Positions 1 to 64,000 of a stretch of 64,000 nucleotides of DNA are shown here, one piece after another (within the stretch, counting starts at the first letter, position 1; every line of letters begins with the position of its first letter). The notes under the pieces are model-generated. The model saw nothing but the letters and a program-made list of their open reading frames with translations, searched no databases and was not told the DNA's origin. The DNA is taken from contig NZ_AQOR01000001.1 in assembly GCF_009846755.1 (NCBI RefSeq), positions 1 through 64,000 of the forward strand, in the 5' to 3' direction. The position numbers and the translations under genes are program-made. Origin of the DNA: Alcanivorax sp. S71-1-4. Its GTDB lineage: Bacteria > Pseudomonadota > Gammaproteobacteria > Pseudomonadales > Alcanivoracaceae.

Positions 1-189
1 CCGCTTTCCCGCTTTCCCGCTTTTTGGGACACGCATGAATTGCTATTGGATGAAATTGGCCCCTGGCGGGCTACGCGGCGGCAAGTCTCTGAGGCTGATA
101 TAGCTGAAACTCACAGAGGATTCCCGTTGCGTCGGACGTGCCGTTTGGCCACCCTTGACCCTACATCGGATGAAAGCTAGAGCTGATAA

Positions 190-537
190 ATGGCGATAAG
201 TGAATTTGAGATCAAACGCTGCGAAAAGGCCATGCAGGGGTTCCTGGAAGAAAGGCGCCCTCCGGCGCATATGCGAGATCAACTTGATCTGGGCTATCGC
301 TTTGACGGTCAAAGCATTGAGATTTTCGCGGTCAGGCCGAGCTTCCGGTATCCCGATGAAAAAATCGAGTCGCCGGTCGCCAAGGCGACGTATGTCAAGT
401 CTCGTAAGTTATGGAAGGTGTACTGGATGCGCCGGGACTTGAAGTGGCATTGTTATCCGCCGGCACCTGAAGTCAGGCATGTCGAAGATTTTATTGCCTT
501 GGTGAAAGAAGATGCGCATGCCTGCTTCTTCGGGTGA
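190..537 (+). CDS. DUF3024 family protein
   Basis: A 115-residue soluble protein without signal peptide or membrane segment. Its pattern fits the DUF3024 family: an amphipathic N-terminus, a basic 'RPSFRYPDEKIESPVAK' stretch, then 'VYWMRRDLKWHCYPP' with aromatic and basic residues before an acidic C-terminal helix. Family members are short proteins of unknown function, so no role is assigned. The ATG at 190 gives the only frame with sensible composition; the overlapping frames are arginine-rich shadows. It stands alone, about 200 bp from the convergent alkylsulfatase-like gene. The upstream 189 bp show only a short CCCGCTTT tandem repeat at the window edge. Confidence 0.7.
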   Translation: MAISEFEIKRCEKAMQGFLEERRPPAHMRDQLDLGYRFDGQSIEIFAVRPSFRYPDEKIESPVAKATYVKSRKLWKVYWMRRDLKWHCYPPAPEVRHVEDFIALVKEDAHACFFG

Positions 538-746
538 CGTGCTCAAGTGCTCTCCACGTCCTCTCATGCGCGCTTTGCGCTTGGCGTTCATGCCTCTCGG
601 TCAAAGAGGCCCTGGAAGGCGCGAGAATGGAGTATCGGCGTCGGGAACATGGGGCTGAGTAGATAATCAGCGAGGCAAACAGCTGGCGACGTCTCGAAAG
701 GCGTCGCCAGAAGATTCGCTTGCTGAACTGAATCACACGGCTCTTC

Positions 747-2447
747 TCAACGTGTCTCGAAATAGCTCAGAAACCGCAGCAGCCCCGCCCGGCTCCCTTC
801 CACGGCCATATCGCTGCCCGCCACGGTGAGCAGGAAATTCCGCTCCCCGGCCGCCACCTCTTTCCAGACTTGTTCCTGCGTCACCAGCGTGGCGGTGGCG
901 TCGTCGGTTTCGCCCTCGCTCACACTGGCCACACCACGCCGGATCGCCAACGTAAACGCCTTGCCGGTATCGGTAAAACGAAAACCGATATGCGCCTCCA
1001 CATCCAGCGTCTCTTCCGCTTTCAGCAGAATCGGCATGGTATGCATGTAATTCTCGATCGGCAATGAAGCCAGAAACGCCGGTGGTGTTTTCATGCGAAA
1101 ACCGGGCACCAGCCCGTCGCGCAACTCCTCGGCCATGGTCAGGTAATAATGGCGGGCATTCGGGTTGCTCTCTGCTTCGCCGAGTGTACGCAGTGCCGCC
1201 GCACGCAAATCCGTCACGCGCGGGTCATCGGGCAACACCACCAGAAGATAATCAGTAAGCTCAAGCGCCCATTGCGCCTCGCCGTTTTCCTGCGCGGCGA
1301 CGGCGCGCTCCAGCAAGGCCTGGGCGCCGCCGGCGAGGTCCGCCATGGCGGCGGCTTTTTGCGCCGGCGGCAGGGGTTGCAGGTGTGCGGGGTTGCCGTC
1401 GAACCAGCCCAGGTAACCGTCAAAGATCGAGCGCACCGACCAGGCCACGGTGCCGTAGTATTCCTGTAGCCAGGGATGCCCGGCGAGATGCGGTGGCAGG
1501 GTCACGCGCTGGATGATGTCATTTGGCGTCAGGCCGTGGTTCATATAGCGCACGGTCTGGTCGTGTACAAAGCGAATGGCGTCGCGGTAATCGGTCAGTA
1601 ATGCGGTGATGGTGTCGGCGCCACTGACCGGGCGCGTGTGGCTCGGCACCAGGTGTTCGGCGTGCAAGGCGCGCATCTGGTCCAGGCTGTTGGCCCATTG
1701 CAGTACGTCGCGATGCGGTGTGCCGCGGATGGTGTACAGGTTGGGGAAGGTCTCATAAATATTGTCGCCGGAAAACACCACACGTTTCGCCGGGTACCAC
1801 ACCATGATCTGGTCATTGGTTTCGCCCGGCGCATGGACCAGTTCAAGTTCCACACCGGCAATGCTGACGTTCATCCGGTCGGCGAAGGTGTGGGTCGGCG
1901 GCAGCGCGTTGAGGGTGTGGTCCGGTGTCAGCAACAGCGCTTTGCCGATGCCTGCGTTGACCAGGCCATCTTCCTCCAGATGGTTGCCGAACATGCGCAT
2001 GGACCGCGTGGTGATGATCGGTTGCACCACGTTGATCACGCGATTGATGTAGTACGCTGTGCTGTCGTGCGCATAGACCGGAATGTCGCGCCCCTCGGCA
2101 AAAGCGGCGGCGCCGAACACATGGTCGGTGTGGTTGTGGGTATAAATGATCGCGGCCACCGGCTTGTCACTGATGGCGCGGAAGGCTTGCAATACCGTCT
2201 CTGCCCCTTCCACGCTTTCCAGTGTGTCGATAATGATCAGCCCGTCTTCGCCCTCGATCATGATGCTGTTGGCAAGGCCGAAGCCCACCGCAACATGCAC
2301 GCCCTCGGTGACTTCAACTACTTCCCGCTCGAACAGTTCGCTGTGGGCATGCAGCCCCTCGGGAGAACGCAGCGGCGCGGTGGTGGCGGTATCGTCGCCG
2401 CATCCGCCGAGCAGGACGGCGGTCAGCAGCAGGCACAGATGGCGCAT
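747..2447 (-). CDS. Alkylsulfatase-like metallo-beta-lactamase lipoprotein
   Basis: A 566-residue protein with a lipoprotein signal (hydrophobic N-terminus ending LLGGC, lipid on Cys16). The metallo-beta-lactamase metal motif THNHTDH lies near residue 105, and HAPGETNDQ, typical of SdsA1/YjcS-type linear alkylsulfatases, follows near residue 205. A helical dimerisation-like region and an SCP2-like C-terminal domain (from about residue 455) complete the family architecture. The family hydrolyses primary alkyl sulfates such as SDS with two zinc ions. At 566 residues it is somewhat shorter than the usual roughly 650. It is probably anchored in the outer membrane or periplasm. It is divergent from an AraC regulator, with repeated half-sites between them, so control by that regulator is a reasonable inference. 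Substrate is unproven. Confidence 0.82.
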   Translation of the reverse strand: MRHLCLLLTAVLLGGCGDDTATTAPLRSPEGLHAHSELFEREVVEVTEGVHVAVGFGLANSIMIEGEDGLIIIDTLESVEGAETVLQAFRAISDKPVAAIIYTHNHTDHVFGAAAFAEGRDIPVYAHDSTAYYINRVINVVQPIITTRSMRMFGNHLEEDGLVNAGIGKALLLTPDHTLNALPPTHTFADRMNVSIAGVELELVHAPGETNDQIMVWYPAKRVVFSGDNIYETFPNLYTIRGTPHRDVLQWANSLDQMRALHAEHLVPSHTRPVSGADTITALLTDYRDAIRFVHDQTVRYMNHGLTPNDIIQRVTLPPHLAGHPWLQEYYGTVAWSVRSIFDGYLGWFDGNPAHLQPLPPAQKAAAMADLAGGAQALLERAVAAQENGEAQWALELTDYLLVVLPDDPRVTDLRAAALRTLGEAESNPNARHYYLTMAEELRDGLVPGFRMKTPPAFLASLPIENYMHTMPILLKAEETLDVEAHIGFRFTDTGKAFTLAIRRGVASVSEGETDDATATLVTQEQVWKEVAAGERNFLLTVAGSDMAVEGSRAGLLRFLSYFETR

Positions 2448-2511
2448 GGCAAAGGCTCCCTTGTTGTTATGGCTTTCATTCTAGGCTGGCCGCGGCGCTG
2501 GTTTTCGGGCT

Positions 2512-2542
2512 AAATGGCCATAAAATCGTGCGAAATGGCCAT
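2512..2542. promoter_or_regulatory. Two direct AAATGGCCAT repeats, 21 bp apart
   Basis: Identical 10-mers AAATGGCCAT occur at 2512-2521 and 2533-2542, exactly 21 bp apart, or two helical turns. They sit between the alkylsulfatase-like gene and its divergent AraC-family neighbour. Direct half-sites at helical spacing are the usual AraC-family operator layout. They overlap the first possible start of the AraC gene, which suggests that its true start may be downstream (ATG at 2541 or 2544). Confidence 0.45.
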
Positions 2543-3575
2543 GATGGAACCGATAGCCTTGAAGACGCCCACCACTCTGGCCAGTTGGCCACTGGCAGTG
2601 GCCCGTACGCTGGACGCGGATGGCCGCGATGGCGCCGCGTTGCTGGCGCTGGCGGGCCTGAGCCAGCCCGAGCTGGAAGCCTCGCCGGGAGGCCGTGTGC
2701 CGACGGCGCTGATGACCCGGCTGTGGGCACTGGTGCAGCAGCAGACCGGCGACCCGGCTTTCGGCCTGAAAGTGGCTGGCCATGCGCAGCCGCTGCACTT
2801 CCGCGACCTGGGCATCATGATGCTGGCCTGCCGACGGCCGCTGGACGTGCTGCTGGCGCTGGTACGCTACTACCGGCTGATTTCCGACAGTGTGCATGTG
2901 CAACTGGTGAGCCAACCGGGCCGGCTGGGGTTGTGCATTCGTGAACTGCCCCAGGTGCCGGTGCATCCGATGGCGCTGGATGCGTTCACGGCTGGCCAGT
3001 TGCGCATGATGAAGCTGGTGGGGGGTGACACACTGCGTGTCGTCGCGGTCAGTCTCAGCCGGCCGTCCCCCATGCAGCCGGCGCCTTGGCGCAAGGCGTT
3101 CGGGGTGCTGCCGGTCTTTGGTGCCCCGGAAACCGTGCTCTGGTATCCCCGCGATCTGCTGGAAGCACCCCGCCTGGGCGGCAATGAGGCGCTGGTGCGC
3201 CAGGGCGAATCCGGTGTGCAGGCGTATCTCGCCGGCCTGGACGGCGCGCCGGGCCAGGACCCGGTGGCACAGGCGCGGCAGGTGCTGCGCGCCGGGTTGC
3301 CGGCGATCGGTACGCTGGACGAGTTGGCGCGGGCGATGGGGCTGGGCGCGCGCTCATTGCGCCGTCTACTGGATCAGGCCGGGCCCGGTTTTCGCGCTCT
3401 GAAAGACGAGGTGTTGATGGAGCAGGCCTGCCAGTGGCTGCGCGACACCCGGCTGCCGGTGGGCGAAGTGGCCGCGCGGCTGGGCTTCAACGACGCCGGC
3501 AGTTTCAGCAAGGCGTTCCGCCGGCATACCGGCACCACCCCGCTGCGCTGGCGCCGGCATCATCCGGTGGGCTGA
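2514..3575 (+). CDS. AraC family transcriptional regulator
   Basis: A 353-residue regulator. The N-terminal 230 residues resemble the arabinose-binding-like effector domain of the OruR/ArgR-type AraC subgroup. The C-terminal 100 residues carry the double helix-turn-helix, with 'ARSLRRLLDQAG' in the first and 'VGEVAARLGFNDAGSFSKAF' in the second, the classic AraC signature ending in FRRHTGTTPLRWRR. It is divergent from the alkylsulfatase-like gene and probably regulates it, or the nearby alkane or fatty-acid genes. The start is uncertain: the ATG at 2514 lies inside a repeated operator-like motif and has no clear ribosome site. The ATGs at 2541 and 2544 are alternatives that would remove 9 or 10 residues. 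Confidence 0.88.
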   Translation: MAIKSCEMAMMEPIALKTPTTLASWPLAVARTLDADGRDGAALLALAGLSQPELEASPGGRVPTALMTRLWALVQQQTGDPAFGLKVAGHAQPLHFRDLGIMMLACRRPLDVLLALVRYYRLISDSVHVQLVSQPGRLGLCIRELPQVPVHPMALDAFTAGQLRMMKLVGGDTLRVVAVSLSRPSPMQPAPWRKAFGVLPVFGAPETVLWYPRDLLEAPRLGGNEALVRQGESGVQAYLAGLDGAPGQDPVAQARQVLRAGLPAIGTLDELARAMGLGARSLRRLLDQAGPGFRALKDEVLMEQACQWLRDTRLPVGEVAARLGFNDAGSFSKAFRRHTGTTPLRWRRHHPVG

Positions 3576-3576
3576 A

Positions 3577-3984
3577 TCAGGCGCTGACCTGGGCCAGCCA
3601 GTCGTTCAGGTTGTAGTAGTTGGTGACGCGCGCCACCCTGCCCTCGCGGATTTCGAAGAAGGCGCCCGCCGGCAGGCGGTAGGTCTGGCCGTTGGCTGCC
3701 GGCAGTCCCTCATCGGTGGCCCGGTATTCCCCCAGCACGACGAACTCCGCCGCCGCGCGGTGCCCGTCGCCGCTGGCCATGATCACCATATCCACCAGCT
3801 GTTCCCGGTAGCAGCGGTTCATGCGGGTCATGAACGCCGCAAAGGCGTCGCGGCCGGTCTCGCGCTCACCCTGGTTGATGTCGTGGATCACGTCATCGGT
3901 GAGCAGCGCCAGGAAGCGGTCCATGTCGCCGGCGTTGAAGGCGGCGTAGTAGTCGCGGATCAGTTGTTCGGAGGTCGCGTGCAT
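3577..3984 (-). CDS. SnoaL-like / ketosteroid isomerase-related protein
   Basis: A 135-residue cone-fold protein of the NTF2/SnoaL superfamily. It starts with the usual 'IRDYYAAFNAGDMDRFLALL' helix region (residues 9-28) and continues with 'DDVIHDINQGERETGRDAFAA' and a C-terminal 'FFEIREGRVARVTNYYNLNDW' strand pair. Family members bind small hydrophobic ligands; some are isomerases or cyclases, many are uncharacterised. The ATG at 3984 is chosen because the longer frame begins with TTG two codons earlier and has no better ribosome site. It is convergent with the AraC gene, only 1 bp from its stop, and divergent from alkB. A ligand cannot be inferred. Confidence 0.75.
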   Translation of the reverse strand: MHATSEQLIRDYYAAFNAGDMDRFLALLTDDVIHDINQGERETGRDAFAAFMTRMNRCYREQLVDMVIMASGDGHRAAAEFVVLGEYRATDEGLPAANGQTYRLPAGAFFEIREGRVARVTNYYNLNDWLAQVSA

Positions 3985-4109
3985 GAGCAATGCCTGTGCG
4001 GAGAGGGGAAGCGGTGAAGTGTAGCAGGAGAGAATCCCGACATAATCCGGATTTCATGGCCTGCCCGGATGGGGTGGCGGTGCGCCGTTTCGGTGCTAAG
4101 ATCGAAACG

Positions 4110-4127
4110 TTACATTGGCCAATGTAA
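4110..4127. promoter_or_regulatory. 18-bp perfect palindrome upstream of alkB
   Basis: TTACATTGGCCAATGTAA is perfectly self-complementary and ends 30 bp before the alkB start codon. Length and symmetry fit a dimeric TetR- or GntR-type repressor operator. The position, between any promoter and the ribosome site, fits repression. No cognate regulator is adjacent other than the AraC protein, which would prefer direct repeats. Confidence 0.5.
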
Positions 4128-4157
4128 AAATAACAATCCCCGCGAGGAGGCCGTGTC

Positions 4158-5309
4158 ATGTTGCGCCGCGCAGACCCGAACCGGGTGCTGAAACTGAAAA
4201 AATGGGGCTACCTTTTGTTCTGGTTGTCCGTGCTGCCGATCCTGCCCCTGTCGGCGATGATCGGACGCGAATCCGGCACCCAGGATTACTGGGCCTGGTT
4301 TATCTACATTGTCATCTTCGGCATTGTGCCGATCCTGGATTACATCATCGGCAAGGACCCCAGCAACCCGGATGAAGCCGTCCAGGTGCCGGCCATGACC
4401 CAGGAAACCTTCTACCGGGTGCTCACCTTGTTGATGGTGCCGCTCTGGTACGGCGTGCTGTTTTATGCCGGCTGGGTGTTCGTGAACAACGATTACGGCT
4501 GGTTTGGTCAACTCGGCTGGATTGTCTCCATCGGTACGGTGGGCGGCGTCATCGCCATCAACCTGGCGCACGAACTGATCCACAAGGACCCGAAACTGGA
4601 AAGCTGGGGCGGTGGCCTGTTGTTGGCCTCGGTCACTTATGCCGGTTTCAAGGTGGAGCATGTGCGTGGCCATCATGTGGCCGTGTCCACGCCGGAAGAT
4701 GCTTCGTCGTCCCGCTACAACCAAGGCGTCTACGCGTTTTTGCTGCATGCGTTCCCGCACAATTTCGTCAATGCCTGGAAACTGGAAAAGCAGTATCTGG
4801 CGCGCAAGGGCAAAAAGAATATCAGCCTGCACAACGAACTGATCTGGTGGTACGGCATCTCTGCGCTGCTGGGTGTGCTGTTCTGGTTTCTGTTCGGCTG
4901 GCAGGGTGTGCTGTTCTTCTACGGGCAGAGTTTCGTCGCTGCCTTCACGCTGGAAGTGATCAACTATATCGAGCACTACGGCCTGCACCGCCGCGTACTT
5001 GAAAATGGCAAGTACGAGCGCGTGACGCCGGCGCATAGCTGGAACTCGAATTATTTCCTCACCAACCTGGCGTTGTTCCAGTTGCAGCGTCACTCCGATC
5101 ATCACGCCTATGCCAAGCGGCGCTATCAGGTGCTGCGGCATTATGACGACAGCCCGCAACTGCCTGGCGGTTATGCGAGCATGTATGTGCTGGCGCTGTT
5201 CCCGCCATTGTGGAAAAAGGTGATGAACCCGCGTGTGGAAGCCTATTACCAGGGCGAGATGGATCAGCTGTTCCGCACGGGTAAACGGGTCAACAATATT
5301 TCAGCCTGA
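4158..5309 (+). CDS. alkB: Alkane 1-monooxygenase AlkB
   Basis: A 383-residue integral-membrane di-iron hydroxylase that oxidises medium-chain n-alkanes to 1-alkanols, using rubredoxin electrons. All diagnostic histidine motifs are visible: HELIHK near residue 138, EHVRGHH near 165, the AlkB-specific NYIEHYGL near 267, and LQRHSDHH near 308. Six hydrophobic helices surround them. The length is typical of the family. ATG at 4158 is preceded by a good GAGGAGG ribosome site. It is monocistronic, with an operator-like palindrome upstream and a hairpin downstream; no rubredoxin or rubredoxin reductase gene is nearby. This is the strongest indicator of a hydrocarbon-degrading host. Confidence 0.97.
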   Translation: MLRRADPNRVLKLKKWGYLLFWLSVLPILPLSAMIGRESGTQDYWAWFIYIVIFGIVPILDYIIGKDPSNPDEAVQVPAMTQETFYRVLTLLMVPLWYGVLFYAGWVFVNNDYGWFGQLGWIVSIGTVGGVIAINLAHELIHKDPKLESWGGGLLLASVTYAGFKVEHVRGHHVAVSTPEDASSSRYNQGVYAFLLHAFPHNFVNAWKLEKQYLARKGKKNISLHNELIWWYGISALLGVLFWFLFGWQGVLFFYGQSFVAAFTLEVINYIEHYGLHRRVLENGKYERVTPAHSWNSNYFLTNLALFQLQRHSDHHAYAKRRYQVLRHYDDSPQLPGGYASMYVLALFPPLWKKVMNPRVEAYYQGEMDQLFRTGKRVNNISA

Positions 5310-5321
5310 TGCAATATCCAC

Positions 5322-5353
5322 GCGAAGAGATGGCATTCATGCCGTCTCTTCGC
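5322..5353 (+). terminator. Hairpin downstream of alkB
   Basis: A 15-bp stem (GCGAAGAGATGGCAT pairing with ATGCCGTCTCTTCGC, one G-T pair) with a 2-nt loop begins 12 bp after the alkB stop. A T-run follows about 10 bp later at 5364-5369, so it is an imperfect intrinsic terminator. Confidence 0.55.
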
Positions 5354-5726
5354 ATTACCTCATTGTTTTTCGTTCCTTTATGCCGAAATTTCAGGTTTTA
5401 AAAAATGAACCTCCCGGCAGAAAAAGTAAATATTTGTTGTTGATGCCGGCTATTCTGAGGATGTGCCGCGTGAAAGCGTGGCGCCTGCTTTCATACTAAA
5501 ACGAAACATATCAAATCCTTTCTCGAAAATCGCCTGCCTGCCGCTAATCTGCTTTTTGCAATGGTGTCTCCGTGAATGTGCGGGTGTCATTGCAGTCAAA
5601 AACATGAACTGCGTATCGCAACAGGAAGGCGCTCGCGGGATATGAAAGTGCCCCTGTTTTATCAGGCTTGTCTGTTCAAGGAAGGCAGACCGGCTCCATT
5701 AAGGTCAGACATGGAGATCAAGACCA
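5354..5726. other. Intergenic region without recognisable gene
   Basis: About 370 bp, more AT-rich than the flanks. Small frames here (for example 5463-5645) have no ribosome site or protein-like pattern. The last 60 bp presumably hold the promoter of the next gene, but I see no convincing -35/-10 pair. Confidence 0.4.
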
Positions 5727-6206
5727 ATGTCCATCAGTCACTCTGCAAAGGTTGCTGTCGCGAATAAAACGGGCAAGAAGTTCAAGATACAGGTGTTGCA
5801 TCAGTATACGGGAGATTCGACAGAAGAATCGTCGTGGGTCGCGGTTGGCCCTGATGAGACGGTTGAGGTGATGAGCGTCAGGTACCGTACAGGTTTTCTG
5901 ACCACAGGCGTTGATAACTGGATCGTGAACGGGATCGAGGAGATTGAGGTGGAGGGCGACATCAAGCTTCCCGAAGGCCTGCCGATAAAGAAAGTCGGCG
6001 GGAAGGCACATGTCGATTTGCGTTGGCATTCGGGGCATGGTGCGGGGTCGGACTGGAAGGTCCATACGCTGCGTTCGGATGATGCTGACAAGACAACGGT
6101 CATTGCGATTTACCCGACGACTATTGAGTTCCAGTCACATTCCGGTACCTCTTCCACCACCTGGAAGCCGGAATTCGATATTTTCCCGAATATTGGTATC
6201 AATTGA
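5727..6206 (+). CDS. PUD1_2 / 'up-regulated in Daf-2' domain-like protein
   Basis: A 159-residue beta-rich soluble protein without signal peptide. The pattern 'VANKTGKKFKIQVLHQYT', then 'SWVAVGPDETVEVMSVRYRTGF', 'TTGVDNWIV' and a closing Trp-Lys-Pro-Glu-Phe stretch resembles the PUD1_2 beta-sandwich family, named from nematode PUD proteins but also found in bacteria. These domains resemble membrane- or ligand-binding sandwiches; bacterial function is unknown. The gene stands alone and starts at ATG 5727 after a purine-rich leader. Family assignment is from remembered pattern and is moderate. Confidence 0.55.
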   Translation: MSISHSAKVAVANKTGKKFKIQVLHQYTGDSTEESSWVAVGPDETVEVMSVRYRTGFLTTGVDNWIVNGIEEIEVEGDIKLPEGLPIKKVGGKAHVDLRWHSGHGAGSDWKVHTLRSDDADKTTVIAIYPTTIEFQSHSGTSSTTWKPEFDIFPNIGIN

Positions 6207-6284
6207 TGTTCTGGTCATACCCCTGACCAGGAGGACGCTGCCAGTGCATGGGCATGTAATGGCAGCGTTGTTGTGTGGCGAAGG

Positions 6285-6587
6285 TCATCGGCTGCGCCGC
6301 AACCGCGCCTGCTGCCACTGATCTCGATACGGCAGGCAAAAAACCAGCACCAGCCCGCTGGCGGACACCAGGCAGAACCAGCACACCAGCCCCGCGCCGA
6401 AACCATAGTGCGCGGCACAAAGCCCCAGTGACGCCACTAAAAGCACCATGCCGGCGAGGCGCCAACGTTGTCGCTGCGCAGCAGGTGGCACTTGCCGGTG
6501 CCGGCCCGGTCGCGCGGCGGAGCGCCGCATCGCCATGCACAACAGCAGTAATGCGACGAAGGTCAGCAGGCTGGCGAGCAGGATCAC
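6285..6587 (-). CDS. DUF3325 family small membrane protein
   Basis: A 100-residue protein with three hydrophobic helices. It starts at GTG 6587 (VILLASLLTFVALLLLCMAM) and has a conserved-looking 'RWRLAGMVLLVASLGLCAAH' middle and a 'CLPYRDQWQQARLRRS' tail. It is the tail of a longer open frame. The proper start is the GTG overlapping the stop of the PepSY gene in the sequence GTGA (6584-6587), a translational-coupling arrangement. DUF3325 proteins occur as the last gene of DUF3649-PepSY-DUF3325 operons beside TonB siderophore receptors, and related Pseudomonas proteins help inner-membrane reduction of ferric siderophores. No receptor is adjacent here. Confidence 0.75.
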   Translation of the reverse strand: MILLASLLTFVALLLLCMAMRRSAARPGRHRQVPPAAQRQRWRLAGMVLLVASLGLCAAHYGFGAGLVCWFCLVSASGLVLVFCLPYRDQWQQARLRRSR

Positions 6588-8149
6588 GACAGGGGCTCCA
6601 GCGATGTCGCGTTGCGGGCACGTTGTGCCGGAGAGCGGCGTGCCTGGCGTGCGCGGCGCTGCAGATAACGGGCCGTCACTGCCAGTAGCGCGCTGAGAGC
6701 GAGCATCGCCGCGTCGAACCAGACAAAGGCGCTGTCGCCCTGCATTAGCGTTCCGGGCAAGCCGCGTGAGGTGGTCAGCGCATTGACCAGTGGCAGCAAC
6801 GCACACAGCGCGGCGGTCAGCCACAGTTGCGCCAGCCAGCCACGCAGGCCCGGCCGCAGCCAGGCAAACAGCAGGCCCAGCGTCCAGACGATAAAGAACA
6901 GGTGGATCTCCCACTCGGCACGCTGCGCCATGTCGACCGGCAGCAGCCGGTTGGCCCAGAAATAACTCACCATGGCGGTGGGCAGCCCGATCACCACGGC
7001 GCGGTTGAGCGCCGTCACCAGCCGCACGCCAAACGGTTGCCGCTGCCCGGCCTGCTTCGGCTGGCGCTTGACCACCCACAGCACCAGCCCGGTGCCGATC
7101 ATCGCGGTGCCGGCCAGCCCGGCCAGGCACAACAGCAGGCGCAGTGCCGGTTCGGCAAAGCGTGCGATATGCAGGCCGTACAGAACGCCGAACGTGGTGG
7201 CCGCCGCCGAAGGGTTGCCGGCCGCACGGACGAATTCACCGGTCACACCATTGAACACGGCCACTTGCGGATTGAAGGCGATACGGCTGCTGTCGAGGCG
7301 CTGGATATCTACTCGTGCAGCGCGGTCGCCGGGATGATGTACGGTCACGATGCCGGCGTCGGCCCCTTCCCAGCGGGCGCTGGCCGTCGTCAGCATGGGC
7401 GCGAAGTCGGCCAGCGCGGCCGCCTCGCCGGTGGCCTCGGGGGCGGGCAGATGGCCGACGGCCTCGTTAAAGAAGGTGCGGTCGGCTTCCGGGTAGAGTG
7501 GCTGCGGGTTAAACGGCAGGTACAGGAATATCAGCGTGAGCAGTCCGGTATAGGTGATCACCAGATGATAGGGCAGCGACAGCACCGCCAGCGCATTGTG
7601 GGCATCCAGCCAGGAGCGCTGCCCTTTGCCCGGGCGGAAGGTAAAGAATTCCTTGAAGATTTTCTTGTGCGTGATGATGCCGCTGATCAGGGCGATCAGC
7701 ATGATCATGGCGCACAGGCCGACGATCAGCCGTGCCGGAATGGCCGGCATATAGTGCAGATCAAAATGCAGCCGGTAGAAGAACTCGCCGCCCCGGGTGT
7801 CACGCACCGTGAGGGTGTCGCCGGTCTGCGGATGGATCAGAGCGTCGCCGAAGCTGCCGTCCGGGTGCTCCCAGAAGGCGAACATTTCCGCCGGGTTGCG
7901 CGGGTCCGGCAGGCGAATAAACCAGCGGGTCGCATCGGCGGCGTGGGTGTTGAGATAGCGGGTGGCGCTGTCGAGCGCGGCCTCGGTGCTGACCACCGGC
8001 ACGTTCAGTTCTGGCCGCATCCACTGCGATATTTCCTGGCGGAAATAGGTGGCGGTGCCGGACAGAAAGATCATGAACAGCAGCCAGCCCACCACCAGCC
8101 CCGACCAGGTGTGCAGCCAGGCCATGGACTGCCGGAAACTCCCTTTCAT
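6584..8149 (-). CDS. PepSY-associated TM protein (siderophore-iron reductase type)
   Basis: A 521-residue inner-membrane protein. It opens with 'FRQSMAWLHTWSGLVVGWLL', the typical start of the PepSY_TM family, and has an early PepSY-like periplasmic region ('PRNPAEMFAFWEHPDGSF'). Several membrane helices carry spaced histidines (LHFDLHY, IITHKK, YHLVITYTG, YGLHIARF) that could bind heme. Relatives such as FpvG reduce iron from siderophores in the periplasm. The start at 8149 is favoured over the longer frame at 8176 because AGGGGG lies 7 bp upstream. It lies between DUF3649 and DUF3325 genes, and a Fur-box-like site precedes the operon, so iron-starvation induction is likely. Confidence 0.87.
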   Translation of the reverse strand: MKGSFRQSMAWLHTWSGLVVGWLLFMIFLSGTATYFRQEISQWMRPELNVPVVSTEAALDSATRYLNTHAADATRWFIRLPDPRNPAEMFAFWEHPDGSFGDALIHPQTGDTLTVRDTRGGEFFYRLHFDLHYMPAIPARLIVGLCAMIMLIALISGIITHKKIFKEFFTFRPGKGQRSWLDAHNALAVLSLPYHLVITYTGLLTLIFLYLPFNPQPLYPEADRTFFNEAVGHLPAPEATGEAAALADFAPMLTTASARWEGADAGIVTVHHPGDRAARVDIQRLDSSRIAFNPQVAVFNGVTGEFVRAAGNPSAAATTFGVLYGLHIARFAEPALRLLLCLAGLAGTAMIGTGLVLWVVKRQPKQAGQRQPFGVRLVTALNRAVVIGLPTAMVSYFWANRLLPVDMAQRAEWEIHLFFIVWTLGLLFAWLRPGLRGWLAQLWLTAALCALLPLVNALTTSRGLPGTLMQGDSAFVWFDAAMLALSALLAVTARYLQRRARQARRSPAQRARNATSLEPLS

Positions 8150-8160
8150 GCGCTGGCCCC

Positions 8161-8463
8161 CTACCACAGCAACCACACCGGCAACGCCATCAGTGCCGCC
8201 GGCACCAGCAGGCCAAGCCAGGCGCGCAGGCTGTCGCGGGCAGCGAAGGCCCAGAGTGCGGCGCAGGCGTACACCAGAAAACCCGGCAGCATGCCGGTGA
8301 GTACGGCGTCGGCGCGGGGAGTGTCGGTAAAGTGCGCCAGCAGCAGTGTGATCAGCCAGCCGCTGAGCACGGCCAGCCCGTAGCCGCCGAAGAGCGCAGC
8401 AATAAGGCGGGACAGCACGGCCAGCGCGGGCCGCCAGGCGGGGCGCATTGTAAAGCTCATCAT
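8161..8463 (-). CDS. DUF3649 family small membrane protein
   Basis: A 100-residue protein with three predicted membrane helices; the sequence 'AALFGGYGLAVLSGWLITLL' and the downstream 'LPGFLVYACAALWAFAARD' fit DUF3649. Members are the first gene of iron-regulated DUF3649-PepSY-DUF3325 operons. It ends 11 bp before the PepSY start. The start is ATG at 8463 (a second ATG follows at once). A Fur-box-like sequence lies about 50 bp upstream. Biochemical role is unknown; involvement in siderophore-iron reduction is inferred from the operon. Confidence 0.75.
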   Translation of the reverse strand: MMSFTMRPAWRPALAVLSRLIAALFGGYGLAVLSGWLITLLLAHFTDTPRADAVLTGMLPGFLVYACAALWAFAARDSLRAWLGLLVPAALMALPVWLLW

Positions 8464-8513
8464 CCGGGCATCTCGGGCGACCGGTGCGGGGGCCGGTCCG
8501 GTGGCATGGAAAT

Positions 8514-8532
8514 AGAAATCGTTATCATTCTC
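8514..8532 (-). promoter_or_regulatory. Fur-box-like site
   Basis: Read on the minus strand, GAGAATGATAACGATTTCT matches 13 of 19 positions of the Fur consensus, including the central AATGATAA core. It lies 51 bp upstream of the DUF3649 start, in a position suited to blocking its promoter. The gene content behind it (iron-reduction type membrane operon) supports the call. Confidence 0.6.
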
Positions 8533-8568
8533 CCAGCATCACTGGCTGGATGCAATCAAGGGGCCGGG

Positions 8569-9582
8569 TCAGGGAGTGACCTGGAATCGCAGCACGCCGA
8601 TCAACTGCCCCCCCTCGGTGATGACTCGCACGCGCCAGCGACCGGCCGGCACAGCGGGGAAATTGCGCTTGTGTGTCCAGGCGCGATAACCCTGCTGGCG
8701 GCCGCCACGGATATCCAGTGGAATGCGGTCCACCTCGGCGCCGTCCTGATACCAGACGTGATAGATGCGCTCGTTCAGGCCGCGCGGTGCCCGGATGGCC
8801 GTGTAGGCGAACAGGCCATTGCTGCGCAACGTGGCGCTGTCGAGCTGTGCGATGCTCTCGCCGGGCGTCCGCTCGCCATTGTTCAGCTCGGTGGTGACGG
8901 CCACGTCGGTCAGTCGCAGCGTGGCCGGCGGAATCCAGGTATGCACCAGGTATACCAGCGCGCCCAGTGACAGCATCATCAGGCCCACCAGGGGGGCTCG
9001 CCACCAGCGGCCCAGTGGCACGGTCTGCGCCAGGCTCGGGAACGACAGGATGGCGGTGATCAGCGTGGCAAGCCGGTAGCTTTCGGCGGTGGTCAGGTGC
9101 AGCAGGATGGGCAGTGCCGTCAGCAGTACGGCGAACAGTGTCAGCGAATGGAACGCCAGGTACTGCCAGCGCCGCCGCGCCAGCCACTTGTAGTACAGCG
9201 GATCGACCACGGAAATCAGCGCCGCCGCCATGAGCAGCCCGGTGAAGACCAGCTGGCCGCTGTCCCAGGTGGTGGCGAGCACAAAGAATGGCAGCACGAA
9301 GAACAGGCTTTCCTGATGCACCATCTGCGTCAGGAAGGCCAGCACCGGCGGTGGCAGCTGGACCCCGAAGCGAGCGGCAATCCCCCGCCGCAGCACGTTT
9401 TCCAGCGTCAGCCAGACCCAGCTCACCAGCATCATGATGGCGATCATCTGGGCCAGGCTTTCCTTGCGTTCCACCAGCACCAGGCTGGCCACGCCGGAGA
9501 CAAAGCCAAACAGCGCGATCAGTCCCGGGTGGCGGCGGGCCATGTCGATCAGCCAGAGAATCAGGGATTTCAGTCGTTGCAT
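8569..9582 (-). CDS. DUF5924/DUF2914 family membrane protein
   Basis: A 337-residue protein. Residues 1-220 hold about seven hydrophobic helices. The C-terminal 110 residues are a beta-rich domain ending '[20 protein letters not shown]' that fits DUF2914, a family proposed to bind carbohydrate or peptide ligands. The combination matches the DUF5924 annotation. Start ATG 9582 begins '[20 protein letters not shown]'; the longer frame upstream translates a cysteine- and arginine-rich leader that looks non-coding. It is divergent from htpG. Function is unknown. Confidence 0.7.
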
Positions 9583-9758
9583 GCTGTTATCGGAATGACA
9601 GAGTTCGCCCAAGGATACCGGCCGCCTGCCACCGCCGCAGCGGCGTTTACAGTTTTTTAGTCTGGCGGCCCGGGGTTGAAAACCCGGCGGGCAGCCCCAG
9701 AAAGCGCCCATCTGCATTACTGAACCGGCACACTGAACCAGAGAGGATATTCAGCACC

Positions 9759-11666
9759 ATGGCGGAGACAGCCCGGACCGAAAAACGCGAATTCCAGACG
9801 GAAGTGAAACAGCTGCTGCACCTGATGGTGCACTCGCTCTATTCAAACAAGGAGATTTTCCTGCGTGAGCTGATCTCCAACGCCTCGGATGCGGGTGACA
9901 AGCTGTCCTTCCTGGCATTGCAGGATGACAGCCTGTTCGAGGGTGACGGCGACCTGCGCATCTGGATCGAGCCGGACAAAGAGGCCGGCACCCTGACGCT
10001 GCGCGACAATGGCATCGGCATGACCCGTGACGAGGTGGTGGCCAACCTCGGCACCATCGCGCGTTCTGGCACGGCGGAATTCCTGAAGCAGCTGAGCGGC
10101 GACCAGAAGAAGGATTCACGTCTGATCGGCCAGTTCGGTGTGGGCTTCTACAGCGCCTTTATCGTCGCCAGCCGGGTCGAGGTGTTCACCCGCAAGGCCG
10201 GCGCACCGGCCAGCGAAGGTGTGTACTGGTCCAGCGAAGGCGATGGCCAGTTTGAACTGGGCGAGGCTGAACTGGCCGAGCGCGGCACCCGTCTGGTACT
10301 GCATCTGCGAGACGATGAAAAAGAGTTCCTGGACGGCTGGCGGCTGAAATCCCTGGTGCGCAAATACAGCGACCATGTGGCGGTGCCGGTGATGATGCGC
10401 GAAGAACCGGCCCCGGCAGAGGATGGCGGCGACCCGCCGGCGCCCGCCTGGGAACAGGTCAACGCCGCCACGGCCCTGTGGACGCGCGGCAAGTCGGAGA
10501 TCAGTGACGAGGAATATCAGGATTTCTACAAGCACGTGTCGCACGACTACAGTGATGCGCTCACCTGGAGCCACAACCGGGTGGAAGGCAAGCTCGACTA
10601 CACCTCGCTGTTGTACGTGCCGGGCAAGGCGCCGTTTGATCTCTGGCAGCGTGAGGCGCCGCGCGGGCTGAAGTTGTATGTACAACGCGTGTTCATCATG
10701 GACGACGCGGAACAGTTCCTGCCGCTGTACCTGCGCTTTATCAAGGGCGTGATCGACAGCAACGACCTGTCGCTGAACGTGTCACGGGAAATCCTGCAGA
10801 ACGACCGCACGGTGACGGCACTGAAAGCCGCCATGACCAAGCGCGCGCTCGGCATGCTGGAAAAACTGGCCGACAACGACGCGGAAAAATACCAGCAGTT
10901 CTGGGATGAGTTCGGCGCGGTATTGAAAGAAGGCCCGGCGGAAGATTATGCCAACCGTGAGGCCATCGCCAAACTGCTGCGTTTTGCCTCGACCCATACC
11001 GGCGAGGCGACGCAGAACGTCAGCCTGGCGGATTACGTGGGCCGCATGAAGGAAGGCCAGAAAGCCATCTACTATGTGGTGGCCGACGGTCACCGCAATG
11101 CCACCGGCAGCCCGCATCTGGAAGTGTTCCGCAAGAAAGGCATCGAGGTGCTGCTGCTGTCGGATCGCATTGATGAATGGCTGATGAGCCACCTCAATGA
11201 ATTCGACGGCACTCCGCTCCAGGACGTGGCGCGCGGTGCCCTGGACCTGGGTGAGCTGGAAGACGAAGCCGAGAAGAAGGCGCATGAGGAAACCGACAAG
11301 CAGTTCGCGTCGCTGACGGCAGAAATCGCCAAGATACTGGAGGCCGATGTGGAGAGCGTGCGCACCACCTATCGGCTGACGGACTCACCGGCCTGTCTGG
11401 TGGTGGCCGAGCACGACATGGGGGCGCAGATGCGCCGCATTCTCGAGGCCGCAGGCCAGAACGTACCGGATTCCAAGCCGATCCTGGAGATCAATCCGGA
11501 ACATCCGCTGGTGCAGCGGCTGAACCAGGAAGGCAGCGATGAACGTACCCGTGATCTGGTCATGGTGATCTACGAGCAGGCACGGCTGGCCGGTGGCGAC
11601 AATCTGAAAGATGCCTCAGCCTACGTACAACGCATCAACAAACTCCTGCTGGAATTGAGCCGCTGA
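9759..11666 (+). CDS. htpG: Molecular chaperone HtpG (Hsp90)
   Basis: A 635-residue cytosolic Hsp90. The GHKL ATPase domain shows '[17 protein letters not shown]' (with the catalytic Glu and the ATP-binding Asn), '[11 protein letters not shown]' and '[11 protein letters not shown]'. The middle domain has '[10 protein letters not shown]' with the conserved catalytic-loop Arg. The C-terminal dimerisation domain ends at a normal length. NASDAGDKL has Gly where Ala, Cys or Leu is more usual, a minor variation. ATG at 9759 follows GAGAGGATATT. It is a single gene with a long palindromic repeat just after its stop. No sigma-32-type promoter could be fixed by eye. Confidence 0.98.
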
Positions 11667-11669
11667 GCA

Positions 11670-11833
11670 GTAGGGTGGGTAGAGCGCAGCGAAACCCACC
11701 GGGCCCATGCCGGTTATCCACTCCCGCAAAACCATCGAAACTACCCTCTACGAAGGTGGGTAGTTTCGCTGGTTTTATGCGAGCAGTGTGCTACATGGTC
11801 CCGGTGGGTTTCGCTGCGCTCTACCCACCCTAC
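11670..11833. repeat. 164-bp palindromic repeat with perfect 34-bp arms
   Basis: The outer arms, GTAGGGTGGGTAGAGCGCAG... at 11670-11703 and its exact reverse complement at 11800-11833, match over 34 bp. Inside is a second imperfect hairpin (11726-11746 with 11758-11780). A second copy starts at 63823. It lies just downstream of htpG and would act as a hairpin in RNA or a cruciform in DNA. Dispersed structure of this type suggests a REP- or MITE-like element. Confidence 0.85.
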
Positions 11834-11888
11834 CCCAAAGTTTGATTATGGCCGGAAGAGCCAACGGCAAAACCAACCCTCGCACCAT

Positions 11889-13313
11889 TCACGGCGCCGC
11901 CACACTCCCTTCATAAACGGCCTCGCATTCCTCATCCATCTCCACCAGCGACAACCCCTGCCGTAGCAGATCCAGAGGCGCCCCCAGCAGTGCTTTCACA
12001 TAGCTGACCGATTGCACGCGCGGCGATGAAAACGGCCCGGTGATGCCCTGCTCCATGATCGCGCAGCCGCGCCGGTCGACGACGGCCACGCGGGTGTTGC
12101 TGAAGCGGCGTTTGCCCAGGTCGATGTCGCCCAGCATCACCAGCCGGTTTTTTTCTGTCGCCATGGCGGTGTCGCGGGCGTGGGCGATGCCGTCGTGGAT
12201 GGTCCAGTCGGACATCAGTGCGGCGATGTCGGAGCTGCCCTGGGTGCGGTCGAACAGGCGCGCAAAGCCGGCGCCCTTGGTGGCCGCAATACCCAGCGGG
12301 CCGGCGAACGCCAACGCGCCGAGATCGACCAGATTGAAACGTTGCGTGCTCTGATAACGAGACAGTTCCTGGTCGATATCCAGCCCCTCGATAACCAGTT
12401 GATCGCCGCGCAAGGTGGCGTCGCCATTCAGTTGCGCCAGCCAGTCATCCAGGCTGCGGCCACGGGTGCGCAATGAGGCGGTAAAGGCAAGCTGGCCACT
12501 GGCCTGCTGATCCGGCGAGAGCTGTTGCAGGAATTGCTGCAGGGAAAAATTGTGCAGCGACAGTGTGAGATCGTAGACCGGCGTTTCGTCGGAATAATCC
12601 ACGGTCAGCGACCCTTCGCTGGCGCCGTCAAGCAGGCGCGCGCGCACGTTGACCAGCGCGAGCAACCCGTCATCAGCATCAATATCGAATGCAACATCGC
12701 TGGCAGGTGTACCGTTAATATCCAGTGTGTCGGCCTGAAGCTGGCCTTGCAGCGCCACGCGCTGGATAAACGGCGCGTCACCGGCTTGCAGATGAATATC
12801 GCGCAGGTCCAGTGTGAGTGACCGGGTGTCGAACGTCTGTGAGGCGCCCTGGGTCTGCTGCGTCAGTGACAGGGTGCCGTTTTCTACATGCAGGCTGGCA
12901 AGGCGGAATCCGCGACCGTTGTCCGGCGCGGCCTGCGTGCGTTGCAGATTCAGATGGCCCTCCGTGTCGCGCACCAGGTGCAGCGAGGGAGACGCCAGGG
13001 TGACGCTGCGCAATACCGGTTCGCCGCGCCAGAGCGTGGCCCAGCGCAGGCTGATCTCCACTTTGTCGGCGCTGGCTACCTGGGTTTCGCCCTGCATCAG
13101 GCTGAGGTCTTCCGCGCTGACGCGGGGAGAAGGGAACCAGCGCAGCGTCAGCGGCCCGCCGATATCCAGTGTGGCGTTGAGTCGCTCGGCGACGGCCTGT
13201 TCGAGGGCGTCGCGATAGGTGTCCGTGTCGATACGGCTGATCACCAGCGTGGTGATTGTGGCCAGCAACACCAGCACGGCCAGTGCAATGAGCGTGATAC
13301 GGCGGAAAGTCAT
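11889..13313 (-). CDS. AsmA family protein
   Basis: A 474-residue protein. It has a single N-terminal membrane anchor ('ITLIALAVLVLLATITTLVI') followed by the AsmA entry sequence 'IDTDTYRDALEQAVAERLN' and a long beta-rich periplasmic region. The C-terminal 'LALVNVRARLLDGASEGSL' and 'GDIDLGKRRFSNTRVAVV' segments are AsmA_2-like. AsmA-like proteins are now seen as bridge-like or outer-membrane-homeostasis factors at the inner membrane. The start ATG 13313 is chosen because the longer frame lacks a signal and translates poorly. It lies 28 bp downstream of recG on the same strand and could be cotranscribed. It is shorter than E. coli AsmA (about 617 residues). Confidence 0.85.
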   Translation of the reverse strand: MTFRRITLIALAVLVLLATITTLVISRIDTDTYRDALEQAVAERLNATLDIGGPLTLRWFPSPRVSAEDLSLMQGETQVASADKVEISLRWATLWRGEPVLRSVTLASPSLHLVRDTEGHLNLQRTQAAPDNGRGFRLASLHVENGTLSLTQQTQGASQTFDTRSLTLDLRDIHLQAGDAPFIQRVALQGQLQADTLDINGTPASDVAFDIDADDGLLALVNVRARLLDGASEGSLTVDYSDETPVYDLTLSLHNFSLQQFLQQLSPDQQASGQLAFTASLRTRGRSLDDWLAQLNGDATLRGDQLVIEGLDIDQELSRYQSTQRFNLVDLGALAFAGPLGIAATKGAGFARLFDRTQGSSDIAALMSDWTIHDGIAHARDTAMATEKNRLVMLGDIDLGKRRFSNTRVAVVDRRGCAIMEQGITGPFSSPRVQSVSYVKALLGAPLDLLRQGLSLVEMDEECEAVYEGSVAAP

Positions 13314-13341
13314 CCTGTTCTCCCGGTCTATCACAAAAAGA

Positions 13342-15420
13342 TCAGACGTCGGCGTAACCCTCGGCGCCCTTGAGCCAGCGGCGTAACAGGGCGTCGGCGT
13401 TTGCCGGGTGATCGGCCAGCAAGCGTTCGGCCATGTCACGCGCCGGCACCATCAGGGCCTCGTCGCGCATCAGGTCAGCAATGCGAAACGCCAGCTCGCC
13501 AGTCTGCCGTGTACCGAGCCATTCGCCGGGGCCGCGCAGGCGCAGGTCCTCTTCAGCGATGCGGAAGCCGTCGCCGGTGTCGCGCATCACGGCCAGCCGT
13601 CGCTTGGCAGTTTGCGACAGCGGTGTCTGGTACAGCAGCACGCAGTAACTTTTGCCGCCACCGCGCCCTACCCGGCCGCGCAGCTGGTGTAGCTGGGACA
13701 ACCCGAGGCGCTCGGCGTTCTCCATCACCATCAGTGTGGCGTTGGGCACGTCCACGCCGACTTCGATCACGGTGGTGGCCACCAGCAGGTGCGCCTCGCC
13801 GCTGGCGAAACGGGCCATGGCGGCGGCTTTGTCTTTCGGCTTCATGCGGCCGTGCACCAACTCGATGGTGAGGTCGGGCAAGGCGGCTTTCAGGTCTTCC
13901 CAGGTGGCCTCGGCCGCCTGGGCCTGCAAGGTGTCCGACTCTTCGATCAGGGTGCAGACCCAGTACGCCTGCGTGCCTTTCGCGGCGGCCGCATGCACGC
14001 GCTGGATCACATCGGCGCGCCGGCTGGCGGCGGGCAGTGCCAGTGTCTCGATCGGCTCGCGTCCGGGCGGCAGTTCGTCGATCACCGATGTGTCGAGGTC
14101 GCCGTACAGGCTCATCGCCAGGGTGCGCGGGATCGGCGTGGCGGTCAGCACCAGTTGGTGCGGTACCTGATTGTCCTGCCGGCCTTTCTCGCGCAACGCG
14201 AGCCGCTGGTGCACGCCGAAGCGGTGCTGTTCGTCGATGATGGTCAGCCCCAGCCGGTGAAACTGCACGGCTTCCTGAAACAGTGCGTGGGTGCCGACCA
14301 CCATGCCGGCGCTGCCGGCGGCGAGTTTTTCCAGCGCCTCGCGCCGGGCCTTCTGGCCCAGGCTGCCGGATAACCACAGCACTTCAATATCCAGCGGCGC
14401 CAGCCAGCGCCGAAAACTGGCCAGGTGCTGTTCGGCGAGCAGTTCGGTGGGCGCCATCAGCGCCACCTGATACCCGGATTCAATCGCCATCAGCGCAGCG
14501 GCGGCGGCCACCAGCGTTTTGCCCGCGCCCACGTCGCCCTGCACCAGGCGCAGCATCGGTGAAGGCAGTGCCAGATCAGCGGCGATTTCATGAATGACGC
14601 GCTGCTGGGCGCCAGTGAGGCTGAACGGCAGCCCGTCGCACAGGGCCGCGAACAGACGCTCGCCTTCGAGCACCGGCGCGCCGTGGGCTTTCTGGCCGGC
14701 GCGCTTGCTCAACATGCCGAGCTGGTGGGCGACCATTTCTTCCATCACCAGCCGCTGCACGGCCGGGTGGCCGCCGGAGAGCAGCATGTCCACCGGATCA
14801 TCGACGTTCGGGGCGTGCAGTTTGAGCAGGGCTTCGCGCAATGTAGGCAGGCCGTTGCGGGCCAGCAGGGCTTCCGGCAGCAGGTCGCGGGGCGGGTGCT
14901 GGTTCAGCAGCGCCAGTGCCTGTTGCATGAGCGTGCGCAGGCTGCGCTGTTGCACGCCCTCGGTGGTCGGGTACACCGGCGTCAGGCTCTTGTGCAGCGC
15001 CGGCAGGGCATCGTCGTCGGCAAGCTCGTAGTCCGGGTGGAAAAACTCCAGCCCGGTACCGCCCACACGCACTTCGCCATAGACGCGAATGCGGCGGCCG
15101 CGTTCCAGGTTGTTTTTCTGCGCGGCACTGAAATGAAAAAAGCGCAGGCTGATCATGCCGGTGCCGTCGCTGACTTTGCACAGCAGGCTGCGACGTTTGC
15201 CGAACAGAATGTCGGCGGCCATGATCTCGCCTTCCACCACGACATGCTGCTCGGGGCGCAGGCGGCCAATGGGTGCGATGCGGGTGCGGTCTTCATAGCG
15301 GAAGGGCAGATGGAACAGCAGGTCTTCCACGGTGTGGATGCCGAGTTTCGCCAGCCGCGTGGCCGCGCGGGGGCCGACGCCCCGCAGCGAACCCACGGCG
15401 CGTGCGGCCAGCTCGCTCAA
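13342..15420 (-). CDS. recG: ATP-dependent DNA helicase RecG
   Basis: A 692-residue SF2 helicase that remodels stalled replication forks and Holliday junctions. The N-terminal wedge/OB region contains 'GVGPRAATRLAKLGIHTVEDLLFHLPFRYED'-type sequence. Walker A is GDVGAGKT, motif II is DEQH ('TIIDEQHRFGVHQR'), motif III 'LTATPIPRTLAM', and motif VI 'QLRGRVGRGG'. Full length. The start is TTG at 15420, overlapping the oxyR stop in TTGA; this gives the normal RecG N-terminus (MSELAARAVG), and translational coupling to oxyR is likely. Confidence 0.97.
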   Translation of the reverse strand: MSELAARAVGSLRGVGPRAATRLAKLGIHTVEDLLFHLPFRYEDRTRIAPIGRLRPEQHVVVEGEIMAADILFGKRRSLLCKVSDGTGMISLRFFHFSAAQKNNLERGRRIRVYGEVRVGGTGLEFFHPDYELADDDALPALHKSLTPVYPTTEGVQQRSLRTLMQQALALLNQHPPRDLLPEALLARNGLPTLREALLKLHAPNVDDPVDMLLSGGHPAVQRLVMEEMVAHQLGMLSKRAGQKAHGAPVLEGERLFAALCDGLPFSLTGAQQRVIHEIAADLALPSPMLRLVQGDVGAGKTLVAAAAALMAIESGYQVALMAPTELLAEQHLASFRRWLAPLDIEVLWLSGSLGQKARREALEKLAAGSAGMVVGTHALFQEAVQFHRLGLTIIDEQHRFGVHQRLALREKGRQDNQVPHQLVLTATPIPRTLAMSLYGDLDTSVIDELPPGREPIETLALPAASRRADVIQRVHAAAAKGTQAYWVCTLIEESDTLQAQAAEATWEDLKAALPDLTIELVHGRMKPKDKAAAMARFASGEAHLLVATTVIEVGVDVPNATLMVMENAERLGLSQLHQLRGRVGRGGGKSYCVLLYQTPLSQTAKRRLAVMRDTGDGFRIAEEDLRLRGPGEWLGTRQTGELAFRIADLMRDEALMVPARDMAERLLADHPANADALLRRWLKGAEGYADV

Positions 15421-16319
15421 TGGCCGAGACCTTCCTTCGGTACGGCCTGGCGGACCACCTCGATGGCTTTCGGGCGGGGGAAGCTGTCGCGCCAGACCAG
15501 CGCGATGGTGCGCATCGGCACCGGCTTCACGAACGGCCGCACCACGAACGCATCTTCCTTGTAGCCGTGACTGTTGAGCGCGGAATCCGGCAGGATGGTG
15601 ATACCCAGGCCGCCCGCGACCATGTGCCGCAACGTTTCCAGCGAGCCCCCTTCGATCTGCACCAGGTTCTTGTGCTTCTCGGAATCAATCGCCGGGCACA
15701 GCTCCAGGACCTGATCGCGGAAACAGTGGCCTTCACCGAGCAGCAGCAGGTTTTCTTCCAGCAGCTGGTCCGGGCGGATGGCTTTCTGTTTTTCCCATGG
15801 ATGGCCGGCGGGCAACAGCACGGAGAAGGATTCCTCGTACATGCGCGCGCGCACCAGACCGCCGCCGGAGAATGGCAGCGCGACGATGATCGCATCCAGC
15901 TCGCCGCGCTCCAGCTTGCCGCGCAGCACATGGGTGTAGTTTTCTTCGATGAACAACGGCATGCCCGGTGCGTTCTTGCGCACCTTCGGCACCATCACCG
16001 GGAACAGATAGGGCGCGACGGTGAAGATGGCGCCCAGCCGCAGCGGGCCGGCCAGCTGGTCGCGCTGGGTGTTGGCCAGTTGCTCCAGCAATTCGACCTG
16101 TTCCAGCACCCGCTGCGCCTGGGCGATCACCGGCTCGGCATCGGCGGTGACGCGCACCTCGCGCGGGCGGCGTTCAAACAGGCTCAGGCCAAGGTGCTCT
16201 TCCAGTTTGCGGATGGCAGCACTCAGCGTCGGCTGGCTGACGTGGCAGGCGTCGGCGGCGCGGCCGAAGTGTTTTTCCCGGGCCAGCGCCACCAGATAGC
16301 GAAGTTCTGTTAGTGTCAT
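15417..16319 (-). CDS. oxyR: Peroxide-sensing regulator OxyR (LysR family)
   Basis: A 300-residue LysR-type regulator. The N-terminal winged helix includes 'RAADACHVSQPTLSAAIRKL'. The OxyR-specific redox pair is present: Cys in GEGHCFRD and a second Cys nine residues on, equivalent to Cys199 and Cys208 of E. coli OxyR. On peroxide exposure these form a disulfide and activate antioxidant genes. The oxyR-recG order is common in gammaproteobacteria. The gene overlaps recG by 4 bp. It is divergent from the dehydrogenase gene at 16424. Confidence 0.95.
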   Translation of the reverse strand: MTLTELRYLVALAREKHFGRAADACHVSQPTLSAAIRKLEEHLGLSLFERRPREVRVTADAEPVIAQAQRVLEQVELLEQLANTQRDQLAGPLRLGAIFTVAPYLFPVMVPKVRKNAPGMPLFIEENYTHVLRGKLERGELDAIIVALPFSGGGLVRARMYEESFSVLLPAGHPWEKQKAIRPDQLLEENLLLLGEGHCFRDQVLELCPAIDSEKHKNLVQIEGGSLETLRHMVAGGLGITILPDSALNSHGYKEDAFVVRPFVKPVPMRTIALVWRDSFPRPKAIEVVRQAVPKEGLGH

Positions 16320-16423
16320 GACGTATACGTTAGCGGCCTATGGTAATCAGGTCTAGCTATGAATCATTGGGAATTAATAGGGGCAAATGCGGGGCCGGTC
16401 AAGGCATCTGCGGGACGTATCAC

Positions 16424-17254
16424 ATGGCACATATCCTGATCCTCGGCCTGGGCGACCTGGGCGCGGGCCTCGCCCGGGCACTGATGCGCGATGGCCACCG
16501 CCTCAGCGCCATCCGCCGCCGCAATGATGCGCCACCGGGGGTGGACCTGTACGCACAGGATATCCTTGAAGGCGCCCCGAGGCTGCCGCCGGATCAGGTG
16601 GACCTGCTCTATATCATCCTCACGCCGGACGGCCGCGATGAAGCGGCCTATCAGCGAGCATTTCTCGGCGCGCCTGCGCGCCTGCTGGATGCACTGGCCG
16701 CGCAGCAGCCGTTGCCGCCAGTGGTGTTTGTGTCCAGCACGGCCGTTTATGGCGAGGCCGAAGGCGTGGTGGATGAACTGACGCCGCCGCGCCCTGCCCG
16801 CTTTAATGGCCGCATTCTGCTGGCGGCGGAAGAAGAAATTTCCCTGCGCTCGGTGGGCACGAGCGTGCGCTTCTCCGGCATCTATGGGCCGGGACGCTTG
16901 CGTCTGTTGCGTCAGGTGGACGCCATCGCAGGTGGCGAAGCGCCGCCTGCGCCGGTGCTGACCAACCGCATTCACAGCGCGGATTGCGTCGGTCTGTTGC
17001 GGCATCTGGGTGAGCGCTGGCTGAAGAACGATGCGCCGCCGGCGGTGGTAATTGGTACGGACCCATGTCCGGTGCCGAATCTTGAGGTGCTGAACTGGCT
17101 GGGTGAGCAGACAGGCCATCCACTCGGGCTGGTGGTGCCTGAACAGGTGCCCGGGCGGGCTGTGCACAGTGAGTACCTGGGCGGCGGTCAGTATCGCCTG
17201 CTGCATCCGGATTACCGCAGCGGTTATCAGGCGGTCTTGCAGACGTTGCAGTGA
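16424..17254 (+). CDS. SDR-type NAD(P)-dependent dehydrogenase/epimerase (YeeZ-like)
   Basis: A 276-residue Rossmann protein. The nucleotide motif GLGDLGAGLAR is at residues 8-18, and the 'VVFVSSTAVYG' strand with Ser and a YG(E) variant resembles extended SDR proteins. 'SVRFSGIYGPGR' is a further extended-SDR signature. Overall pattern resembles YeeZ. The catalytic YxxxK is not evident, as in YeeZ-like members. The start ATG 16424 is preferred to the longer frame at 16340, because the Rossmann motif should lie near the N-terminus. Substrate unknown. It is divergent from oxyR. Confidence 0.75.
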   Translation: MAHILILGLGDLGAGLARALMRDGHRLSAIRRRNDAPPGVDLYAQDILEGAPRLPPDQVDLLYIILTPDGRDEAAYQRAFLGAPARLLDALAAQQPLPPVVFVSSTAVYGEAEGVVDELTPPRPARFNGRILLAAEEEISLRSVGTSVRFSGIYGPGRLRLLRQVDAIAGGEAPPAPVLTNRIHSADCVGLLRHLGERWLKNDAPPAVVIGTDPCPVPNLEVLNWLGEQTGHPLGLVVPEQVPGRAVHSEYLGGGQYRLLHPDYRSGYQAVLQTLQ

Positions 17255-17289
17255 ACGCGGGCGCGCTCGGCGCGCCCGCCGGATATCGA

Positions 17290-17676
17290 TTATTCGATAA
17301 CCATCACACCATCCATTTCCACCTGAGCGCCTTTCGGCAGCGAGGCAACGCCGATGGCTGCACGAGCGGGGTACGGCTGCTCAAAGTATTCCGCCATCAC
17401 TTCATTCACGGTGGCAAAGTGCCCCAGGTCGGTGAGGAAGATATTCAGCTTGACGATATTCTGCAGCGTGCCGCCGGCGGCTTCGCACACGGCGGTGAGG
17501 TTATCGAAGACCCGGCGGATCGAGACGCTGATATCACCCCCGACCAGCTCCATGCTGTCGGGGTCGAGCGGAATCTGGCCGCTGAGATAAACGGTGTCGC
17601 CGACCTTGATGGCCTGGGAGTAGGTGCCGATGGCGGCGGGCGCCTTGTCGGTCTGGATCGTGGATCGGTTGGGCAT
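17290..17676 (-). CDS. ridA: RidA family enamine/imine deaminase
   Basis: A 128-residue RidA protein that hydrolyses reactive enamines/imines such as 2-aminoacrylate made by PLP enzymes. Family signatures are '[12 protein letters not shown]', '[11 protein letters not shown]' and the C-terminal '[19 protein letters not shown]', which carries the catalytic Arg and the substrate-side Glu. Normal length. It follows spoT on the same strand with a 35-bp gap, a gene order seen in many gammaproteobacteria, and is probably in the rpoZ-spoT-ridA transcript. Confidence 0.93.
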
Positions 17677-17711
17677 GTCGTTATCCTGTCTTGATCTGTG
17701 TGCCGGTGCGT

Positions 17712-19829
<2,118 letters not shown>

Positions 19830-20027
19830 AGGGGCGCCTTTTATTGCTTCAGTGGTGCATCACGGGCTGTAACGGATCGTTACACCCAAGCCTAAGTCTG
19901 AAGCCGGGCTTTGTCTACGGCGCTTTCTGACGAAAGCGCCGTGAGTGCTTGATAAAGCGGGGGTTTTGCTGGGGCCTGTTCACGCCGGAATCCGGTGGAT
20001 TCCAGTGTGAACAGGCTCAGGGAATGC

Positions 20028-20291
20028 TTATTCGCCGAACGATTCGGTCAGCAGCGCCAGTTCGTCGATCTCGCCGCTGCGGTCGGACAGGTCGTTGTCG
20101 ACGGAGTCGCGGGTCACATAGCCTTCCGCGATTTCACGCAGGGCGACCACGGACGGCTTGTCGTTTTCCCAGGCCACGCGGGGCTCTTTGCCGCCGGTCT
20201 GGAGCTGACGCGCGCGCTTGCTGGCGACCAGCACCAGTTCAAAGCGGTTGTCGAGTTTTTCCAGGCAATCTTCAACGGTGACGCGGGCCAT
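20028..20291 (-). CDS. rpoZ: RNA polymerase omega subunit
   Basis: An 87-residue protein beginning [20 protein letters not shown] and containing the '[14 protein letters not shown]' signature of omega. It stabilises the beta-prime subunit and forms part of the ppGpp site. The gmk-rpoZ-spoT order is the standard gammaproteobacterial cluster. It lies 64 bp after gmk. Confidence 0.97.
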
Positions 20292-20355
20292 GCTGTTACC
20301 TCAATAAGTGCTTGATGCGGTGCGCACCCGTCTGGCGGGCGCCGGACGGGCGATT

Positions 20356-21075
<720 letters not shown>

Positions 21076-21171
21076 TCAATGGGCGGTGTCAAAACGGCAG
21101 CTGGCTTGCCGGCGGCCGGAAGGTGCTTCCGCAAGCCGTGCCATGTCGATGAATCAGAGTGGCTGGTTTCG

Positions 21172-21207
21172 ATTGGTCGATACATATCTTTCAATTGGTC
21201 GACATAT
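21172..21207. promoter_or_regulatory. Direct repeats ATTGGTCGA-(TA)CATAT
   Basis: ATTGGTCGATACATAT at 21172-21187 and ATTGGTCGACATAT at 21194-21207 are near-identical direct repeats 22 bp apart, 55-90 bp upstream of the DUF4143 ATPase gene. They could be a two-site operator; the binding protein is unknown. Confidence 0.35.
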
Positions 21208-21261
21208 TGCCTTTCGATCAGTCAGAATGACCGGGTTTGATGATGTCATGAGGGAAGCCGG

Positions 21262-22518
21262 ATGGACGCGCCACTACACCAGCGATTCCTGATGTCGAAC
21301 CTGCTGGAGGCTTTGGCTGATACCCCGGTGGTGTTAGTGCATGGCCCCCGCCAAAGCGGCAAAACAACCTTGTGCCGGCAGGTGGCCGAGACGCGGAATT
21401 ACGCTTACCTGAGCTTTGACGATGACCTTCAGAAAGCGGCCGCTCAGGCGGACCCCGTCGGTTTCGTGGCGGACCTGCCTGACAAGGTGATTCTGGATGA
21501 AGTGCAGCGTGTTCCCGAATTGTTCACCTCGCTGAAGGCGGCGGTAGACAACCGGTGGGCGCCCGGACGTTTCATCCTGACGGGTTCGGCCAACGTGTTG
21601 CTGGTGCCCAGACTGGGGGATTCGCTGGCGGGGAGGATGGAGATACTCCGTTTGCATCCGCTGGCGCAGGCGGAGCTGCATGGATCGGCGGACGGCTTGT
21701 TGGCCGCGTTGTTCTCAGGGCGTCTTTCTGCCGGTAAAGAGGGGGCGCGGCAGGGGCAGGCTCTGGCGGAGCGGATTGCCGCGGGAGGTTACCCTGCCGC
21801 GCTCATGCGCCATACCATGAAACGCCGCACAGCCTGGTATCGGGACTACATCGAAACGTTGGTGCAGCGCGACGTGCGGGACCTGGCGCGCATCAACGCC
21901 CTGGATGTCCTGCCTCGTTTGCTGCAAATGGCGGCGGGCCAGACCGCTCGTCTGCTCAACGTGACGGACCTGGCCGCACCGTTTCAGATGAGCCGCCCGA
22001 CCATTCGTGATTACATCACCCTGCTTGAACGCGTTTTCCTGCTGGATACCTTGCCGCCCTGGCACAGCAATCAACTAAGCCGCCTTATCAAAACACCGAA
22101 GCTGCATATTGGTGACACCGGCCTCGCCTGTGTCCTGCTTGGTTTGGACGGTGTAGCGCTGTGGGAAGATCGAGCGTTGTATGGGCAGATGCTTGAATCG
22201 TTTGTCTTCCAGGAATTGCGACGTCAGGCGAGCTGGTATGAATCCCCTGTGAGATTTTTCCATTTCCGCACCAAGGAAAAAGTGGAAGTGGATGTGGTGA
22301 TGGAATCTGCCGGAAAGTTGGTGGGGGTTGAGGTCAAGGCATCATCGACTGTCACGGCAGGCGATTTCAGGGGGCTAAAAATGTTGCAGAGCAGCGTTGG
22401 CAAGCGTTTTGCGGTTGGGTGCGTGCTCTATGATGGTGATTCCGTGGTGCGGTTTGGAGAGGGGTTGTATGCCGTGCCGATCAGTTGTCTCTGGGGGGGC
22501 GGCTGGCCTGCGTGTTGA
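21262..22518 (+). CDS. AAA_14/DUF4143 family ATPase
   Basis: A 418-residue protein. An AAA-type Walker A (HGPRQSGKTTL, about residue 28) and Walker B ('KVILDEVQRVPELF') are followed by the sensor 'FILTGSANVLL'. A C-terminal DUF4143 nuclease-like domain contains 'EVDVVMESAGKLVGVEVKAS', a PD-(D/E)xK-type D...ExK pattern. Such proteins are abundant, often in accessory regions; their role is unknown, with toxin-antitoxin or nuclease regulation suggested for some. GAGGGAAG lies 5 bp before ATG 21262. It is outside the inferred island but inside the non-conserved gmk-yicC interval, so it may be an older insertion. Confidence 0.85.
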   Translation: MDAPLHQRFLMSNLLEALADTPVVLVHGPRQSGKTTLCRQVAETRNYAYLSFDDDLQKAAAQADPVGFVADLPDKVILDEVQRVPELFTSLKAAVDNRWAPGRFILTGSANVLLVPRLGDSLAGRMEILRLHPLAQAELHGSADGLLAALFSGRLSAGKEGARQGQALAERIAAGGYPAALMRHTMKRRTAWYRDYIETLVQRDVRDLARINALDVLPRLLQMAAGQTARLLNVTDLAAPFQMSRPTIRDYITLLERVFLLDTLPPWHSNQLSRLIKTPKLHIGDTGLACVLLGLDGVALWEDRALYGQMLESFVFQELRRQASWYESPVRFFHFRTKEKVEVDVVMESAGKLVGVEVKASSTVTAGDFRGLKMLQSSVGKRFAVGCVLYDGDSVVRFGEGLYAVPISCLWGGGWPAC

Positions 22519-22670
22519 GAGGTCTGTGCGGTGTGTTGAAGTGTGGCGGGCTTTCCTGTGTCTGATAATTGTCCGGGGGTACCCAGGCAATGCCAAGTGG
22601 GCCTTTTGAGGCACAGAAAACCGTATCTGAGCCAAGGGTTGATGCCCGCCAATATGAGGCTGCCCGGTAA

Positions 22671-23582
22671 TCAGTGTGCCAGTTTCTCTATCACGGTATC
22701 GCTATTGCTGAAATCCGTAATTCTGGCCTGGACCTCCCCGTCCTTCACCCGGATCAGGGTGGGAATGCTTCTTACCTGAAACGCAGTGAACAAGGCCCCG
22801 CCGGTATCCACCTGGAAGGGTATTTCAAGGTCATACAACTGCACGAAATCCGCCAGGGCCTGCTCATCAGTCCAAAGGTGATTGACCACGCCTTGCCAGT
22901 GCTTGTCGTTGAGCGCTGCATGCAGGTCATTCAATTCGCTCTGCACCTGTTCGCAGGCGTGTGACATTTCAGGCCGGGAATCCTTCAGGTACCAGTCGCA
23001 CCAGGTGGCTGTGAAAAACAAAAGGTGCTCGCCCTTCATCCAGGGTTCGAGCAATGCCTGTTGCTGCGCTTCGGTAAGCGCCTCGGTGCCGGTGCTTTCG
23101 AGTTGTTGACCTTGTGCCAGCATACTGATGAAACGGTCAAGCCTGTCGTCGGATTCGTGGGTGGTATAGACGACGTTGCCAGCGGTGTTGATGAGTACGG
23201 AGTAGGGCGTGCCCACCAGGCCCAGGGCCTGCGCGAGCTGGCCTTTTTCATCCAGCCATACCGGCATGCTCAGATCATATTGTTCAATAACGTCTTCAAT
23301 ATGGGGGGGTTGTTCATTGATATTGATATTGACCGCGACGATATTCATCCGGTCGGCATACGTCTGGTGCAGCGCCTCAAAATGAGCCATCTGCTCCATA
23401 CAGGGTTTGCACCAGGTGGCCCAGAACTTGAGATAAGTGGGCTTGTCGTCTTCCAGGCCAGCAATACTGACGGCCTTCCCGGTTGTGAACTCGCTCAACG
23501 GGATATCGCCAAAGCGCGCTTCACCAGCATGGGCCGGCAGGTTCAGACATAGTACTAATACTAACCACCCATACTTGAACAT
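22671..23582 (-). CDS. Periplasmic protein with two thioredoxin-like domains
   Basis: A 303-residue secreted protein with an N-terminal signal peptide ending near AHAGEA. The first domain is TlpA-like with the redox motif FWATWCKPC near residue 55 and the cis-proline segment 'GLVGTPYSVLI'. The second domain (about residues 180-303) keeps the fold pattern ('HLLFFTATWCDWYLK', 'VRSIPTLIRVKDGE') but its CxxC has become CDWY, so only one cysteine remains. It may act as a thiol reductase or as a chaperone-like pair. It is the last gene before the left attachment site of the island. Confidence 0.8.
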   Translation of the reverse strand: MFKYGWLVLVLCLNLPAHAGEARFGDIPLSEFTTGKAVSIAGLEDDKPTYLKFWATWCKPCMEQMAHFEALHQTYADRMNIVAVNININEQPPHIEDVIEQYDLSMPVWLDEKGQLAQALGLVGTPYSVLINTAGNVVYTTHESDDRLDRFISMLAQGQQLESTGTEALTEAQQQALLEPWMKGEHLLFFTATWCDWYLKDSRPEMSHACEQVQSELNDLHAALNDKHWQGVVNHLWTDEQALADFVQLYDLEIPFQVDTGGALFTAFQVRSIPTLIRVKDGEVQARITDFSNSDTVIEKLAH

Positions 23583-23627
23583 GCTGACCTCTCAGACTTG
23601 GGGATTGCTCCGCCAGCGATGCGAAGG

Positions 23628-23647
23628 TTACTCAATATTCTGGATCT
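23628..23647 (-). repeat. attL: displaced 3' end of yicC
   Basis: On the minus strand this reads AGATCCAGAATATTGAGTAA, which translates as I-Q-N-I-E-stop, exactly the end of YicC. The intact gene has AGATCCAGAACATCGAATAG at 60832-60851. The first 10 bp (AGATCCAGAA) are identical; the other differences (AAT/AAC, ATT/ATC, GAG/GAA, TAA/TAG) are all synonymous. No similarity exists upstream of the 10-mer. This is the signature of integration into a gene 3' end with replacement of the tail. Confidence 0.75.
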
Positions 23648-23721
23648 TACTGCCGAGTATAAAATTTATTATCAATAAAAACATATAGTTAGTTTTTTAT
23701 TTTGCAGTCAGTCGCTGTGCT

Positions 23722-23742
23722 TGCCCACCATAGTGCCCACCA
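23722..23742 (+). repeat. Left pair of TGCCCACCA repeats (integrase arm-type sites)
   Basis: TGCCCACCA occurs at 23722-23730 and 23734-23742, a 12-bp period, about 75 bp inside attL. The same 9-mer with the same 12-bp spacing occurs near the right end (60705 and 60717). Repeated short direct sites flanking both cores fit arm-type binding sites of a tyrosine integrase. Confidence 0.55.
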
Positions 23743-23943
23743 CCATCTTTGGGTAGGGATGAGCATTGTCTGTGGAGCTGGGAGTCAGTGATGATGTCTC
23801 AGTGGGTCGGGACGACTGCGGTCGTCACTTGCACGCTGGTGGCCGAGTCCGCCGGTCGGCCCCTCATCACGCGGACGTGGTGGTTGCCGAGGGGGTGTCG
23901 GCGGAATCGCACCAATCGTTGAAATGCACCATGCACCTCCTGC

Positions 23944-24747
23944 CTAATTCGGGAACAGGTCGCGAACGCGAAGGAAGGGCATGCCGGTTTCGGCAGCCCT
24001 GCGCACCTTGCGTTCAAGAACCTGGTTGAGCGGTATCTTCCGGTCGAGCATCTCGTACAGATCGAGACCGTCCATGCAGATGACGCGCTTGCCTCGGCCG
24101 AAGGCGATAAGGCCATCTTCAGAGAAGCCGCTGTTGCTCACGAACAGGCCGCGTGTCCAGGCGGCCTTCTGTTCGATCTTGCCGTGGAAGGTGTGGAGGT
24201 CTGCGACTCCGGTGGGCTTGCCGTGCCATTTGGCTTCCAGCAGATAGGTGTCACTGCCGAGTTGGAAGCTGCCGTCGATCTGTTCGCCTCTCAATCGGAA
24301 CGGATCCTGAGCCGCCAGACCGAACGCGTCAAACAGGCTCTTGAGAAACCCCTCAAAGGCGAAACCGCGTGCCTGCGGGCTCAGTGAAGAGATCCGTAGC
24401 AGTTCAGTCTTGATGGTCGAGATATTGTGGTAATCGACTGTAGGTGCGGATGCGAGCGGTGCCGGTTTCGGAGGTGCGCCACCGGAGAGGCGGTTGATCA
24501 AACCCCGATAGCGCGACTGCGCGTCGACGACAGGGTCCTTCCCGCTGCTGCGAGCAAGGTATTCGCAGCGATGCTCCCAAAGGGCGGTGAGTGTGCGGAC
24601 GGCGGTGGCGTCGTCGCAGGTTTGCAGGAAGTAGCGTAGCCGCTTTCCTTTGGAGCCGCCGTTCGTCGAGAATTTGGGGTCGTCGATATTGATGTTGAAC
24701 TCGGAGGCAAAAAAATCCGCGAAGCTCGCGTCAGAGAAGTCGAGCAC
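23944..24747 (-). CDS. Mrr-like restriction endonuclease domain protein, 5' end damaged
   Basis: The C-terminal half has a PD-(D/E)xK core: 'GEQIDGSFQLGSDTYLLEAKW' with Asp, then Glu-x-Lys (EAK), typical of Mrr_cat/type IV restriction-like nucleases. The N-terminal part includes 'GSKGKRLRYFLQTCDD'. Relatives begin about 20 residues earlier. Here the reading frame continues upstream of GTG 24747 as I-D-L-R-L-V-D-D-L-V-D-F... back to a TAG near 24855, with no ATG, GTG or TTG before that. Either GTG 24747 is used, giving a shortened protein, or the gene has lost its start. It lies just inside attL. Confidence 0.65.
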   Translation of the reverse strand: MLDFSDASFADFFASEFNINIDDPKFSTNGGSKGKRLRYFLQTCDDATAVRTLTALWEHRCEYLARSSGKDPVVDAQSRYRGLINRLSGGAPPKPAPLASAPTVDYHNISTIKTELLRISSLSPQARGFAFEGFLKSLFDAFGLAAQDPFRLRGEQIDGSFQLGSDTYLLEAKWHGKPTGVADLHTFHGKIEQKAAWTRGLFVSNSGFSEDGLIAFGRGKRVICMDGLDLYEMLDRKIPLNQVLERKVRRAAETGMPFLRVRDLFPN

Positions 24748-24849
24748 GAACCCACGGCCTCGGACGAAATCAACGAGGTCATCTACAAGACGTAGATCGA
24801 TGGACCGTATTGAGCTAATAACCTGTCCTCCCCAATGGACCGCATTAAT

Positions 24850-25635
24850 CTATCTATTGTTAGATTCTTGGAAGGCCCTCGCAAGCTTTCTGCCAAAATC
24901 AGTTGAGCCTGTCTCGGCGGTGTCGGCAGCCTCTGTCGGAGGCAATTTATCCGCATGATGGGATTCAGTTTGAGAGTTGCCATCTCCTTCTAAGTGTTTG
25001 TTCTCTATGGGCTCTACATGATCCTGATTGCTGTTGACTGGTTGGACCGCAGGTCCCTGTGCCTCCGTAGCTTCAATGCCTATCGATGGCTTCTCCGACA
25101 TTTGACGTTGTTCGGGCGGGGAGGACTGTTGGTCATTGCTCTGGCTGATGGTTCGCAGGCGCTCGGCCCGCGATCCAACCCCAGCCCTTTTTCTTGGCGG
25201 AGCTTCCTTGGCCCTTTTTAGCTCTTCTCTGTGACGTTTCTCCATATGCCTGATGATTATGCCTTGATCGAGAATTAGCTCCTCCAAGGCCTTGTTGATA
25301 CTTGTGCCGTGCTTCTTCGCCAATAGCTGGAGGCTCTTTTGGACGTCCTTACTCATGAAAAAGTTGTATGGCTTCGCGCCAGGCGACCTCATCCTCCTCT
25401 TCTTTTGAGCCCAGGCAGCTTTCATGCGTTTGATGGTTAATTCGACAAAGTAGGCATTCTGCATGTGGGTGTATTCAAGGTGCCGGGATATCAGATCGAT
25501 TCGGTCCTTTGGCACTGGGGGGGTGTAGCCCGCGAATGGAGGGAGTAGCCCGCGTTGCCCCAGATAGTTCAAGAACCATGCTTCATGAGAACGAAATTCG
25601 TTCTCGCTAACCCAGTTCAACCAGTCTCCCATCAT
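24850..25635 (-). CDS. Hypothetical protein with ribbon-helix-helix-like segment
   Basis: A 261-residue protein with no family I recognise. Residues 1-90 contain 'FLNYLGQRGLLPPFAGYTPP' and a basic stretch. Residues 92-128 ('FFMSKDVQKSLQLLAKKHGT' followed by SINKALEELI) look like an Arc/MetJ-type ribbon-helix-helix. The last 110 residues are Glu/Ser/Gln-rich and probably disordered. A DNA-binding role on the element is an inference. The start ATG at 25635 follows CAAAGGGTCGAG, the same leader that precedes the integrase start at 60541. It is divergent from the 25795 gene, with palindromes between them. Confidence 0.55.
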   Translation of the reverse strand: MMGDWLNWVSENEFRSHEAWFLNYLGQRGLLPPFAGYTPPVPKDRIDLISRHLEYTHMQNAYFVELTIKRMKAAWAQKKRRMRSPGAKPYNFFMSKDVQKSLQLLAKKHGTSINKALEELILDQGIIIRHMEKRHREELKRAKEAPPRKRAGVGSRAERLRTISQSNDQQSSPPEQRQMSEKPSIGIEATEAQGPAVQPVNSNQDHVEPIENKHLEGDGNSQTESHHADKLPPTEAADTAETGSTDFGRKLARAFQESNNR

Positions 25636-25707
25636 CTCGACCCTTTGTAAGTGTCTCCCTAAATTGGTTGTCTGAGGCTTTTAGGGATTCTGCAACCGGA
25701 GCTTATA

Positions 25708-25765
25708 ACAAGTCATTTGACATAGTCAGATGACTTGTTTTTAGTGCTTTATTAACTATAGTTAA
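25708..25765. promoter_or_regulatory. Divergent-promoter operators: inverted repeat and 14-bp palindrome
   Basis: ACAAGTCATTTGA / TCAGATGACTTGT (25708-25738, 5-bp spacer, one mismatch) and the perfect palindrome TTAACTATAGTTAA (25752-25765) lie between divergent genes. They sit 30-90 bp from the start at 25795, in AT-rich DNA. They are likely regulator sites; the candidates are the RHH-like and winged-helix-like neighbours. Confidence 0.45.
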
Positions 25766-25794
25766 AAAAAGCAATAAAACATGGAAAAGCTGGG

Positions 25795-27174
25795 ATGAAT
25801 CAAGCGGTGACCCTTCTTCTGATGCATCTTCCTGGAGTATCGGCTACGGCCAAATATTTCCTGGTAAGGGCCCTCTATCTGGGACATGAAGTGGCTGGCG
25901 GCATGAGCCTGGATGAGCTTTCAAGTCAATTTGGCCTTACCAAGCGGGCAGTGATTCGAGTAAGGGACGAGCTGATGCAGCCTGTGAAAAAATACGGTGA
26001 CGGCTATCTGTTAGAGAAAAAATGCCCCTCTGGATCAGGCCACGGCGGGCGAGGCCGTCCACGGAAATACTTCCAGTTCAACCCTGATTTCTTGGAGGAT
26101 CTCTGCCCTGACGGTACTAAACAGGGGGTGGCTCATGCAGAAATCTGTCAATTCCTGATGCAATCCCATGTGCAGTTCTGCAAAGCGCGTCTGAGAGATA
26201 TGACAGGGAGGGCAGTGGCGGATGGACCCAAGGATCGGCCCTCTGCCTTGAATCTATACGTTCTAGCCTTGTTATGGGCGCTGGCGGACGAGATGGGGGC
26301 TATCTGGGAGAGGGGGGTTGGGGAGATAGCCCAAATGGCGGGAATGACCCGGGATCAGGCGAATAACCATCTGAGCAAGTTGACGCGAATGGGGTACATA
26401 GATAGCCGGTTGTCAGGGGTATCAGGCTCGTCGCTCTTTGGGCGCTCACCGGGAGCTATATTTCTTAACCCGGCGCATTCAGCTCTATCTGGTGTTTGGG
26501 GTGATGTTGAGTGGTATTGGGATACATACCCGACCCAAGACAGCATCTTATGGGCAGTGGAGGATGCTTCTCGAGAGGCCAATGTAATTGGAAGCCGGGA
26601 GAAAAAGATTCAAGCAAAGGGGCCTCCCGCTGAGTGGGTAATGCGTAACCTATATCTTGATAAACGCGCTTTTGAAGGTGGCCTGTTATTTTATGACGCT
26701 TGGCGGGAACTGACTGAGTCCGGGAGGATTCTGGGGGTCTATTCGGTATTTCAAGACGCTGCCTGGCCGGTTAGAAGATATGCGAAAGCAGTGTTATGTA
26801 GATATGCGAGGCAGATCCTTGAACGACAAGTCCAGGCTATATGCCAATCTAGAGAAGTTCTGGACCCGGAGGTCCTGGATGATATCCAGCGACTTATTGC
26901 AACCAAGTGTGACCGTGAAGAGAAGAGGACAAAGGGGGTGGCCCTTTGGTTCTATTCGAGAGCGTATGTTCTGGCACAGGAGATTTTCCGGCAAAGAGCA
27001 TTGGCGCTCATTCCAGCAGAGAAAGATGCAGGCAGCCTGAGTTTTTTGGAAAAGACCAAACAGGCTAGAGCGGCGTTGGCGGAAAGTGGCGAGGCATGGA
27101 GTTTCTTTCCGAATAGGATGAGTGCTTTTACCAAGATATTGATAAGGATGAAAAGGTTGCCAGTGGCTAATTAG
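25795..27174 (+). CDS. Hypothetical protein with winged-helix-like domains
   Basis: A 459-residue soluble protein. Residues 35-60 ('GMSLDELSSQFGLTKRAVIR') and 178-205 ('GVGEIAQMAGMTRDQANNHL') are two helix-turn-helix-like segments, and 'GHGGRGRPRKYFQF' is a basic linker. It shows no enzymatic motif. Island genes of this size beside Gp2/AlpA-type genes often act in replication or regulation of the element, but this is only contextual. Start at ATG 25795; GGAAAAG upstream is a weak ribosome site. The next 298 bp to the Gp2-like gene show nothing recognisable. Confidence 0.6.
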   Translation: MNQAVTLLLMHLPGVSATAKYFLVRALYLGHEVAGGMSLDELSSQFGLTKRAVIRVRDELMQPVKKYGDGYLLEKKCPSGSGHGGRGRPRKYFQFNPDFLEDLCPDGTKQGVAHAEICQFLMQSHVQFCKARLRDMTGRAVADGPKDRPSALNLYVLALLWALADEMGAIWERGVGEIAQMAGMTRDQANNHLSKLTRMGYIDSRLSGVSGSSLFGRSPGAIFLNPAHSALSGVWGDVEWYWDTYPTQDSILWAVEDASREANVIGSREKKIQAKGPPAEWVMRNLYLDKRAFEGGLLFYDAWRELTESGRILGVYSVFQDAAWPVRRYAKAVLCRYARQILERQVQAICQSREVLDPEVLDDIQRLIATKCDREEKRTKGVALWFYSRAYVLAQEIFRQRALALIPAEKDAGSLSFLEKTKQARAALAESGEAWSFFPNRMSAFTKILIRMKRLPVAN

Positions 27175-27472
27175 TTTCCTCAAGCTGATTTTATTATGCC
27201 GGAGTTAATTAATCCATGGAATTTATACGTGATGCCAGTAAAAATGGGGTTTCTGGCATTGCTGCACCAAGTTAGCAATGTCGGTATTAGATCTTTAATA
27301 GAGTAGTCCATCAAGGAAATGGGCCTGCCCTCAAGGCAAAGTCAGAGACATCCCTCTCATAGTCCGGTGTTCTGAATCCTCCAGCAAAAGGAGATGGTGG
27401 GAAACCCCGGGAGCTAAAAGTAAAAAAGGATCAACGTGCCGGTTCATGTGGTTATGCCCACAGGAGTACGAC

Positions 27473-28135
27473 ATGTACAGACATCCCCACAATCCCAATC
27501 TCACCCTGATCGACGAGTCCGAATGGAATGGGTTGCCTTTGCTGCCCCGCCATGGTCCCTACATTGACAGTTACCTGGCTCGTATCTGGGACACGGTTAA
27601 AAGAACGGTGGAGCAGTACCGGCGAGTAACAGCCATTCGGTTTGACCTGAGAATGCCCGATGATGGCCTGTATCTGGATTCTGCAGTCATTTCCCGGTTC
27701 ATTGAATCATTGAAAGCCAAGCTTGTGGCAGCGGAGCAACGGAAGGCCCGGCAAGGTATCCGGGTTCACCCGACTATCCTCAGGACTATCTGGGTGCGAG
27801 AGCAAAAAAGCTCGCACCATCCTCATTACCATGTATGCATCCTGCTCAACGGTGATGCCTACTGCCACTTGGGGTTCTTTGGAGCTGGTCAAGGGGATCG
27901 GAGCAATATGGCGACGCGGATACAGGAAGCTTGGGCTAGCGCCCTGGGTATTCCTCCGGGGCAGTTCGGTGGTCTGGTCCACTTCCCGCCCAACAGGGTT
28001 TATCGCATCGATGCAAACTCGGACCAATTCCTGCCGCAGATGGTGAATCTGTTTACACGTCTTAGTTATTTCGCAAAGGTTGGGACGAAGCAATATGGCA
28101 CGGGGGATAATTGCTTTGGATGTAGCCGCCGGTAA
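27473..28135 (+). CDS. Inovirus Gp2-like / YagK-YfjJ domain protein (HUH type)
   Basis: A 220-residue protein. The segment 'SSHHPHYHVCILLNGDAY' (around residues 115-130) has the His-hydrophobic-His arrangement of HUH rolling-circle proteins. 'GQFGGLVHFPPNRVYRID' and a C-terminal 'LFTRLSYFAKVGTKQY' with a Lys-Gly-Thr-Lys motif fit the inovirus-type Gp2/YfjJ family. These are found in filamentous phage and in P4-like islands and may start rolling-circle replication; the nicking Tyr could be the one in SYFAK. ATG 27473 has AGGAG 7 bp upstream, which favours it over 27446. AlpA follows. Confidence 0.75.
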   Translation: MYRHPHNPNLTLIDESEWNGLPLLPRHGPYIDSYLARIWDTVKRTVEQYRRVTAIRFDLRMPDDGLYLDSAVISRFIESLKAKLVAAEQRKARQGIRVHPTILRTIWVREQKSSHHPHYHVCILLNGDAYCHLGFFGAGQGDRSNMATRIQEAWASALGIPPGQFGGLVHFPPNRVYRIDANSDQFLPQMVNLFTRLSYFAKVGTKQYGTGDNCFGCSRR

Positions 28136-28252
28136 GTTCGATTGTCAAATATATGCCATCACTTGAACGAGCATGCCGCCCAGCCAGGCACTTTGAAACG
28201 GTAACTTTCTACAGCGCACCTCTATCCCATGAGGGAATATGAGGACAAACCA

Positions 28253-28447
28253 ATGAAAATCATGCGCTTAGATGAAGTCATGGCTTGTACAGGGCTGGGC
28301 AGGTCATCCATTTACAAGCTGATGACCGAGGGTAGCTTCCCAAAGACGGTGTCGCTTCTTAATCGCTCTGTCGGTTGGGTCTCTCACGAGATTGAAAGCT
28401 GGATTCTGGCTCGTGTTGAGGAAAGAGACGAAAAGGCCGTTAATTGA
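28253..28447 (+). CDS. alpA: AlpA family regulator/excisionase
   Basis: A 64-residue winged-helix protein: 'MRLDEVMACTGLGRSSIYKL' then MTEGSFPKTV, with the typical Trp-Val-x-x-Glu-Ile-x-x-Trp end (VGWVSHEIESWI). AlpA proteins activate integrase or excision genes of P4-like islands and can act as excisionases. GAGGAC lies 6 bp upstream of ATG 28253, favouring it over the longer frame at 28229. It lies about 120 bp after the Gp2-like gene on the same strand. Confidence 0.9.
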   Translation: MKIMRLDEVMACTGLGRSSIYKLMTEGSFPKTVSLLNRSVGWVSHEIESWILARVEERDEKAVN

Positions 28448-28584
28448 GAGGGGAGCCTGTCTGACGGCCGGAGAGGCCAACGCGGGGCCGAAAGCCCGTA
28501 TACATACACACTTCATACGTCAGCCATTGACACGAATTCTTCCTACAGCCCCTTGGAGTTAGTCGCCACTTTCCGGAGTGCTGA

Positions 28585-28620
28585 GCTTGAGAGCCCTGCT
28601 ATCTCGCAGGGCTCTCAAGC
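28585..28620. terminator. Perfect 15-bp hairpin between convergent genes
   Basis: GCTTGAGAGCCCTGC (28585-28599) pairs perfectly with 28606-28620 around a TATCTC loop. It lies between alpA and the convergent XRE gene. There is no T-run on either side, so it is a strong RNA/DNA hairpin that may terminate both transcripts with help, or serve another role. Confidence 0.5.
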
Positions 28621-28713
28621 CGGCGGAGCGCGCGCCCTGCCCCCGTTGAGGTGGCAGGGGGTGGGGCTGCCGGGCCAGGCTCAGCGTTCAGGCAAACGGA
28701 TGTCTCGAGATGC

Positions 28714-29064
28714 TCAAAGTGGGGGCGGCCGGGGAATCTGGCGTTGGGCCAGCCGGTTGCGGGCAAAGGACAGCAGCTCTTTCAGAACGGGTTCTGGGGC
28801 CTGACTGGCAATGGCGATCAGTGCCTCCCGCATCTCGGTTTCCGATTCCACTGTGGGGAACAGGAAGAACTCCTGGAGCTCCACGTCAAGCACCCTGGCC
28901 ATGGCCACCAGGGTATCCAGAGAAGGGAAGTACTTGCCTGTCTCCAGCCGGGAGATGTGGCGACCGTCCACACCGACCTGCTCCGCCAGGTCATTCTGGG
29001 TCAAATGCCGAGCCCTGCGCAGAGTGCTGATGCGCGCGCCTATCAGTTGCTTGGGGTCTTTCAT
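28714..29064 (-). CDS. XRE family (HTH_3) transcriptional regulator
   Basis: A 116-residue Cro/CI-type regulator. The helix-turn-helix is 'LTQNDLAEQVGVDGRHISRL' at residues 20-39, followed by 'ETGKYFPSLDTLVAMARVLD', a textbook HTH_3. The C-terminal 45 residues are a short helical tail ending in prolines. ATG 29064 has a GGAGCG-type site upstream. It is divergent from the large lipoprotein gene and could control it; ATATGATG direct repeats lie in the gap. Confidence 0.88.
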   Translation of the reverse strand: MKDPKQLIGARISTLRRARHLTQNDLAEQVGVDGRHISRLETGKYFPSLDTLVAMARVLDVELQEFFLFPTVESETEMREALIAIASQAPEPVLKELLSFARNRLAQRQIPRPPPL

Positions 29065-29145
29065 GCATCGCTCCTGCCTTTGCCCGGCAGTTCAGCAGAT
29101 AGCGCGGCCCTCAAGAACGGCATCTTACCGTGATTGATGCAAAAA

Positions 29146-29163
29146 ATATGATGTTATATGATG
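29146..29163. promoter_or_regulatory. ATATGATG direct repeats
   Basis: ATATGATG at 29146-29153 and 29156-29163, 10 bp apart (one helical turn), lie in the gap between the divergent XRE regulator and lipoprotein genes. They are a plausible operator for the regulator. Confidence 0.35.
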
Positions 29164-29315
29164 AAAAGTTCTGTGCTCTATGTAGGAAAAGATCAAAAAA
29201 GAAGCGCAGGGCGTCTATCTGGCGGATCACCCGGGGATCTCAACCAATGTGAATGGGGTGCCTCTTCAAGGGGCCTGGATCCTCGGAATAGGGAAATATT
29301 TGGGGAAGAAACGTT

Positions 29316-32300
29316 ATGTATCCTGTCTCGGTTGTTCGGCGGGTAACTCTGGCCATGATGGTGCTGTTCCTGGTTGCGTGTGGTGGTGATGGCAAGGATG
29401 GCACGGAGGGGCCGCCCGCACTGGTGGCCACCAAACCTGAAGCGGCGGGGGACAACTGCCCGGCTGGCGGATGGCGCATCGAGTCGGGCACGGACAGGAA
29501 TCGGGACGGCGTATTGTCTGCGGATGAAGTGCAGGGCGTGAGCTACATCTGTCACGGCGAGGATGGCGCCGATGGCCAGGATGGTACAGACGGCCAGGAC
29601 GGTAGTGATGGGCAGGATGGACAGTTCGCCCTGACCCGGATCACTCCCATTGATGCCGGGGAGGAATGCCTGGTTGGTGGTCATCGCATTGACTCTGGCA
29701 TGGACCAGAATGGAAACGGCGTGCTGGACAGTGATGAAATCCAGCATACCGCCTATGTCTGCCACGGCGTAGATGGCGAGGACGGGGCTGATGGGCAGGA
29801 TGGTGCCATGGCCTTGATTCGCACCGAGGTCGAGGCACCTGGCGATCACTGCCCGGCCGGTGGGATGCGGGTATTGATGGGGGTTGATCTCAATCGCAAC
29901 GGATTGCTGGATGCTGGCGAGGTAACGCAGACCGCGTACCTGTGTCATGGCGAAGCAGGCATGGATGGCAGTGATGGCGCTGATGGTCAGGATGGTACCG
30001 ACGGGCTGCAGGCCCTGCTGACGTCCACCCAGATACCACCGGGTGCGCAATGTGCCGTTGGCGGGTATCGGCTTGATGCCGGTCTGGACCTTGATGGCAA
30101 TGGTTTGCTGGAGGAAGGCGAGATCACCTCAAGCTTCTATGTCTGCCACGGTACAGACGGCGAAGATGGCGCGGACGGCCAGGATGGCGCAGATGGCAAT
30201 GACGGCGCTGATGGACAAGACGGCACAGATGGCCTGCTCTCCCTGGTCAGCATTACCGATGAAGCACCGGGTCCGAATTGCGCTACTGGTGGCAAGCTGA
30301 TCCAGACAGGGATAGACCTGAACCGCAACGGTGTGCTGGACCCAGAGGAAGTGCAACAGTCCGCCTATCTTTGCAATGGCTTGCCGGGTGCTGATGGTGA
30401 AGACGGAACGGGTGGTGAGGATGGCTCTGACGGCCAGCCAGGGGATGATGGTTGGAATGCGCTGGTTCGCTTGAACGATGAGCCGGCCGGGGAGAACTGT
30501 GCCGCTGGTGGCGTGGCCGTCAACACAGGTCTGGACCTGAACGGTAACGGCGAATTGGATGAGGAAGAGATCGTTTTCACCGCTTATGTCTGCCATGGTA
30601 CTGGTGGCCCTGATGCCGAAGTGTTCACGCTGGAATACCAGGCTCAGCCGGGTGGCACCATCATCGGCCAAAGCGTACAGAACGTGCTGCTGGGTGGCAG
30701 CGGTGAGCCAGTGACCGCCAGCCCCGATGAGGGTTACTTCTTTACTGCCTGGAGCGATGGCAGCATCTCCCCCACACGGACGGATACCGGGGTTCAATCC
30801 GATTTGTCCGTGCAAGCGGGCTTCTCCGCCTACCAGTACAGCCTGACCTATACCGCCGACAGTAATGGGCACGTTTCCGGTATTGTCGGGCAGACGATAT
30901 TTCACGGCGCTGACGGCAGTGAAGTGATGGCCGTGCCAGATCCTGGTTATCACTTTGTTGAGTGGAGTGATGGTGGCACCCTTAACCCTCGTACAGATCT
31001 GGCTGTACAGGCCAATATCGCCGTCACAGCGAGCTTTGCCATCAACCAGTATACCCTGACATATCAGGCTGGTACGGGTGGCTCAATCATGGGCAGCGCA
31101 AGCCAGCAGGTCGCACATGGTGCCAGTGGTGTCGTGGTGGCTGCCGTACCCGCCAGTGGTTATTACTTCGTTCGTTGGAGTGATGGCGTCAGCACCACCA
31201 ATCGCACCGATGCCAATGTGCGGGGCAACCTGTCTGTGACGGCAGAGTTCAGGGAGCAACTGTCACCACCTGAAGAAATACACACCAGCACCAGCAATGG
31301 TTCTCTGGTAGTGAGCTGGGAACCGACGCCGGGGGCTGACAGCTATAACCTGTATTATGCCAGAGCGCCCGGAGTTTCCCCGTCCAATTACAGCAGCCTT
31401 CTGGGCGGTGGCATGCGTGCCGACGTTTCCAGCCCTGTCACCTTGACTGAGCTGGATGGTGGCCAGCGCTATTACTTCGTTGTCACCACCGTCATCAATG
31501 GTGTGGAAAGTAGTGCGGGAGAAGAAATCACTCTGGTGTTGCCACATACACCGTGGTTAAAACGTCCTCACCAGGGGCGCCTGCGCGTGGAGCTGACCAG
31601 CACAAATACAGCAACTGTTGATTGGGACGTTGCCTTTGGAAAGATCTATAACCTCTATATCGGGAAGGACCCGGAAACCGATCTCAGTCAGTACGCTAGC
31701 TATGGCGCGGATCTGCGCTTGAATGTTACGCCGCCTGTTACTATTGAAGGTCTCAATATCAGTGAGCCGGTGTATCTGGCGCTGGAAACTAACGGGAAGG
31801 TATCAGACTGGACCAATGCAGTTTCACGGACTTGGGGTGTCAATGGTGACGTCAAGGCGCAGGTCCTAGGTTATGACGGAACTCGATATATAGGTGGCAG
31901 CTTCACCATGGCAGGTATGAATGTGGGTAGTGTTGCCCTGTTTCCGGTAAATGACGATCTTAGTAACCCTCATTTGCTGGCTATGCCTGAAGCCAATGGT
32001 GAAATTCATGCAGTGGCCAGTGATGGAGAGGGTGGCTGGTATATCGCTGGTGATTTCACAAGGTTTGGTAATTTCGAAAGATTAAGATTGGCGCATATTG
32101 ATGGTAGTGGCCGTATAAGTAACTGGAATCCAGGTGCTAATGGTACGGTGAGAGCGCTGGTGGTATCTAATGATACAGTTTATGCGGGAGGCGATTTCAC
32201 AGCTGCTGGCAATGGAAACGCAGCCATTGCAAGAAACAAACTGGCGTCATTTAGTGCTAATGGCTCCCTGACAAATTGGAATCCTTATGCAAATGGCTTG

Positions 32301-33962
32301 GTTAGAGCATTGGCTCTTGGCGATGACGGTGTCTTTGTAGGAGGGGAGTTCACTCAGATTGGTGGTGGGCCTGATGCCGATACTCGGACTGGGCTTGCCA
32401 AGATTGGATTTAATGGAGATTTGCTATCCTGGAGATCGAGCATTTCAGGTAAGTTTAATGCTCTCCTCTTTCATAATGGTAGCATTTATGCAGGAGGGGA
32501 TTTTACACAAGGGTCTCGTCTTCAAGATGGCAATCAATACTCAATTCCTGCGGGAAGATATATAAATAATTTGGTTGCGCTCCCATCGGCTGGAGATGGC
32601 GCTGTTTCGCCATCGTCGCACTTTCAATATTTCGCCGTAGGGGGCGTTGTTAACTCTATCATTTCTTCCGATTCAGGAGGTGTTCTTATTGGCGGAACAT
32701 TCTCTGATGTTGTCAGGTATCATTTTAGTGCCGGTTCGAATCAATTCAGCATTAGATATCATGAATCCTTATGCTCCAGTCATGGCTATGTCAATATATC
32801 TTCGGGAGTCTGTATAAATGACGTTCCGACTACAGGTAGTGTAAGTGCAATAGCCCAGGTTGAGGATGATTTGCTTTTGGCCAGATCAAATGAGAATTTC
32901 TGGGGGATCGAAGGAGGCTCAATAAATACCATTGCGACAGATGGGGGCTCCATCCTAATAGCGGGGAATTTCCATATTGCAGGTGGTCATGATCGTCTTG
33001 GATTAGCTTCTTTTGATAACCAGGGATTTTTGGGAGACTGGGCGCCAGGGGCTAATGGTGTTGTACATACCATGACGAAAAGAAATGGTGTGATTTATGC
33101 CGGTGGTGACTTCACCTTTTCCGGTGCTGGGATTGCCAACACAGCTAGAAATCGCCTTGCCGCTTTTGATGAAGAAGGTAATCTCCTAAGTTGGAACCCT
33201 GGGGCTAATGGTCGTGTCAATTCCTTAGTCGTCTTGGGTGGTAATATCTACGCTGCTGGTAGTTTTACCTCGGCTGGAGGAGAGCCACGAAGCAGGCTGG
33301 CATCTTTTGATCTTTCCGGGAATTTGATGAATTGGAATGCGGAAATTCAAGGTACAGATCAGGTCGCCAGCGTTTTGACGGCTATTGATGGTGTGATATA
33401 TGTGGGTGGGCTTTTCACATCAGCTAGTGGCGCTTCTGGCGTGGTGTCCCGTACTAATCTTGCTGCATTTGATGCCGAAGGAAATATTCAGTCATGGGCC
33501 CCACAAACGGATGGAGCGGTAACGGTATTTGGCCTGACAGATAATACTCTCTATATAGCAGGTGACTTTTCCTCCGCCAGCGGCTCCACAGGAGGCGGTG
33601 ATCGGCATGGGCTGGCCGCATTTGATCTGGCAGGCAGCTTGCAGCCATGGAATCCTGGGGTTTCCGGTGGCGAGGTAAAATCAATAACCGCCTTGGATGA
33701 TCTGATCTATGTCGGTGGCAGCTTTACCGCCGCTGGTGACGGATTTGGAAATACGGCTAGACAAGGTTTGGCCGCCTTTACCTCTGATGGCCTACTCAGC
33801 GATTGGCGACCGGAAGTCTCTGATTCAGTTCAGAGCTTGGTGGGGAGTTCTGGAACCCTTTATGTTGGTGGGGGGTTCAGTTCTGCCCATGATGGTGAGT
33901 ATTGGATTCCTCGCTCTCGTTTGGCGGCCTTCGGTTCTGATGGGGGATTGTTGGATAAATGA
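29316..33962 (+). CDS. Large mosaic surface lipoprotein (DUF7151-like repeats, InlB-type repeats, Fn3, beta-propeller)
   Basis: A 1548-residue lipoprotein: signal peptide with lipobox LVAC at residues 19-22. Residues 30-430 hold six copies of a roughly 45-residue unit 'G..C..GG..I..G.D.N.NG.LD..E......Y.CHG' with two cysteines and an EF-hand-like Asp/Asn loop. The units are separated by collagen-like Asp-Gly-x spacers (DGADGQDGTDGQDG). Residues 430-650 carry three InlB-B-like repeats (YTLTYQAGTGGSIMG...WSDG). Two Fn3-like domains follow (to about 845). The last 700 residues are repeated 'IYAGGDFTAAG...LASFDL.G.L..WNPGANG' blades of a delta-60/propeller type. It is likely a calcium-stabilised surface adhesin or sensor; function unknown. 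GC content falls markedly in the propeller part. Confidence 0.85.
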   Translation: MYPVSVVRRVTLAMMVLFLVACGGDGKDGTEGPPALVATKPEAAGDNCPAGGWRIESGTDRNRDGVLSADEVQGVSYICHGEDGADGQDGTDGQDGSDGQDGQFALTRITPIDAGEECLVGGHRIDSGMDQNGNGVLDSDEIQHTAYVCHGVDGEDGADGQDGAMALIRTEVEAPGDHCPAGGMRVLMGVDLNRNGLLDAGEVTQTAYLCHGEAGMDGSDGADGQDGTDGLQALLTSTQIPPGAQCAVGGYRLDAGLDLDGNGLLEEGEITSSFYVCHGTDGEDGADGQDGADGNDGADGQDGTDGLLSLVSITDEAPGPNCATGGKLIQTGIDLNRNGVLDPEEVQQSAYLCNGLPGADGEDGTGGEDGSDGQPGDDGWNALVRLNDEPAGENCAAGGVAVNTGLDLNGNGELDEEEIVFTAYVCHGTGGPDAEVFTLEYQAQPGGTIIGQSVQNVLLGGSGEPVTASPDEGYFFTAWSDGSISPTRTDTGVQSDLSVQAGFSAYQYSLTYTADSNGHVSGIVGQTIFHGADGSEVMAVPDPGYHFVEWSDGGTLNPRTDLAVQANIAVTASFAINQYTLTYQAGTGGSIMGSASQQVAHGASGVVVAAVPASGYYFVRWSDGVSTTNRTDANVRGNLSVTAEFREQLSPPEEIHTSTSNGSLVVSWEPTPGADSYNLYYARAPGVSPSNYSSLLGGGMRADVSSPVTLTELDGGQRYYFVVTTVINGVESSAGEEITLVLPHTPWLKRPHQGRLRVELTSTNTATVDWDVAFGKIYNLYIGKDPETDLSQYASYGADLRLNVTPPVTIEGLNISEPVYLALETNGKVSDWTNAVSRTWGVNGDVKAQVLGYDGTRYIGGSFTMAGMNVGSVALFPVNDDLSNPHLLAMPEANGEIHAVASDGEGGWYIAGDFTRFGNFERLRLAHIDGSGRISNWNPGANGTVRALVVSNDTVYAGGDFTAAGNGNAAIARNKLASFSANGSLTNWNPYANGLVRALALGDDGVFVGGEFTQIGGGPDADTRTGLAKIGFNGDLLSWRSSISGKFNALLFHNGSIYAGGDFTQGSRLQDGNQYSIPAGRYINNLVALPSAGDGAVSPSSHFQYFAVGGVVNSIISSDSGGVLIGGTFSDVVRYHFSAGSNQFSIRYHESLCSSHGYVNISSGVCINDVPTTGSVSAIAQVEDDLLLARSNENFWGIEGGSINTIATDGGSILIAGNFHIAGGHDRLGLASFDNQGFLGDWAPGANGVVHTMTKRNGVIYAGGDFTFSGAGIANTARNRLAAFDEEGNLLSWNPGANGRVNSLVVLGGNIYAAGSFTSAGGEPRSRLASFDLSGNLMNWNAEIQGTDQVASVLTAIDGVIYVGGLFTSASGASGVVSRTNLAAFDAEGNIQSWAPQTDGAVTVFGLTDNTLYIAGDFSSASGSTGGGDRHGLAAFDLAGSLQPWNPGVSGGEVKSITALDDLIYVGGSFTAAGDGFGNTARQGLAAFTSDGLLSDWRPEVSDSVQSLVGSSGTLYVGGGFSSAHDGEYWIPRSRLAAFGSDGGLLDK

Positions 33963-33971
33963 ATGAGCTTG

Positions 33972-33998
33972 CTTTGGCCCATCTTTGATGGGCCAAAG
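33972..33998 (+). terminator. 12-bp hairpin after the lipoprotein gene
   Basis: CTTTGGCCCATC (33972-33983) pairs perfectly with GATGGGCCAAAG (33987-33998) around TTT, starting 9 bp after the stop codon. No T-run follows, so termination may be factor-assisted. Confidence 0.55.
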
Positions 33999-34433
33999 TG
34001 ATGTCGAGAGCGAGCACAGTTGCTATGGGGGCTTGTGACATTGCTCGCGCCAGCCCCAACAAGTCTGGTAGTGGGCGCAAGCATTTATTGAATGTATCTC
34101 GCGAGATCGAGTGAGGATAGGTCAGTGCTCACTTCCAAAATATGTCGCGGATTGTATATGGCTATATTGAATTTCGCAGCCTTGTGCCTGGAGGCGTCAT
34201 ATCCCCACATGCTCCTTCATATAAATGAAAAAGTTCTGATGGCCCGCATGGGTCCGTGAGCTTGTCTGGAATGCACTGGGGTGATGGCTGATTGTTTTTT
34301 GATCAAAAACGAGACAGGGCGACAAGCTGTGTCGCGTAGCTGCGTTCAGGGGCTGGTCGCAGGGCAAGGGGTCGGAAAAAATGTGAACCAAGTCATCGGG
34401 AACAGATGAGTCCGTACCAAAGGAGGGGGAATT
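33999..34433. other. Intergenic region upstream of the WYL-dynamin operon
   Basis: No gene is recognised in these 435 bp. It contains the palindrome TTTTTGATCAAAAA (34296-34309) and the inverted repeat GCGACA-AGCTG-TGTCGC (34319-34335), about 100-140 bp upstream of the WYL gene. Symmetric sites like these are candidates for autorepression by the WYL protein. The promoter was not identified. Confidence 0.4.
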
Positions 34434-35351
34434 TTGGCAACCAGCAGTAGTGCCTTGCGCCGTCAGTGGTTGATCCTGCAAAGCCTGGAATCTGTGCGTT
34501 GGAGAGGCACAGTGGAGCTGCAACGCGAGCTGCAACGGGAAGGGGTTGACGTCAATCTGCGCACCATTCAGCGTGACCTGAACGCCTTGGCGGAGCAGTT
34601 TCCGCTAGAGACCGACGGTGCCTCCCCCCAGGGTTGGCGCTGGCAAGCCAATGCCCCCCTGACCAGCTTGCCGCACATGACCAGCGGCCAGGCGCTTACC
34701 TTCATGATGGTGGAGCAGCACCTGAAAACACTGATGCCGGGAAGTGTATTGGATGAGCTGCGCCCCTGGTTCGATACCGCCCGCAGGCAGGTAAGACAGG
34801 GCAAATCCAGAGTTCACCGCTGGGCCGATATGGTGCGCATCGTCCCGCCCACCCAGCCGCTGATCCCACCCGTGATCGACCGTGATGTGTTGCACGTCAT
34901 CCAAGAGGCGCTGCTGCTCGGTCAGCGTGTGGATGTTCTGTACCAAAGCCGCAGCAAAAAGGAAAACCTGAACCTTGACATCGACCCGCTGGCACTGGTG
35001 CAGCGTGGCCCGGTGCTTTACCTCATTGCAACCCGGCCGGGGGCCCATGAGGTACGCCTTTTTGCTATGCACCGATTCCAGAAAGCCTGGTCCCGTAACG
35101 AAAAAGCACACAAGCCGAAAGGCTTTGTGCTCGATGAGTTCCTGGCCAAGGGCGGGCTGGGCTTTGGCAACGGCAAACTGAAAGCACTGAAAGTGGTGTT
35201 GAACAGGGAAGTTGGCGAGCACCTGTATGAATCTCGCTTGAGTGAAGATCAGGTTATCCGGGAGTTGCCGGATGGTCGGCTGGAGGTGACAGCCACAGTA
35301 GCCGATACACCACAGCTGGAGTGGTGGTTAAGAGCGATGGGAAGGGGCTGA
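34434..35351 (+). CDS. WYL-domain transcriptional regulator (BrxR/CapW-like)
   Basis: A 305-residue regulator. The N-terminal winged helix (residues 10-60, 'GTVELQRELQREGVDVNLRT' then IQRDLNAL) is of DeoR type. The WYL domain has 'RVDVLYQSRSKKENLNLDID' and PLALVQRGPVLYLIA, followed by the 'HEVRLFAMHRFQKAW' segment. A C-terminal WCX-like domain ends near residue 300. WYL regulators of this build repress phage-defence operons (BREX, CBASS) and are thought to sense ligands. The start is TTG at 34434 with a strong AGGAGGGGG site. The next gene follows after 20 bp. Confidence 0.88.
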   Translation: MATSSSALRRQWLILQSLESVRWRGTVELQRELQREGVDVNLRTIQRDLNALAEQFPLETDGASPQGWRWQANAPLTSLPHMTSGQALTFMMVEQHLKTLMPGSVLDELRPWFDTARRQVRQGKSRVHRWADMVRIVPPTQPLIPPVIDRDVLHVIQEALLLGQRVDVLYQSRSKKENLNLDIDPLALVQRGPVLYLIATRPGAHEVRLFAMHRFQKAWSRNEKAHKPKGFVLDEFLAKGGLGFGNGKLKALKVVLNREVGEHLYESRLSEDQVIRELPDGRLEVTATVADTPQLEWWLRAMGRG

Positions 35352-35371
35352 TTGATGCTTTCTGGGAATTA

Positions 35372-36325
35372 ATGAGCATGAAAAGGAAGATCAAGAAACA
35401 CAATGTTCTGGTCGCGGCAACCATGAGTGCGGGGAAATCAACCTTAATCAATGCCTTGATAGGTACAGAGTTGTTGCCCGCGATGAATGAAGCAACAACC
35501 GCATGTCATGTTTATGTACAGAATGAGAACAGGAAGTCTGGTTTTTATGGCGGTGCCTTGAGAGACGATGGACGTATATCGAGAATAAGCTCATTGAAAG
35601 AGGGTGATATAAAAAAATGGAACTCTATTAAAGGTATAAAAAAAATTGGGGTGAAGGGGCAATTCCAGGGGAGGCTGAAGTATAGAGATGGGCTAGTCTT
35701 CCACGACACTCCAGGGCCTAATAATAGTCAAGATGTGAATCATGCTTCAGTAGTATTCGATGTGGCGAAAAGAGTGCCTATCGACACCTTTATTTATGTC
35801 ATAAATGCAACTCAGGTCGCTATTACAGATGATCGAAATTTTCTGGATGAAATAATATCTAATTTACATGGGGGGATTAAAAGCCCTCCAATTTTCGTTT
35901 TAAACAAGATTGACATGCTTGATCCTGAGAAAGGAGAGGATGTGGGCGCTGCATGCAAGGGTGTGCAGGCATATCTGGTTGAGCGGGGGTTTAAGGATCC
36001 AATTGTCGTTCCCTGCATGGCGGAAATAGCCCTCTGCGCCAGGAAAAGAATTAATAAAGAAAAAATGACCAGAAAGCAGGGATGGCTGCTGAGTGATTTC
36101 CTGAATTCAGGAGAGAAGAATAATAGTGATTATACGGAAGAAGCCATTCTCTCTGATGAAATTAGAGGCAAGATAAGAAAGAGGGTCCTCCGGAATAAGG
36201 TAATTGACTTCCTATATTTTTTTATAGGGGGTATCAGTCGGTTCAGGGTTAAAAGGGCCGTTTCAATGAGTGGAATAAGAATCATTGAAGAGCTAATTGT
36301 GCTTCAAAGAGAGGAAGGAAAATGA
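35372..36325 (+). CDS. Dynamin-like GTPase, small partner
   Basis: A 317-residue GTPase of the bacterial dynamin type. G1 is ATMSAGKST (about residues 16-25), G3 is DTPGPNNS (about 117), and G4 is NKID (about 181). The first Gly of the P-loop is replaced by Ala-Thr, as also in the next gene. It has the GTPase domain plus a short helical tail and ends in a hydrophobic 'VIDFLYFFIGGISRFR' that may touch membrane. The start is uncertain: ATG 35372 (GGGA upstream) is used; GTG 35321, overlapping the WYL gene, is possible. Its stop overlaps the next start in ATGA. Paired dynamin-like GTPases occur in the Eleos (LeoBC) antiphage system. Confidence 0.8.
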   Translation: MSMKRKIKKHNVLVAATMSAGKSTLINALIGTELLPAMNEATTACHVYVQNENRKSGFYGGALRDDGRISRISSLKEGDIKKWNSIKGIKKIGVKGQFQGRLKYRDGLVFHDTPGPNNSQDVNHASVVFDVAKRVPIDTFIYVINATQVAITDDRNFLDEIISNLHGGIKSPPIFVLNKIDMLDPEKGEDVGAACKGVQAYLVERGFKDPIVVPCMAEIALCARKRINKEKMTRKQGWLLSDFLNSGEKNNSDYTEEAILSDEIRGKIRKRVLRNKVIDFLYFFIGGISRFRVKRAVSMSGIRIIEELIVLQREEGK

Positions 36326-38592
36326 ACAAGGTGGAAATACGGCATAACCCTTTTATTGTTGATACGGATTTCGTTATCAACGGGAAAGCGCCCGCTGAAG
36401 GTAGCCGTCTTGCAGACTACAAGAAACTTCGCCTCCAGCGATGGGTAGAAGGGATATTTGAAGAGCTGTTAGACATGTTCAACGGAGCTGCCAGTTTTCA
36501 GGTCGAATTTACAGGTGTTGAATCTGATTATCTTGACCTCGTTGATGCTGCGGCCGAAGCAAAGAAATCCAAGGGGATGGAAATTGCTATCAAATGGAGT
36601 GAAGCGGCTCCTTCGGAAGACCGGCTAAACCAGATCAAGAACTTGATAGAAGAGGCTAAGGCACACCCTGAGTTTTCCCGGTTTATATTTGGTAATGCAG
36701 AAACAGAGCGCTATCTCAATGAAGCCTTTGGCAAGGACTTTCATGTTTATGTCGTAGCAACCATGTCATCGGGGAAGTCCACCCTGATCAATGCCATGCT
36801 GGGCGATGATTTGTTGCCTGCAGCCAATGAGGCCACTACGGCCACCATCGCTGAAATTACCGATAATGAAGCAATGTTTCAGGGAAAGTTTTCAGGAAAA
36901 AGAATCAATGATCAGGGTGAGGTACTGGACAGTGCAGAAACGCTTACCCTGGAAACGATGACAGACTGGAATAAAAGTGAAGATACCAGAGTTATCAAGA
37001 TCGAAGGGAATATTCTCGGCGTAAAAGAACGTGACACGGTACGCCTTGTACTGACGGATACGCCCGGGCCAAACAATAGCCAGAATGCAGAGCATCAACG
37101 CGTCACGATGGGCTACATACAGAATTCCCGCGAGAACCCTCTGATCATCTATGTGTTGAATGCGCAGCAACTGGGAATTTCTGATGACAATAACCTTCTT
37201 CGGTTGGTTGCGGAGGAAATGCACAAAGGGGGGAAACAGGGAAGGGATCGTTTTATTTTTGTGGTCAATAAGATGGATGTGTTTGACCCGGAGAAAGGGG
37301 AGGATATTCCGGGTGTTTTGGACAGAGTAAAAACCTATCTGGAAGGCAACGGCATTGATAACCCGTTGGTTTTTCCGGTTTCTGCCAATCTGCTCCGGCT
37401 GTTGAGAAAGCCGACAGCAAAGCATACGCGCAGTGAAAGAAGCAGTTTGGGGGGAATGGCATCTCTGTTTGAGGAAGAGCCGTGCATGAACATGATGGAG
37501 TACATGCCGGTAACATCCAAAGTCAAACGATCCCTTGCAGAAAAGGCAATGCAGCCTCTGGAACTTGCCAGTGGCCTTCCGGCAGTAGAGGCGATGATTG
37601 ATGAGTATATCGAGAAGTACAACTTTCCTCATCGAGTGCAGCGTGCCTATGATGCCATTCAGGGCGCCATTCAGAGAGCGATCAATGAGGCCAGAGTTGT
37701 TGAAGAACTAAACAAAAGCAAAGCGGAGCTTGATAAAATAAAGGGCTATATCTGTACGCTAAAGGAAAAGAAGAAAAAAGCCTCTTCTTCTGCTGAATAC
37801 AAGGAAAAAATTCTCAAGGAGGGTGTCGGTATTCCTGAGGAAGGTATTGAAAAGACTGAAGCTGTCATGAAGTCAGTAAAATCAGGAATAAGTGGCATTT
37901 TGCGTGATATTCAGGCTGGTGATACAAGGGTTTCTCCGAAGATGGCCCAGCAAATTATGAAAAGAGCAGAAAAGGATGTGAACTTTCTGCTTGATAAGGC
38001 GCTGAATGAATACGAGTCACTATTTGAATGGGTCCAAGAGAATTTGAGAGATTCGTTGAATGCCGAATACCAGAAGCATGTTGCCAGTATCTTCGGCACT
38101 GATGAGTTGCCTGATATTCCGGTGCTTGAAGGAGTCAAGAATATGCTTTCTGGCTTCTCATTCGATTTCTCGATTTCCAGAGATGAGCATGATCAGGATT
38201 CTATCAGGGTGGGCACCAAAACGGTGAGCGCCGGCAAATGGTATAAGCCTTGGTCTTGGGGCAGTACGAGGGAAGTGGATGTCTATGAGGACAGAGATTA
38301 TGTCGATGTTGAGCAGGCGTGGAAGAAAAGAGTCTCTTATATAGATGCCTACTCAGGAGAGCTTAGAGGCTCTGTCAGAAAAAGGTTGCTGGAAATAGGC
38401 CGCGAGCTGGGTGGATATTTCTCTGCATTTATATCCGATGTTTTCGAGAAGGAATTCGGTAAATTGCTTTCTGATCTTGAAGGGCAGATCAATAACCAGA
38501 AGGAACTTGAGAGGGCGGTTCAGGAAGCGGAACTGCTCATGGCCTGGGTTAATGGCTTCAGGCAGAAGCTTGATCGGGCCTTGATGGTTTGA
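36322..38592 (+). CDS. Dynamin-like GTPase, large partner
   Basis: A 756-residue GTPase. An N-terminal 130-residue helical extension precedes G1 (ATMSSGKST, about residue 146), G3 (DTPGPNNS, about 247) and G4 (NKMD, about 315). The C-terminal 300 residues are helical with coiled-coil content ('ELNKSKAELDKIKGYICTLK'), as expected for a dynamin stalk. There is no clear transmembrane helix. It shares the P-loop variant and the DTPGPNNS motif with the preceding gene, with which it overlaps by 4 bp, suggesting a heteromeric machine. Dynamin-like proteins remodel membranes, and some protect against phage. The specific activity here is unknown. Confidence 0.88.
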   Translation: MNKVEIRHNPFIVDTDFVINGKAPAEGSRLADYKKLRLQRWVEGIFEELLDMFNGAASFQVEFTGVESDYLDLVDAAAEAKKSKGMEIAIKWSEAAPSEDRLNQIKNLIEEAKAHPEFSRFIFGNAETERYLNEAFGKDFHVYVVATMSSGKSTLINAMLGDDLLPAANEATTATIAEITDNEAMFQGKFSGKRINDQGEVLDSAETLTLETMTDWNKSEDTRVIKIEGNILGVKERDTVRLVLTDTPGPNNSQNAEHQRVTMGYIQNSRENPLIIYVLNAQQLGISDDNNLLRLVAEEMHKGGKQGRDRFIFVVNKMDVFDPEKGEDIPGVLDRVKTYLEGNGIDNPLVFPVSANLLRLLRKPTAKHTRSERSSLGGMASLFEEEPCMNMMEYMPVTSKVKRSLAEKAMQPLELASGLPAVEAMIDEYIEKYNFPHRVQRAYDAIQGAIQRAINEARVVEELNKSKAELDKIKGYICTLKEKKKKASSSAEYKEKILKEGVGIPEEGIEKTEAVMKSVKSGISGILRDIQAGDTRVSPKMAQQIMKRAEKDVNFLLDKALNEYESLFEWVQENLRDSLNAEYQKHVASIFGTDELPDIPVLEGVKNMLSGFSFDFSISRDEHDQDSIRVGTKTVSAGKWYKPWSWGSTREVDVYEDRDYVDVEQAWKKRVSYIDAYSGELRGSVRKRLLEIGRELGGYFSAFISDVFEKEFGKLLSDLEGQINNQKELERAVQEAELLMAWVNGFRQKLDRALMV

Positions 38593-38602
38593 GGGTGTAA
38601 TA

Positions 38603-39553
38603 ATGAGAAAGCAGAACCTGCCATTGCAGGATGTCAGAAATGACATCCTGCAAGCTATTGCGGATATCACGGTTGCCATACCTGATATTGAGGCGCTTCT
38701 GGAGAGAGAGTCCTCTGTCAGCGACGACCTTTTCGAAGATCACGATGATGTCATCGAGGAGGTTTCAGAAAGGAAAATTGACTGGAATTCCAGATATTTT
38801 CATGCACATCTGGAGGTGGCGAAGCGGGGCCATTTTTCTGAAAGGCGGGTCAGGCATCTTGTTGACGTCAGAGAGTATCTCTCCAGCAGAAATCACAAGG
38901 GTTTTTCCGTCGCGGCCAACAAGGTACCCATAAATACGGATATTGCAAAACCGGATGGAAATGGCGTTGGCACTCTGAAAAGCCCTGTCGAAAATTCGGT
39001 TTCCCCCGTACTACCCGGAAAAGGTGCTGACATGAATAACCCTGGTAATGATCGAGCCGACATTCCACCCCATATTGCTGAGGCTATCCGTGAGCCGCGC
39101 CTTGCCAGAACTGCGCTGGAGCACCTTTTCTATGACAGTGACATGGCCGATCCTGATCTGGAGAAAATATTCCGCTGGGCCAGGAAAAATGTTCAGGGGT
39201 TGCTGGATGAGTATGAAGAAAATGTATTCTCCAAAGGCATGAATGCTGATACAGCATTCTGGAGCCACGATTACTTCTTGTCTCAACTGGGTTATCTGGA
39301 AGCCAATTTTTGTGAAAAACGGTTTCTCCATTTGATAGCAGTGAGAGCGTATCTTCGTGATGTCATGAAAGTGCCGGAGTTTCAGAAGGTCGTCAGGGAG
39401 CCTGCGAGAAATACAGATTCATCCCATGATGACACTGCAACCAGGGGCAGACACGAAGAAAAAGGGCTTCTGGATATGGCACTCGATATTGCGGAATGGG
39501 GGATCGGTAAGTTCTTTGATCTTGTTGACTATCTGAAATCCAAAATACGGTGA
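38603..39553 (+). CDS. Hypothetical protein with an internal duplication
   Basis: A 316-residue acidic, helical protein of no recognised family. Two related units are visible: residues about 63-95 ('RYFHAHLEVAKRGHFSERRV' then RHLVDVREYL) and about 217-250 ('DYFLSQLGYLEANFCEKRFL' then HLIAVRAYL). An acidic helix precedes each. A variable linker lies between them, and a C-terminal 'LLDMALDIAEWGIGKFFDLV' amphipathic helix ends the protein. It follows the large GTPase by 10 bp and overlaps the ATPase start, so it belongs to the same operon; an adaptor role is only a guess. Confidence 0.7.
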   Translation: MRKQNLPLQDVRNDILQAIADITVAIPDIEALLERESSVSDDLFEDHDDVIEEVSERKIDWNSRYFHAHLEVAKRGHFSERRVRHLVDVREYLSSRNHKGFSVAANKVPINTDIAKPDGNGVGTLKSPVENSVSPVLPGKGADMNNPGNDRADIPPHIAEAIREPRLARTALEHLFYDSDMADPDLEKIFRWARKNVQGLLDEYEENVFSKGMNADTAFWSHDYFLSQLGYLEANFCEKRFLHLIAVRAYLRDVMKVPEFQKVVREPARNTDSSHDDTATRGRHEEKGLLDMALDIAEWGIGKFFDLVDYLKSKIR

Positions 39554-42500
39554 TGCCGATGAGTACAAAAGACAAAATAGCTCTAAAGGATAACGGCAGC
39601 CCACTGCTGGATGAGAAGGCTTGGGACAATCTGGCGACGGCCCATTCACTGGTCAACAAGAGCTACCTTGCCGAACTCAAGAAATGGCCTGTTGAAGTAT
39701 TGCAGCATGAAGGGCTGAACAGGGCAGGAGATGTGCGGATTTTCCATGTCGAGCGCCTTGTTCATGATAACAAGGCCTCTGTTCTGGAAAGCGCGGCGGC
39801 AGCATATAGCGCACTGGGATCAGCGGGCCACACGATTTTTACCATATTGGTATCTGATGGTATCAAGACAGATCTCTATATCGGCGCTGGTCGCCCCGGA
39901 AGACTGATGGGCCGTGAGGCTGGCGAATTGCTGCAAAATACATTCAAAGGCCATTTCCCCGGAAGCTCTTTATCTTCTCTGAGTAATGCTGAAGTTGATG
40001 CCGTTCTGGGAGGGCTTGAGAAGTATGGTCAAGAGCCAGGTTCAAGTATTACCGGCGTAACAGGTGTGCCAGCCCTGTCAACAGAGAGTAAGGAATATTT
40101 TGTTCAGGGAATCGAGCGGTTTATTGATGCGGCAGAAGGGCAGGCTTATCAGGCAGTCATTCTGGCGGAGCCAGTGTCTGCCCCGAACCTGGATATGATC
40201 CGTTCTGGATATGAGCAGATAGCAACGCTACTGTCTCCCTTGATGAGGCGCCAGTTGTCATACGGTATACAGGAAAGTAATGCGGTAGGGAGGAGTATCA
40301 GCATGGGCCTGAGCGAAGCCCTTGGGGAAAGCTTGAGCCTGACAGAAACTTGGGGTAGCTCGGAGACGTATACTACCTCAACTACGGAGACAAGGGGGAC
40401 TTCGGAGTCGTTGAGCAGGCAGACTCCCTTGTCCAAGGCTGCTTCTATTGGGCCGGTGCTGGGTGCGGCTATAGGGGATATTTTTGGAAAAGCTGTAATC
40501 GGGATGGCTGCAGGTAGCTTGGTTTCCTCGTTACTTAATGAACAGGAAACCAGAGGAGTAAACCATTCCATGTCTCAAGGTTCTAGTGATAGCAGAGGAA
40601 AAAACCATAGTCAATCTAAGTCTAAAACCAGCACAAAAACAGCAACAACCAGTAAAACGGATACGGACTCTCTAACTCGAACCTCTGGGTCCAGTCAGCA
40701 GCTTTCCATTGACGAAATGAACAAAACTGTTGAGCAGCTGACGGGGCGTATCGATCATCATCTTGAGCGTATTGATGAGGCCAAGACTTACGGAGGTTGG
40801 AATACGGCGGCTTATTTTATTGGCGACAGCACCGCTTCCTCAGAGGCATTAGGCAGTATTTTCCTGGGGCTGATACGGGGGAATAAATCCAGCCATGAAA
40901 GCTTTGCTATCACTACCTGGAATTCAAGGGAAAAGGACAAGAAGGAAGCAATAGCAAAGTGGATTTCTTCACTGGAGCACCCTCGAATCAAATCGGGTTT
41001 TTCAGGAGGCGTTATCAGCTATGTCACACCTGCCACGCTGGTATCAGGGAAGGAGCTGGCAGTTCAGATGAGCATGCCTCGGCGCTCCACCTCTACGGTA
41101 TCGGTGGTTGAGACCCAGGCCTTTGGTCGCAAGGTTCAGTATCTGGATGACAAGAAGAAAAACCGAAATGACAAGCGAGTAGTGACGCTGGGTAACATTC
41201 GTCATCTTTGGGAAAATCTGAAGCAGGAAATGGAACTGAGTCTGGATGACCTCTCGGGCCATGTGTTTGTCAGTGGTTCTACAGGTGCAGGCAAGAGTAA
41301 TACTCTATATGAAATGCTCGACCAGCTCAGCGCATCCGGTGTGCCATTTATGGTGATTGAGCCTGCCAAGGGTGAATACAAGCATGTATTCGGCCATCGT
41401 CCTGATGTCAAGGTCCTTGGCACGAATCCGGAGCACAGCGACTTGCTCCGCATCAATCCTTTCCGATTCCCTGACGGCATCCATGTGTTGGAGCATATTG
41501 ACAGGCTGGTGGAGATATTCAATGTTTGCTGGCCAATGTATGCTGCCATGCCTGCCGTGTTGAAGGACGCCATTTTGCAGGCTTACCAGCAGTGTGGCTG
41601 GGACTTGGAAGCATCGGTGAATCGCTACAGCAATGGATTGTTCCCGGATTTTCGGGACTTGCTTGAGGCTCTGGAGCAGGTTATTGAAGCTTCTGCCTAT
41701 TCGCAGGAGATCAAGGGCAATTACATTGGTTCCTTGTCTACCAGAGTCAAGTCACTGACCAACGGGCTCAATGGTCAGATTTTCACCAGTGATGAGATGC
41801 CAAGTGAGGAGCTCTTTGATAGTAGCGTGATTGTTGATCTGAGCCGGGTGGGTTCGTCAGAAACCAAGGCGCTGATAATGGGTATCCTGGTGATGCGCCT
41901 TAGCGAGTACCGTATTGCCAAGGGAGGTATGAACCAACCCTTGAAGCATGTCACTGTACTGGAAGAGGCCCACCATATTCTAAAGAGAAGTTCTGGTAGT
42001 GGTGGTGGCCTGGAGGGTGCGGACCTGGCCGGGAAATCGGTGGAAATGCTGGCCAGTGCCATAGCCGAAATGCGCACTTATGGAGAAGGGTTCTTTATCG
42101 TTGATCAGTCTCCTAATGCTGTCGATATTGCTGCGATACGTAACACCAACACCAAGATCATCATGCGATTGCCGGACGAAGTAGATCGGAGGCTGATCGG
42201 AAAATCAGTTGCGTTGCGTGACGAGCAACTGGAGGAGATCGCTAGGCTCCCCAAGGGCGTGGCAATTGTTTATCAGAATGACTGGTTAGAGCCAGTGTTA
42301 TGCCAGGTCAGGAAGTTTGCAGGTGAGGAGAAATCTTATGTTTACCGCGCAAGCGAGAAAGCCCCCTTGGCGCGGCAATCAGCTACCCATCCTGTATTAA
42401 ACTTTCTGCTGGCAAAGCGGCTATCAACCCCGGCTAATCTCGATCTTGATTTTATTGAACGGGCCGTTGATAACCTTCCTCTATCAGTAAGGTTACGGAT

Positions 42501-42828
42501 TCCCTTGTACGAAGCCATCAGTCTGCAGAAAAAGGGCAAAAGCCCCCGGATTCAGGAGCCAGGGGAGTTTGCGAATCTGTCAAGGCTGGTGGTTGATATA
42601 CTAGGTTGTAGGAGGGGGGTTATAAGCAGTGCTCAGACTGCAATTGATTATGCAGACTTCCACCGGAGGCTGAGATCCCAGGTATTAAGCCTGCTGCCAG
42701 AGGTTAATGGTGAAACAGCGTTGGCGCTGGAGCATTGTCTGGTAAAAGATTATAGCTTGCAGAAAGAAGAGCACATAGAAATTTACTCTGCATGGAAGCA
42801 GAGCCTGGAAGGGAGGGTGGTCAGATGA
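39553..42828 (+). CDS. HerA/FtsK-like (DUF87) P-loop ATPase with Ser/Thr-rich N-terminal region
   Basis: A 1091-residue protein. Residues 1-250 are mixed alpha/beta. Residues 255-390 are extraordinarily rich in Ser and Thr (SSETYTTSTTETRGTSES; KSKTSTKTATTSKTDT) and bracket a Gly/Ala-rich hydrophobic stretch ('GPVLGAAIGDIFGKAVIGMA'). The ATPase has Walker A SGSTGAGKSNT (about 574), Walker B 'HVTVLEEAHHIL' (about 800), and the HerA-like 'FFIVDQSPNAVDIAAIRNTN' and 'IIMRLPDEVDRRLIG'. HerA/FtsK-type ATPases pump DNA or protein. No nuclease partner (NurA) is present; the neighbour is a nuclease toxin instead. Start options are GTG 39550, ATG 39553 and ATG 39559, all coupled to the previous stop. 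Confidence 0.85.
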   Translation: MPMSTKDKIALKDNGSPLLDEKAWDNLATAHSLVNKSYLAELKKWPVEVLQHEGLNRAGDVRIFHVERLVHDNKASVLESAAAAYSALGSAGHTIFTILVSDGIKTDLYIGAGRPGRLMGREAGELLQNTFKGHFPGSSLSSLSNAEVDAVLGGLEKYGQEPGSSITGVTGVPALSTESKEYFVQGIERFIDAAEGQAYQAVILAEPVSAPNLDMIRSGYEQIATLLSPLMRRQLSYGIQESNAVGRSISMGLSEALGESLSLTETWGSSETYTTSTTETRGTSESLSRQTPLSKAASIGPVLGAAIGDIFGKAVIGMAAGSLVSSLLNEQETRGVNHSMSQGSSDSRGKNHSQSKSKTSTKTATTSKTDTDSLTRTSGSSQQLSIDEMNKTVEQLTGRIDHHLERIDEAKTYGGWNTAAYFIGDSTASSEALGSIFLGLIRGNKSSHESFAITTWNSREKDKKEAIAKWISSLEHPRIKSGFSGGVISYVTPATLVSGKELAVQMSMPRRSTSTVSVVETQAFGRKVQYLDDKKKNRNDKRVVTLGNIRHLWENLKQEMELSLDDLSGHVFVSGSTGAGKSNTLYEMLDQLSASGVPFMVIEPAKGEYKHVFGHRPDVKVLGTNPEHSDLLRINPFRFPDGIHVLEHIDRLVEIFNVCWPMYAAMPAVLKDAILQAYQQCGWDLEASVNRYSNGLFPDFRDLLEALEQVIEASAYSQEIKGNYIGSLSTRVKSLTNGLNGQIFTSDEMPSEELFDSSVIVDLSRVGSSETKALIMGILVMRLSEYRIAKGGMNQPLKHVTVLEEAHHILKRSSGSGGGLEGADLAGKSVEMLASAIAEMRTYGEGFFIVDQSPNAVDIAAIRNTNTKIIMRLPDEVDRRLIGKSVALRDEQLEEIARLPKGVAIVYQNDWLEPVLCQVRKFAGEEKSYVYRASEKAPLARQSATHPVLNFLLAKRLSTPANLDLDFIERAVDNLPLSVRLRIPLYEAISLQKKGKSPRIQEPGEFANLSRLVVDILGCRRGVISSAQTAIDYADFHRRLRSQVLSLLPEVNGETALALEHCLVKDYSLQKEEHIEIYSAWKQSLEGRVVR

Positions 42829-43412
42829 TGCTGGAAAGCTTCCTTGTCGAGAAAATGACTTATTCAGAAAATCTATTGGCGTTTGCCAGGGATATGTCTT
42901 CTGTAGATGTGGATATTGTAGAGCTTGATAAACCTTTTTCTGTGACTCAGGAGACTCGTAAAGAGCTCGCACCATTAAGTGATGAGAAGCGAGAGAAGCT
43001 AATAGAAAAAGGGTGGGGCGAGAAGACTGTTGACGCTATTGGAAGTGAGAAGGAGTGCGAAATATACGAATATGCAGACCTCTCCCCGATAGAGGTTAAC
43101 GGAGGCGAGGCCTTGGTTAGAACAGATGTTGACTACGATAAGAAAGATATTTTCGGGAAAACAAATCTGGAGCGCATGCAGGATGGAAGGCCACCATTGG
43201 ATGCCAATACAAAGCCCGTTGAATTGCACCATATTGGCCAGAAGCCGGATTCGCCATTAGCGGAACTAACACAAAAAGAGCATAGGGGGGCAGGAAATGA
43301 TAATATATTGCACGATAAAATGAAAGAGTCGGAAATCGATAGAGAGTCCTTTGCCAAAGAGAGAGCTGAATACTGGAAAGCAAGGGCAGATAAGATCATT
43401 GGCGGTTCTTGA
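42825..43412 (+). CDS. LHH-type HNH/ENDO VII nuclease toxin
   Basis: A 195-residue protein. The C-terminal part shows the LHH signature: 'NLERMQDGRPPLDANTKPVE' followed by LHHIGQKPDSPLAELTQKEHRG and a closing N-x-x-LHD. This is the toxin domain of polymorphic toxins (HNH/ENDO VII superfamily; His pair as metal and general-base residues). The N-terminal 90 residues have 'GWGEKTVDAIGSEKECEIYE', a usual lead-in to this domain, but no secretion or Rhs/PAAR domain and no signal peptide. ATG 42825 overlaps the ATPase stop (ATGA), with GGAGGG upstream. The SUKH gene 13 bp downstream is the likely immunity protein. Confidence 0.88.
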   Translation: MMLESFLVEKMTYSENLLAFARDMSSVDVDIVELDKPFSVTQETRKELAPLSDEKREKLIEKGWGEKTVDAIGSEKECEIYEYADLSPIEVNGGEALVRTDVDYDKKDIFGKTNLERMQDGRPPLDANTKPVELHHIGQKPDSPLAELTQKEHRGAGNDNILHDKMKESEIDRESFAKERAEYWKARADKIIGGS

Positions 43413-43425
43413 TAAGGTGTTTTTT

Positions 43426-43830
43426 ATGAATAGGCTCAAGGAACTTGTTGGGCGCATGGGGGCGACTACCATGCCGGCAGATAGTGAGAGCATTAATAAA
43501 TTGGAGAATGCTCTAGATTTTAATCTTTCTGATGAGTATAAGAAATATCTTTCTGAATTTGGTGTGATTGTTTACCGTAGTTATGAGACATACGGTTTAG
43601 GAGTTCCTGATGATTACTATCTGAATGTTCTTGTCATACACAAAGATTTGAAGAATGATAAATACTATCCTTTGGGAGTGCTCCCATTAATGGAAATCGG
43701 GGATGGAAGCTACTATCTGTATGAAATGGAATCGGAAAAAATTTTGCTATGGGCGTCTCCTAATGGCGGTGTTATTAAGGAAGTATCCAGGGGGCTGGAG
43801 GCTTTTTTAGTGGATAATATCTTCGAATAA
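43426..43830 (+). CDS. SMI1/KNR4 (SUKH) family immunity protein
   Basis: A 134-residue cytosolic protein with the SUKH pattern: 'SESINKLENALDFNLSDEYK' (helix leading to the strand), 'KYLSEFGVIVYRSYETYGLG', 'YYPLGVLPLMEIGDGSYYLY', and a C-terminal helix 'SRGLEAFLVDNIF'. SUKH proteins commonly neutralise nuclease toxins encoded just upstream, and the LHH/SUKH pairing is well known. The start ATG 43426 (AAGG upstream) is chosen over the longer overlapping frame. It is the last gene of the operon. Confidence 0.87.
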   Translation: MNRLKELVGRMGATTMPADSESINKLENALDFNLSDEYKKYLSEFGVIVYRSYETYGLGVPDDYYLNVLVIHKDLKNDKYYPLGVLPLMEIGDGSYYLYEMESEKILLWASPNGGVIKEVSRGLEAFLVDNIFE

Positions 43831-43864
43831 TTTTTTAGCCATGCTTGGGGATCAGCGCTGGTTC

Positions 43865-44287
43865 TCAGTATTTCCTATTATATCCGATGGCATAGTTCCT
43901 AGGCGTAACCAATAGGTGCGAGTACTGCCGGGCGAAGTTGTTGTCCGGGCAGTGCCGGGTGGAGCGAATACTGAAGCCGATGCGTGGTAGCTGTTGCTCC
44001 AGGGCGGCGTCGGCGAACAGGTTGCTGAGGAGCTGTGCCAGTTCCGGGTCGTTGATCAGTTCAGGTGGCTCGTGATTGGTGCCGGAAGAGGGCTGGTTGA
44101 AGATGTAGCCAGCGATGTAAAGGCGTTCGAGCAAAATGAGCAGGTCGTTTCGCCGAGCGGGCTTTCCGGATAGTACCCGATCATGGAGTTTCTGCCTGAT
44201 ACCGTGAATTTTTCCCTGTGCTTCGTACCAGACGCTGAATGCGCCAATGATCATCAGCAGCAGGATGATGCCGAAAAGGTATTGCAT
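43865..44287 (-). CDS. Small single-span membrane protein, unknown
   Basis: A 140-residue protein with one N-terminal membrane helix ('YLFGIILLLMIIGAFSVWYE') followed by a soluble region with 'LINDPELAQLLSNLFADAAL'. No family recognised. ATG 44287 has AAGGAG 6 bp upstream, which excludes the longer frame at 44305. It is convergent with the SUKH gene (34-bp gap), so it is a separate unit. The 287-bp gap to the toxin gene holds GC-rich inverted repeats but no gene. Confidence 0.6.
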   Translation of the reverse strand: MQYLFGIILLLMIIGAFSVWYEAQGKIHGIRQKLHDRVLSGKPARRNDLLILLERLYIAGYIFNQPSSGTNHEPPELINDPELAQLLSNLFADAALEQQLPRIGFSIRSTRHCPDNNFARQYSHLLVTPRNYAIGYNRKY

Positions 44288-44574
44288 GGTGCGCTCCTTG
44301 TTCACGATATATTGCCAGTGTAGTTGGCTGTGCTCGCGGCAGGCAGCAGGGTGGTGGGTTTGGGCGACATCCTCTGTCGCGGAAGGTGAGCTTGTATCGT
44401 TTGTTCAGGGTTGGCCGTAGTGTCTTGCTTTATGGCTTATGGGAAGCGCGCCGGAGGCGTGGGCAGCCGGCGCGGGATTGTATCCATGGGCGTCCTATAG
44501 AAGATGCCATCCATGGATAGGCGGGGTGCTCAAGTATCTGGGGCCGATATGGTGAGAAGCTGGTTTAAGCTTGG

Positions 44575-44877
44575 TCAGTCGGAATCCAACATAAAAGTAC
44601 GAAGCGCCCGCTCTTCCCTCATGACGTACAGTATCAGCACTTGATCCCCGTCTTCCCGATAGAAGACTCTGCATGGTGGTACAACAATTTCTCTGTAGAC
44701 CGAGTTGGGCAGCTCCGGGGGGATGCGCCCTGATTTCGGAAAATCTGCCAAACGTTCCGTCTTGTTCAGGACGTCCCCAACCAGATTGCCTGCTGCGGGT
44801 GGGTTATCCAGGGCAATGTATTCGGCAATGGCGTCCAGTTCCTGCAAGGCGGGTTCTGTCCAGATTACTTCAGCCAT
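44575..44877 (-). CDS. RelE/ParE family toxin
   Basis: A 100-residue RelE/ParE-fold toxin: 'VIWTEPALQELDAIAEYIAL', 'LADFPKSGRIPPELPNSVYR' and 'EIVVPPCRVFYREDGDQVLI' show the usual order of helix pair and beta sheet. ParE members poison DNA gyrase and RelE members cut mRNA; the sequence is closer to ParE. It starts inside the antitoxin stop region (13-bp overlap) and follows the Phd/YefM-like antitoxin, a standard arrangement. Confidence 0.9.
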   Translation of the reverse strand: MAEVIWTEPALQELDAIAEYIALDNPPAAGNLVGDVLNKTERLADFPKSGRIPPELPNSVYREIVVPPCRVFYREDGDQVLILYVMREERALRTFMLDSD

Positions 44878-45122
44878 TTGGCCATTTTCTCCCCGGCTTC
44901 TGATTGGCTGTAGGTCCGGCCTTCAAGAGCAGCCCTCTCCCCCCGCGAAAGCCCTTCCAGCAGCGCCAGCCGCCGTTGCATGAACTCGTAGTCCTGCACA
45001 TCGACGAGGTAGGCCGAGGGTTGGCCATGTTCCGTAATCAATACGGGCTCTTTGGTGGCATGCAGGTCCGCGAGGATCTTGGTGGCCTGACGCTTGAGGT
45101 TGGTAACAAGCTCGACTTTCAT
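44865..45122 (-). CDS. Phd/YefM family antitoxin
   Basis: An 85-residue antitoxin: 'MKVELVTNLKRQATKILADL' followed by HATKEPVLITEHGQPSAYLV, the DNA-binding Phd/YefM fold, and a C-terminal 'LEGLSRGERAALEGRTYS' toxin-binding tail. ATG 45122 is used because the longer frame translates the operator region. A 14-bp-arm inverted repeat lies just upstream and is its likely operator, giving autoregulation of the pair. Confidence 0.9.
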   Translation of the reverse strand: MKVELVTNLKRQATKILADLHATKEPVLITEHGQPSAYLVDVQDYEFMQRRLALLEGLSRGERAALEGRTYSQSEAGEKMAKWLK

Positions 45123-45141
45123 GGGAGCACCTTGAGTTAGA

Positions 45142-45173
45142 CGACAAAGTGATACAATAGTATCACTTTGTCG
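45142..45173. promoter_or_regulatory. Inverted-repeat operator of the toxin-antitoxin pair
   Basis: CGACAAAGTGATAC (45142-45155) and its exact reverse complement (45160-45173) with a 4-bp AATA spacer, 20 bp upstream of the antitoxin start. The core GTGATAC...GTATCAC fits a Phd/YefM-type operator. Confidence 0.75.
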
Positions 45174-45249
45174 GTGGGACAACCCCGCAGGCGATTATTC
45201 AAAGCAATGCGCTTATCCGGGTTCTTGGGTGATTGTGCCGGCTCTGTGC

Positions 45250-46179
45250 TCAGGACGCAGACGGTTGTGCCAGCCCCAGCTTCTGCCGCAGGCGCTCAGG
45301 CGGGGTATCATCCTTTGCCTCAGGCAGGTGGCTATCCGGTGTTCCGGCCTTGTTCGTTTGCTCCCCGTTATCCGTTCGCACAGGCATGAACTCCTCAATC
45401 ACCTGCAACCCCTCCTCTTCAGAGTCCTCAAAGGCGCCATTCCCAAACCCCGCCTTGGCGGCGGCATCCAGAGCCGCCTGATCGATCCCCTGTTCCTCCC
45501 GAGCCTGGGCCAGTTGCCGGGCATCGGCGATGGCGTCGGCCAGTGAGGTGTCGTCACGCAGGGTCAGATCCACATAGTAGATCGGTGCCCGGTGGCTCTG
45601 GCTGGTGCTCTTGCCCCGTAACCGCAGGGCCAGCGGCAGGGTCGCCAGCAGCCCACCGGAGAGGGCGTGGTAATAGCGTAGCCGGGCGGCCAGGGTACGG
45701 ATGCTGTTGTACCCTGTGGTCCTGAAGATAAAGGCGCCAACGTCTTCGTCATCGCCGATGCGGACCACCAGGCGGCCATAGGGTTTGCAGGCGCCGCCCT
45801 GTGCCAGTGGGCATTGGTCTGGCGCCGGGCATGGCAGCGGCTGGATGCCCTTGTCGGTGCGGCGCAGGCAGGTGTCGCCATTGCCGACACACTGGGGGCG
45901 CCCGGTTTGGCGATCAAACAGGGTGTACTCCGCCCGCAGGTTCAGCTCGGGGTCATTGAACAGCATGCGCACCGGGATACTGCGCAGCTTGCCGCCGGGG
46001 CTGTCCTGGCGCAATTGTTCGTCCAGGGGATGCAGCAGCCAGCCGTCGCGGGTCTGGATCTGGGTGGTGAGGGTGAATTGGTCGTCCTTCTCCGGTAGCC
46101 GCTTGCCGTTTTTCTCGACGACGCGGCCAATACTGATCCGGCCCAGGACAGGGGGTGTGATGGCCAGGTTCTTGATCAT
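45250..46179 (-). CDS. Recombination-directionality-factor-like / 'hydrolase or metal-binding' protein
   Basis: A 309-residue protein. Features are 'PPVLGRISIGRVVEKNGKRL' at the start, a cysteine cluster (C-V-G-N-G-D-T-C, then 'PCPAPDQCPLAQGGACKPYG') that may bind zinc or an iron-sulfur cluster, and 'DVGAFIFRTTGYNSIRTLAA'. This matches a conserved gene of integrative elements, usually annotated as hydrolase/metal-binding or RDF-like, next to YqaJ and DUF932 genes. The C-terminal 80 residues are acidic and low in complexity. Molecular role is unproven. Confidence 0.65.
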   Translation of the reverse strand: MIKNLAITPPVLGRISIGRVVEKNGKRLPEKDDQFTLTTQIQTRDGWLLHPLDEQLRQDSPGGKLRSIPVRMLFNDPELNLRAEYTLFDRQTGRPQCVGNGDTCLRRTDKGIQPLPCPAPDQCPLAQGGACKPYGRLVVRIGDDEDVGAFIFRTTGYNSIRTLAARLRYYHALSGGLLATLPLALRLRGKSTSQSHRAPIYYVDLTLRDDTSLADAIADARQLAQAREEQGIDQAALDAAAKAGFGNGAFEDSEEEGLQVIEEFMPVRTDNGEQTNKAGTPDSHLPEAKDDTPPERLRQKLGLAQPSAS

Positions 46180-46254
46180 GATGTGCTCCAGATGGAAGGC
46201 CCCGTCAGGTCCGGTTTGCGTAACAGGTAGACAGACGGGGCGGGCGTGAAGGAT

Positions 46255-47250
46255 TCAGGTACGCACCAGAAAACGGCGCGAACCGGCTTTGCGCAGGGGG
46301 TATTGGTGGAGCAGGCCAGGCCGGTTTTTCAGCAGGCGCTTGTAGTCCAGCACGGTGCTGTCCTGGCTGCGTTTCCAGGACACGTCGCCATTGGGGAACA
46401 CGGCTTTGCTGGCCTCGCCCATGGCTTGCTGGATACGTTGCTTCAGGGTGGCTTCCCGGGTGCTCAGGCGGCTGACCCGCTCGCGGATATCCAGCAACTC
46501 ATCGAAGTCCCCGCACAGGGACGGGTCCGAGGTCAGGTCCAGAGTGTTGCCGGCATCGCGTGGGTAGAGGTTCTGTAGGGCCTTGCCCGCCGAGTCGCTG
46601 CCATCCGCTAGTGGTGGTGTGTCGGTCTCCACGAAGCGCCAGAATTCCCGCTCCAGTTCGATCAGCCGGTTGATCACCGCCTCGTCGCGCTCGACCCGGA
46701 AGACCTGCAAGTCCTGGCCGCAGAGCAGCACGCAGACATCGGCGGCCTGCTTGCCGGTGACGGCCAACTGGTGCTGTACCTGGCACTGCACATAATCCGG
46801 CACGCCGTCGCGCCAGAGACGCGCCCCGAACTCCCCGGCGGTCTTGCACTCCAGAATCTGCACCGCGTCGTGGCCGACCACGGTGTAGTCCAGGTTGGCC
46901 AGCATCCAGGCCTTGTCCGGATCGGGGTGTTGCAGGACCGCGTTGATCCGGCGGACCTTGTTGCCGGTCTTGCGGCTGTACTGCTCGGCCACGACAGGTT
47001 CCAGCACATTGCCCCAGTAGAGGGGCGAGCTCATGTCATCGGCGTCCACTTGGGGCCGCGCTCGTCCGGTCTTGTCCATCCATAGCGCCAGGCGCGACTG
47101 GTAGGGACTGATGCTGGCGGCTGCGGCGGCCTCACTGGCGCCGATGCCACGTTTGCGCACTTGCAGCCACTGTTCCCGGCTCATGCCCTTGGTGGACACT
47201 AGGCGCAGGGCGGGCCGTGGGCGGTTGGGGGTAATGGAAGGTGTGGGCAT
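46255..47250 (-). CDS. YqaJ family viral recombinase/exonuclease
   Basis: A 331-residue lambda-exonuclease-like protein. 'REQWLQVRKRGIGASEAAAA' (the RxxGIGASE motif), 'SPLYWGNVLEPVVAEQYSRK' with Glu, 'LANLDYTVVGHDAVQILECK' (Asp...Glu-x-Lys catalytic pattern) and 'VQCQVQHQLAVTGKQAADVC' are the family signatures. It probably digests double-stranded ends to support single-strand-annealing recombination of the element. ATG 47250 has AAAGGAG upstream. No Bet/RecT annealing partner is visible nearby. Confidence 0.9.
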   Translation of the reverse strand: MPTPSITPNRPRPALRLVSTKGMSREQWLQVRKRGIGASEAAAAASISPYQSRLALWMDKTGRARPQVDADDMSSPLYWGNVLEPVVAEQYSRKTGNKVRRINAVLQHPDPDKAWMLANLDYTVVGHDAVQILECKTAGEFGARLWRDGVPDYVQCQVQHQLAVTGKQAADVCVLLCGQDLQVFRVERDEAVINRLIELEREFWRFVETDTPPLADGSDSAGKALQNLYPRDAGNTLDLTSDPSLCGDFDELLDIRERVSRLSTREATLKQRIQQAMGEASKAVFPNGDVSWKRSQDSTVLDYKRLLKNRPGLLHQYPLRKAGSRRFLVRT

Positions 47251-47339
47251 GGTAGCTACTCCTTTATAGAAACAAAGAAGCCCGGCCAGGTGCGATGCCT
47301 GGCCGGGCCTATGCTGCGATGGATGAAAGACCCGTTGGG

Positions 47340-48218
47340 TCAGGTTGTGCGGGTCATACCGCCAGAGGCGATTCGGGGTGCGACCCAAAGGGCTGGGGAA
47401 GGATGTGGAAAGCCACCATGTTGTGGTGGGTGGGGTGTATGGTTGGCGGTCGTGCGTTGCGTGCCGGACGCGATTCGCCCCTCGGAGAAGATCACGGCCT
47501 GATCATGCAAGTGATCCAGCAGTGGCCACCACCAGGGGGGTTCGGTGAGGGGCAGATGTTGATCCCGTTGGCCATCATTGGCGCTGACATGGACTTCCAG
47601 GCAGCGCTCGCAGGCGAGCATTTCCGCGACCAGCGCGTGCTCGGTCACTCCGGAGCGGGTGGCGAGGATATGCAGGTGCGAGAGGTCCAGCGCGAACCAG
47701 GCCCTTGACTCCAACAACAGGCGATACTCCCGCCAGCTACTGAACAGCCAGACATTCCCCGGCACCGGATAATGCCCCTCGATGGCCACGGGCATTCCCA
47801 GATACTGAGTCATCGCCAGGCTATGGCGAATCACGGCGTCGATGGAGGCTACGCTGCGGCGTCCCGCGTGGGCTGAATACACGGGTGCGCCCAGTGCCTC
47901 GGAAATGCCGCCCAGGGTTTGGAAGTAATCCCGTTGCGTCGGCCAGTCGCACAGATCAATGACCCGGCCCACATCACGGACTCGTACATTGGCGTGCAGA
48001 CGCCACTCGATTTCCGGGTGACGTTCGCGTAGCGCAACGGCCCAGTCCCGGTCCAGATACCCCAGGTTCTGGGGGCACAATTGCATGCGGTGGGTGGACA
48101 GAGTGCCCAGTAGCGGATCGGTGGGCGGACAGGCCAGCGCATCGGCGATGGCGATCTCATGCGGCACACGCCCATAGGCGCCCAGCGAGACATGGGCGGA
48201 TTCAGAGCGTGTATTCAT
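47340..48218 (-). CDS. TIM-barrel protein of the AP endonuclease 2 / sugar isomerase type
   Basis: A 292-residue protein with a metal-dependent TIM-barrel pattern. Key points are 'YSAHAGRR', 'PVAIEGHYP' (Glu), 'FALDLSHLHI' (Asp, His), 'CLEVHVSANDGQRDQHLPL' (His, Asp, His) and VIFSEGR (Glu). This spacing fits AP_endonuc_2 family xylose-isomerase-like barrels, which act on sugars or abasic DNA. The last 50 residues are a Pro/His-rich tail without similarity. It overlaps the DUF6878 stop by 17 bp. Its presence in a recombination-type block suggests a nucleic-acid role, but this is unproven. Confidence 0.68.
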   Translation of the reverse strand: MNTRSESAHVSLGAYGRVPHEIAIADALACPPTDPLLGTLSTHRMQLCPQNLGYLDRDWAVALRERHPEIEWRLHANVRVRDVGRVIDLCDWPTQRDYFQTLGGISEALGAPVYSAHAGRRSVASIDAVIRHSLAMTQYLGMPVAIEGHYPVPGNVWLFSSWREYRLLLESRAWFALDLSHLHILATRSGVTEHALVAEMLACERCLEVHVSANDGQRDQHLPLTEPPWWWPLLDHLHDQAVIFSEGRIASGTQRTTANHTPHPPQHGGFPHPSPALWVAPRIASGGMTRTT

Positions 48219-48639
48219 GGTGGAGGCTGCCGGTGTAGTACTCGGTATGCTGGAGGGTGCAGGTGTCTTCGACCACATCGAAGGTGACTTCGCCGGCACC
48301 ACCGTCATCGTTTTCCCAGCGGCAGTGCATCTGCTCGATCCAGCCCAAGGTGAACTCACGCAGCGCGTCCAGCGCGGGGCGCTCCTCCTCCGTCAGGACA
48401 TAGGTGTGGTGGCCGTTGAGCGTCTCCACTTTGGGCAGACGCAGGGGGACGGTGGCGTTTTCCAGTATGGCCAGTGCCTGCGGAGGCGTGGCCGTGATCT
48501 TGTCGGTATCGCCCGCGTCGCCGCCACCGGAATAGAAGATGGTCAAGCGTTGGATGCCATGCTGTTTGAGCAGGGTCATCAGAACGGTGCGGTTGTATGG
48601 CAGGGCATCCGCCCTGAGTTGGTGGTAGGTGCTGATCAT
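48202..48639 (-). CDS. DUF6878 family protein
   Basis: A 145-residue protein starting 'MISTYHQLRADALPYNRTVL', with 'LTIFYSGGGDAGDTDKITAT' and a C-terminal 'MHCRWENDDGGAGEVTFDVV' segment. It is a conserved gene of integrative and conjugative element accessory blocks, function unknown. ATG 48639 has AAGGAG upstream, chosen over the longer frame at 48657. A decayed tandem copy lies upstream at 48880-49018. Confidence 0.72.
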   Translation of the reverse strand: MISTYHQLRADALPYNRTVLMTLLKQHGIQRLTIFYSGGGDAGDTDKITATPPQALAILENATVPLRLPKVETLNGHHTYVLTEEERPALDALREFTLGWIEQMHCRWENDDGGAGEVTFDVVEDTCTLQHTEYYTGSLHHEYTL

Positions 48640-48879
48640 GATGATCTCCTTGATCAATCGGGAAGGGGGATAAAGGGTGATTTCCCCGGCATGAGCGGGT
48701 TGCTCCGTCAGCCGATCGCGCGCCGTACCCGCCGCCTCCAGTCAAAGGCCCTCTGTCCGGCCCAGTGGTGCAAGGCCCGTAGGTTAGCCGGAAAGGATCG
48801 TCAAAAGTGGAGGGTGCGGGGGCGGTGCGACATGGCATGTCGCGGTGGTGCGGGTGGTGTTTTCAGGTACGACAGCTGG

Positions 48880-49018
48880 CCGCTTGGGATGCGCTGTGAA
48901 CCTATTTGCCGCGTTGGTGGATAGCCGCTGCTGGATGCCGGGCTGCCTGAGCAGGCTGATCAAAGCCGTGCCGGCTGCGTTGGGCGTCCGCCCTGGATTG
49001 GCGATATTCGCCGATCAT
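48880..49018 (-). pseudogene. Decayed second copy of the DUF6878 gene
   Basis: Starting at ATG 49018, with a GGGAGACCATC leader like that of the intact gene, it reads MIGEYRQSRADAQ (compare MISTYHQLRADAL). It then shifts frame to ALISLLRQPGIQQRL (compare TVLMTLLKQHGIQRL) and loses similarity. A frameshifted, truncated tandem duplicate is the simplest reading. Confidence 0.6.
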
Positions 49019-49409
49019 GATGGTCTCCCTGGTTGATAGCGGTATGAGGGGCATCAAAAGGTGCCCACTCATACACAAGCAGCCCGGCCACCTGGTCGCC
49101 GTCGGCATCCAGGCGTATCCAGTCGAAGTCGCCGCGTCTGGCCCAGCGGTACAGCGCAAGCAAGTCGGCTGGATAGGCGATGTGGCCCGGCGGGGACTTG
49201 GGGCCACAGGGTGAGGGAAGGTGGCGACGCAACGTGTCGTCGTCGCGCCGGGGCGCCTTCAGGTACAGGAACAGGCCTTCAGGATAGGGCGCGACCACGG
49301 CGATGGCGCTGTCGGCCGGCCCGTCCAGTAATCGCTGAAGGGTGTTCGGGTGGATATGGGCGGTGCTCAGCACCGGGATACGTGAGACATAGCAGGGTTC
49401 ACGGGCCAT
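48960..49409 (-). CDS. DUF5983 family protein
   Basis: A 149-residue protein: 'VSRIPVLSTAHIHPNTLQRL', 'PYPEGLFLYLKAP' and 'LYRWARRGDFDWIRLDADGD' then QVAGLLVYEW fit DUF5983, another conserved gene of these element blocks. The last 30 residues run into the leader and start of the decayed DUF6878 copy, so the natural C-terminus was probably near YEW; the extension may reflect a lost stop. Function unknown. Confidence 0.65.
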   Translation of the reverse strand: MAREPCYVSRIPVLSTAHIHPNTLQRLLDGPADSAIAVVAPYPEGLFLYLKAPRRDDDTLRRHLPSPCGPKSPPGHIAYPADLLALYRWARRGDFDWIRLDADGDQVAGLLVYEWAPFDAPHTAINQGDHHDRRISPIQGGRPTQPARL

Positions 49410-49542
49410 GGTGTGCTCCGGTTGTGAGTTGAACTGGGGTATCTGGGGATAGCCGAGGTGTAGGGCTGTGCCGGTAGGCAGGTGAGTGAGGTGGTATTTG
49501 TCTGCGCCAGACGTGAGCGTGGCGGGCGAATGCCGGCCAGTG

Positions 49543-50502
49543 TCAGGCGGTCAATAGCAGCGCCTGATCCATGGCTTTCTGCTTGAGCACCGCCCCCTGG
49601 CCGAACCAGGCCGCGTCCAGCCGGTGGTCCGTACTGCGTGCCCGGCGTTCATGGTCCACGAACTCGGTGACGGCATTCAGCAGGCCATAGGCCGTGTTAT
49701 GGGACGAGGCCAGGTTGGCCCCACGCCCGGCCCCGTCGAACAGCGCCATCACCCGGGCCATGGCCCGTTCGTTTTTGCTGGCCTGGGGCTGCTCTGGACT
49801 GTCCTGAAATACCCTGCTCAGAAACTGCTTCACGTCCGGGCGCTTCACCTTACGCTCGCTCAAGGTTTTCAGACGGTACATGAAGTCATCCCAGGCTGAC
49901 ACCGAAATGCCCAGTTGCCGTTTCACCGCCTCCGCATCAAAGACACAGCGGTGCGAGACCTTCACCGACTGCGCCTGGCCATTGAGCGCGACCGCCAAGG
50001 TGTTGTTGCAGACCACCCGGACACTGGTGAATTGGGCGGTGGTGGCCATGGTGCCGTCGCAGGCCGTGGCCAGCAGCACATAGGCGTTGGTGCGATCCTG
50101 GCCCTTGAGCACACCGCTCTGCCCGGTACGGGCCAGCGCCCAGACCTTGCGGCCACCTTTAAGGACTCCGGCTGTCTCCAGCTCGAAGCCGGAGACCTCG
50201 GTCAGATCCCGATAGAACTCCAGAATCTCCTGGGGCTGGACCACCTGATAGCGCCTGCTGACCACGGACAGGGGGGCCTGGGTATCCGAGCGGTACAGTA
50301 CCTTGTGGTCATCGAAGGAATGGATCTGGCCCAGAGGGCCTTTGCGGGTATCGACAAAGCGGACCGGGGTCTCCTCGATTTGCCAGTCGAGCCCGGCCTG
50401 CGTCAGCCAGACCGCCAGGGGTTGGCGGCTGGCCAGTTGATTGCCCAGGCCATGCCAGGGTGTTTGGCCCACATAGGCCATGTGTTCCACGAGATGTGCC
50501 AT
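49543..50502 (-). CDS. DUF932 family phage/plasmid-like protein
   Basis: A 319-residue protein with the DUF932 pattern: 'MAYVGQTPWHGLGNQLASRQ' (the WHGLG motif), 'LYRSDTQAPLSVVSRRYQVV' and 'FTSVRVVCNNTLAVALNGQA' (the RVVCNNTL motif). Common in phages, plasmids and integrative elements; function unknown but conserved beside recombination genes. ATG 50502 has AGGAGA upstream; the longer frame is leader sequence. Confidence 0.88.
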   Translation of the reverse strand: MAHLVEHMAYVGQTPWHGLGNQLASRQPLAVWLTQAGLDWQIEETPVRFVDTRKGPLGQIHSFDDHKVLYRSDTQAPLSVVSRRYQVVQPQEILEFYRDLTEVSGFELETAGVLKGGRKVWALARTGQSGVLKGQDRTNAYVLLATACDGTMATTAQFTSVRVVCNNTLAVALNGQAQSVKVSHRCVFDAEAVKRQLGISVSAWDDFMYRLKTLSERKVKRPDVKQFLSRVFQDSPEQPQASKNERAMARVMALFDGAGRGANLASSHNTAYGLLNAVTEFVDHERRARSTDHRLDAAWFGQGAVLKQKAMDQALLLTA

Positions 50503-50615
50503 GGTTGTTCTCCTGCAGTGAGATGTGTCGCAAGAACGCGGATAAGCGGCATAAACGCCCATGCCCAGCGGGCAGGGCAACGAAAGTTGTGTAAAGCGGG
50601 AAGGGGGAATGCGGC

Positions 50616-51110
50616 TTAAAGCCAGCCACGCTCGGCGAGGCTGACCCAGTGGCTTTGGGAGACGATGAAGTGATCCAGCACTCGGATATCGATCAGGGCC
50701 AGGGCCTCCGACAAACGCCGGGTGATGACCCGGTCGGCTTCGGATGGATTGGGGCAACCTGATGGGTGGTTATGGGCAAAGATGACCGCCCCGGCATTGT
50801 GTGCCAGCGCCCGTTGCATCACCACACGGGGATAGACGGTCGCCGCATTCAGGGTGCCGCAAAATAGCTTCTCGAAGCAGATCACCTGATGCAGGTTGTT
50901 CAGGAACAGGACGGAGAAGTGCTCGTTCTTCTCCGTGGCCAGGGCAAGTTGCAGAAAGCGGGCTGCATCCTCGGGACGTGTCAGGTTTTTCTGGTCCGTC
51001 AGGTTCTCCAGCAGGATATCAGCGGCGATCTGGACCAGTTGATCCGGGCTGACATAGCCTCGGACCTGGTAGAGGCCCTGATCATTCTTGATGTAAGGTG
51101 TATCGGACAT
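50616..51110 (-). CDS. radC: RadC-like JAB domain protein
   Basis: A 164-residue protein of the RadC/DUF2466 type without the N-terminal HhH domain. The JAMM metal site is complete: Glu in 'NEHFSVLFLNNLHQVI', then HNHPSG with downstream Asp (HNHPSGCPNPSEAD). This short form is typical of mobile elements; despite the name no repair role is established. ATG 51110 is the natural start. It lies between the DUF932 and zinc-ribbon genes on the same strand. Confidence 0.9.
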   Translation of the reverse strand: MSDTPYIKNDQGLYQVRGYVSPDQLVQIAADILLENLTDQKNLTRPEDAARFLQLALATEKNEHFSVLFLNNLHQVICFEKLFCGTLNAATVYPRVVMQRALAHNAGAVIFAHNHPSGCPNPSEADRVITRRLSEALALIDIRVLDHFIVSQSHWVSLAERGWL

Positions 51111-51217
51111 AGAGGGTTCTCCAGACGGCAAAAAGCCCGCACGAGGCGGGCCGGGGAAAGGGCGAGTAAGGTAGGGTGACCGTCGGCTTGTGAGCGGCAG
51201 CCAGCAACACGCGGGCA

Positions 51218-51559
51218 TTAACTGATGGTGTCGGTATCCACGCTAAAGGTGTGAGCACATTCCTGGCATTCGAATGCATCCAGGATGGTCTCATCGACGA
51301 AATCGCCCAGGGCGGCCCCGGCTGAACCCCCGGCAACCCCGCCGACCAGGCCGCCGAGCAGTGCGCCGGCAATTCCGCCCATCACAGACCCTGCCGGGCC
51401 GGCAAACCCCCCGATGACCATGCCGGTGCGGGCGCCACTGGTGGCCGCAGCGATACCGCTGGCTGTGCCCGCGACAGTGCCGACAGAAGCGCAGAGTTTG
51501 CGGGCGGTGTGATGGGCCTTGATCCGGATGGATCGGCACTGGGGGCATTGCATGATCAT
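51218..51559 (-). CDS. Zinc-ribbon protein with inserted glycine-zipper
   Basis: A 113-residue protein. One CxxC (CPQC) is at residues 4-7 and a second (CQEC) near residue 98; between them is a long Gly/Ala-rich glycine-zipper stretch ('GGFAGPAGSVMGGIAGALLG'). The two knuckles could form a single zinc ribbon with a membrane-inserting hairpin between. GGAGG lies 5 bp before ATG 51559. It is a small gene often seen in element blocks; function unknown. The following 290 bp to the next gene contain AT-rich DNA only. Confidence 0.65.
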   Translation of the reverse strand: MIMQCPQCRSIRIKAHHTARKLCASVGTVAGTASGIAAATSGARTGMVIGGFAGPAGSVMGGIAGALLGGLVGGVAGGSAGAALGDFVDETILDAFECQECAHTFSVDTDTIS

Positions 51560-51849
51560 GAAGACCTCCATGGGATATGCGTTGGGAAGGCCAATCCTTC
51601 CTAGCTTCATGGGGGTGGTATGTATTTGAAAATAAATAGATTTATTTTATTGGATAAAGTGGCGGTTAAAAACAGTGGTGGCAGTCTCTTTGCTTCGGGA
51701 GGTGGATGATAGGGAGTAAGGTGTTCTATGCCGCCAGTTACTCGTGTGTGGAAAAATCTGAAAACACAGAACTAGTAGCTAAGCGCTGAGCTAAAAAATT
51801 GAATATTGTCGAGTGTAGTGGAACGTTTACTTACAATTCGGCTTGATTT

Positions 51850-52680
51850 CTACACCTTGCCCACCTTAATTGTGTTGTCCTTAGAGTTATATGCGCTAAC
51901 GATATCGAGGTGTTTGAGTCTCTTCAGGAGAGCATGATTTGCGGGAGTATTAGGAACCTCCAGCTTGTCTCTAGCTGATGATGCCAGTTTAGGATAGTCG
52001 CCATCAAGCGACTGAAGAATGGCTAAGATTGCATCTTTCGACAGTATTTCTAGGTGGTGTTCTAGCAAGATAACGACATCTTGAGTTGGTACGCCGCTGC
52101 TTACCAGCTTCCCTATCGCATCAATTGAGAGCTCTCGTTTGTGTTCTATAGCGAATCGAACCAATTGAACGAGACCCTTTCTGGTGCCGTCTTGAATATA
52201 TTCACTGGCGTTGTCAGTTATCAAGTTTTTGATATGGATGTTGACTTGATTGCTGAGAAAAAGTGAGTCTAAGTCTCCCTTTACAAGATCGGAATTCATA
52301 TACTCTTGGAATTTTCTAGAATTGTGAATGAAATGTTCTCGAGTTTTCCAATCGCACCCTAATAGACGAGTATAAGTGTCTGCATTATCCTCAATAATAT
52401 CGTGCTTCAGAAGCTGTACGAAAAGATCGCTTTTTTCCAATGGAGTATCGTCTAAATCTAGATAGCACTCAAGATTTAAGCTCGCACTGATTTCAGCGCG
52501 AAGCGCTGTTGAGGGAAGGTGCTCGTTCGCCGACAAAATATTCTTCACAAGCGCTAGCTTCTCGCTGTTCTCATGGGATTCGTGTTCTCTGATTTCTTTA
52601 GAGGAAATGAGCATCTTTGCTAAGTTAGCATCAACTGAACCAATCGAACTAATATAGCGGTTAACGTTATTGAAGAGTAA
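51850..52680 (-). pseudogene. C-terminal remnant of a large protein (possibly YobI-like NTPase)
   Basis: The ATG-started part (52614) gives 254 residues, but the frame continues upstream without a start as 'LLFNNVNRYISSIGSVDANL' to a TGA at 52682-52684, right at the border of an IS remnant. The protein is helical and ends 'LKRLKHLDIVSAYNSKDNTI', which resembles the end of YobI-like defence-associated P-loop NTPases. No P-loop is present. It looks like a 3' fragment cut off by the insertion. The family assignment is weak. Confidence 0.5.
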
Positions 52681-52839
52681 TCATGTGGGTCATAATCCCT
52701 CTGAAGCTCCTTTGGCTTGTGATTCAGCTAGCGTTCCTTTGCGTGACTGAGCGAGCCTCCCGCTGCCGTAAGGCTGCCCCCTCTGTCAGGATAGTTGTCG
52801 CCTCACTTGAACCCAGAGGGAGCGGCAACGGGGACAGAT

Positions 52840-53312
52840 ATGCCCCGATATTCCGACGAACGCAAAGCAACCATTCTGAATCGCTTATTACCCCCAGAAA
52901 ACCTTTCCGGCCAGGAAGGCGTTAGTGAAGCGACCTTGTACAATTGGCGTAATCGAGCCAGAGAAGGGGAATGCCTGTGTCGGGAAGTGGTAAGCAATCG
53001 GATGACTGGTCATCGTAAGCGAAGCTGGCCACGTTGATGGAAACAGCATTATTATCTGCATCTGGTGGAAGATATCTTCAGCCGCAAGGGCGTTGCCTGG
53101 GAAGTCTATGACTGTGAAAGTGGTGAATACGCCGCCGAACTGATAGAGCGAGGCGCCCTTCGTGAAGGGCGCTTGCGCCAACCGATGGCGCTGCACTCGG
53201 ATAACGGTGCTCCGATGGAATGACAGGCGATGCGGGCCAAGCTGGCCGAGCTGAAGATCACGCCGTTGCACAATCGGCCCAGAGTTAGTAGCGATCCGGC
53301 CACGCCCTGACA
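52840..53312 (+). pseudogene. IS3-family transposase remnant
   Basis: An orfA-like start at 52840 (MPRYSDERKATILNRLLPPE, then 'GVSEATLYNWRNRAREGE', an HTH) runs to 53037. It joins directly to part of an orfB integrase core, 'HLVEDIFSRKGVAWEVYDCE' and ALHSDNGAPM, which is broken by TGA near 53221 and then fades. The middle of the element is deleted. No clear terminal inverted repeats are visible. It separates the truncated NTPase from the PLD gene. Confidence 0.72.
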
Positions 53313-53414
53313 AGGTGTGATGGCTGGGCGCTTGTTCCTCAGGTACTGCGTGGGCCACAAACCAGCGGCGTGGATGCGCCGCCTTGGGTTTGTATTAATA
53401 TCCGTACGGAACTA

Positions 53415-55151
53415 TTAATCAAACTCTAGCAATGAGCCTTTTAGCTGCTGAGAAGCCTCTAGTGCTAACGGTGAACATTCAACCAAAATGCCCAGCTCTG
53501 AGAAATGTGCTTCATCGGGTGGGTCTGCGCTGCACAGGTTTTGGCTTGTGACTAATAGGCTGGATAAATCCCAAGAAAGGCATTTAGCATGGACCCTAGG
53601 CTCTCGACAACTATGTAATTTTACTGATGAGCTGATTGGGGCTGATGGCGATTCATGATTGCGATCATCTTTAGAGTAATAAATATCAATAGTCAGCTTA
53701 CGTTCGTTGGCGGCTGCTGATAGGGGCAGACAAATGAGGTTTCTTGCGCCATCGCCTAGCCGATGACTAAAAACAAAAATATTTTCTTGAGCGTGGTCGC
53801 GAGCAGCTTGGACGACCAAGTTATGTTGACCTCCTGTAATAAGCGCCATACGTACCTTTGTACCATGGGGGTAGGGTGCGCCTTTTAATCGAAGAGTTCG
53901 TGCCACTAAAGCTCCAGTAAGGGGGGAGGTGCCTCCCGGGTACGGACGTGATAATTCCGTAAGATAGCGTAGAATGGGGGCCACGATTGCTGGGTCACGG
54001 ACACGTAAAGAGCACTCAAGGCTGTCGAAGCTTGAAGATAGCCAGTTGCAAGAGCCAACTACACATGCCATGTGTCCAGACGGGAGGTCATAAGCTAGAA
54101 TTTTTGCATGAGATCCTGTTGAGAAGTATTCAAAGTTAACGATTGATGCCCCCCCAGACTTATTTCTTAAAAGATCCTCGCATTGCCTAACAGCCGCACT
54201 GGTTGAACCTTTCCTATCACCAGGAGATCCTTGCCCCCATAGAATTTGAATTCTAACGCCTCTCTCGTAAGCATTTCGGAAATTATCATATAAAAGATCA
54301 AAAGTTACAGGATTTACGAAGGTTGAATGAATAACTACGAATTCTTCTGCCTTTTCAAGAGCAATTCGCACGGCATTTAAGTGAGCGGGCCCGCCAATAA
54401 TAAGCGCGTCACTCAAATCAAGCCTGGCAGATATATAATTAATGCCTTCCGAAATCTCTGTAACCGTTGTCTTATCGAATACGTCTATTGGTGATTTTCT
54501 TTGTTCGGTTGAGGATTTCTGTGCTGACTGTACTAGCTTCCGTAATTTCTCAGAGGCGCTTGCAGGAAGCCCGTGAATTACTTCGCTGCGAATATTTAAT
54601 AGGCAGTACTTGTCGCTGATTCTGGCTTGTTCTTCACCAAATTTCTTGAATGTTTCCTCGTCCTGTAAGAGAACCTCTAAAAGATCTGCTGTTTCTGCAT
54701 AAACCTGATGTGACGGAGATTCCAGTACTAGAATTTCGTTACTCTCTTGGAGATGAGAAAGTCTGGATTTAGAGACAACTTGACCAAAATCATTATAACG
54801 AAAACAGCCTCCTGTATATCCTTCGAGCACAAACTTTGCGATGCGATCGACCGGATTGAGTATCCTGGGTAAGTCTGTTTGCTTTACTGCCTCCTGCCCG
54901 CTTTCAGTTCCGGAAAAAAGAACTTCACCTTTTATTTCACGCGCTTCAGCCCAGCCAGCCTTCATTAGCCGGGACAAAATTTCTATTATGAGCCGGTAAG
55001 GCATCGCGGAGCTTCTGGATAAGCTGCGTGCTGATGAGTTTTCTCGGCAAATTTGCCAGAGAATGGAGTGTTCTATTAGGGTCCAGCGAGATCCTTTATC
55101 TACATGTAGCCGAACGGTTCCATATTTTATAGGAAGGGCTATGATTTTCAT
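53415..55151 (-). CDS. Phospholipase D-like nuclease
   Basis: A 578-residue protein with two PLD HxK motifs: GSHAKILAYDLPSGHMACVVGSCNW near residue 349 and RVHAKCLSWDLSSLLVTSQN near residue 517. The Asn/Ser that complete each HKD-like half follow. Residues 24-75 look like a winged helix ('LIEHSILWQICRENSSARSL'). PLD-fold proteins in defence islands, such as DrmC of DISARM, are often nucleases. It starts 4 bp after the stop of the helicase gene, so the two are cotranscribed. It is AT-richer than the backbone. Confidence 0.85.
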   Translation of the reverse strand: MKIIALPIKYGTVRLHVDKGSRWTLIEHSILWQICRENSSARSLSRSSAMPYRLIIEILSRLMKAGWAEAREIKGEVLFSGTESGQEAVKQTDLPRILNPVDRIAKFVLEGYTGGCFRYNDFGQVVSKSRLSHLQESNEILVLESPSHQVYAETADLLEVLLQDEETFKKFGEEQARISDKYCLLNIRSEVIHGLPASASEKLRKLVQSAQKSSTEQRKSPIDVFDKTTVTEISEGINYISARLDLSDALIIGGPAHLNAVRIALEKAEEFVVIHSTFVNPVTFDLLYDNFRNAYERGVRIQILWGQGSPGDRKGSTSAAVRQCEDLLRNKSGGASIVNFEYFSTGSHAKILAYDLPSGHMACVVGSCNWLSSSFDSLECSLRVRDPAIVAPILRYLTELSRPYPGGTSPLTGALVARTLRLKGAPYPHGTKVRMALITGGQHNLVVQAARDHAQENIFVFSHRLGDGARNLICLPLSAAANERKLTIDIYYSKDDRNHESPSAPISSSVKLHSCREPRVHAKCLSWDLSSLLVTSQNLCSADPPDEAHFSELGILVECSPLALEASQQLKGSLLEFD

Positions 55152-55155
55152 AATT

Positions 55156-58100
55156 TTATTTAATGCCTAATTCAACGGATTTTATAATCGCTACAGGGCC
55201 ATTGTCGCCACAGTTCGCCTGAATAAACTCAAACATCCTTTTGAGAAAGGCGCCTTCTTCCTCTTTTGGATAAGAGGCTGTAACTCGTTCTGACCAAAAC
55301 GCTAGACTGCCTACAAGCACTAGTTGCCATTTGGCGCGAGAAACCAGCACATTCATTCTGTTGGGGTGGCGCATGAATCCAACACCAGAAAGCCCAGTGT
55401 GATGATTATTACGGACTAATGAGATAATAACGAGATCGGCTTCATCTCCCTGAAAGCTGTCAACTGTACCTATATGAAGAGTTGGTTGCGATGAGGTAGT
55501 GTTTAGGCTGGGGGCATCCCCTCGCTCAATAAAACTTAGTTCCCCATTCGCTCTTGCTGTATGAAGCTTGTCACGAAGTAGGTTAACTTGATGTCGGTAT
55601 GGCGCAAGGACTGCTATGGATACAGGTGAAGATGAGTTGCATTCTATCGTTTTTAAATATTCTACGACACTATCAGCCTCGCCGGGATTAGAATAAGGTG
55701 GGTGGTTTTCTGCCTTTTTGTTTCCAACGTCTATCTGGGTGTAAGGCATATTGATTAAAATTATAGGTTTTTCTGCTTTTGAGTTGGGGGCGATGCAATT
55801 GAATGGCCGTTCTGAATTAAAGTGGTCGCCGGTTTCTTTGGATGTTTCAAGTATGCCTTTATAGAAAACATCAGATACTAATCGTGAAATGTCGGGATGC
55901 ATTCTGTGCTGGACCGTAAGAGGAACGGCGACAGGTAATTGCTTGTTTATTTCTCGTCCGTATTCTCTAATAACTAAGCGTTCAAATAATCCAAAAAGAG
56001 ATTTTGCATTTTCGCACAAGTCACGAAGCTCTTCCTGTTGGGCTGATTCTTGAAGGTCATCAACAATGTCTTGGAGCCCTGCTGCTCTGAATGAAGCGCC
56101 AAGCATGCCTGCTCCGGCGGCAAGAGCTGAGGAGACGCGTTCTGGAGACCCTAGTAGCTTTTTTATCCGTTCTTCATCAAAGGGCGGAAGCTGTTCATGG
56201 TCACCTATTAAAAGACGTCGGTGCGAGAGCATCATTGGTGATGCTAGTTCTAAACCGTTAGCTTTTGCTGCCTCTTCGATTATCACCTGATCAAAAAACG
56301 ATTGGTCATCAAGCAGGTGTTCAATGTCAGCCGAGTTGGTCGTAGAGAACACGAGGTTTGCGGATCGTAGTAGAAGGCTCTCCATGGATCTAATTTCAGA
56401 CGTGTCTAAGCCGCCATTGTTACTTGATAGCGCTGTGTCGATGCGGCCCTTTAATTCAGCCGGGAGTTTTTCATATAACTGACTGTTAGAGAAATCACGA
56501 GCGATTTCTTTTGTGACCGAAGAAAGCTCCCAGGTGCTTCCAGAAAAACGACCATCGGCGGAGCGAGAGCGAATTATGATTCTATCAGGGTTTTCATTGG
56601 AGTTTTTTAAATAGCTTTCAAGGACATGGTCCACCGCATGATGGCTTTGCGCTGTAATCAGGATGCGAGAGGATGGATCTTTAAGAAAGCGTGTACGAAG
56701 CAGTTCACATACGAGGCGAGTCTTACCAACACCGGGCGGGCCCTGTAAGAGAACGCATGGTAACCTATCTTCAACTACCCTAAATGCTGTCATTTTAGGG
56801 GCATCTAGGGATCTTATTTCTTCGCTGGAAAGAGGGGCGTCACCAGAACTCCGCAAGAAGTATCTGGGATCCTTCATGACTTCAAGTAATTCTTGTCGCT
56901 CGCGCAATGCTGCAAGAGATTTCATTTTTCGTCGTGCCAGACGAGCTTGTGCCATATCGTTGTTTGGTCGTAGTAATACCTCATTACTAATTGGTGGGAG
57001 TGAGGTCGGGCTCTCGAAGGTATACGTGGTCTGTCCGTTGTCGTCAGGAGATGAGCTCACAAACTGCCAAAGGGTGGTAAATGAATCTTGGCCGGCGCCG
57101 ATCGCTTTTTCTTCTACAACCCAGTCTTCCTCGGTTGTTGTCGCGTCATCTGTAAGCGAGGCTTTTAATAGCGCAGCAGGAGATTCTAGTCCAAGAGCCT
57201 CATAGAGTCCTGTGCGAGTGCTGTCCGCTCTGGCAGCAACTACAAGAACGCTTGTGCCTGAAGATGTGTCTTTTGACACTATTTTTACAGGGCAGGCCTT
57301 TGCTTCTTCAAATAAGGTTTCCATAGCCTGTAAAAGAACGAAAGCTCGATAAATATATTCGCTCTCATTCGAGTCTTGGTCGGGATTATTATATTTCAGA
57401 AATTCTAGCCAATTTCTAGACGCGCTCCTAAGTGAAGCCCAGTTTCTTCGTATTTCCGACGGCTCTTTGAGAGCAATAGGTGCTTTTCGAAGACTTCGCC
57501 TCATGGTGACATCGTTTTGGTTTGGCGGTTTACGGTCAGCAGCTTCGCAATACGCCACATCCCAAGAGGATAATGCTGTAGCCGGGCGGAAAGGTTTTAT
57601 TTTGTAGGTAAGGTGGCGACCATGAAGCAGAAAGTGCGTTTGCTGACTAGCAACTCGGGGCCTTGTTTCGTACGCTGTTGCGTCAGCGATATCAGCTTCG
57701 ATGAAATCAAGCTGAGAAATGCGATCGTCAGCGGCGATAGAGTTACCCGAAGCTTCAACGATTCGCCTTGTAAGCATGCTTGAAGGTTCAAGTCTTACGG
57801 CGAGCTTTAACGCTATATCAGACGACTCGGTTTGACCGGCTATTTCGCTTTGGATATCTGCAATTCGTCCAATTACGTAGTTTTCATCGATAACGTCTAC
57901 ACTCTTTCCTCGCACTATTGTTCTAAGAAGCTCTCTTTCTGTTGGAAGAAGAGCTTCTGCTGCGTGAGCTTTTCCCCGTAAGAAGGATGAAGGGTCAATG
58001 CCAAAAATTTTGCATATGAGTTTGCCGAATGCTTTCCAATCATCAATGAAAGAGTAAGGAGTATTGCCGCTTGGTGGAGTAAATTGCCTTACACCTATTC

Positions 58101-58659
58101 GAGCGGTATGCAATCGCATTGACCACTCAAATCCAGTTAGCTGAAAATCTGGCTCCTCATCTGCGTCAGTGAAAACTGACCTCTCATCGAGATTTCGGTG
58201 GAGAATTCCGTGTCGATGGAGAGTGGATAGACCTCGTGCAATTCTCGCCGTGTTGGCCCATATGATTGCTCGACTTTGAACATTGCGAGGGCGAGTGAGC
58301 CAAGCTCTACTCTTGGTTTTAATATGTTCAGAAAGCGGAAAGCGCTGCCCTGGCGACAGAACTAGATAAAATCCACCTTGATCTTCTCCGGCAGCGAGCA
58401 TTGGTACAATCAGGTCTCGTGCGCCGGGAGAGGAAATTAGAGTGTTTAATTGTCGAACTTCGTTTGCCCAAAGTTCACGAAGAGCACCGTCGTCTTCTAC
58501 GTTTCGTTGCCATTTTTTTATTAAGACCTGCGTGCCGTCGTGGCTTTCTGCGAAAATTAATCCGGGTATCCCTGCTGCAGGTTTCATGCGTTGAAGCCAT
58601 TTTGTTTCGAGCCGGAAACGGCCCAGAAAGTTTGAACGTTGCCCGTTGTCCTTAGTCAT
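55156..58659 (-). CDS. Protein-kinase-like domain fused to an SF1 (UPF1-type) helicase
   Basis: A 1167-residue fusion. Residues 15-330 have a kinase-like pattern: VLIKKW (VAIK-type Lys), 'HGILHRNLDERSVF' in place of HRDLKxxN, and LTGFEWS in place of DFG. Asp of both catalytic motifs is missing, so it is probably a pseudokinase. From about residue 600 comes an SF1 helicase: Walker A LLQGPPGVGKT (about 640), 'VIIEEAAKA' (about 795), GDHEQLPPF, QHRMHPDIS, 'VDSFQGDEADLVIIS' (about 1073) and 'NRMNVLVSRAKW'. It pairs with the PLD gene 4 bp downstream. The set looks like a nucleic-acid-targeting defence unit; I do not recognise it as a named system. Confidence 0.85.
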   Translation of the reverse strand: MTKDNGQRSNFLGRFRLETKWLQRMKPAAGIPGLIFAESHDGTQVLIKKWQRNVEDDGALRELWANEVRQLNTLISSPGARDLIVPMLAAGEDQGGFYLVLSPGQRFPLSEHIKTKSRAWLTRPRNVQSRAIIWANTARIARGLSTLHRHGILHRNLDERSVFTDADEEPDFQLTGFEWSMRLHTARIGVRQFTPPSGNTPYSFIDDWKAFGKLICKIFGIDPSSFLRGKAHAAEALLPTERELLRTIVRGKSVDVIDENYVIGRIADIQSEIAGQTESSDIALKLAVRLEPSSMLTRRIVEASGNSIAADDRISQLDFIEADIADATAYETRPRVASQQTHFLLHGRHLTYKIKPFRPATALSSWDVAYCEAADRKPPNQNDVTMRRSLRKAPIALKEPSEIRRNWASLRSASRNWLEFLKYNNPDQDSNESEYIYRAFVLLQAMETLFEEAKACPVKIVSKDTSSGTSVLVVAARADSTRTGLYEALGLESPAALLKASLTDDATTTEEDWVVEEKAIGAGQDSFTTLWQFVSSSPDDNGQTTYTFESPTSLPPISNEVLLRPNNDMAQARLARRKMKSLAALRERQELLEVMKDPRYFLRSSGDAPLSSEEIRSLDAPKMTAFRVVEDRLPCVLLQGPPGVGKTRLVCELLRTRFLKDPSSRILITAQSHHAVDHVLESYLKNSNENPDRIIIRSRSADGRFSGSTWELSSVTKEIARDFSNSQLYEKLPAELKGRIDTALSSNNGGLDTSEIRSMESLLLRSANLVFSTTNSADIEHLLDDQSFFDQVIIEEAAKANGLELASPMMLSHRRLLIGDHEQLPPFDEERIKKLLGSPERVSSALAAGAGMLGASFRAAGLQDIVDDLQESAQQEELRDLCENAKSLFGLFERLVIREYGREINKQLPVAVPLTVQHRMHPDISRLVSDVFYKGILETSKETGDHFNSERPFNCIAPNSKAEKPIILINMPYTQIDVGNKKAENHPPYSNPGEADSVVEYLKTIECNSSSPVSIAVLAPYRHQVNLLRDKLHTARANGELSFIERGDAPSLNTTSSQPTLHIGTVDSFQGDEADLVIISLVRNNHHTGLSGVGFMRHPNRMNVLVSRAKWQLVLVGSLAFWSERVTASYPKEEEGAFLKRMFEFIQANCGDNGPVAIIKSVELGIK

Positions 58660-59323
58660 TCTTTATTGTTCCTTTTCCCTGCAATTCGATTAAAAATCTA
58701 GACTATATTGCAGTGTGGAGGTCGTCGACCTTTTTTTGGGCAGGGCACGAGTTGGAGGTTGCCGAAAGCTTTGCGGAAAGGGGCTTTACGAGCGAGGAGA
58801 CAGCGGTGGGTTGTAGCACCAGTGACATTAGAATCTGCTGCGAAGCAGGCCTGTGATGATGTCTCCTAACTCATTGAATTATAATATAAAATCGAGGAGG
58901 GAGAAGGAGTCGATCCTCCGAACCAGCGATTACGAATCAGTTGCTGTACTGACTGAGCTATCTGACATGGCTCACACGGGCGGTCGAGGAGCGCTTCTCG
59001 ACACAGGTCCGTGGTAGTTGCAAAGGCACCGGCTTCCTAAGAGCGGTCACCCGGCCGTTGCGTTTGCGGGCAGGTTGCCACGGTGGTGAAGGTGACGATA
59101 TTCGTGGCCGTTACGCTGGCACCAAGCCACGGTGGAGAAGGAGAGGGCATCCTTGTGCGCGCCGATAGACCCCACTCGTAGGGCCTTTAAAGGCCGCTAA
59201 AGCGTTGGTCCGAAGACGTCCACCCTCGTTCGTTCAGATCCAATAAATAATTGTAGGTTTTGGTATAGGTTTGCATATCTATATGAAGAAATACCCCACA
59301 AATCAAACCTAATACCCCTCACA
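58660..59323. other. Intergenic region between helicase operon and integrase
   Basis: 664 bp without a protein gene. It contains a degenerate tRNA-like sequence (58892-58967) and GC-rich tracts of no clear identity. The helicase promoter is presumably within the first 100 bp (AT-rich 58670-58710). Confidence 0.5.
58892..58967 (-). pseudogene. Degenerate tRNA-Thr(CGU)-like sequence
   Basis: The minus strand reads TAGCTCAGTCAGTACAGC (D arm, 3 of 4 stem pairs), then ACTGATTCGTAATCGCT (anticodon arm with loop TTCGTAA, anticodon CGT, stem partly broken). GGAGGATCGACTCCTTC follows (T arm, stem paired with one wobble, loop ATCGACT). The acceptor strands TGTCAGA and TCCCTCC pair at only 3 of 7 positions. 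It is therefore recognisable but not functional. Confidence 0.5.
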
Positions 59324-60541
59324 TCAAAAACATACAATGGAATCTATGAGACCGGCAACTTGTTGGTGAGCCTGCTTCCTCTCCTCAAAATAGTCATAAC
59401 GATCATAAATCCCTTCCACCCCTTTCAGCTTGTGATTCAAACACCTTTCTGCCACATGACCGGGCACACCTTCCGCAGCTGCGAGGCTGCGGAAGGTGCG
59501 TCGCAGGTCGTGGACGGTGAAGTGCTCCAGGTCGCCCATTTTGTTCGGGGGCTGCACTTTCCGGCCGGCTTCGCGACCAAATAGCTTGGAGATGGCGCGG
59601 TTCAGTGTGTCTGGGCCCATGTGTGGTCGCTTGCTGGCTCGCCTCGCCGGAAATACATAGGGAGAGCCACAGGCATGGCCGTGCAGGATCTGCAGCCACT
59701 CAATGGCCTGGGTGGGTAAGGGAATGGTGATGGCGGCGCCGGTCTTGCTGCGTTCCTTCGAGAGGCGCCAAACGCCTGTCTCCAGGTCGAATTCCCGCCA
59801 TTGAGCCTCGCAGAGTTCGCTTTTCCTCACGCCGAGCACGAGAAACAGGCAGCAGGCCAGGTAGTTGTCCCGGCCAAAGCTGCTGATGTTCTCCTGAAAG
59901 ACCTGAAAGGCGTGCTGTAACTCATCCAGCGAAAGGGTGCGTTCGCGGCTGGTTTCTTCGCCTCCGGCGTCGTTCACCGTGAACGGGCTGGCTGGATTGC
60001 TTTGGCACAGGTCCAGTTTGATGCCATGGCGGAACAGCTGCTTCATGTACATCAGGGTGTCGTTGGCGATGGTGGGCCGATTGCTGCCATGAAGCTTTTG
60101 CAAAACAGCGCGTACGTCTCTTGGGGTGACATCGGCGATGGGGTGGTTGCCGATGAGGGGGTGGATCTCCTTCCGGTAGATGCGCTCGGGTATTTGGGGA
60201 TATTTGAGGCGTCTGGACAGGTCGTTGTCGAACCAGTCCTGGAAGAGCTCCTCAACGGTATTGAGTTCAGGCAGTGCGAGCTTTGCTTTCTCGCGGATAG
60301 GGTCGGTGCCGGTGCGCAGGCCTTGTTTGGTCATGACGGCCTCTTCCCGGGCCGAGGCGAGGCTCATCTGCGGATATCGGCCCAGCGTTACCTCATGTCG
60401 TTTGCCCTGGCTGCTATAGCGAAGCATCCAGTAGGGGACGCCGGATTTGCGGACGCAGAAATAGAGGCCGCCACCATCCGCATATTTCTTGGGGGCCTGG
60501 TTGGTAAGTGATTTGATCTGTAGTGCTGTCAGCTTGCTCAT
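59324..60541 (-). CDS. int: Tyrosine integrase (DUF4102/P4 type)
   Basis: A 405-residue site-specific recombinase. The N-terminal DUF4102 arm-binding domain shows 'KYADGGGLYFCVRKSGVPYW'. The catalytic domain has Arg in LGVRKSEL (about 234), HDLRRTF (about 345) and the nucleophile Tyr in 'GIYDRYDYFEERKQA' (about 378); the usual LGH box reads LNHK. Start ATG 60541 (AAGGG upstream) is preferred over 60559. It lies 290 bp from the attR core in yicC, as expected for the integrase acting there. Four TGCCCACCA repeats lie in its upstream region. Confidence 0.95.
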   Translation of the reverse strand: MSKLTALQIKSLTNQAPKKYADGGGLYFCVRKSGVPYWMLRYSSQGKRHEVTLGRYPQMSLASAREEAVMTKQGLRTGTDPIREKAKLALPELNTVEELFQDWFDNDLSRRLKYPQIPERIYRKEIHPLIGNHPIADVTPRDVRAVLQKLHGSNRPTIANDTLMYMKQLFRHGIKLDLCQSNPASPFTVNDAGGEETSRERTLSLDELQHAFQVFQENISSFGRDNYLACCLFLVLGVRKSELCEAQWREFDLETGVWRLSKERSKTGAAITIPLPTQAIEWLQILHGHACGSPYVFPARRASKRPHMGPDTLNRAISKLFGREAGRKVQPPNKMGDLEHFTVHDLRRTFRSLAAAEGVPGHVAERCLNHKLKGVEGIYDRYDYFEERKQAHQQVAGLIDSIVCF

Positions 60542-60574
60542 CTCGACCCTTTGTTCCACAGGCTCCCGGAGGTT

Positions 60575-60725
60575 TGCCCACCACTTTTTGCTTCTGGAGT
60601 GTGGGGGGAAAGGCCTTTGTTGTCAGGGAGTTGGCGTGCGGGCGCTTGCTTTTGCCCACCATTTAGGGGAAAGAATAGGGGGTGTCGGGCGGAAAGTCAC
60701 GTTTTGCCCACCAGGTTGCCCACCA
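60575..60725 (+). repeat. Right-end TGCCCACCA repeats (integrase arm-type sites)
   Basis: TGCCCACCA occurs at 60575-60583, 60653-60661, 60705-60713 and 60717-60725. The last two are 12 bp apart, exactly like the pair at the left end of the island. They occupy the integrase promoter region and may also serve autoregulation. Confidence 0.55.
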
Positions 60726-60831
60726 TTTTCATCTGGATAACGGTGGGTCCTGGTGGATTCTCGTGGACGATCAACCTATAAAAATACAATATAAACAGTA
60801 AGTTATGGATGAATGTGGAATTCTGTGGATT

Positions 60832-60851
60832 CTATTCGATGTTCTGGATCT
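60832..60851 (-). repeat. attR within the yicC 3' end
   Basis: AGATCCAGAACATCGAATAG encodes the last YicC codons (I-Q-N-I-E-stop). It shares the 10-bp core AGATCCAGAA (60842-60851) with attL at 23638-23647. Confidence 0.72.
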
Positions 60852-61695
60852 GTTCCCTCATCTGCTCAATCAACACCTTCAGCTCCACTGCTGCCTGCGT
60901 CGTCTCTGTATCAATCGATTTCGACGCCAGCGTATTCGCTTCTCGATTCAGCTCCTGCATCAGAAAATCCAGCCGCCGGCCGACATGCCCGCCCTGCCCC
61001 AGCGCACGGCGCACTTCGGTGACGTGGGCTTCCAGGCGGTCCAGTTCTTCCGCCACATCCATTTTCTGCGCCAGCATCACCAGCTCCTGTTCGAGCCGGT
61101 CCTGATCCGGGTTGGCGACCACGTCTTCGACACGTTTCACCAGCCGCTGGCGCAGTGCATCCTGGATGCGTGGCAGGGCAGCGCGGGTGCGGCTCACCTG
61201 TACCAGCACGCCATCGAGGCGATCTTCAAGCAGTTGCTTCAGCACGGCGCCTTCGCGGGCGCGGGTCTCCACCAGGACCGCGAGGGTTTCGTCCAGCAGC
61301 GTGAGGGCTGGCGCCATCAGCGGGGCGAAGTCGGCTTCGCGGGTCTGCATCACGCCCGGCAGGCGCAGGATGTCCGCCGGATTCACCGCAGACGTCGGGC
61401 CGAGCAGTTCATTGATGCGGTCCATGGCGGCGCCGAACTGGGTGACCAGGGCGTCGTCGATGACGATGTCGGTGTCGCCGCTGTCCAGCTGATAGCGCAG
61501 GCCCACTTCCACCTTGCCGCGGTTGAGGTGTTTGCGACACAGCTCGCGCAATGGGCCGTCGAGTTCGCGAAAGGCTTCCGGCAGACGGGGGGTGACTTCA
61601 AGATAGCGGTGATTGACGGATTTCAGCTCCCACACAAGGGTGGCGCCTGTGACGTGGGTGTCCCGGCGGGCAAAGGCGGTCATGCTCTGAATCAT
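60832..61695 (-). CDS. yicC: YicC family endoribonuclease-like protein
   Basis: A 287-residue protein with the YicC start 'MIQSMTAFARRDTHVTGATL', the 'ELKSVNHRYLEVTPRLPEAF' segment, and the C-terminal DUF1732 region 'VGRRLDFLMQELNREANTLA' then SKSIDTETTQAAVELKVLIE. YicC proteins have endoribonuclease activity. ATG 61695 is chosen because relatives begin MIxSMTAFAR, and GGAAG lies upstream; 61710 is possible. It is divergent from rph. Its 3' end is the island integration site, and the coding sequence stays intact because the element supplies the last codons. Confidence 0.95.
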   Translation of the reverse strand: MIQSMTAFARRDTHVTGATLVWELKSVNHRYLEVTPRLPEAFRELDGPLRELCRKHLNRGKVEVGLRYQLDSGDTDIVIDDALVTQFGAAMDRINELLGPTSAVNPADILRLPGVMQTREADFAPLMAPALTLLDETLAVLVETRAREGAVLKQLLEDRLDGVLVQVSRTRAALPRIQDALRQRLVKRVEDVVANPDQDRLEQELVMLAQKMDVAEELDRLEAHVTEVRRALGQGGHVGRRLDFLMQELNREANTLASKSIDTETTQAAVELKVLIEQMREQIQNIE

Positions 61696-61814
61696 CATCT
61701 CTTCCGTCATGCTGCGAAGAGATGGAGTCTAACCCGCCGGGCGCGGGGCTGCGAGCCGCCGGCCTGTGCTAGAATCGCGGCCTGACTCAACCCCCGAGAA
61801 TGCAAGGAGACAGC

Positions 61815-62531
61815 ATGCGTCCTTCTGGCCGTGCCCCGGATCAACTGCGCGACATCCGTATTACCCGCCAATACACCATGCACGCCGAAGGCAGTGTGCT
61901 GGTGGAGTTCGGCAACACCAAGGTGCTGTGCACTGCGTCGGTGGAGGACGGCGTGCCGCGCTTCATGAAGGGCCAGGGCAAAGGCTGGGTCACGGCGGAG
62001 TACGGCATGCTGCCCCGCGCCACCAATACCCGTAACCAGCGTGAAGCGGCGCGTGGCAAGCAGGGGGGCCGCACGCTGGAAATCCAGCGCCTGATCGGTC
62101 GCTCGCTGCGCGCGGCGGTGGACACCAAAAAGCTGGGTGAAAATACCATCCTGATTGACTGTGATGTGTTACAGGCTGATGGCGGCACGCGCACGGCCTC
62201 CATTACCGGTGCCTGCGTGGCGCTGGTGGATGCGCTCACGTATCTGCTCAATGCCCGCAAGATCAAGGACGACCCGCTGGTGGGCCTGGTCGCCTCGGTG
62301 TCCGTCGGGCTTTATAAAGGCACTCCGGTGCTGGACCTGGATTACATCGAAGACTCCAGCGCAGATACGGACATGAACGTGGTGATGACCCAGCAGGGCG
62401 GGTTCGTGGAAATCCAGGGTACCGCCGAGGCGGAGCCGTTCACGCTGGATCAGCAGCAGTCCATGCTGACCCTGGCCGACAGCGGCATCCGTGAATTGAT
62501 CCGCCTGCAACAGCAGGCGCTGGGCTGGTAA
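61815..62531 (+). CDS. rph: Ribonuclease PH
   Basis: A 238-residue phosphorolytic 3'-5' exoribonuclease for tRNA 3' maturation. '[20 protein letters not shown]' is the canonical start. '[20 protein letters not shown]' and '[20 protein letters not shown]' (RNase PH signature) and '[20 protein letters not shown]' are present. ATG 61815 has AAGGAG upstream, which excludes ATG 61800. It is complete, unlike the frameshifted rph of E. coli K-12, and pyrE follows after 13 bp. Confidence 0.97.
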
Positions 62532-62544
62532 CGGAGAGACGAGC

Positions 62545-63186
62545 ATGCAGGCGTATCAGAAGGCGTTTCTGGAATTTGCGCTGGCGCGCGAAGCGTTGAA
62601 GTTCGGTGAGTTCACGCTCAAGTCCGGGCGCAAGAGCCCTTACTTCTTCAATGCCGGCACCTTCCACACGGGCGCCATGCTGGGGGCGCTGGGGCGTTTC
62701 TATGCCGAGGCTATTGTCGCCAGCGATGTCGAGTTCGATATGCTGTTCGGCCCGGCCTACAAGGGCATTCCGCTGGTGGCGGCGGTTGCCGTGGCGCTGG
62801 CCGAGCACCATGGCCGCGATGTGCCGTGGGCGTTCAACCGCAAGGAGGCCAAGGACCACGGCGAAGGGGGCTGGCTGGTTGGCGCGCCCCTGTCCGGGCG
62901 AGCGCTGGTGATTGACGATGTGATCACCGCGGGCACGGCGATCCGCGAGGTGGCGACGTTGTTCGAGCGGACCGAGGCACAGATGGCCGGAGTGGTGGTG
63001 GCGCTGGATCGCCAGGAGAAAGGGCGCGGCGAGCTGTCTGCAATTCAGGAAGTCGAACACAGTCTCGGTGTGCCGGTCTACAGTATCGTCTGTATGGCAG
63101 ATATCATCGATTATCTGGCACAGACCGGACAACAGGAACAGACAGTGGCGATGCAGGCTTATCGTCGCGAATATGGCGTCGCATGA
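62545..63186 (+). CDS. pyrE: Orotate phosphoribosyltransferase
   Basis: A 213-residue enzyme making OMP from orotate and PRPP in UMP synthesis. '[18 protein letters not shown]' (orotate loop), '[20 protein letters not shown]', '[20 protein letters not shown]' (catalytic Lys/His loop) and the PRPP motif '[18 protein letters not shown]' are all present. It follows rph by 13 bp with GGAGAGACGAGC before the ATG. Its stop overlaps the next start in ATGA. Confidence 0.97.
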
Positions 63187-63815
63187 TGATCAGACTTCCC
63201 CGGGTGGCGGTATTCTGCCTGGCGCTGGCCGCGCCGGTGTCGGCGTGGTGCCAGTCGAAAGGGGCGGACGGGCTGCCACCGGGGGCGGTTTACCGCTACA
63301 TCAACGCTCAGGGCAACATGGTCATGACCAGCATGCTCACGCCGGAAGGTGTGCAGGTCGGCTATGAGGTGGTCGACAGCCAGGGGCGTGTCATCAAGAC
63401 CGTGCCGCCGGCCCCGTCCGCAGACGAGCTGGCGGAAATCCGCGAAGCGCGTGAACAGGCGCGCCGGGAAGCACAGCAGGCGCTGCGTGACGCCGAGTTG
63501 ATGCGCATGTATGCGGCGCCGGAAGATGCCGAGCGCGCGCGTGACCGCCAGATCAGTGCCCTGCAGCTGAACATTGATTACGCTCGCGGCAACATCACCC
63601 AGACCCGCACCCGGCTGGAGCAGGAAATCAGCAATGCGGCGCGCATCGAGCGCAGTGGTCGTCAGGTGCCGGAGAATACGGCGCTGGTGATTGAGCGCTA
63701 CACCCGCCAGATCACCGAACTGGAAACCGATATCACGCACTACGAGCAGGAAATCACCAAGGTGCGTGAATCCTTTGAACCCATCATCGAACGTTTGCGC
63801 GTAATTTCACGCTAG
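63183..63815 (+). CDS. DUF4124-like periplasmic coiled-coil protein
   Basis: A 210-residue secreted protein. A signal peptide ends near VSAWCQS, followed by a short beta domain ('[20 protein letters not shown]', DUF4124-like) and a long charged coiled coil from residue 75 ('[20 protein letters not shown]') to the end. It overlaps pyrE by 4 bp (ATGA), so translation is coupled. Function unknown. Confidence 0.72.
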
Positions 63816-63822
63816 TGCTGCC

Positions 63823-64000
63823 GTAGGGTGGGTAGAGCGAACGCGAAACCCACCGTGTCCATGCCTGTTCTTCACTCCCGCAAAATTATCGAAACCACCC
63901 CCAAACCATCGGAGCTGCCTTTGCGGAGGTGGGTAGTTTCGATGATTCTGTGCGAGCAGGGCGCTACATGGTCCCGGTGGGTTTCGCGTTCGCTCTACCC
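63823..64000. repeat. Second copy of the palindromic repeat, cut by the window end
   Basis: It starts GTAGGGTGGGTAGAGCGAAC and continues as the 11670 copy, including the internal hairpin and 'GCTACATGGTCCCGGTGGG'. Its arms differ from copy 1 (GCGAACGCGAAA instead of GCGCAGCGAAA), yet both arms carry the same change and still pair exactly. The last few bases lie beyond the window. Confidence 0.85.

What the first reader, a model, noticed from the sequence alone, without database searches (positions are those of the whole stretch)
53415..58659. Pseudokinase-SF1 helicase fusion paired with a PLD nuclease
The 1167-residue protein joins a kinase-like domain lacking both catalytic Asp residues (HRN for HRD, TGFE for DFG) to a full UPF1-type helicase. 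A PLD protein with two HxK motifs and a possible winged helix begins 4 bp later. PLD plus helicase recalls DISARM, but DrmA/DrmB and a methylase are absent. The unit is AT-rich and sits beside a truncated NTPase and the integrase, typical of defence cargo.
Basis: partly seen in the sequence, partly recalled or inferred. Interest (0 to 1): 0.78.

Follow-up and report, generated by a model that had tools for sequence, protein, structure and literature searches.

The report
Mokosh defence pair with dead kinase
These two genes are a known kind of bacterial anti-phage system (Mokosh type I: a helicase plus a nuclease), but they belong to a branch whose built-in protein kinase has lost its catalytic residues and yet is kept by selection, which suggests that it now works as a binding or switch part rather than an enzyme.

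Summary
Window 55156-58659(-) matches PADLOC MkoA end to end (E 1.4e-241); 53415-55151(-), 4 bp downstream, matches MkoB (E 3.1e-78). This is Mokosh type I, not DISARM. It lies at the integrase end of a ~37-kb island beside yicC that its close relative G731 lacks.

The pseudokinase claim holds. A model of residues 8-300 has a protein-kinase fold (pLDDT 70.6; best Z 19.2), with HRN at the HRD place and GFE at the DFG place. In the alignment, 26 of 26 related MkoA rows lack both catalytic Asp; they group on helicase-only trees. Kinase dN/dS is 0.03-0.10 in the 5 of 6 pairs where defined, like the helicase. A sister branch keeps HRD and DFG; 4 of its 7 loci with visible downstream DNA add a PP2C phosphatase, against 0 of 29 pseudokinase loci scanned. 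A PLD partner follows pseudokinase MkoA in 26 of 27 testable loci.

The conserved pseudokinase branch I did not find in print; the original Mokosh paper was not available. Mechanism is inferred.

The parts
55156..58659 (-). mkoA: 1167-aa pseudokinase-SF1 (UPF1-like) helicase
   Evidence: PADLOC PDLC03920 MkoA E 1.4e-241 over residues 10-1149 of 1167; AAA_11/AAA_12
57760..58638 (-). pseudokinase domain (residues 8-300); HRN at 154-156, GFE at 176-178, Lys48 and Glu67 kept
   Evidence: AlphaFold2 pLDDT 70.6, pTM 0.74; Foldseek and VIA-align kinase matches; alignments
55261..56781 (-). SF1 helicase core (about residues 627-1133): GPPGVGKT, EEAAKA, QHRMHP, TVDSFQGDEAD, NVLVSRAK
   Evidence: Pfam, PDB sequence search, conserved columns
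53415..55151 (-). mkoB: 578-aa protein with two HxKx4D motifs (H348, H521) and a possible N-terminal winged helix
   Evidence: PADLOC PDLC03922 MkoB E 3.1e-78, residues 2-565; PLDc_2 E 1.3e-10; conservation
59324..60559 (-). tyrosine integrase of the island (Arm-DNA-bind_3 + Phage_integrase)
   Evidence: Pfam
60832..61710 (-). yicC; the island adjoins its 3' end
   Evidence: Pfam YicC N and C domains; synteny with relatives
23645..60831 (.). mobile island holding the pair (edges approximate); TTGCCCACCA repeats at 23721 and at 60574, 60652, 60704 and 60716
   Evidence: synteny with G731 breaks at 23645 and returns at 59353 inside a related integrase, another insert lying between; repeats 5 found against 0.18 expected

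Best explanation
A Mokosh type I anti-phage pair of the pseudokinase branch. Shown: the two genes, their family, the kinase fold without catalytic residues, helicase motifs, two HxKx4D motifs, the conserved pairing, and island carriage. Inferred: MkoA loads on phage RNA or single-stranded DNA through its UPF1-like helicase; the pseudokinase, no longer a phosphotransferase, acts as a docking or allosteric module that couples the helicase state to MkoB; MkoB, with both HxK motifs in one chain forming one active site, then cuts the nucleic acid. In the sister branch the same position is held by a kinase with intact catalytic motifs, in some loci next to a PP2C phosphatase, so there the switch is probably phosphorylation; in this branch it was replaced by binding.
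For: Family. Pairing in 26 of 27 testable loci. Kinase fold. Catalytic Asp lost at both places in 26 of 26 rows while the alpha-F Asp207 is kept in 26 of 26. Helicase-only tree: 26 rows on one side of a branch, 1 change, SH-aLRT 99; with seven more rows the same side holds 28 labelled rows plus L032, whose own motifs are HRN and RFE. Kinase dN/dS 0.03-0.10 in the 5 of 6 pairs where it is defined, helicase 0.05-0.10, so the domain is selected, not decaying. HxK motif 1 in 17 of 17 and motif 2 in 16 of 17 MkoB rows, the miss being a shortened protein. PP2C genes in L139, L140, L141 and L143 of the HRD/DFG branch, 0 of 29 pseudokinase loci scanned.
Against: No experiment bears on this system. Substrate (RNA or DNA), nuclease activity and MkoA-MkoB contact are untested. 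The first acid of the helicase Walker B motif is Glu, not Asp, in 26 of 26 branch rows, so helicase strength is unknown. 10 of 26 rows lack Lys48 and/or Glu67, so nucleotide binding is not a shared property. L021 has the kinase-like domain and helicase but no recognisable PLD partner. L146, L021 and L032 sit on long tree branches, and the trees are quick ones. Kinase states outside the two branches are mixed: L043 reads HGN with an intact DFG. None of the dN/dS pairs contains the window protein itself. The MkoB profile was built from 17 of the loci it was then run on, so those hits are partly by construction; record annotations, the PADLOC genome search and PADLOC scans are the independent part.
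Confidence: 0.55

Rival explanations
1. The kinase-like domain is not a scaffold but has another catalytic activity (for example AMPylation or glutamylation, as known from other pseudokinases) that uses Lys48, Glu67 and the new Glu178.
For: Glu at the DFG-Gly place in 25 of 26 rows; Lys48 plus Glu67 in 16 of 26. Precedents: an AMPylating and a polyglutamylating pseudokinase are titles in the reference list of PMC13174449 (passages seen).
Against: A whole subgroup of eight rows has Arg48 and Ala or Gly67 and keeps GFE or GYE, which argues against one shared nucleotide chemistry.
Confidence: 0.12
2. The kinase domain is decaying baggage of a degraded system.
For: Catalytic residues are lost; broken copies exist among relatives (L118, L132, L134, L150).
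Against: dN/dS 0.03-0.10; His154, Gly176, Glu178 and Asp207-Trp208 invariant in the 15 and 14 rows aligned; 28 single open reading frames.
Confidence: 0.05
3. A restriction-like DNA nuclease working like DISARM, with MkoB as DrmC.
For: Weak DrmC matches of MkoB.
Against: DrmC match 35.2 bits against a cut-off of 133; no DrmA, DrmB or methylase match among the 12 window proteins scanned with PADLOC; MkoA and MkoB match their own models far better.
Confidence: 0.08

Closest known systems
Mokosh type I (MkoA + MkoB), PADLOC PDLC03920 + PDLC03922
   Same: Both proteins match end to end; adjacent, same strand; kinase-like region + UPF1-like helicase, then PLD protein. Described in print as an RNA helicase with an STK domain and a separate PLD nuclease (PMC11672841, passages).
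   Different: The STK domain here is a pseudokinase, as in 26 of 26 rows of its branch.
HRD/DFG branch of MkoA (loci L019, L138-L144, L109)
   Same: Best-matched by the same PADLOC model where tested (L019, L141); MkoB-like gene next (L138-L144, L109).
   Different: Kinase catalytic motifs intact; partner has one HxKx4D or none; PP2C gene in four loci.
Long MkoA (about 1600 aa; e.g. L023), PDLC03921-like with PDLC03923 MkoB
   Same: Helicase and an MkoB-like partner.
   Different: N-terminal NERD nuclease domain in L023 (NERD is listed for Mokosh type I in PMC10952713, passage), HGD kinase motif, and no HxKx4D-type motif in the 9 of 9 partners of long MkoA scanned.
Mokosh type II (MkoC)
   Same: Helicase and PLD parts of MkoC match in pieces.
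   Different: MkoC is one fused protein; here two genes.
CoCoNuT CnuH/CnuE
   Same: UPF1-like helicase with wHTH plus effector nuclease, PLD in type III-C; kinase and PP2C as separate genes in types II and III-A (PMC11090510, passages).
   Different: No McrBC-like match among the 24 window proteins scanned with Pfam; kinase fused to the helicase.

Membership tests
Mokosh type I | MkoA: kinase-like domain fused to COG1112/UPF1-like helicase | tested here: met
   PDLC03920 E 1.4e-241, residues 10-1149 vs profile 6-1100 of 1112; kinase fold
Mokosh type I | MkoB: separate PLD-family nuclease gene adjacent to mkoA | tested here: met
   PDLC03922 E 3.1e-78 over residues 2-565, 4 bp downstream; PLDc_2
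Mokosh type I | Intact serine/threonine kinase catalytic residues (not treated as defining: the PADLOC model covers members with and without them) | tested here: not met
   HRN and GFE; the same model matches L019 and L141, which read HRD
Mokosh type I | Protects against phage | not testable with these tools
   no experiment
Mokosh type II (MkoC) | Helicase and PLD in one protein | tested here: not met
   two genes
DISARM | DrmA, DrmB and a methylase with DrmC | tested here: not met
   no such match among the 12 window proteins scanned with PADLOC; DrmC below cut-off. Not every window gene was scanned
Protein kinase superfamily | Bilobal protein kinase fold | tested here: met
   Z 18.4-19.2 for the 50 listed entries, 999 of 999 chains Z >= 8; Foldseek probability 1.00, best E 9.5e-9

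The most novel reading that the evidence does not exclude
In this branch the pseudokinase is a bait or sensor: it keeps a kinase surface so that a phage product aimed at host kinases or their substrates (a phage kinase, phosphatase or modifying enzyme), or a nucleotide signal, binds it and releases MkoB. Mokosh would then have traded a phosphorylation switch (kinase plus PP2C) for direct sensing.
Probability: 0.1. Interest if true: 0.85.

Novelty: new variant of a known kind. Interest (0 to 1): 0.43.

Why it matters
Mokosh is tabled as a system of unknown mechanism (PMC12926258, passage). The two sister branches form a natural experiment: one keeps the kinase motifs and sometimes adds a phosphatase, the other has lost the catalytic residues, keeps the fold under strong selection and has a two-HxK PLD. 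That makes the role of the kinase domain directly testable by domain swaps and point mutants.

Tried and rejected
Structure: a first model from a 5-row alignment failed (pLDDT 42); only the second is used. Two viral scans found no relative (600 and 37 candidate stretches); two others found three MkoA and two MkoB places.

A strict link between dead kinase and intact PLD was considered and dropped: HRD/DFG members have one HxKx4D (L138, L142, L144, L109) or none. The MAFFT alignment puts the DFG of the HRD branch opposite PDF(Q) instead of GFE; rejected because beta-8 is window residues 172-174 in the model and one search aligns DFG with GFE. In the second tree I had set L032 aside as 'mixed' before building; it fell among the pseudokinase rows, so that label needs 2 changes there and 1 if L032 is labelled by its own motifs. 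One search had left out L032, L042, L043, L109 and L140 because of a faulty motif pattern in the script and an odd P-loop in L140 (GPPGTSKT).

The MkoA model is not specific at E <= 1e-60: it also rings in 4 of 14 control genomes, through the helicase part; at 1e-130 it rings in 0 of 14. The MkoB model at 1e-10 hits 45 of 398 genomes and 3 of 14 controls, mostly general PLD proteins; only G000, G074 and G256 match over the full length. Promoter and terminator scans were at chance level. No defence match for the seven proteins tried from the G731 insert at the same site. DNA relatives on plasmids were short pieces of core genes and of DUF932. Of 50,697 phage records 4 had a partial match, none at 80% cover. 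Papers: 33 papers name Mokosh; I read passages of five of them and saw the other 28 only as a listing; passages of three further papers were seen. The original description is not held.
Full report
What is there. Two genes on the minus strand, 55156-58659 (1167 aa) and 53415-55151 (578 aa), lie 4 bp apart. Against PADLOC the first is MkoA from end to end (PDLC03920, E 1.4e-241) and the second MkoB (PDLC03922, E 3.1e-78). Together they make a Mokosh type I system. A paper describes Mokosh type I as an RNA helicase with an STK domain plus a separate PLD nuclease (PMC11672841, passages); a 2026 review tables the mechanism as unknown (PMC12926258, passage). One paper states that Mokosh degrades viral transcripts and likens it to the piRNA pathway (PMC11291487, passages); in those passages I saw no experiment for it.

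The kinase domain. Alone, the window protein matches Pkinase only weakly (E 6.7e-4, below the cut-off). A profile of 14 branch members matches 357 distinct PDB sequences at E <= 0.001, the best being GCN2- and PKR-like kinases. AlphaFold2 with a six-row alignment gave pLDDT 70.6 and pTM 0.74 for residues 8-300, with the order of strands and helices of a protein kinase. Foldseek finds kinases with probability 1.00 (best E 9.5e-9), and VIA-align gives Z 19.2 to 18.4 for the 50 entries listed. Window residue = model residue + 7; Lys48 lies in beta-3, HRN (154-156) between alpha-E and beta-7, and GFE (176-178) just after beta-8. The segment after it is poorly modelled (model residues 171-193 under 50). 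An earlier five-row job failed (pLDDT 42).

It is a branch, not an accident. I collected relatives from whole genomes, plasmids and IMG/VR. In the alignment, 26 of 26 rows of this branch lack the HRD Asp and the DFG Asp; 25 of 26 have Glu at the DFG Gly place (L146 has Ser); 26 of 26 keep Asp207; 16 of 26 keep both Lys48 and Glu67. The two intact IMG/VR copies, not in that alignment, read HRH and GFE. Seven rows of a second branch (L019, L138, L139, L141, L142, L143, L144) read HRD and DFG, DYG or DFA; L140 and L109 read HRD with DYG and DFG.

Trees. A quick tree built from the helicase core alone puts the 26 pseudokinase rows on one side of one branch (1 change, SH-aLRT 99, 0 of 500 shuffles as low). 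With seven more rows (49 in all) the nine HRD/DFG rows are one group (SH-aLRT 99), and the side opposite the other 20 rows (SH-aLRT 100) holds the 28 pseudokinase rows and L032. I had labelled L032 'mixed' beforehand, so the label needs 2 changes; its own motifs are HRN and RFE and its Walker B is Glu-Glu, so by motif it belongs there. L043 (HGN, DFG) lies elsewhere, so partial loss has happened more than once. L146, L021 and L032 are long branches whose place is unsure. In one search the Walker B motif splits the same way: Glu-Glu in the 26, Asp-Glu in the 7. The root is not tested; that catalysis was lost rather than gained is inferred from kinases in general being catalytic.

Selection. For six pairs of related plasmid copies, dN/dS (NG86) of the kinase part is 0.032, undefined, 0.080, 0.098, 0.056 and 0.065, and of the helicase 0.054, undefined, 0.094, 0.102, 0.062 and 0.099. 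Several dS values are near or above 1, so the ratios are rough, and no pair contains the window protein. The dead kinase is kept about as tightly as the helicase.

Pairing. Of 28 intact branch MkoA loci, 26 have an MkoB-like gene directly downstream; in L133 it is split by an insertion element. The two others are L149, where the contig ends, and L021, whose next gene has no PLD match. Left out of the 28: L118 and L134 (MkoA broken, MkoB present), L132 (a 252-aa fragment, no MkoB), L150 (MkoA and MkoB fused by an internal deletion) and L032 (classified late; an MkoB-like protein follows it). The plasmid loci were picked from MkoA and kinase-domain hit lists, not by their neighbours: 23 of the 49 records with a kinase-domain match, many of the rest being Agrobacterium plasmids with the same match. 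MkoB of this branch has HxK motif 1 in 17 of 17 and motif 2 in 16 of 17 rows. In the other branch the partner has one HxKx4D (L138, L142, L144, L109) or no HxK (L139, L140, L141, L143).

Phosphatase. The four loci whose partner has no HxK (L139, L140, L141, L143) carry a PP2C gene as the third gene of the run (confirmed by Pfam for L139 and L141). That is 4 of 8 HRD/DFG loci scanned, or 4 of 7 where downstream DNA is visible (L019 ends inside mkoA). A profile of these four finds no other PP2C in the loci scanned except a weak hit in an unrelated helicase locus (L029, 5.6e-4); 0 of 29 pseudokinase loci have one, though in L127, L128 and L129 the fetched stretch ends within about 300 bases of mkoB. 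None was found in L109, L032, L042, L043 or L148-L150 either. This is what one expects if phosphorylation matters only where the kinase is intact, but the four PP2C loci are close kin on the tree and may be one event.

Rarity. At E <= 1e-60 the MkoA model hits 14 of 398 genomes of the phylum, five over its whole length; at 1e-130 it hits 2 of 367 genomes of the class of G055 and 3 of 369 of the window's class, own genome included. The window protein itself finds 2 of 390 genomes of its order, one being its own. On plasmids 46 of 302 matching records cover 80% or more of it; in phages 0 of 4.

Surroundings. The order of genes shared with G731 (yicC 99% identical) breaks at 23645 and returns at 59353, within a related integrase, next to yicC; G731 has a different insert of about 11 kb there. 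In G699 and G1434 the shared order runs to about 20980 and the gap before yicC is about 1 and 3 kb. TTGCCCACCA occurs five times in the window, once at 23721 and four times at 60574-60725, against 0.18 expected. The pair thus sits at the integrase end of an island of about 37 kb.

Mechanism. Shown: composition, fold, motif states, pairing, selection, island. Inferred from general knowledge of the families: UPF1-like helicases act on RNA or ssDNA, two-HxK PLD chains form one nuclease site, and pseudokinases commonly serve as scaffolds or switches. The most likely working is helicase sensing, pseudokinase coupling, PLD cutting. Substrate and trigger are unknown.

Verdict. Known system, correctly spotted; the pseudokinase branch and its contrast with a kinase branch that can carry a phosphatase are the new part. 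I did not find them in the searches made. Of the 33 Mokosh papers I read passages of five, and the original paper is not held, so print may say more than I could see.

Noticed in passing
window 34434-43412 (+): Second AT-rich cargo run: WYL regulator, two dynamin-family GTPases, an unknown 316-aa protein, a HerA/DUF87 ATPase (PADLOC mad8 2.9e-21) and an LHH nuclease; may be another defence operon.
   Followed up: no
L139, L140, L141, L143: Kinase-intact MkoA followed by an HxK-less MkoB-like protein and a PP2C phosphatase: a three-gene Mokosh variant.
   Followed up: partly
L021 7588-14391 (-): 2268-aa protein with an N-terminal AAA ATPase fused to a kinase-like domain and the MkoA helicase, without a recognisable PLD partner.
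   Followed up: partly
window 55156-58659, residues 795-796: Helicase Walker B reads Glu-Glu instead of Asp-Glu in 26 of 26 pseudokinase-branch MkoA rows, Asp-Glu in the 7 others.
   Followed up: no
L150 5992-8073: MkoA and MkoB fused in one frame by an internal deletion in an IMG/VR contig.
   Followed up: no
L140, residue 598 of the frame read: Helicase P-loop of this HRD-branch MkoA reads GPPGTSKT, so its ATPase may be impaired.
   Followed up: no
window 29316-33962 (+): 1548-aa protein with DUF7151 and InlB-type repeats.
   Followed up: no
window 45250-51218 (-): Mobile-element genes: Gp3-like recombination directionality factor, YqaJ recombinase, DUF932, RadC.
   Followed up: no
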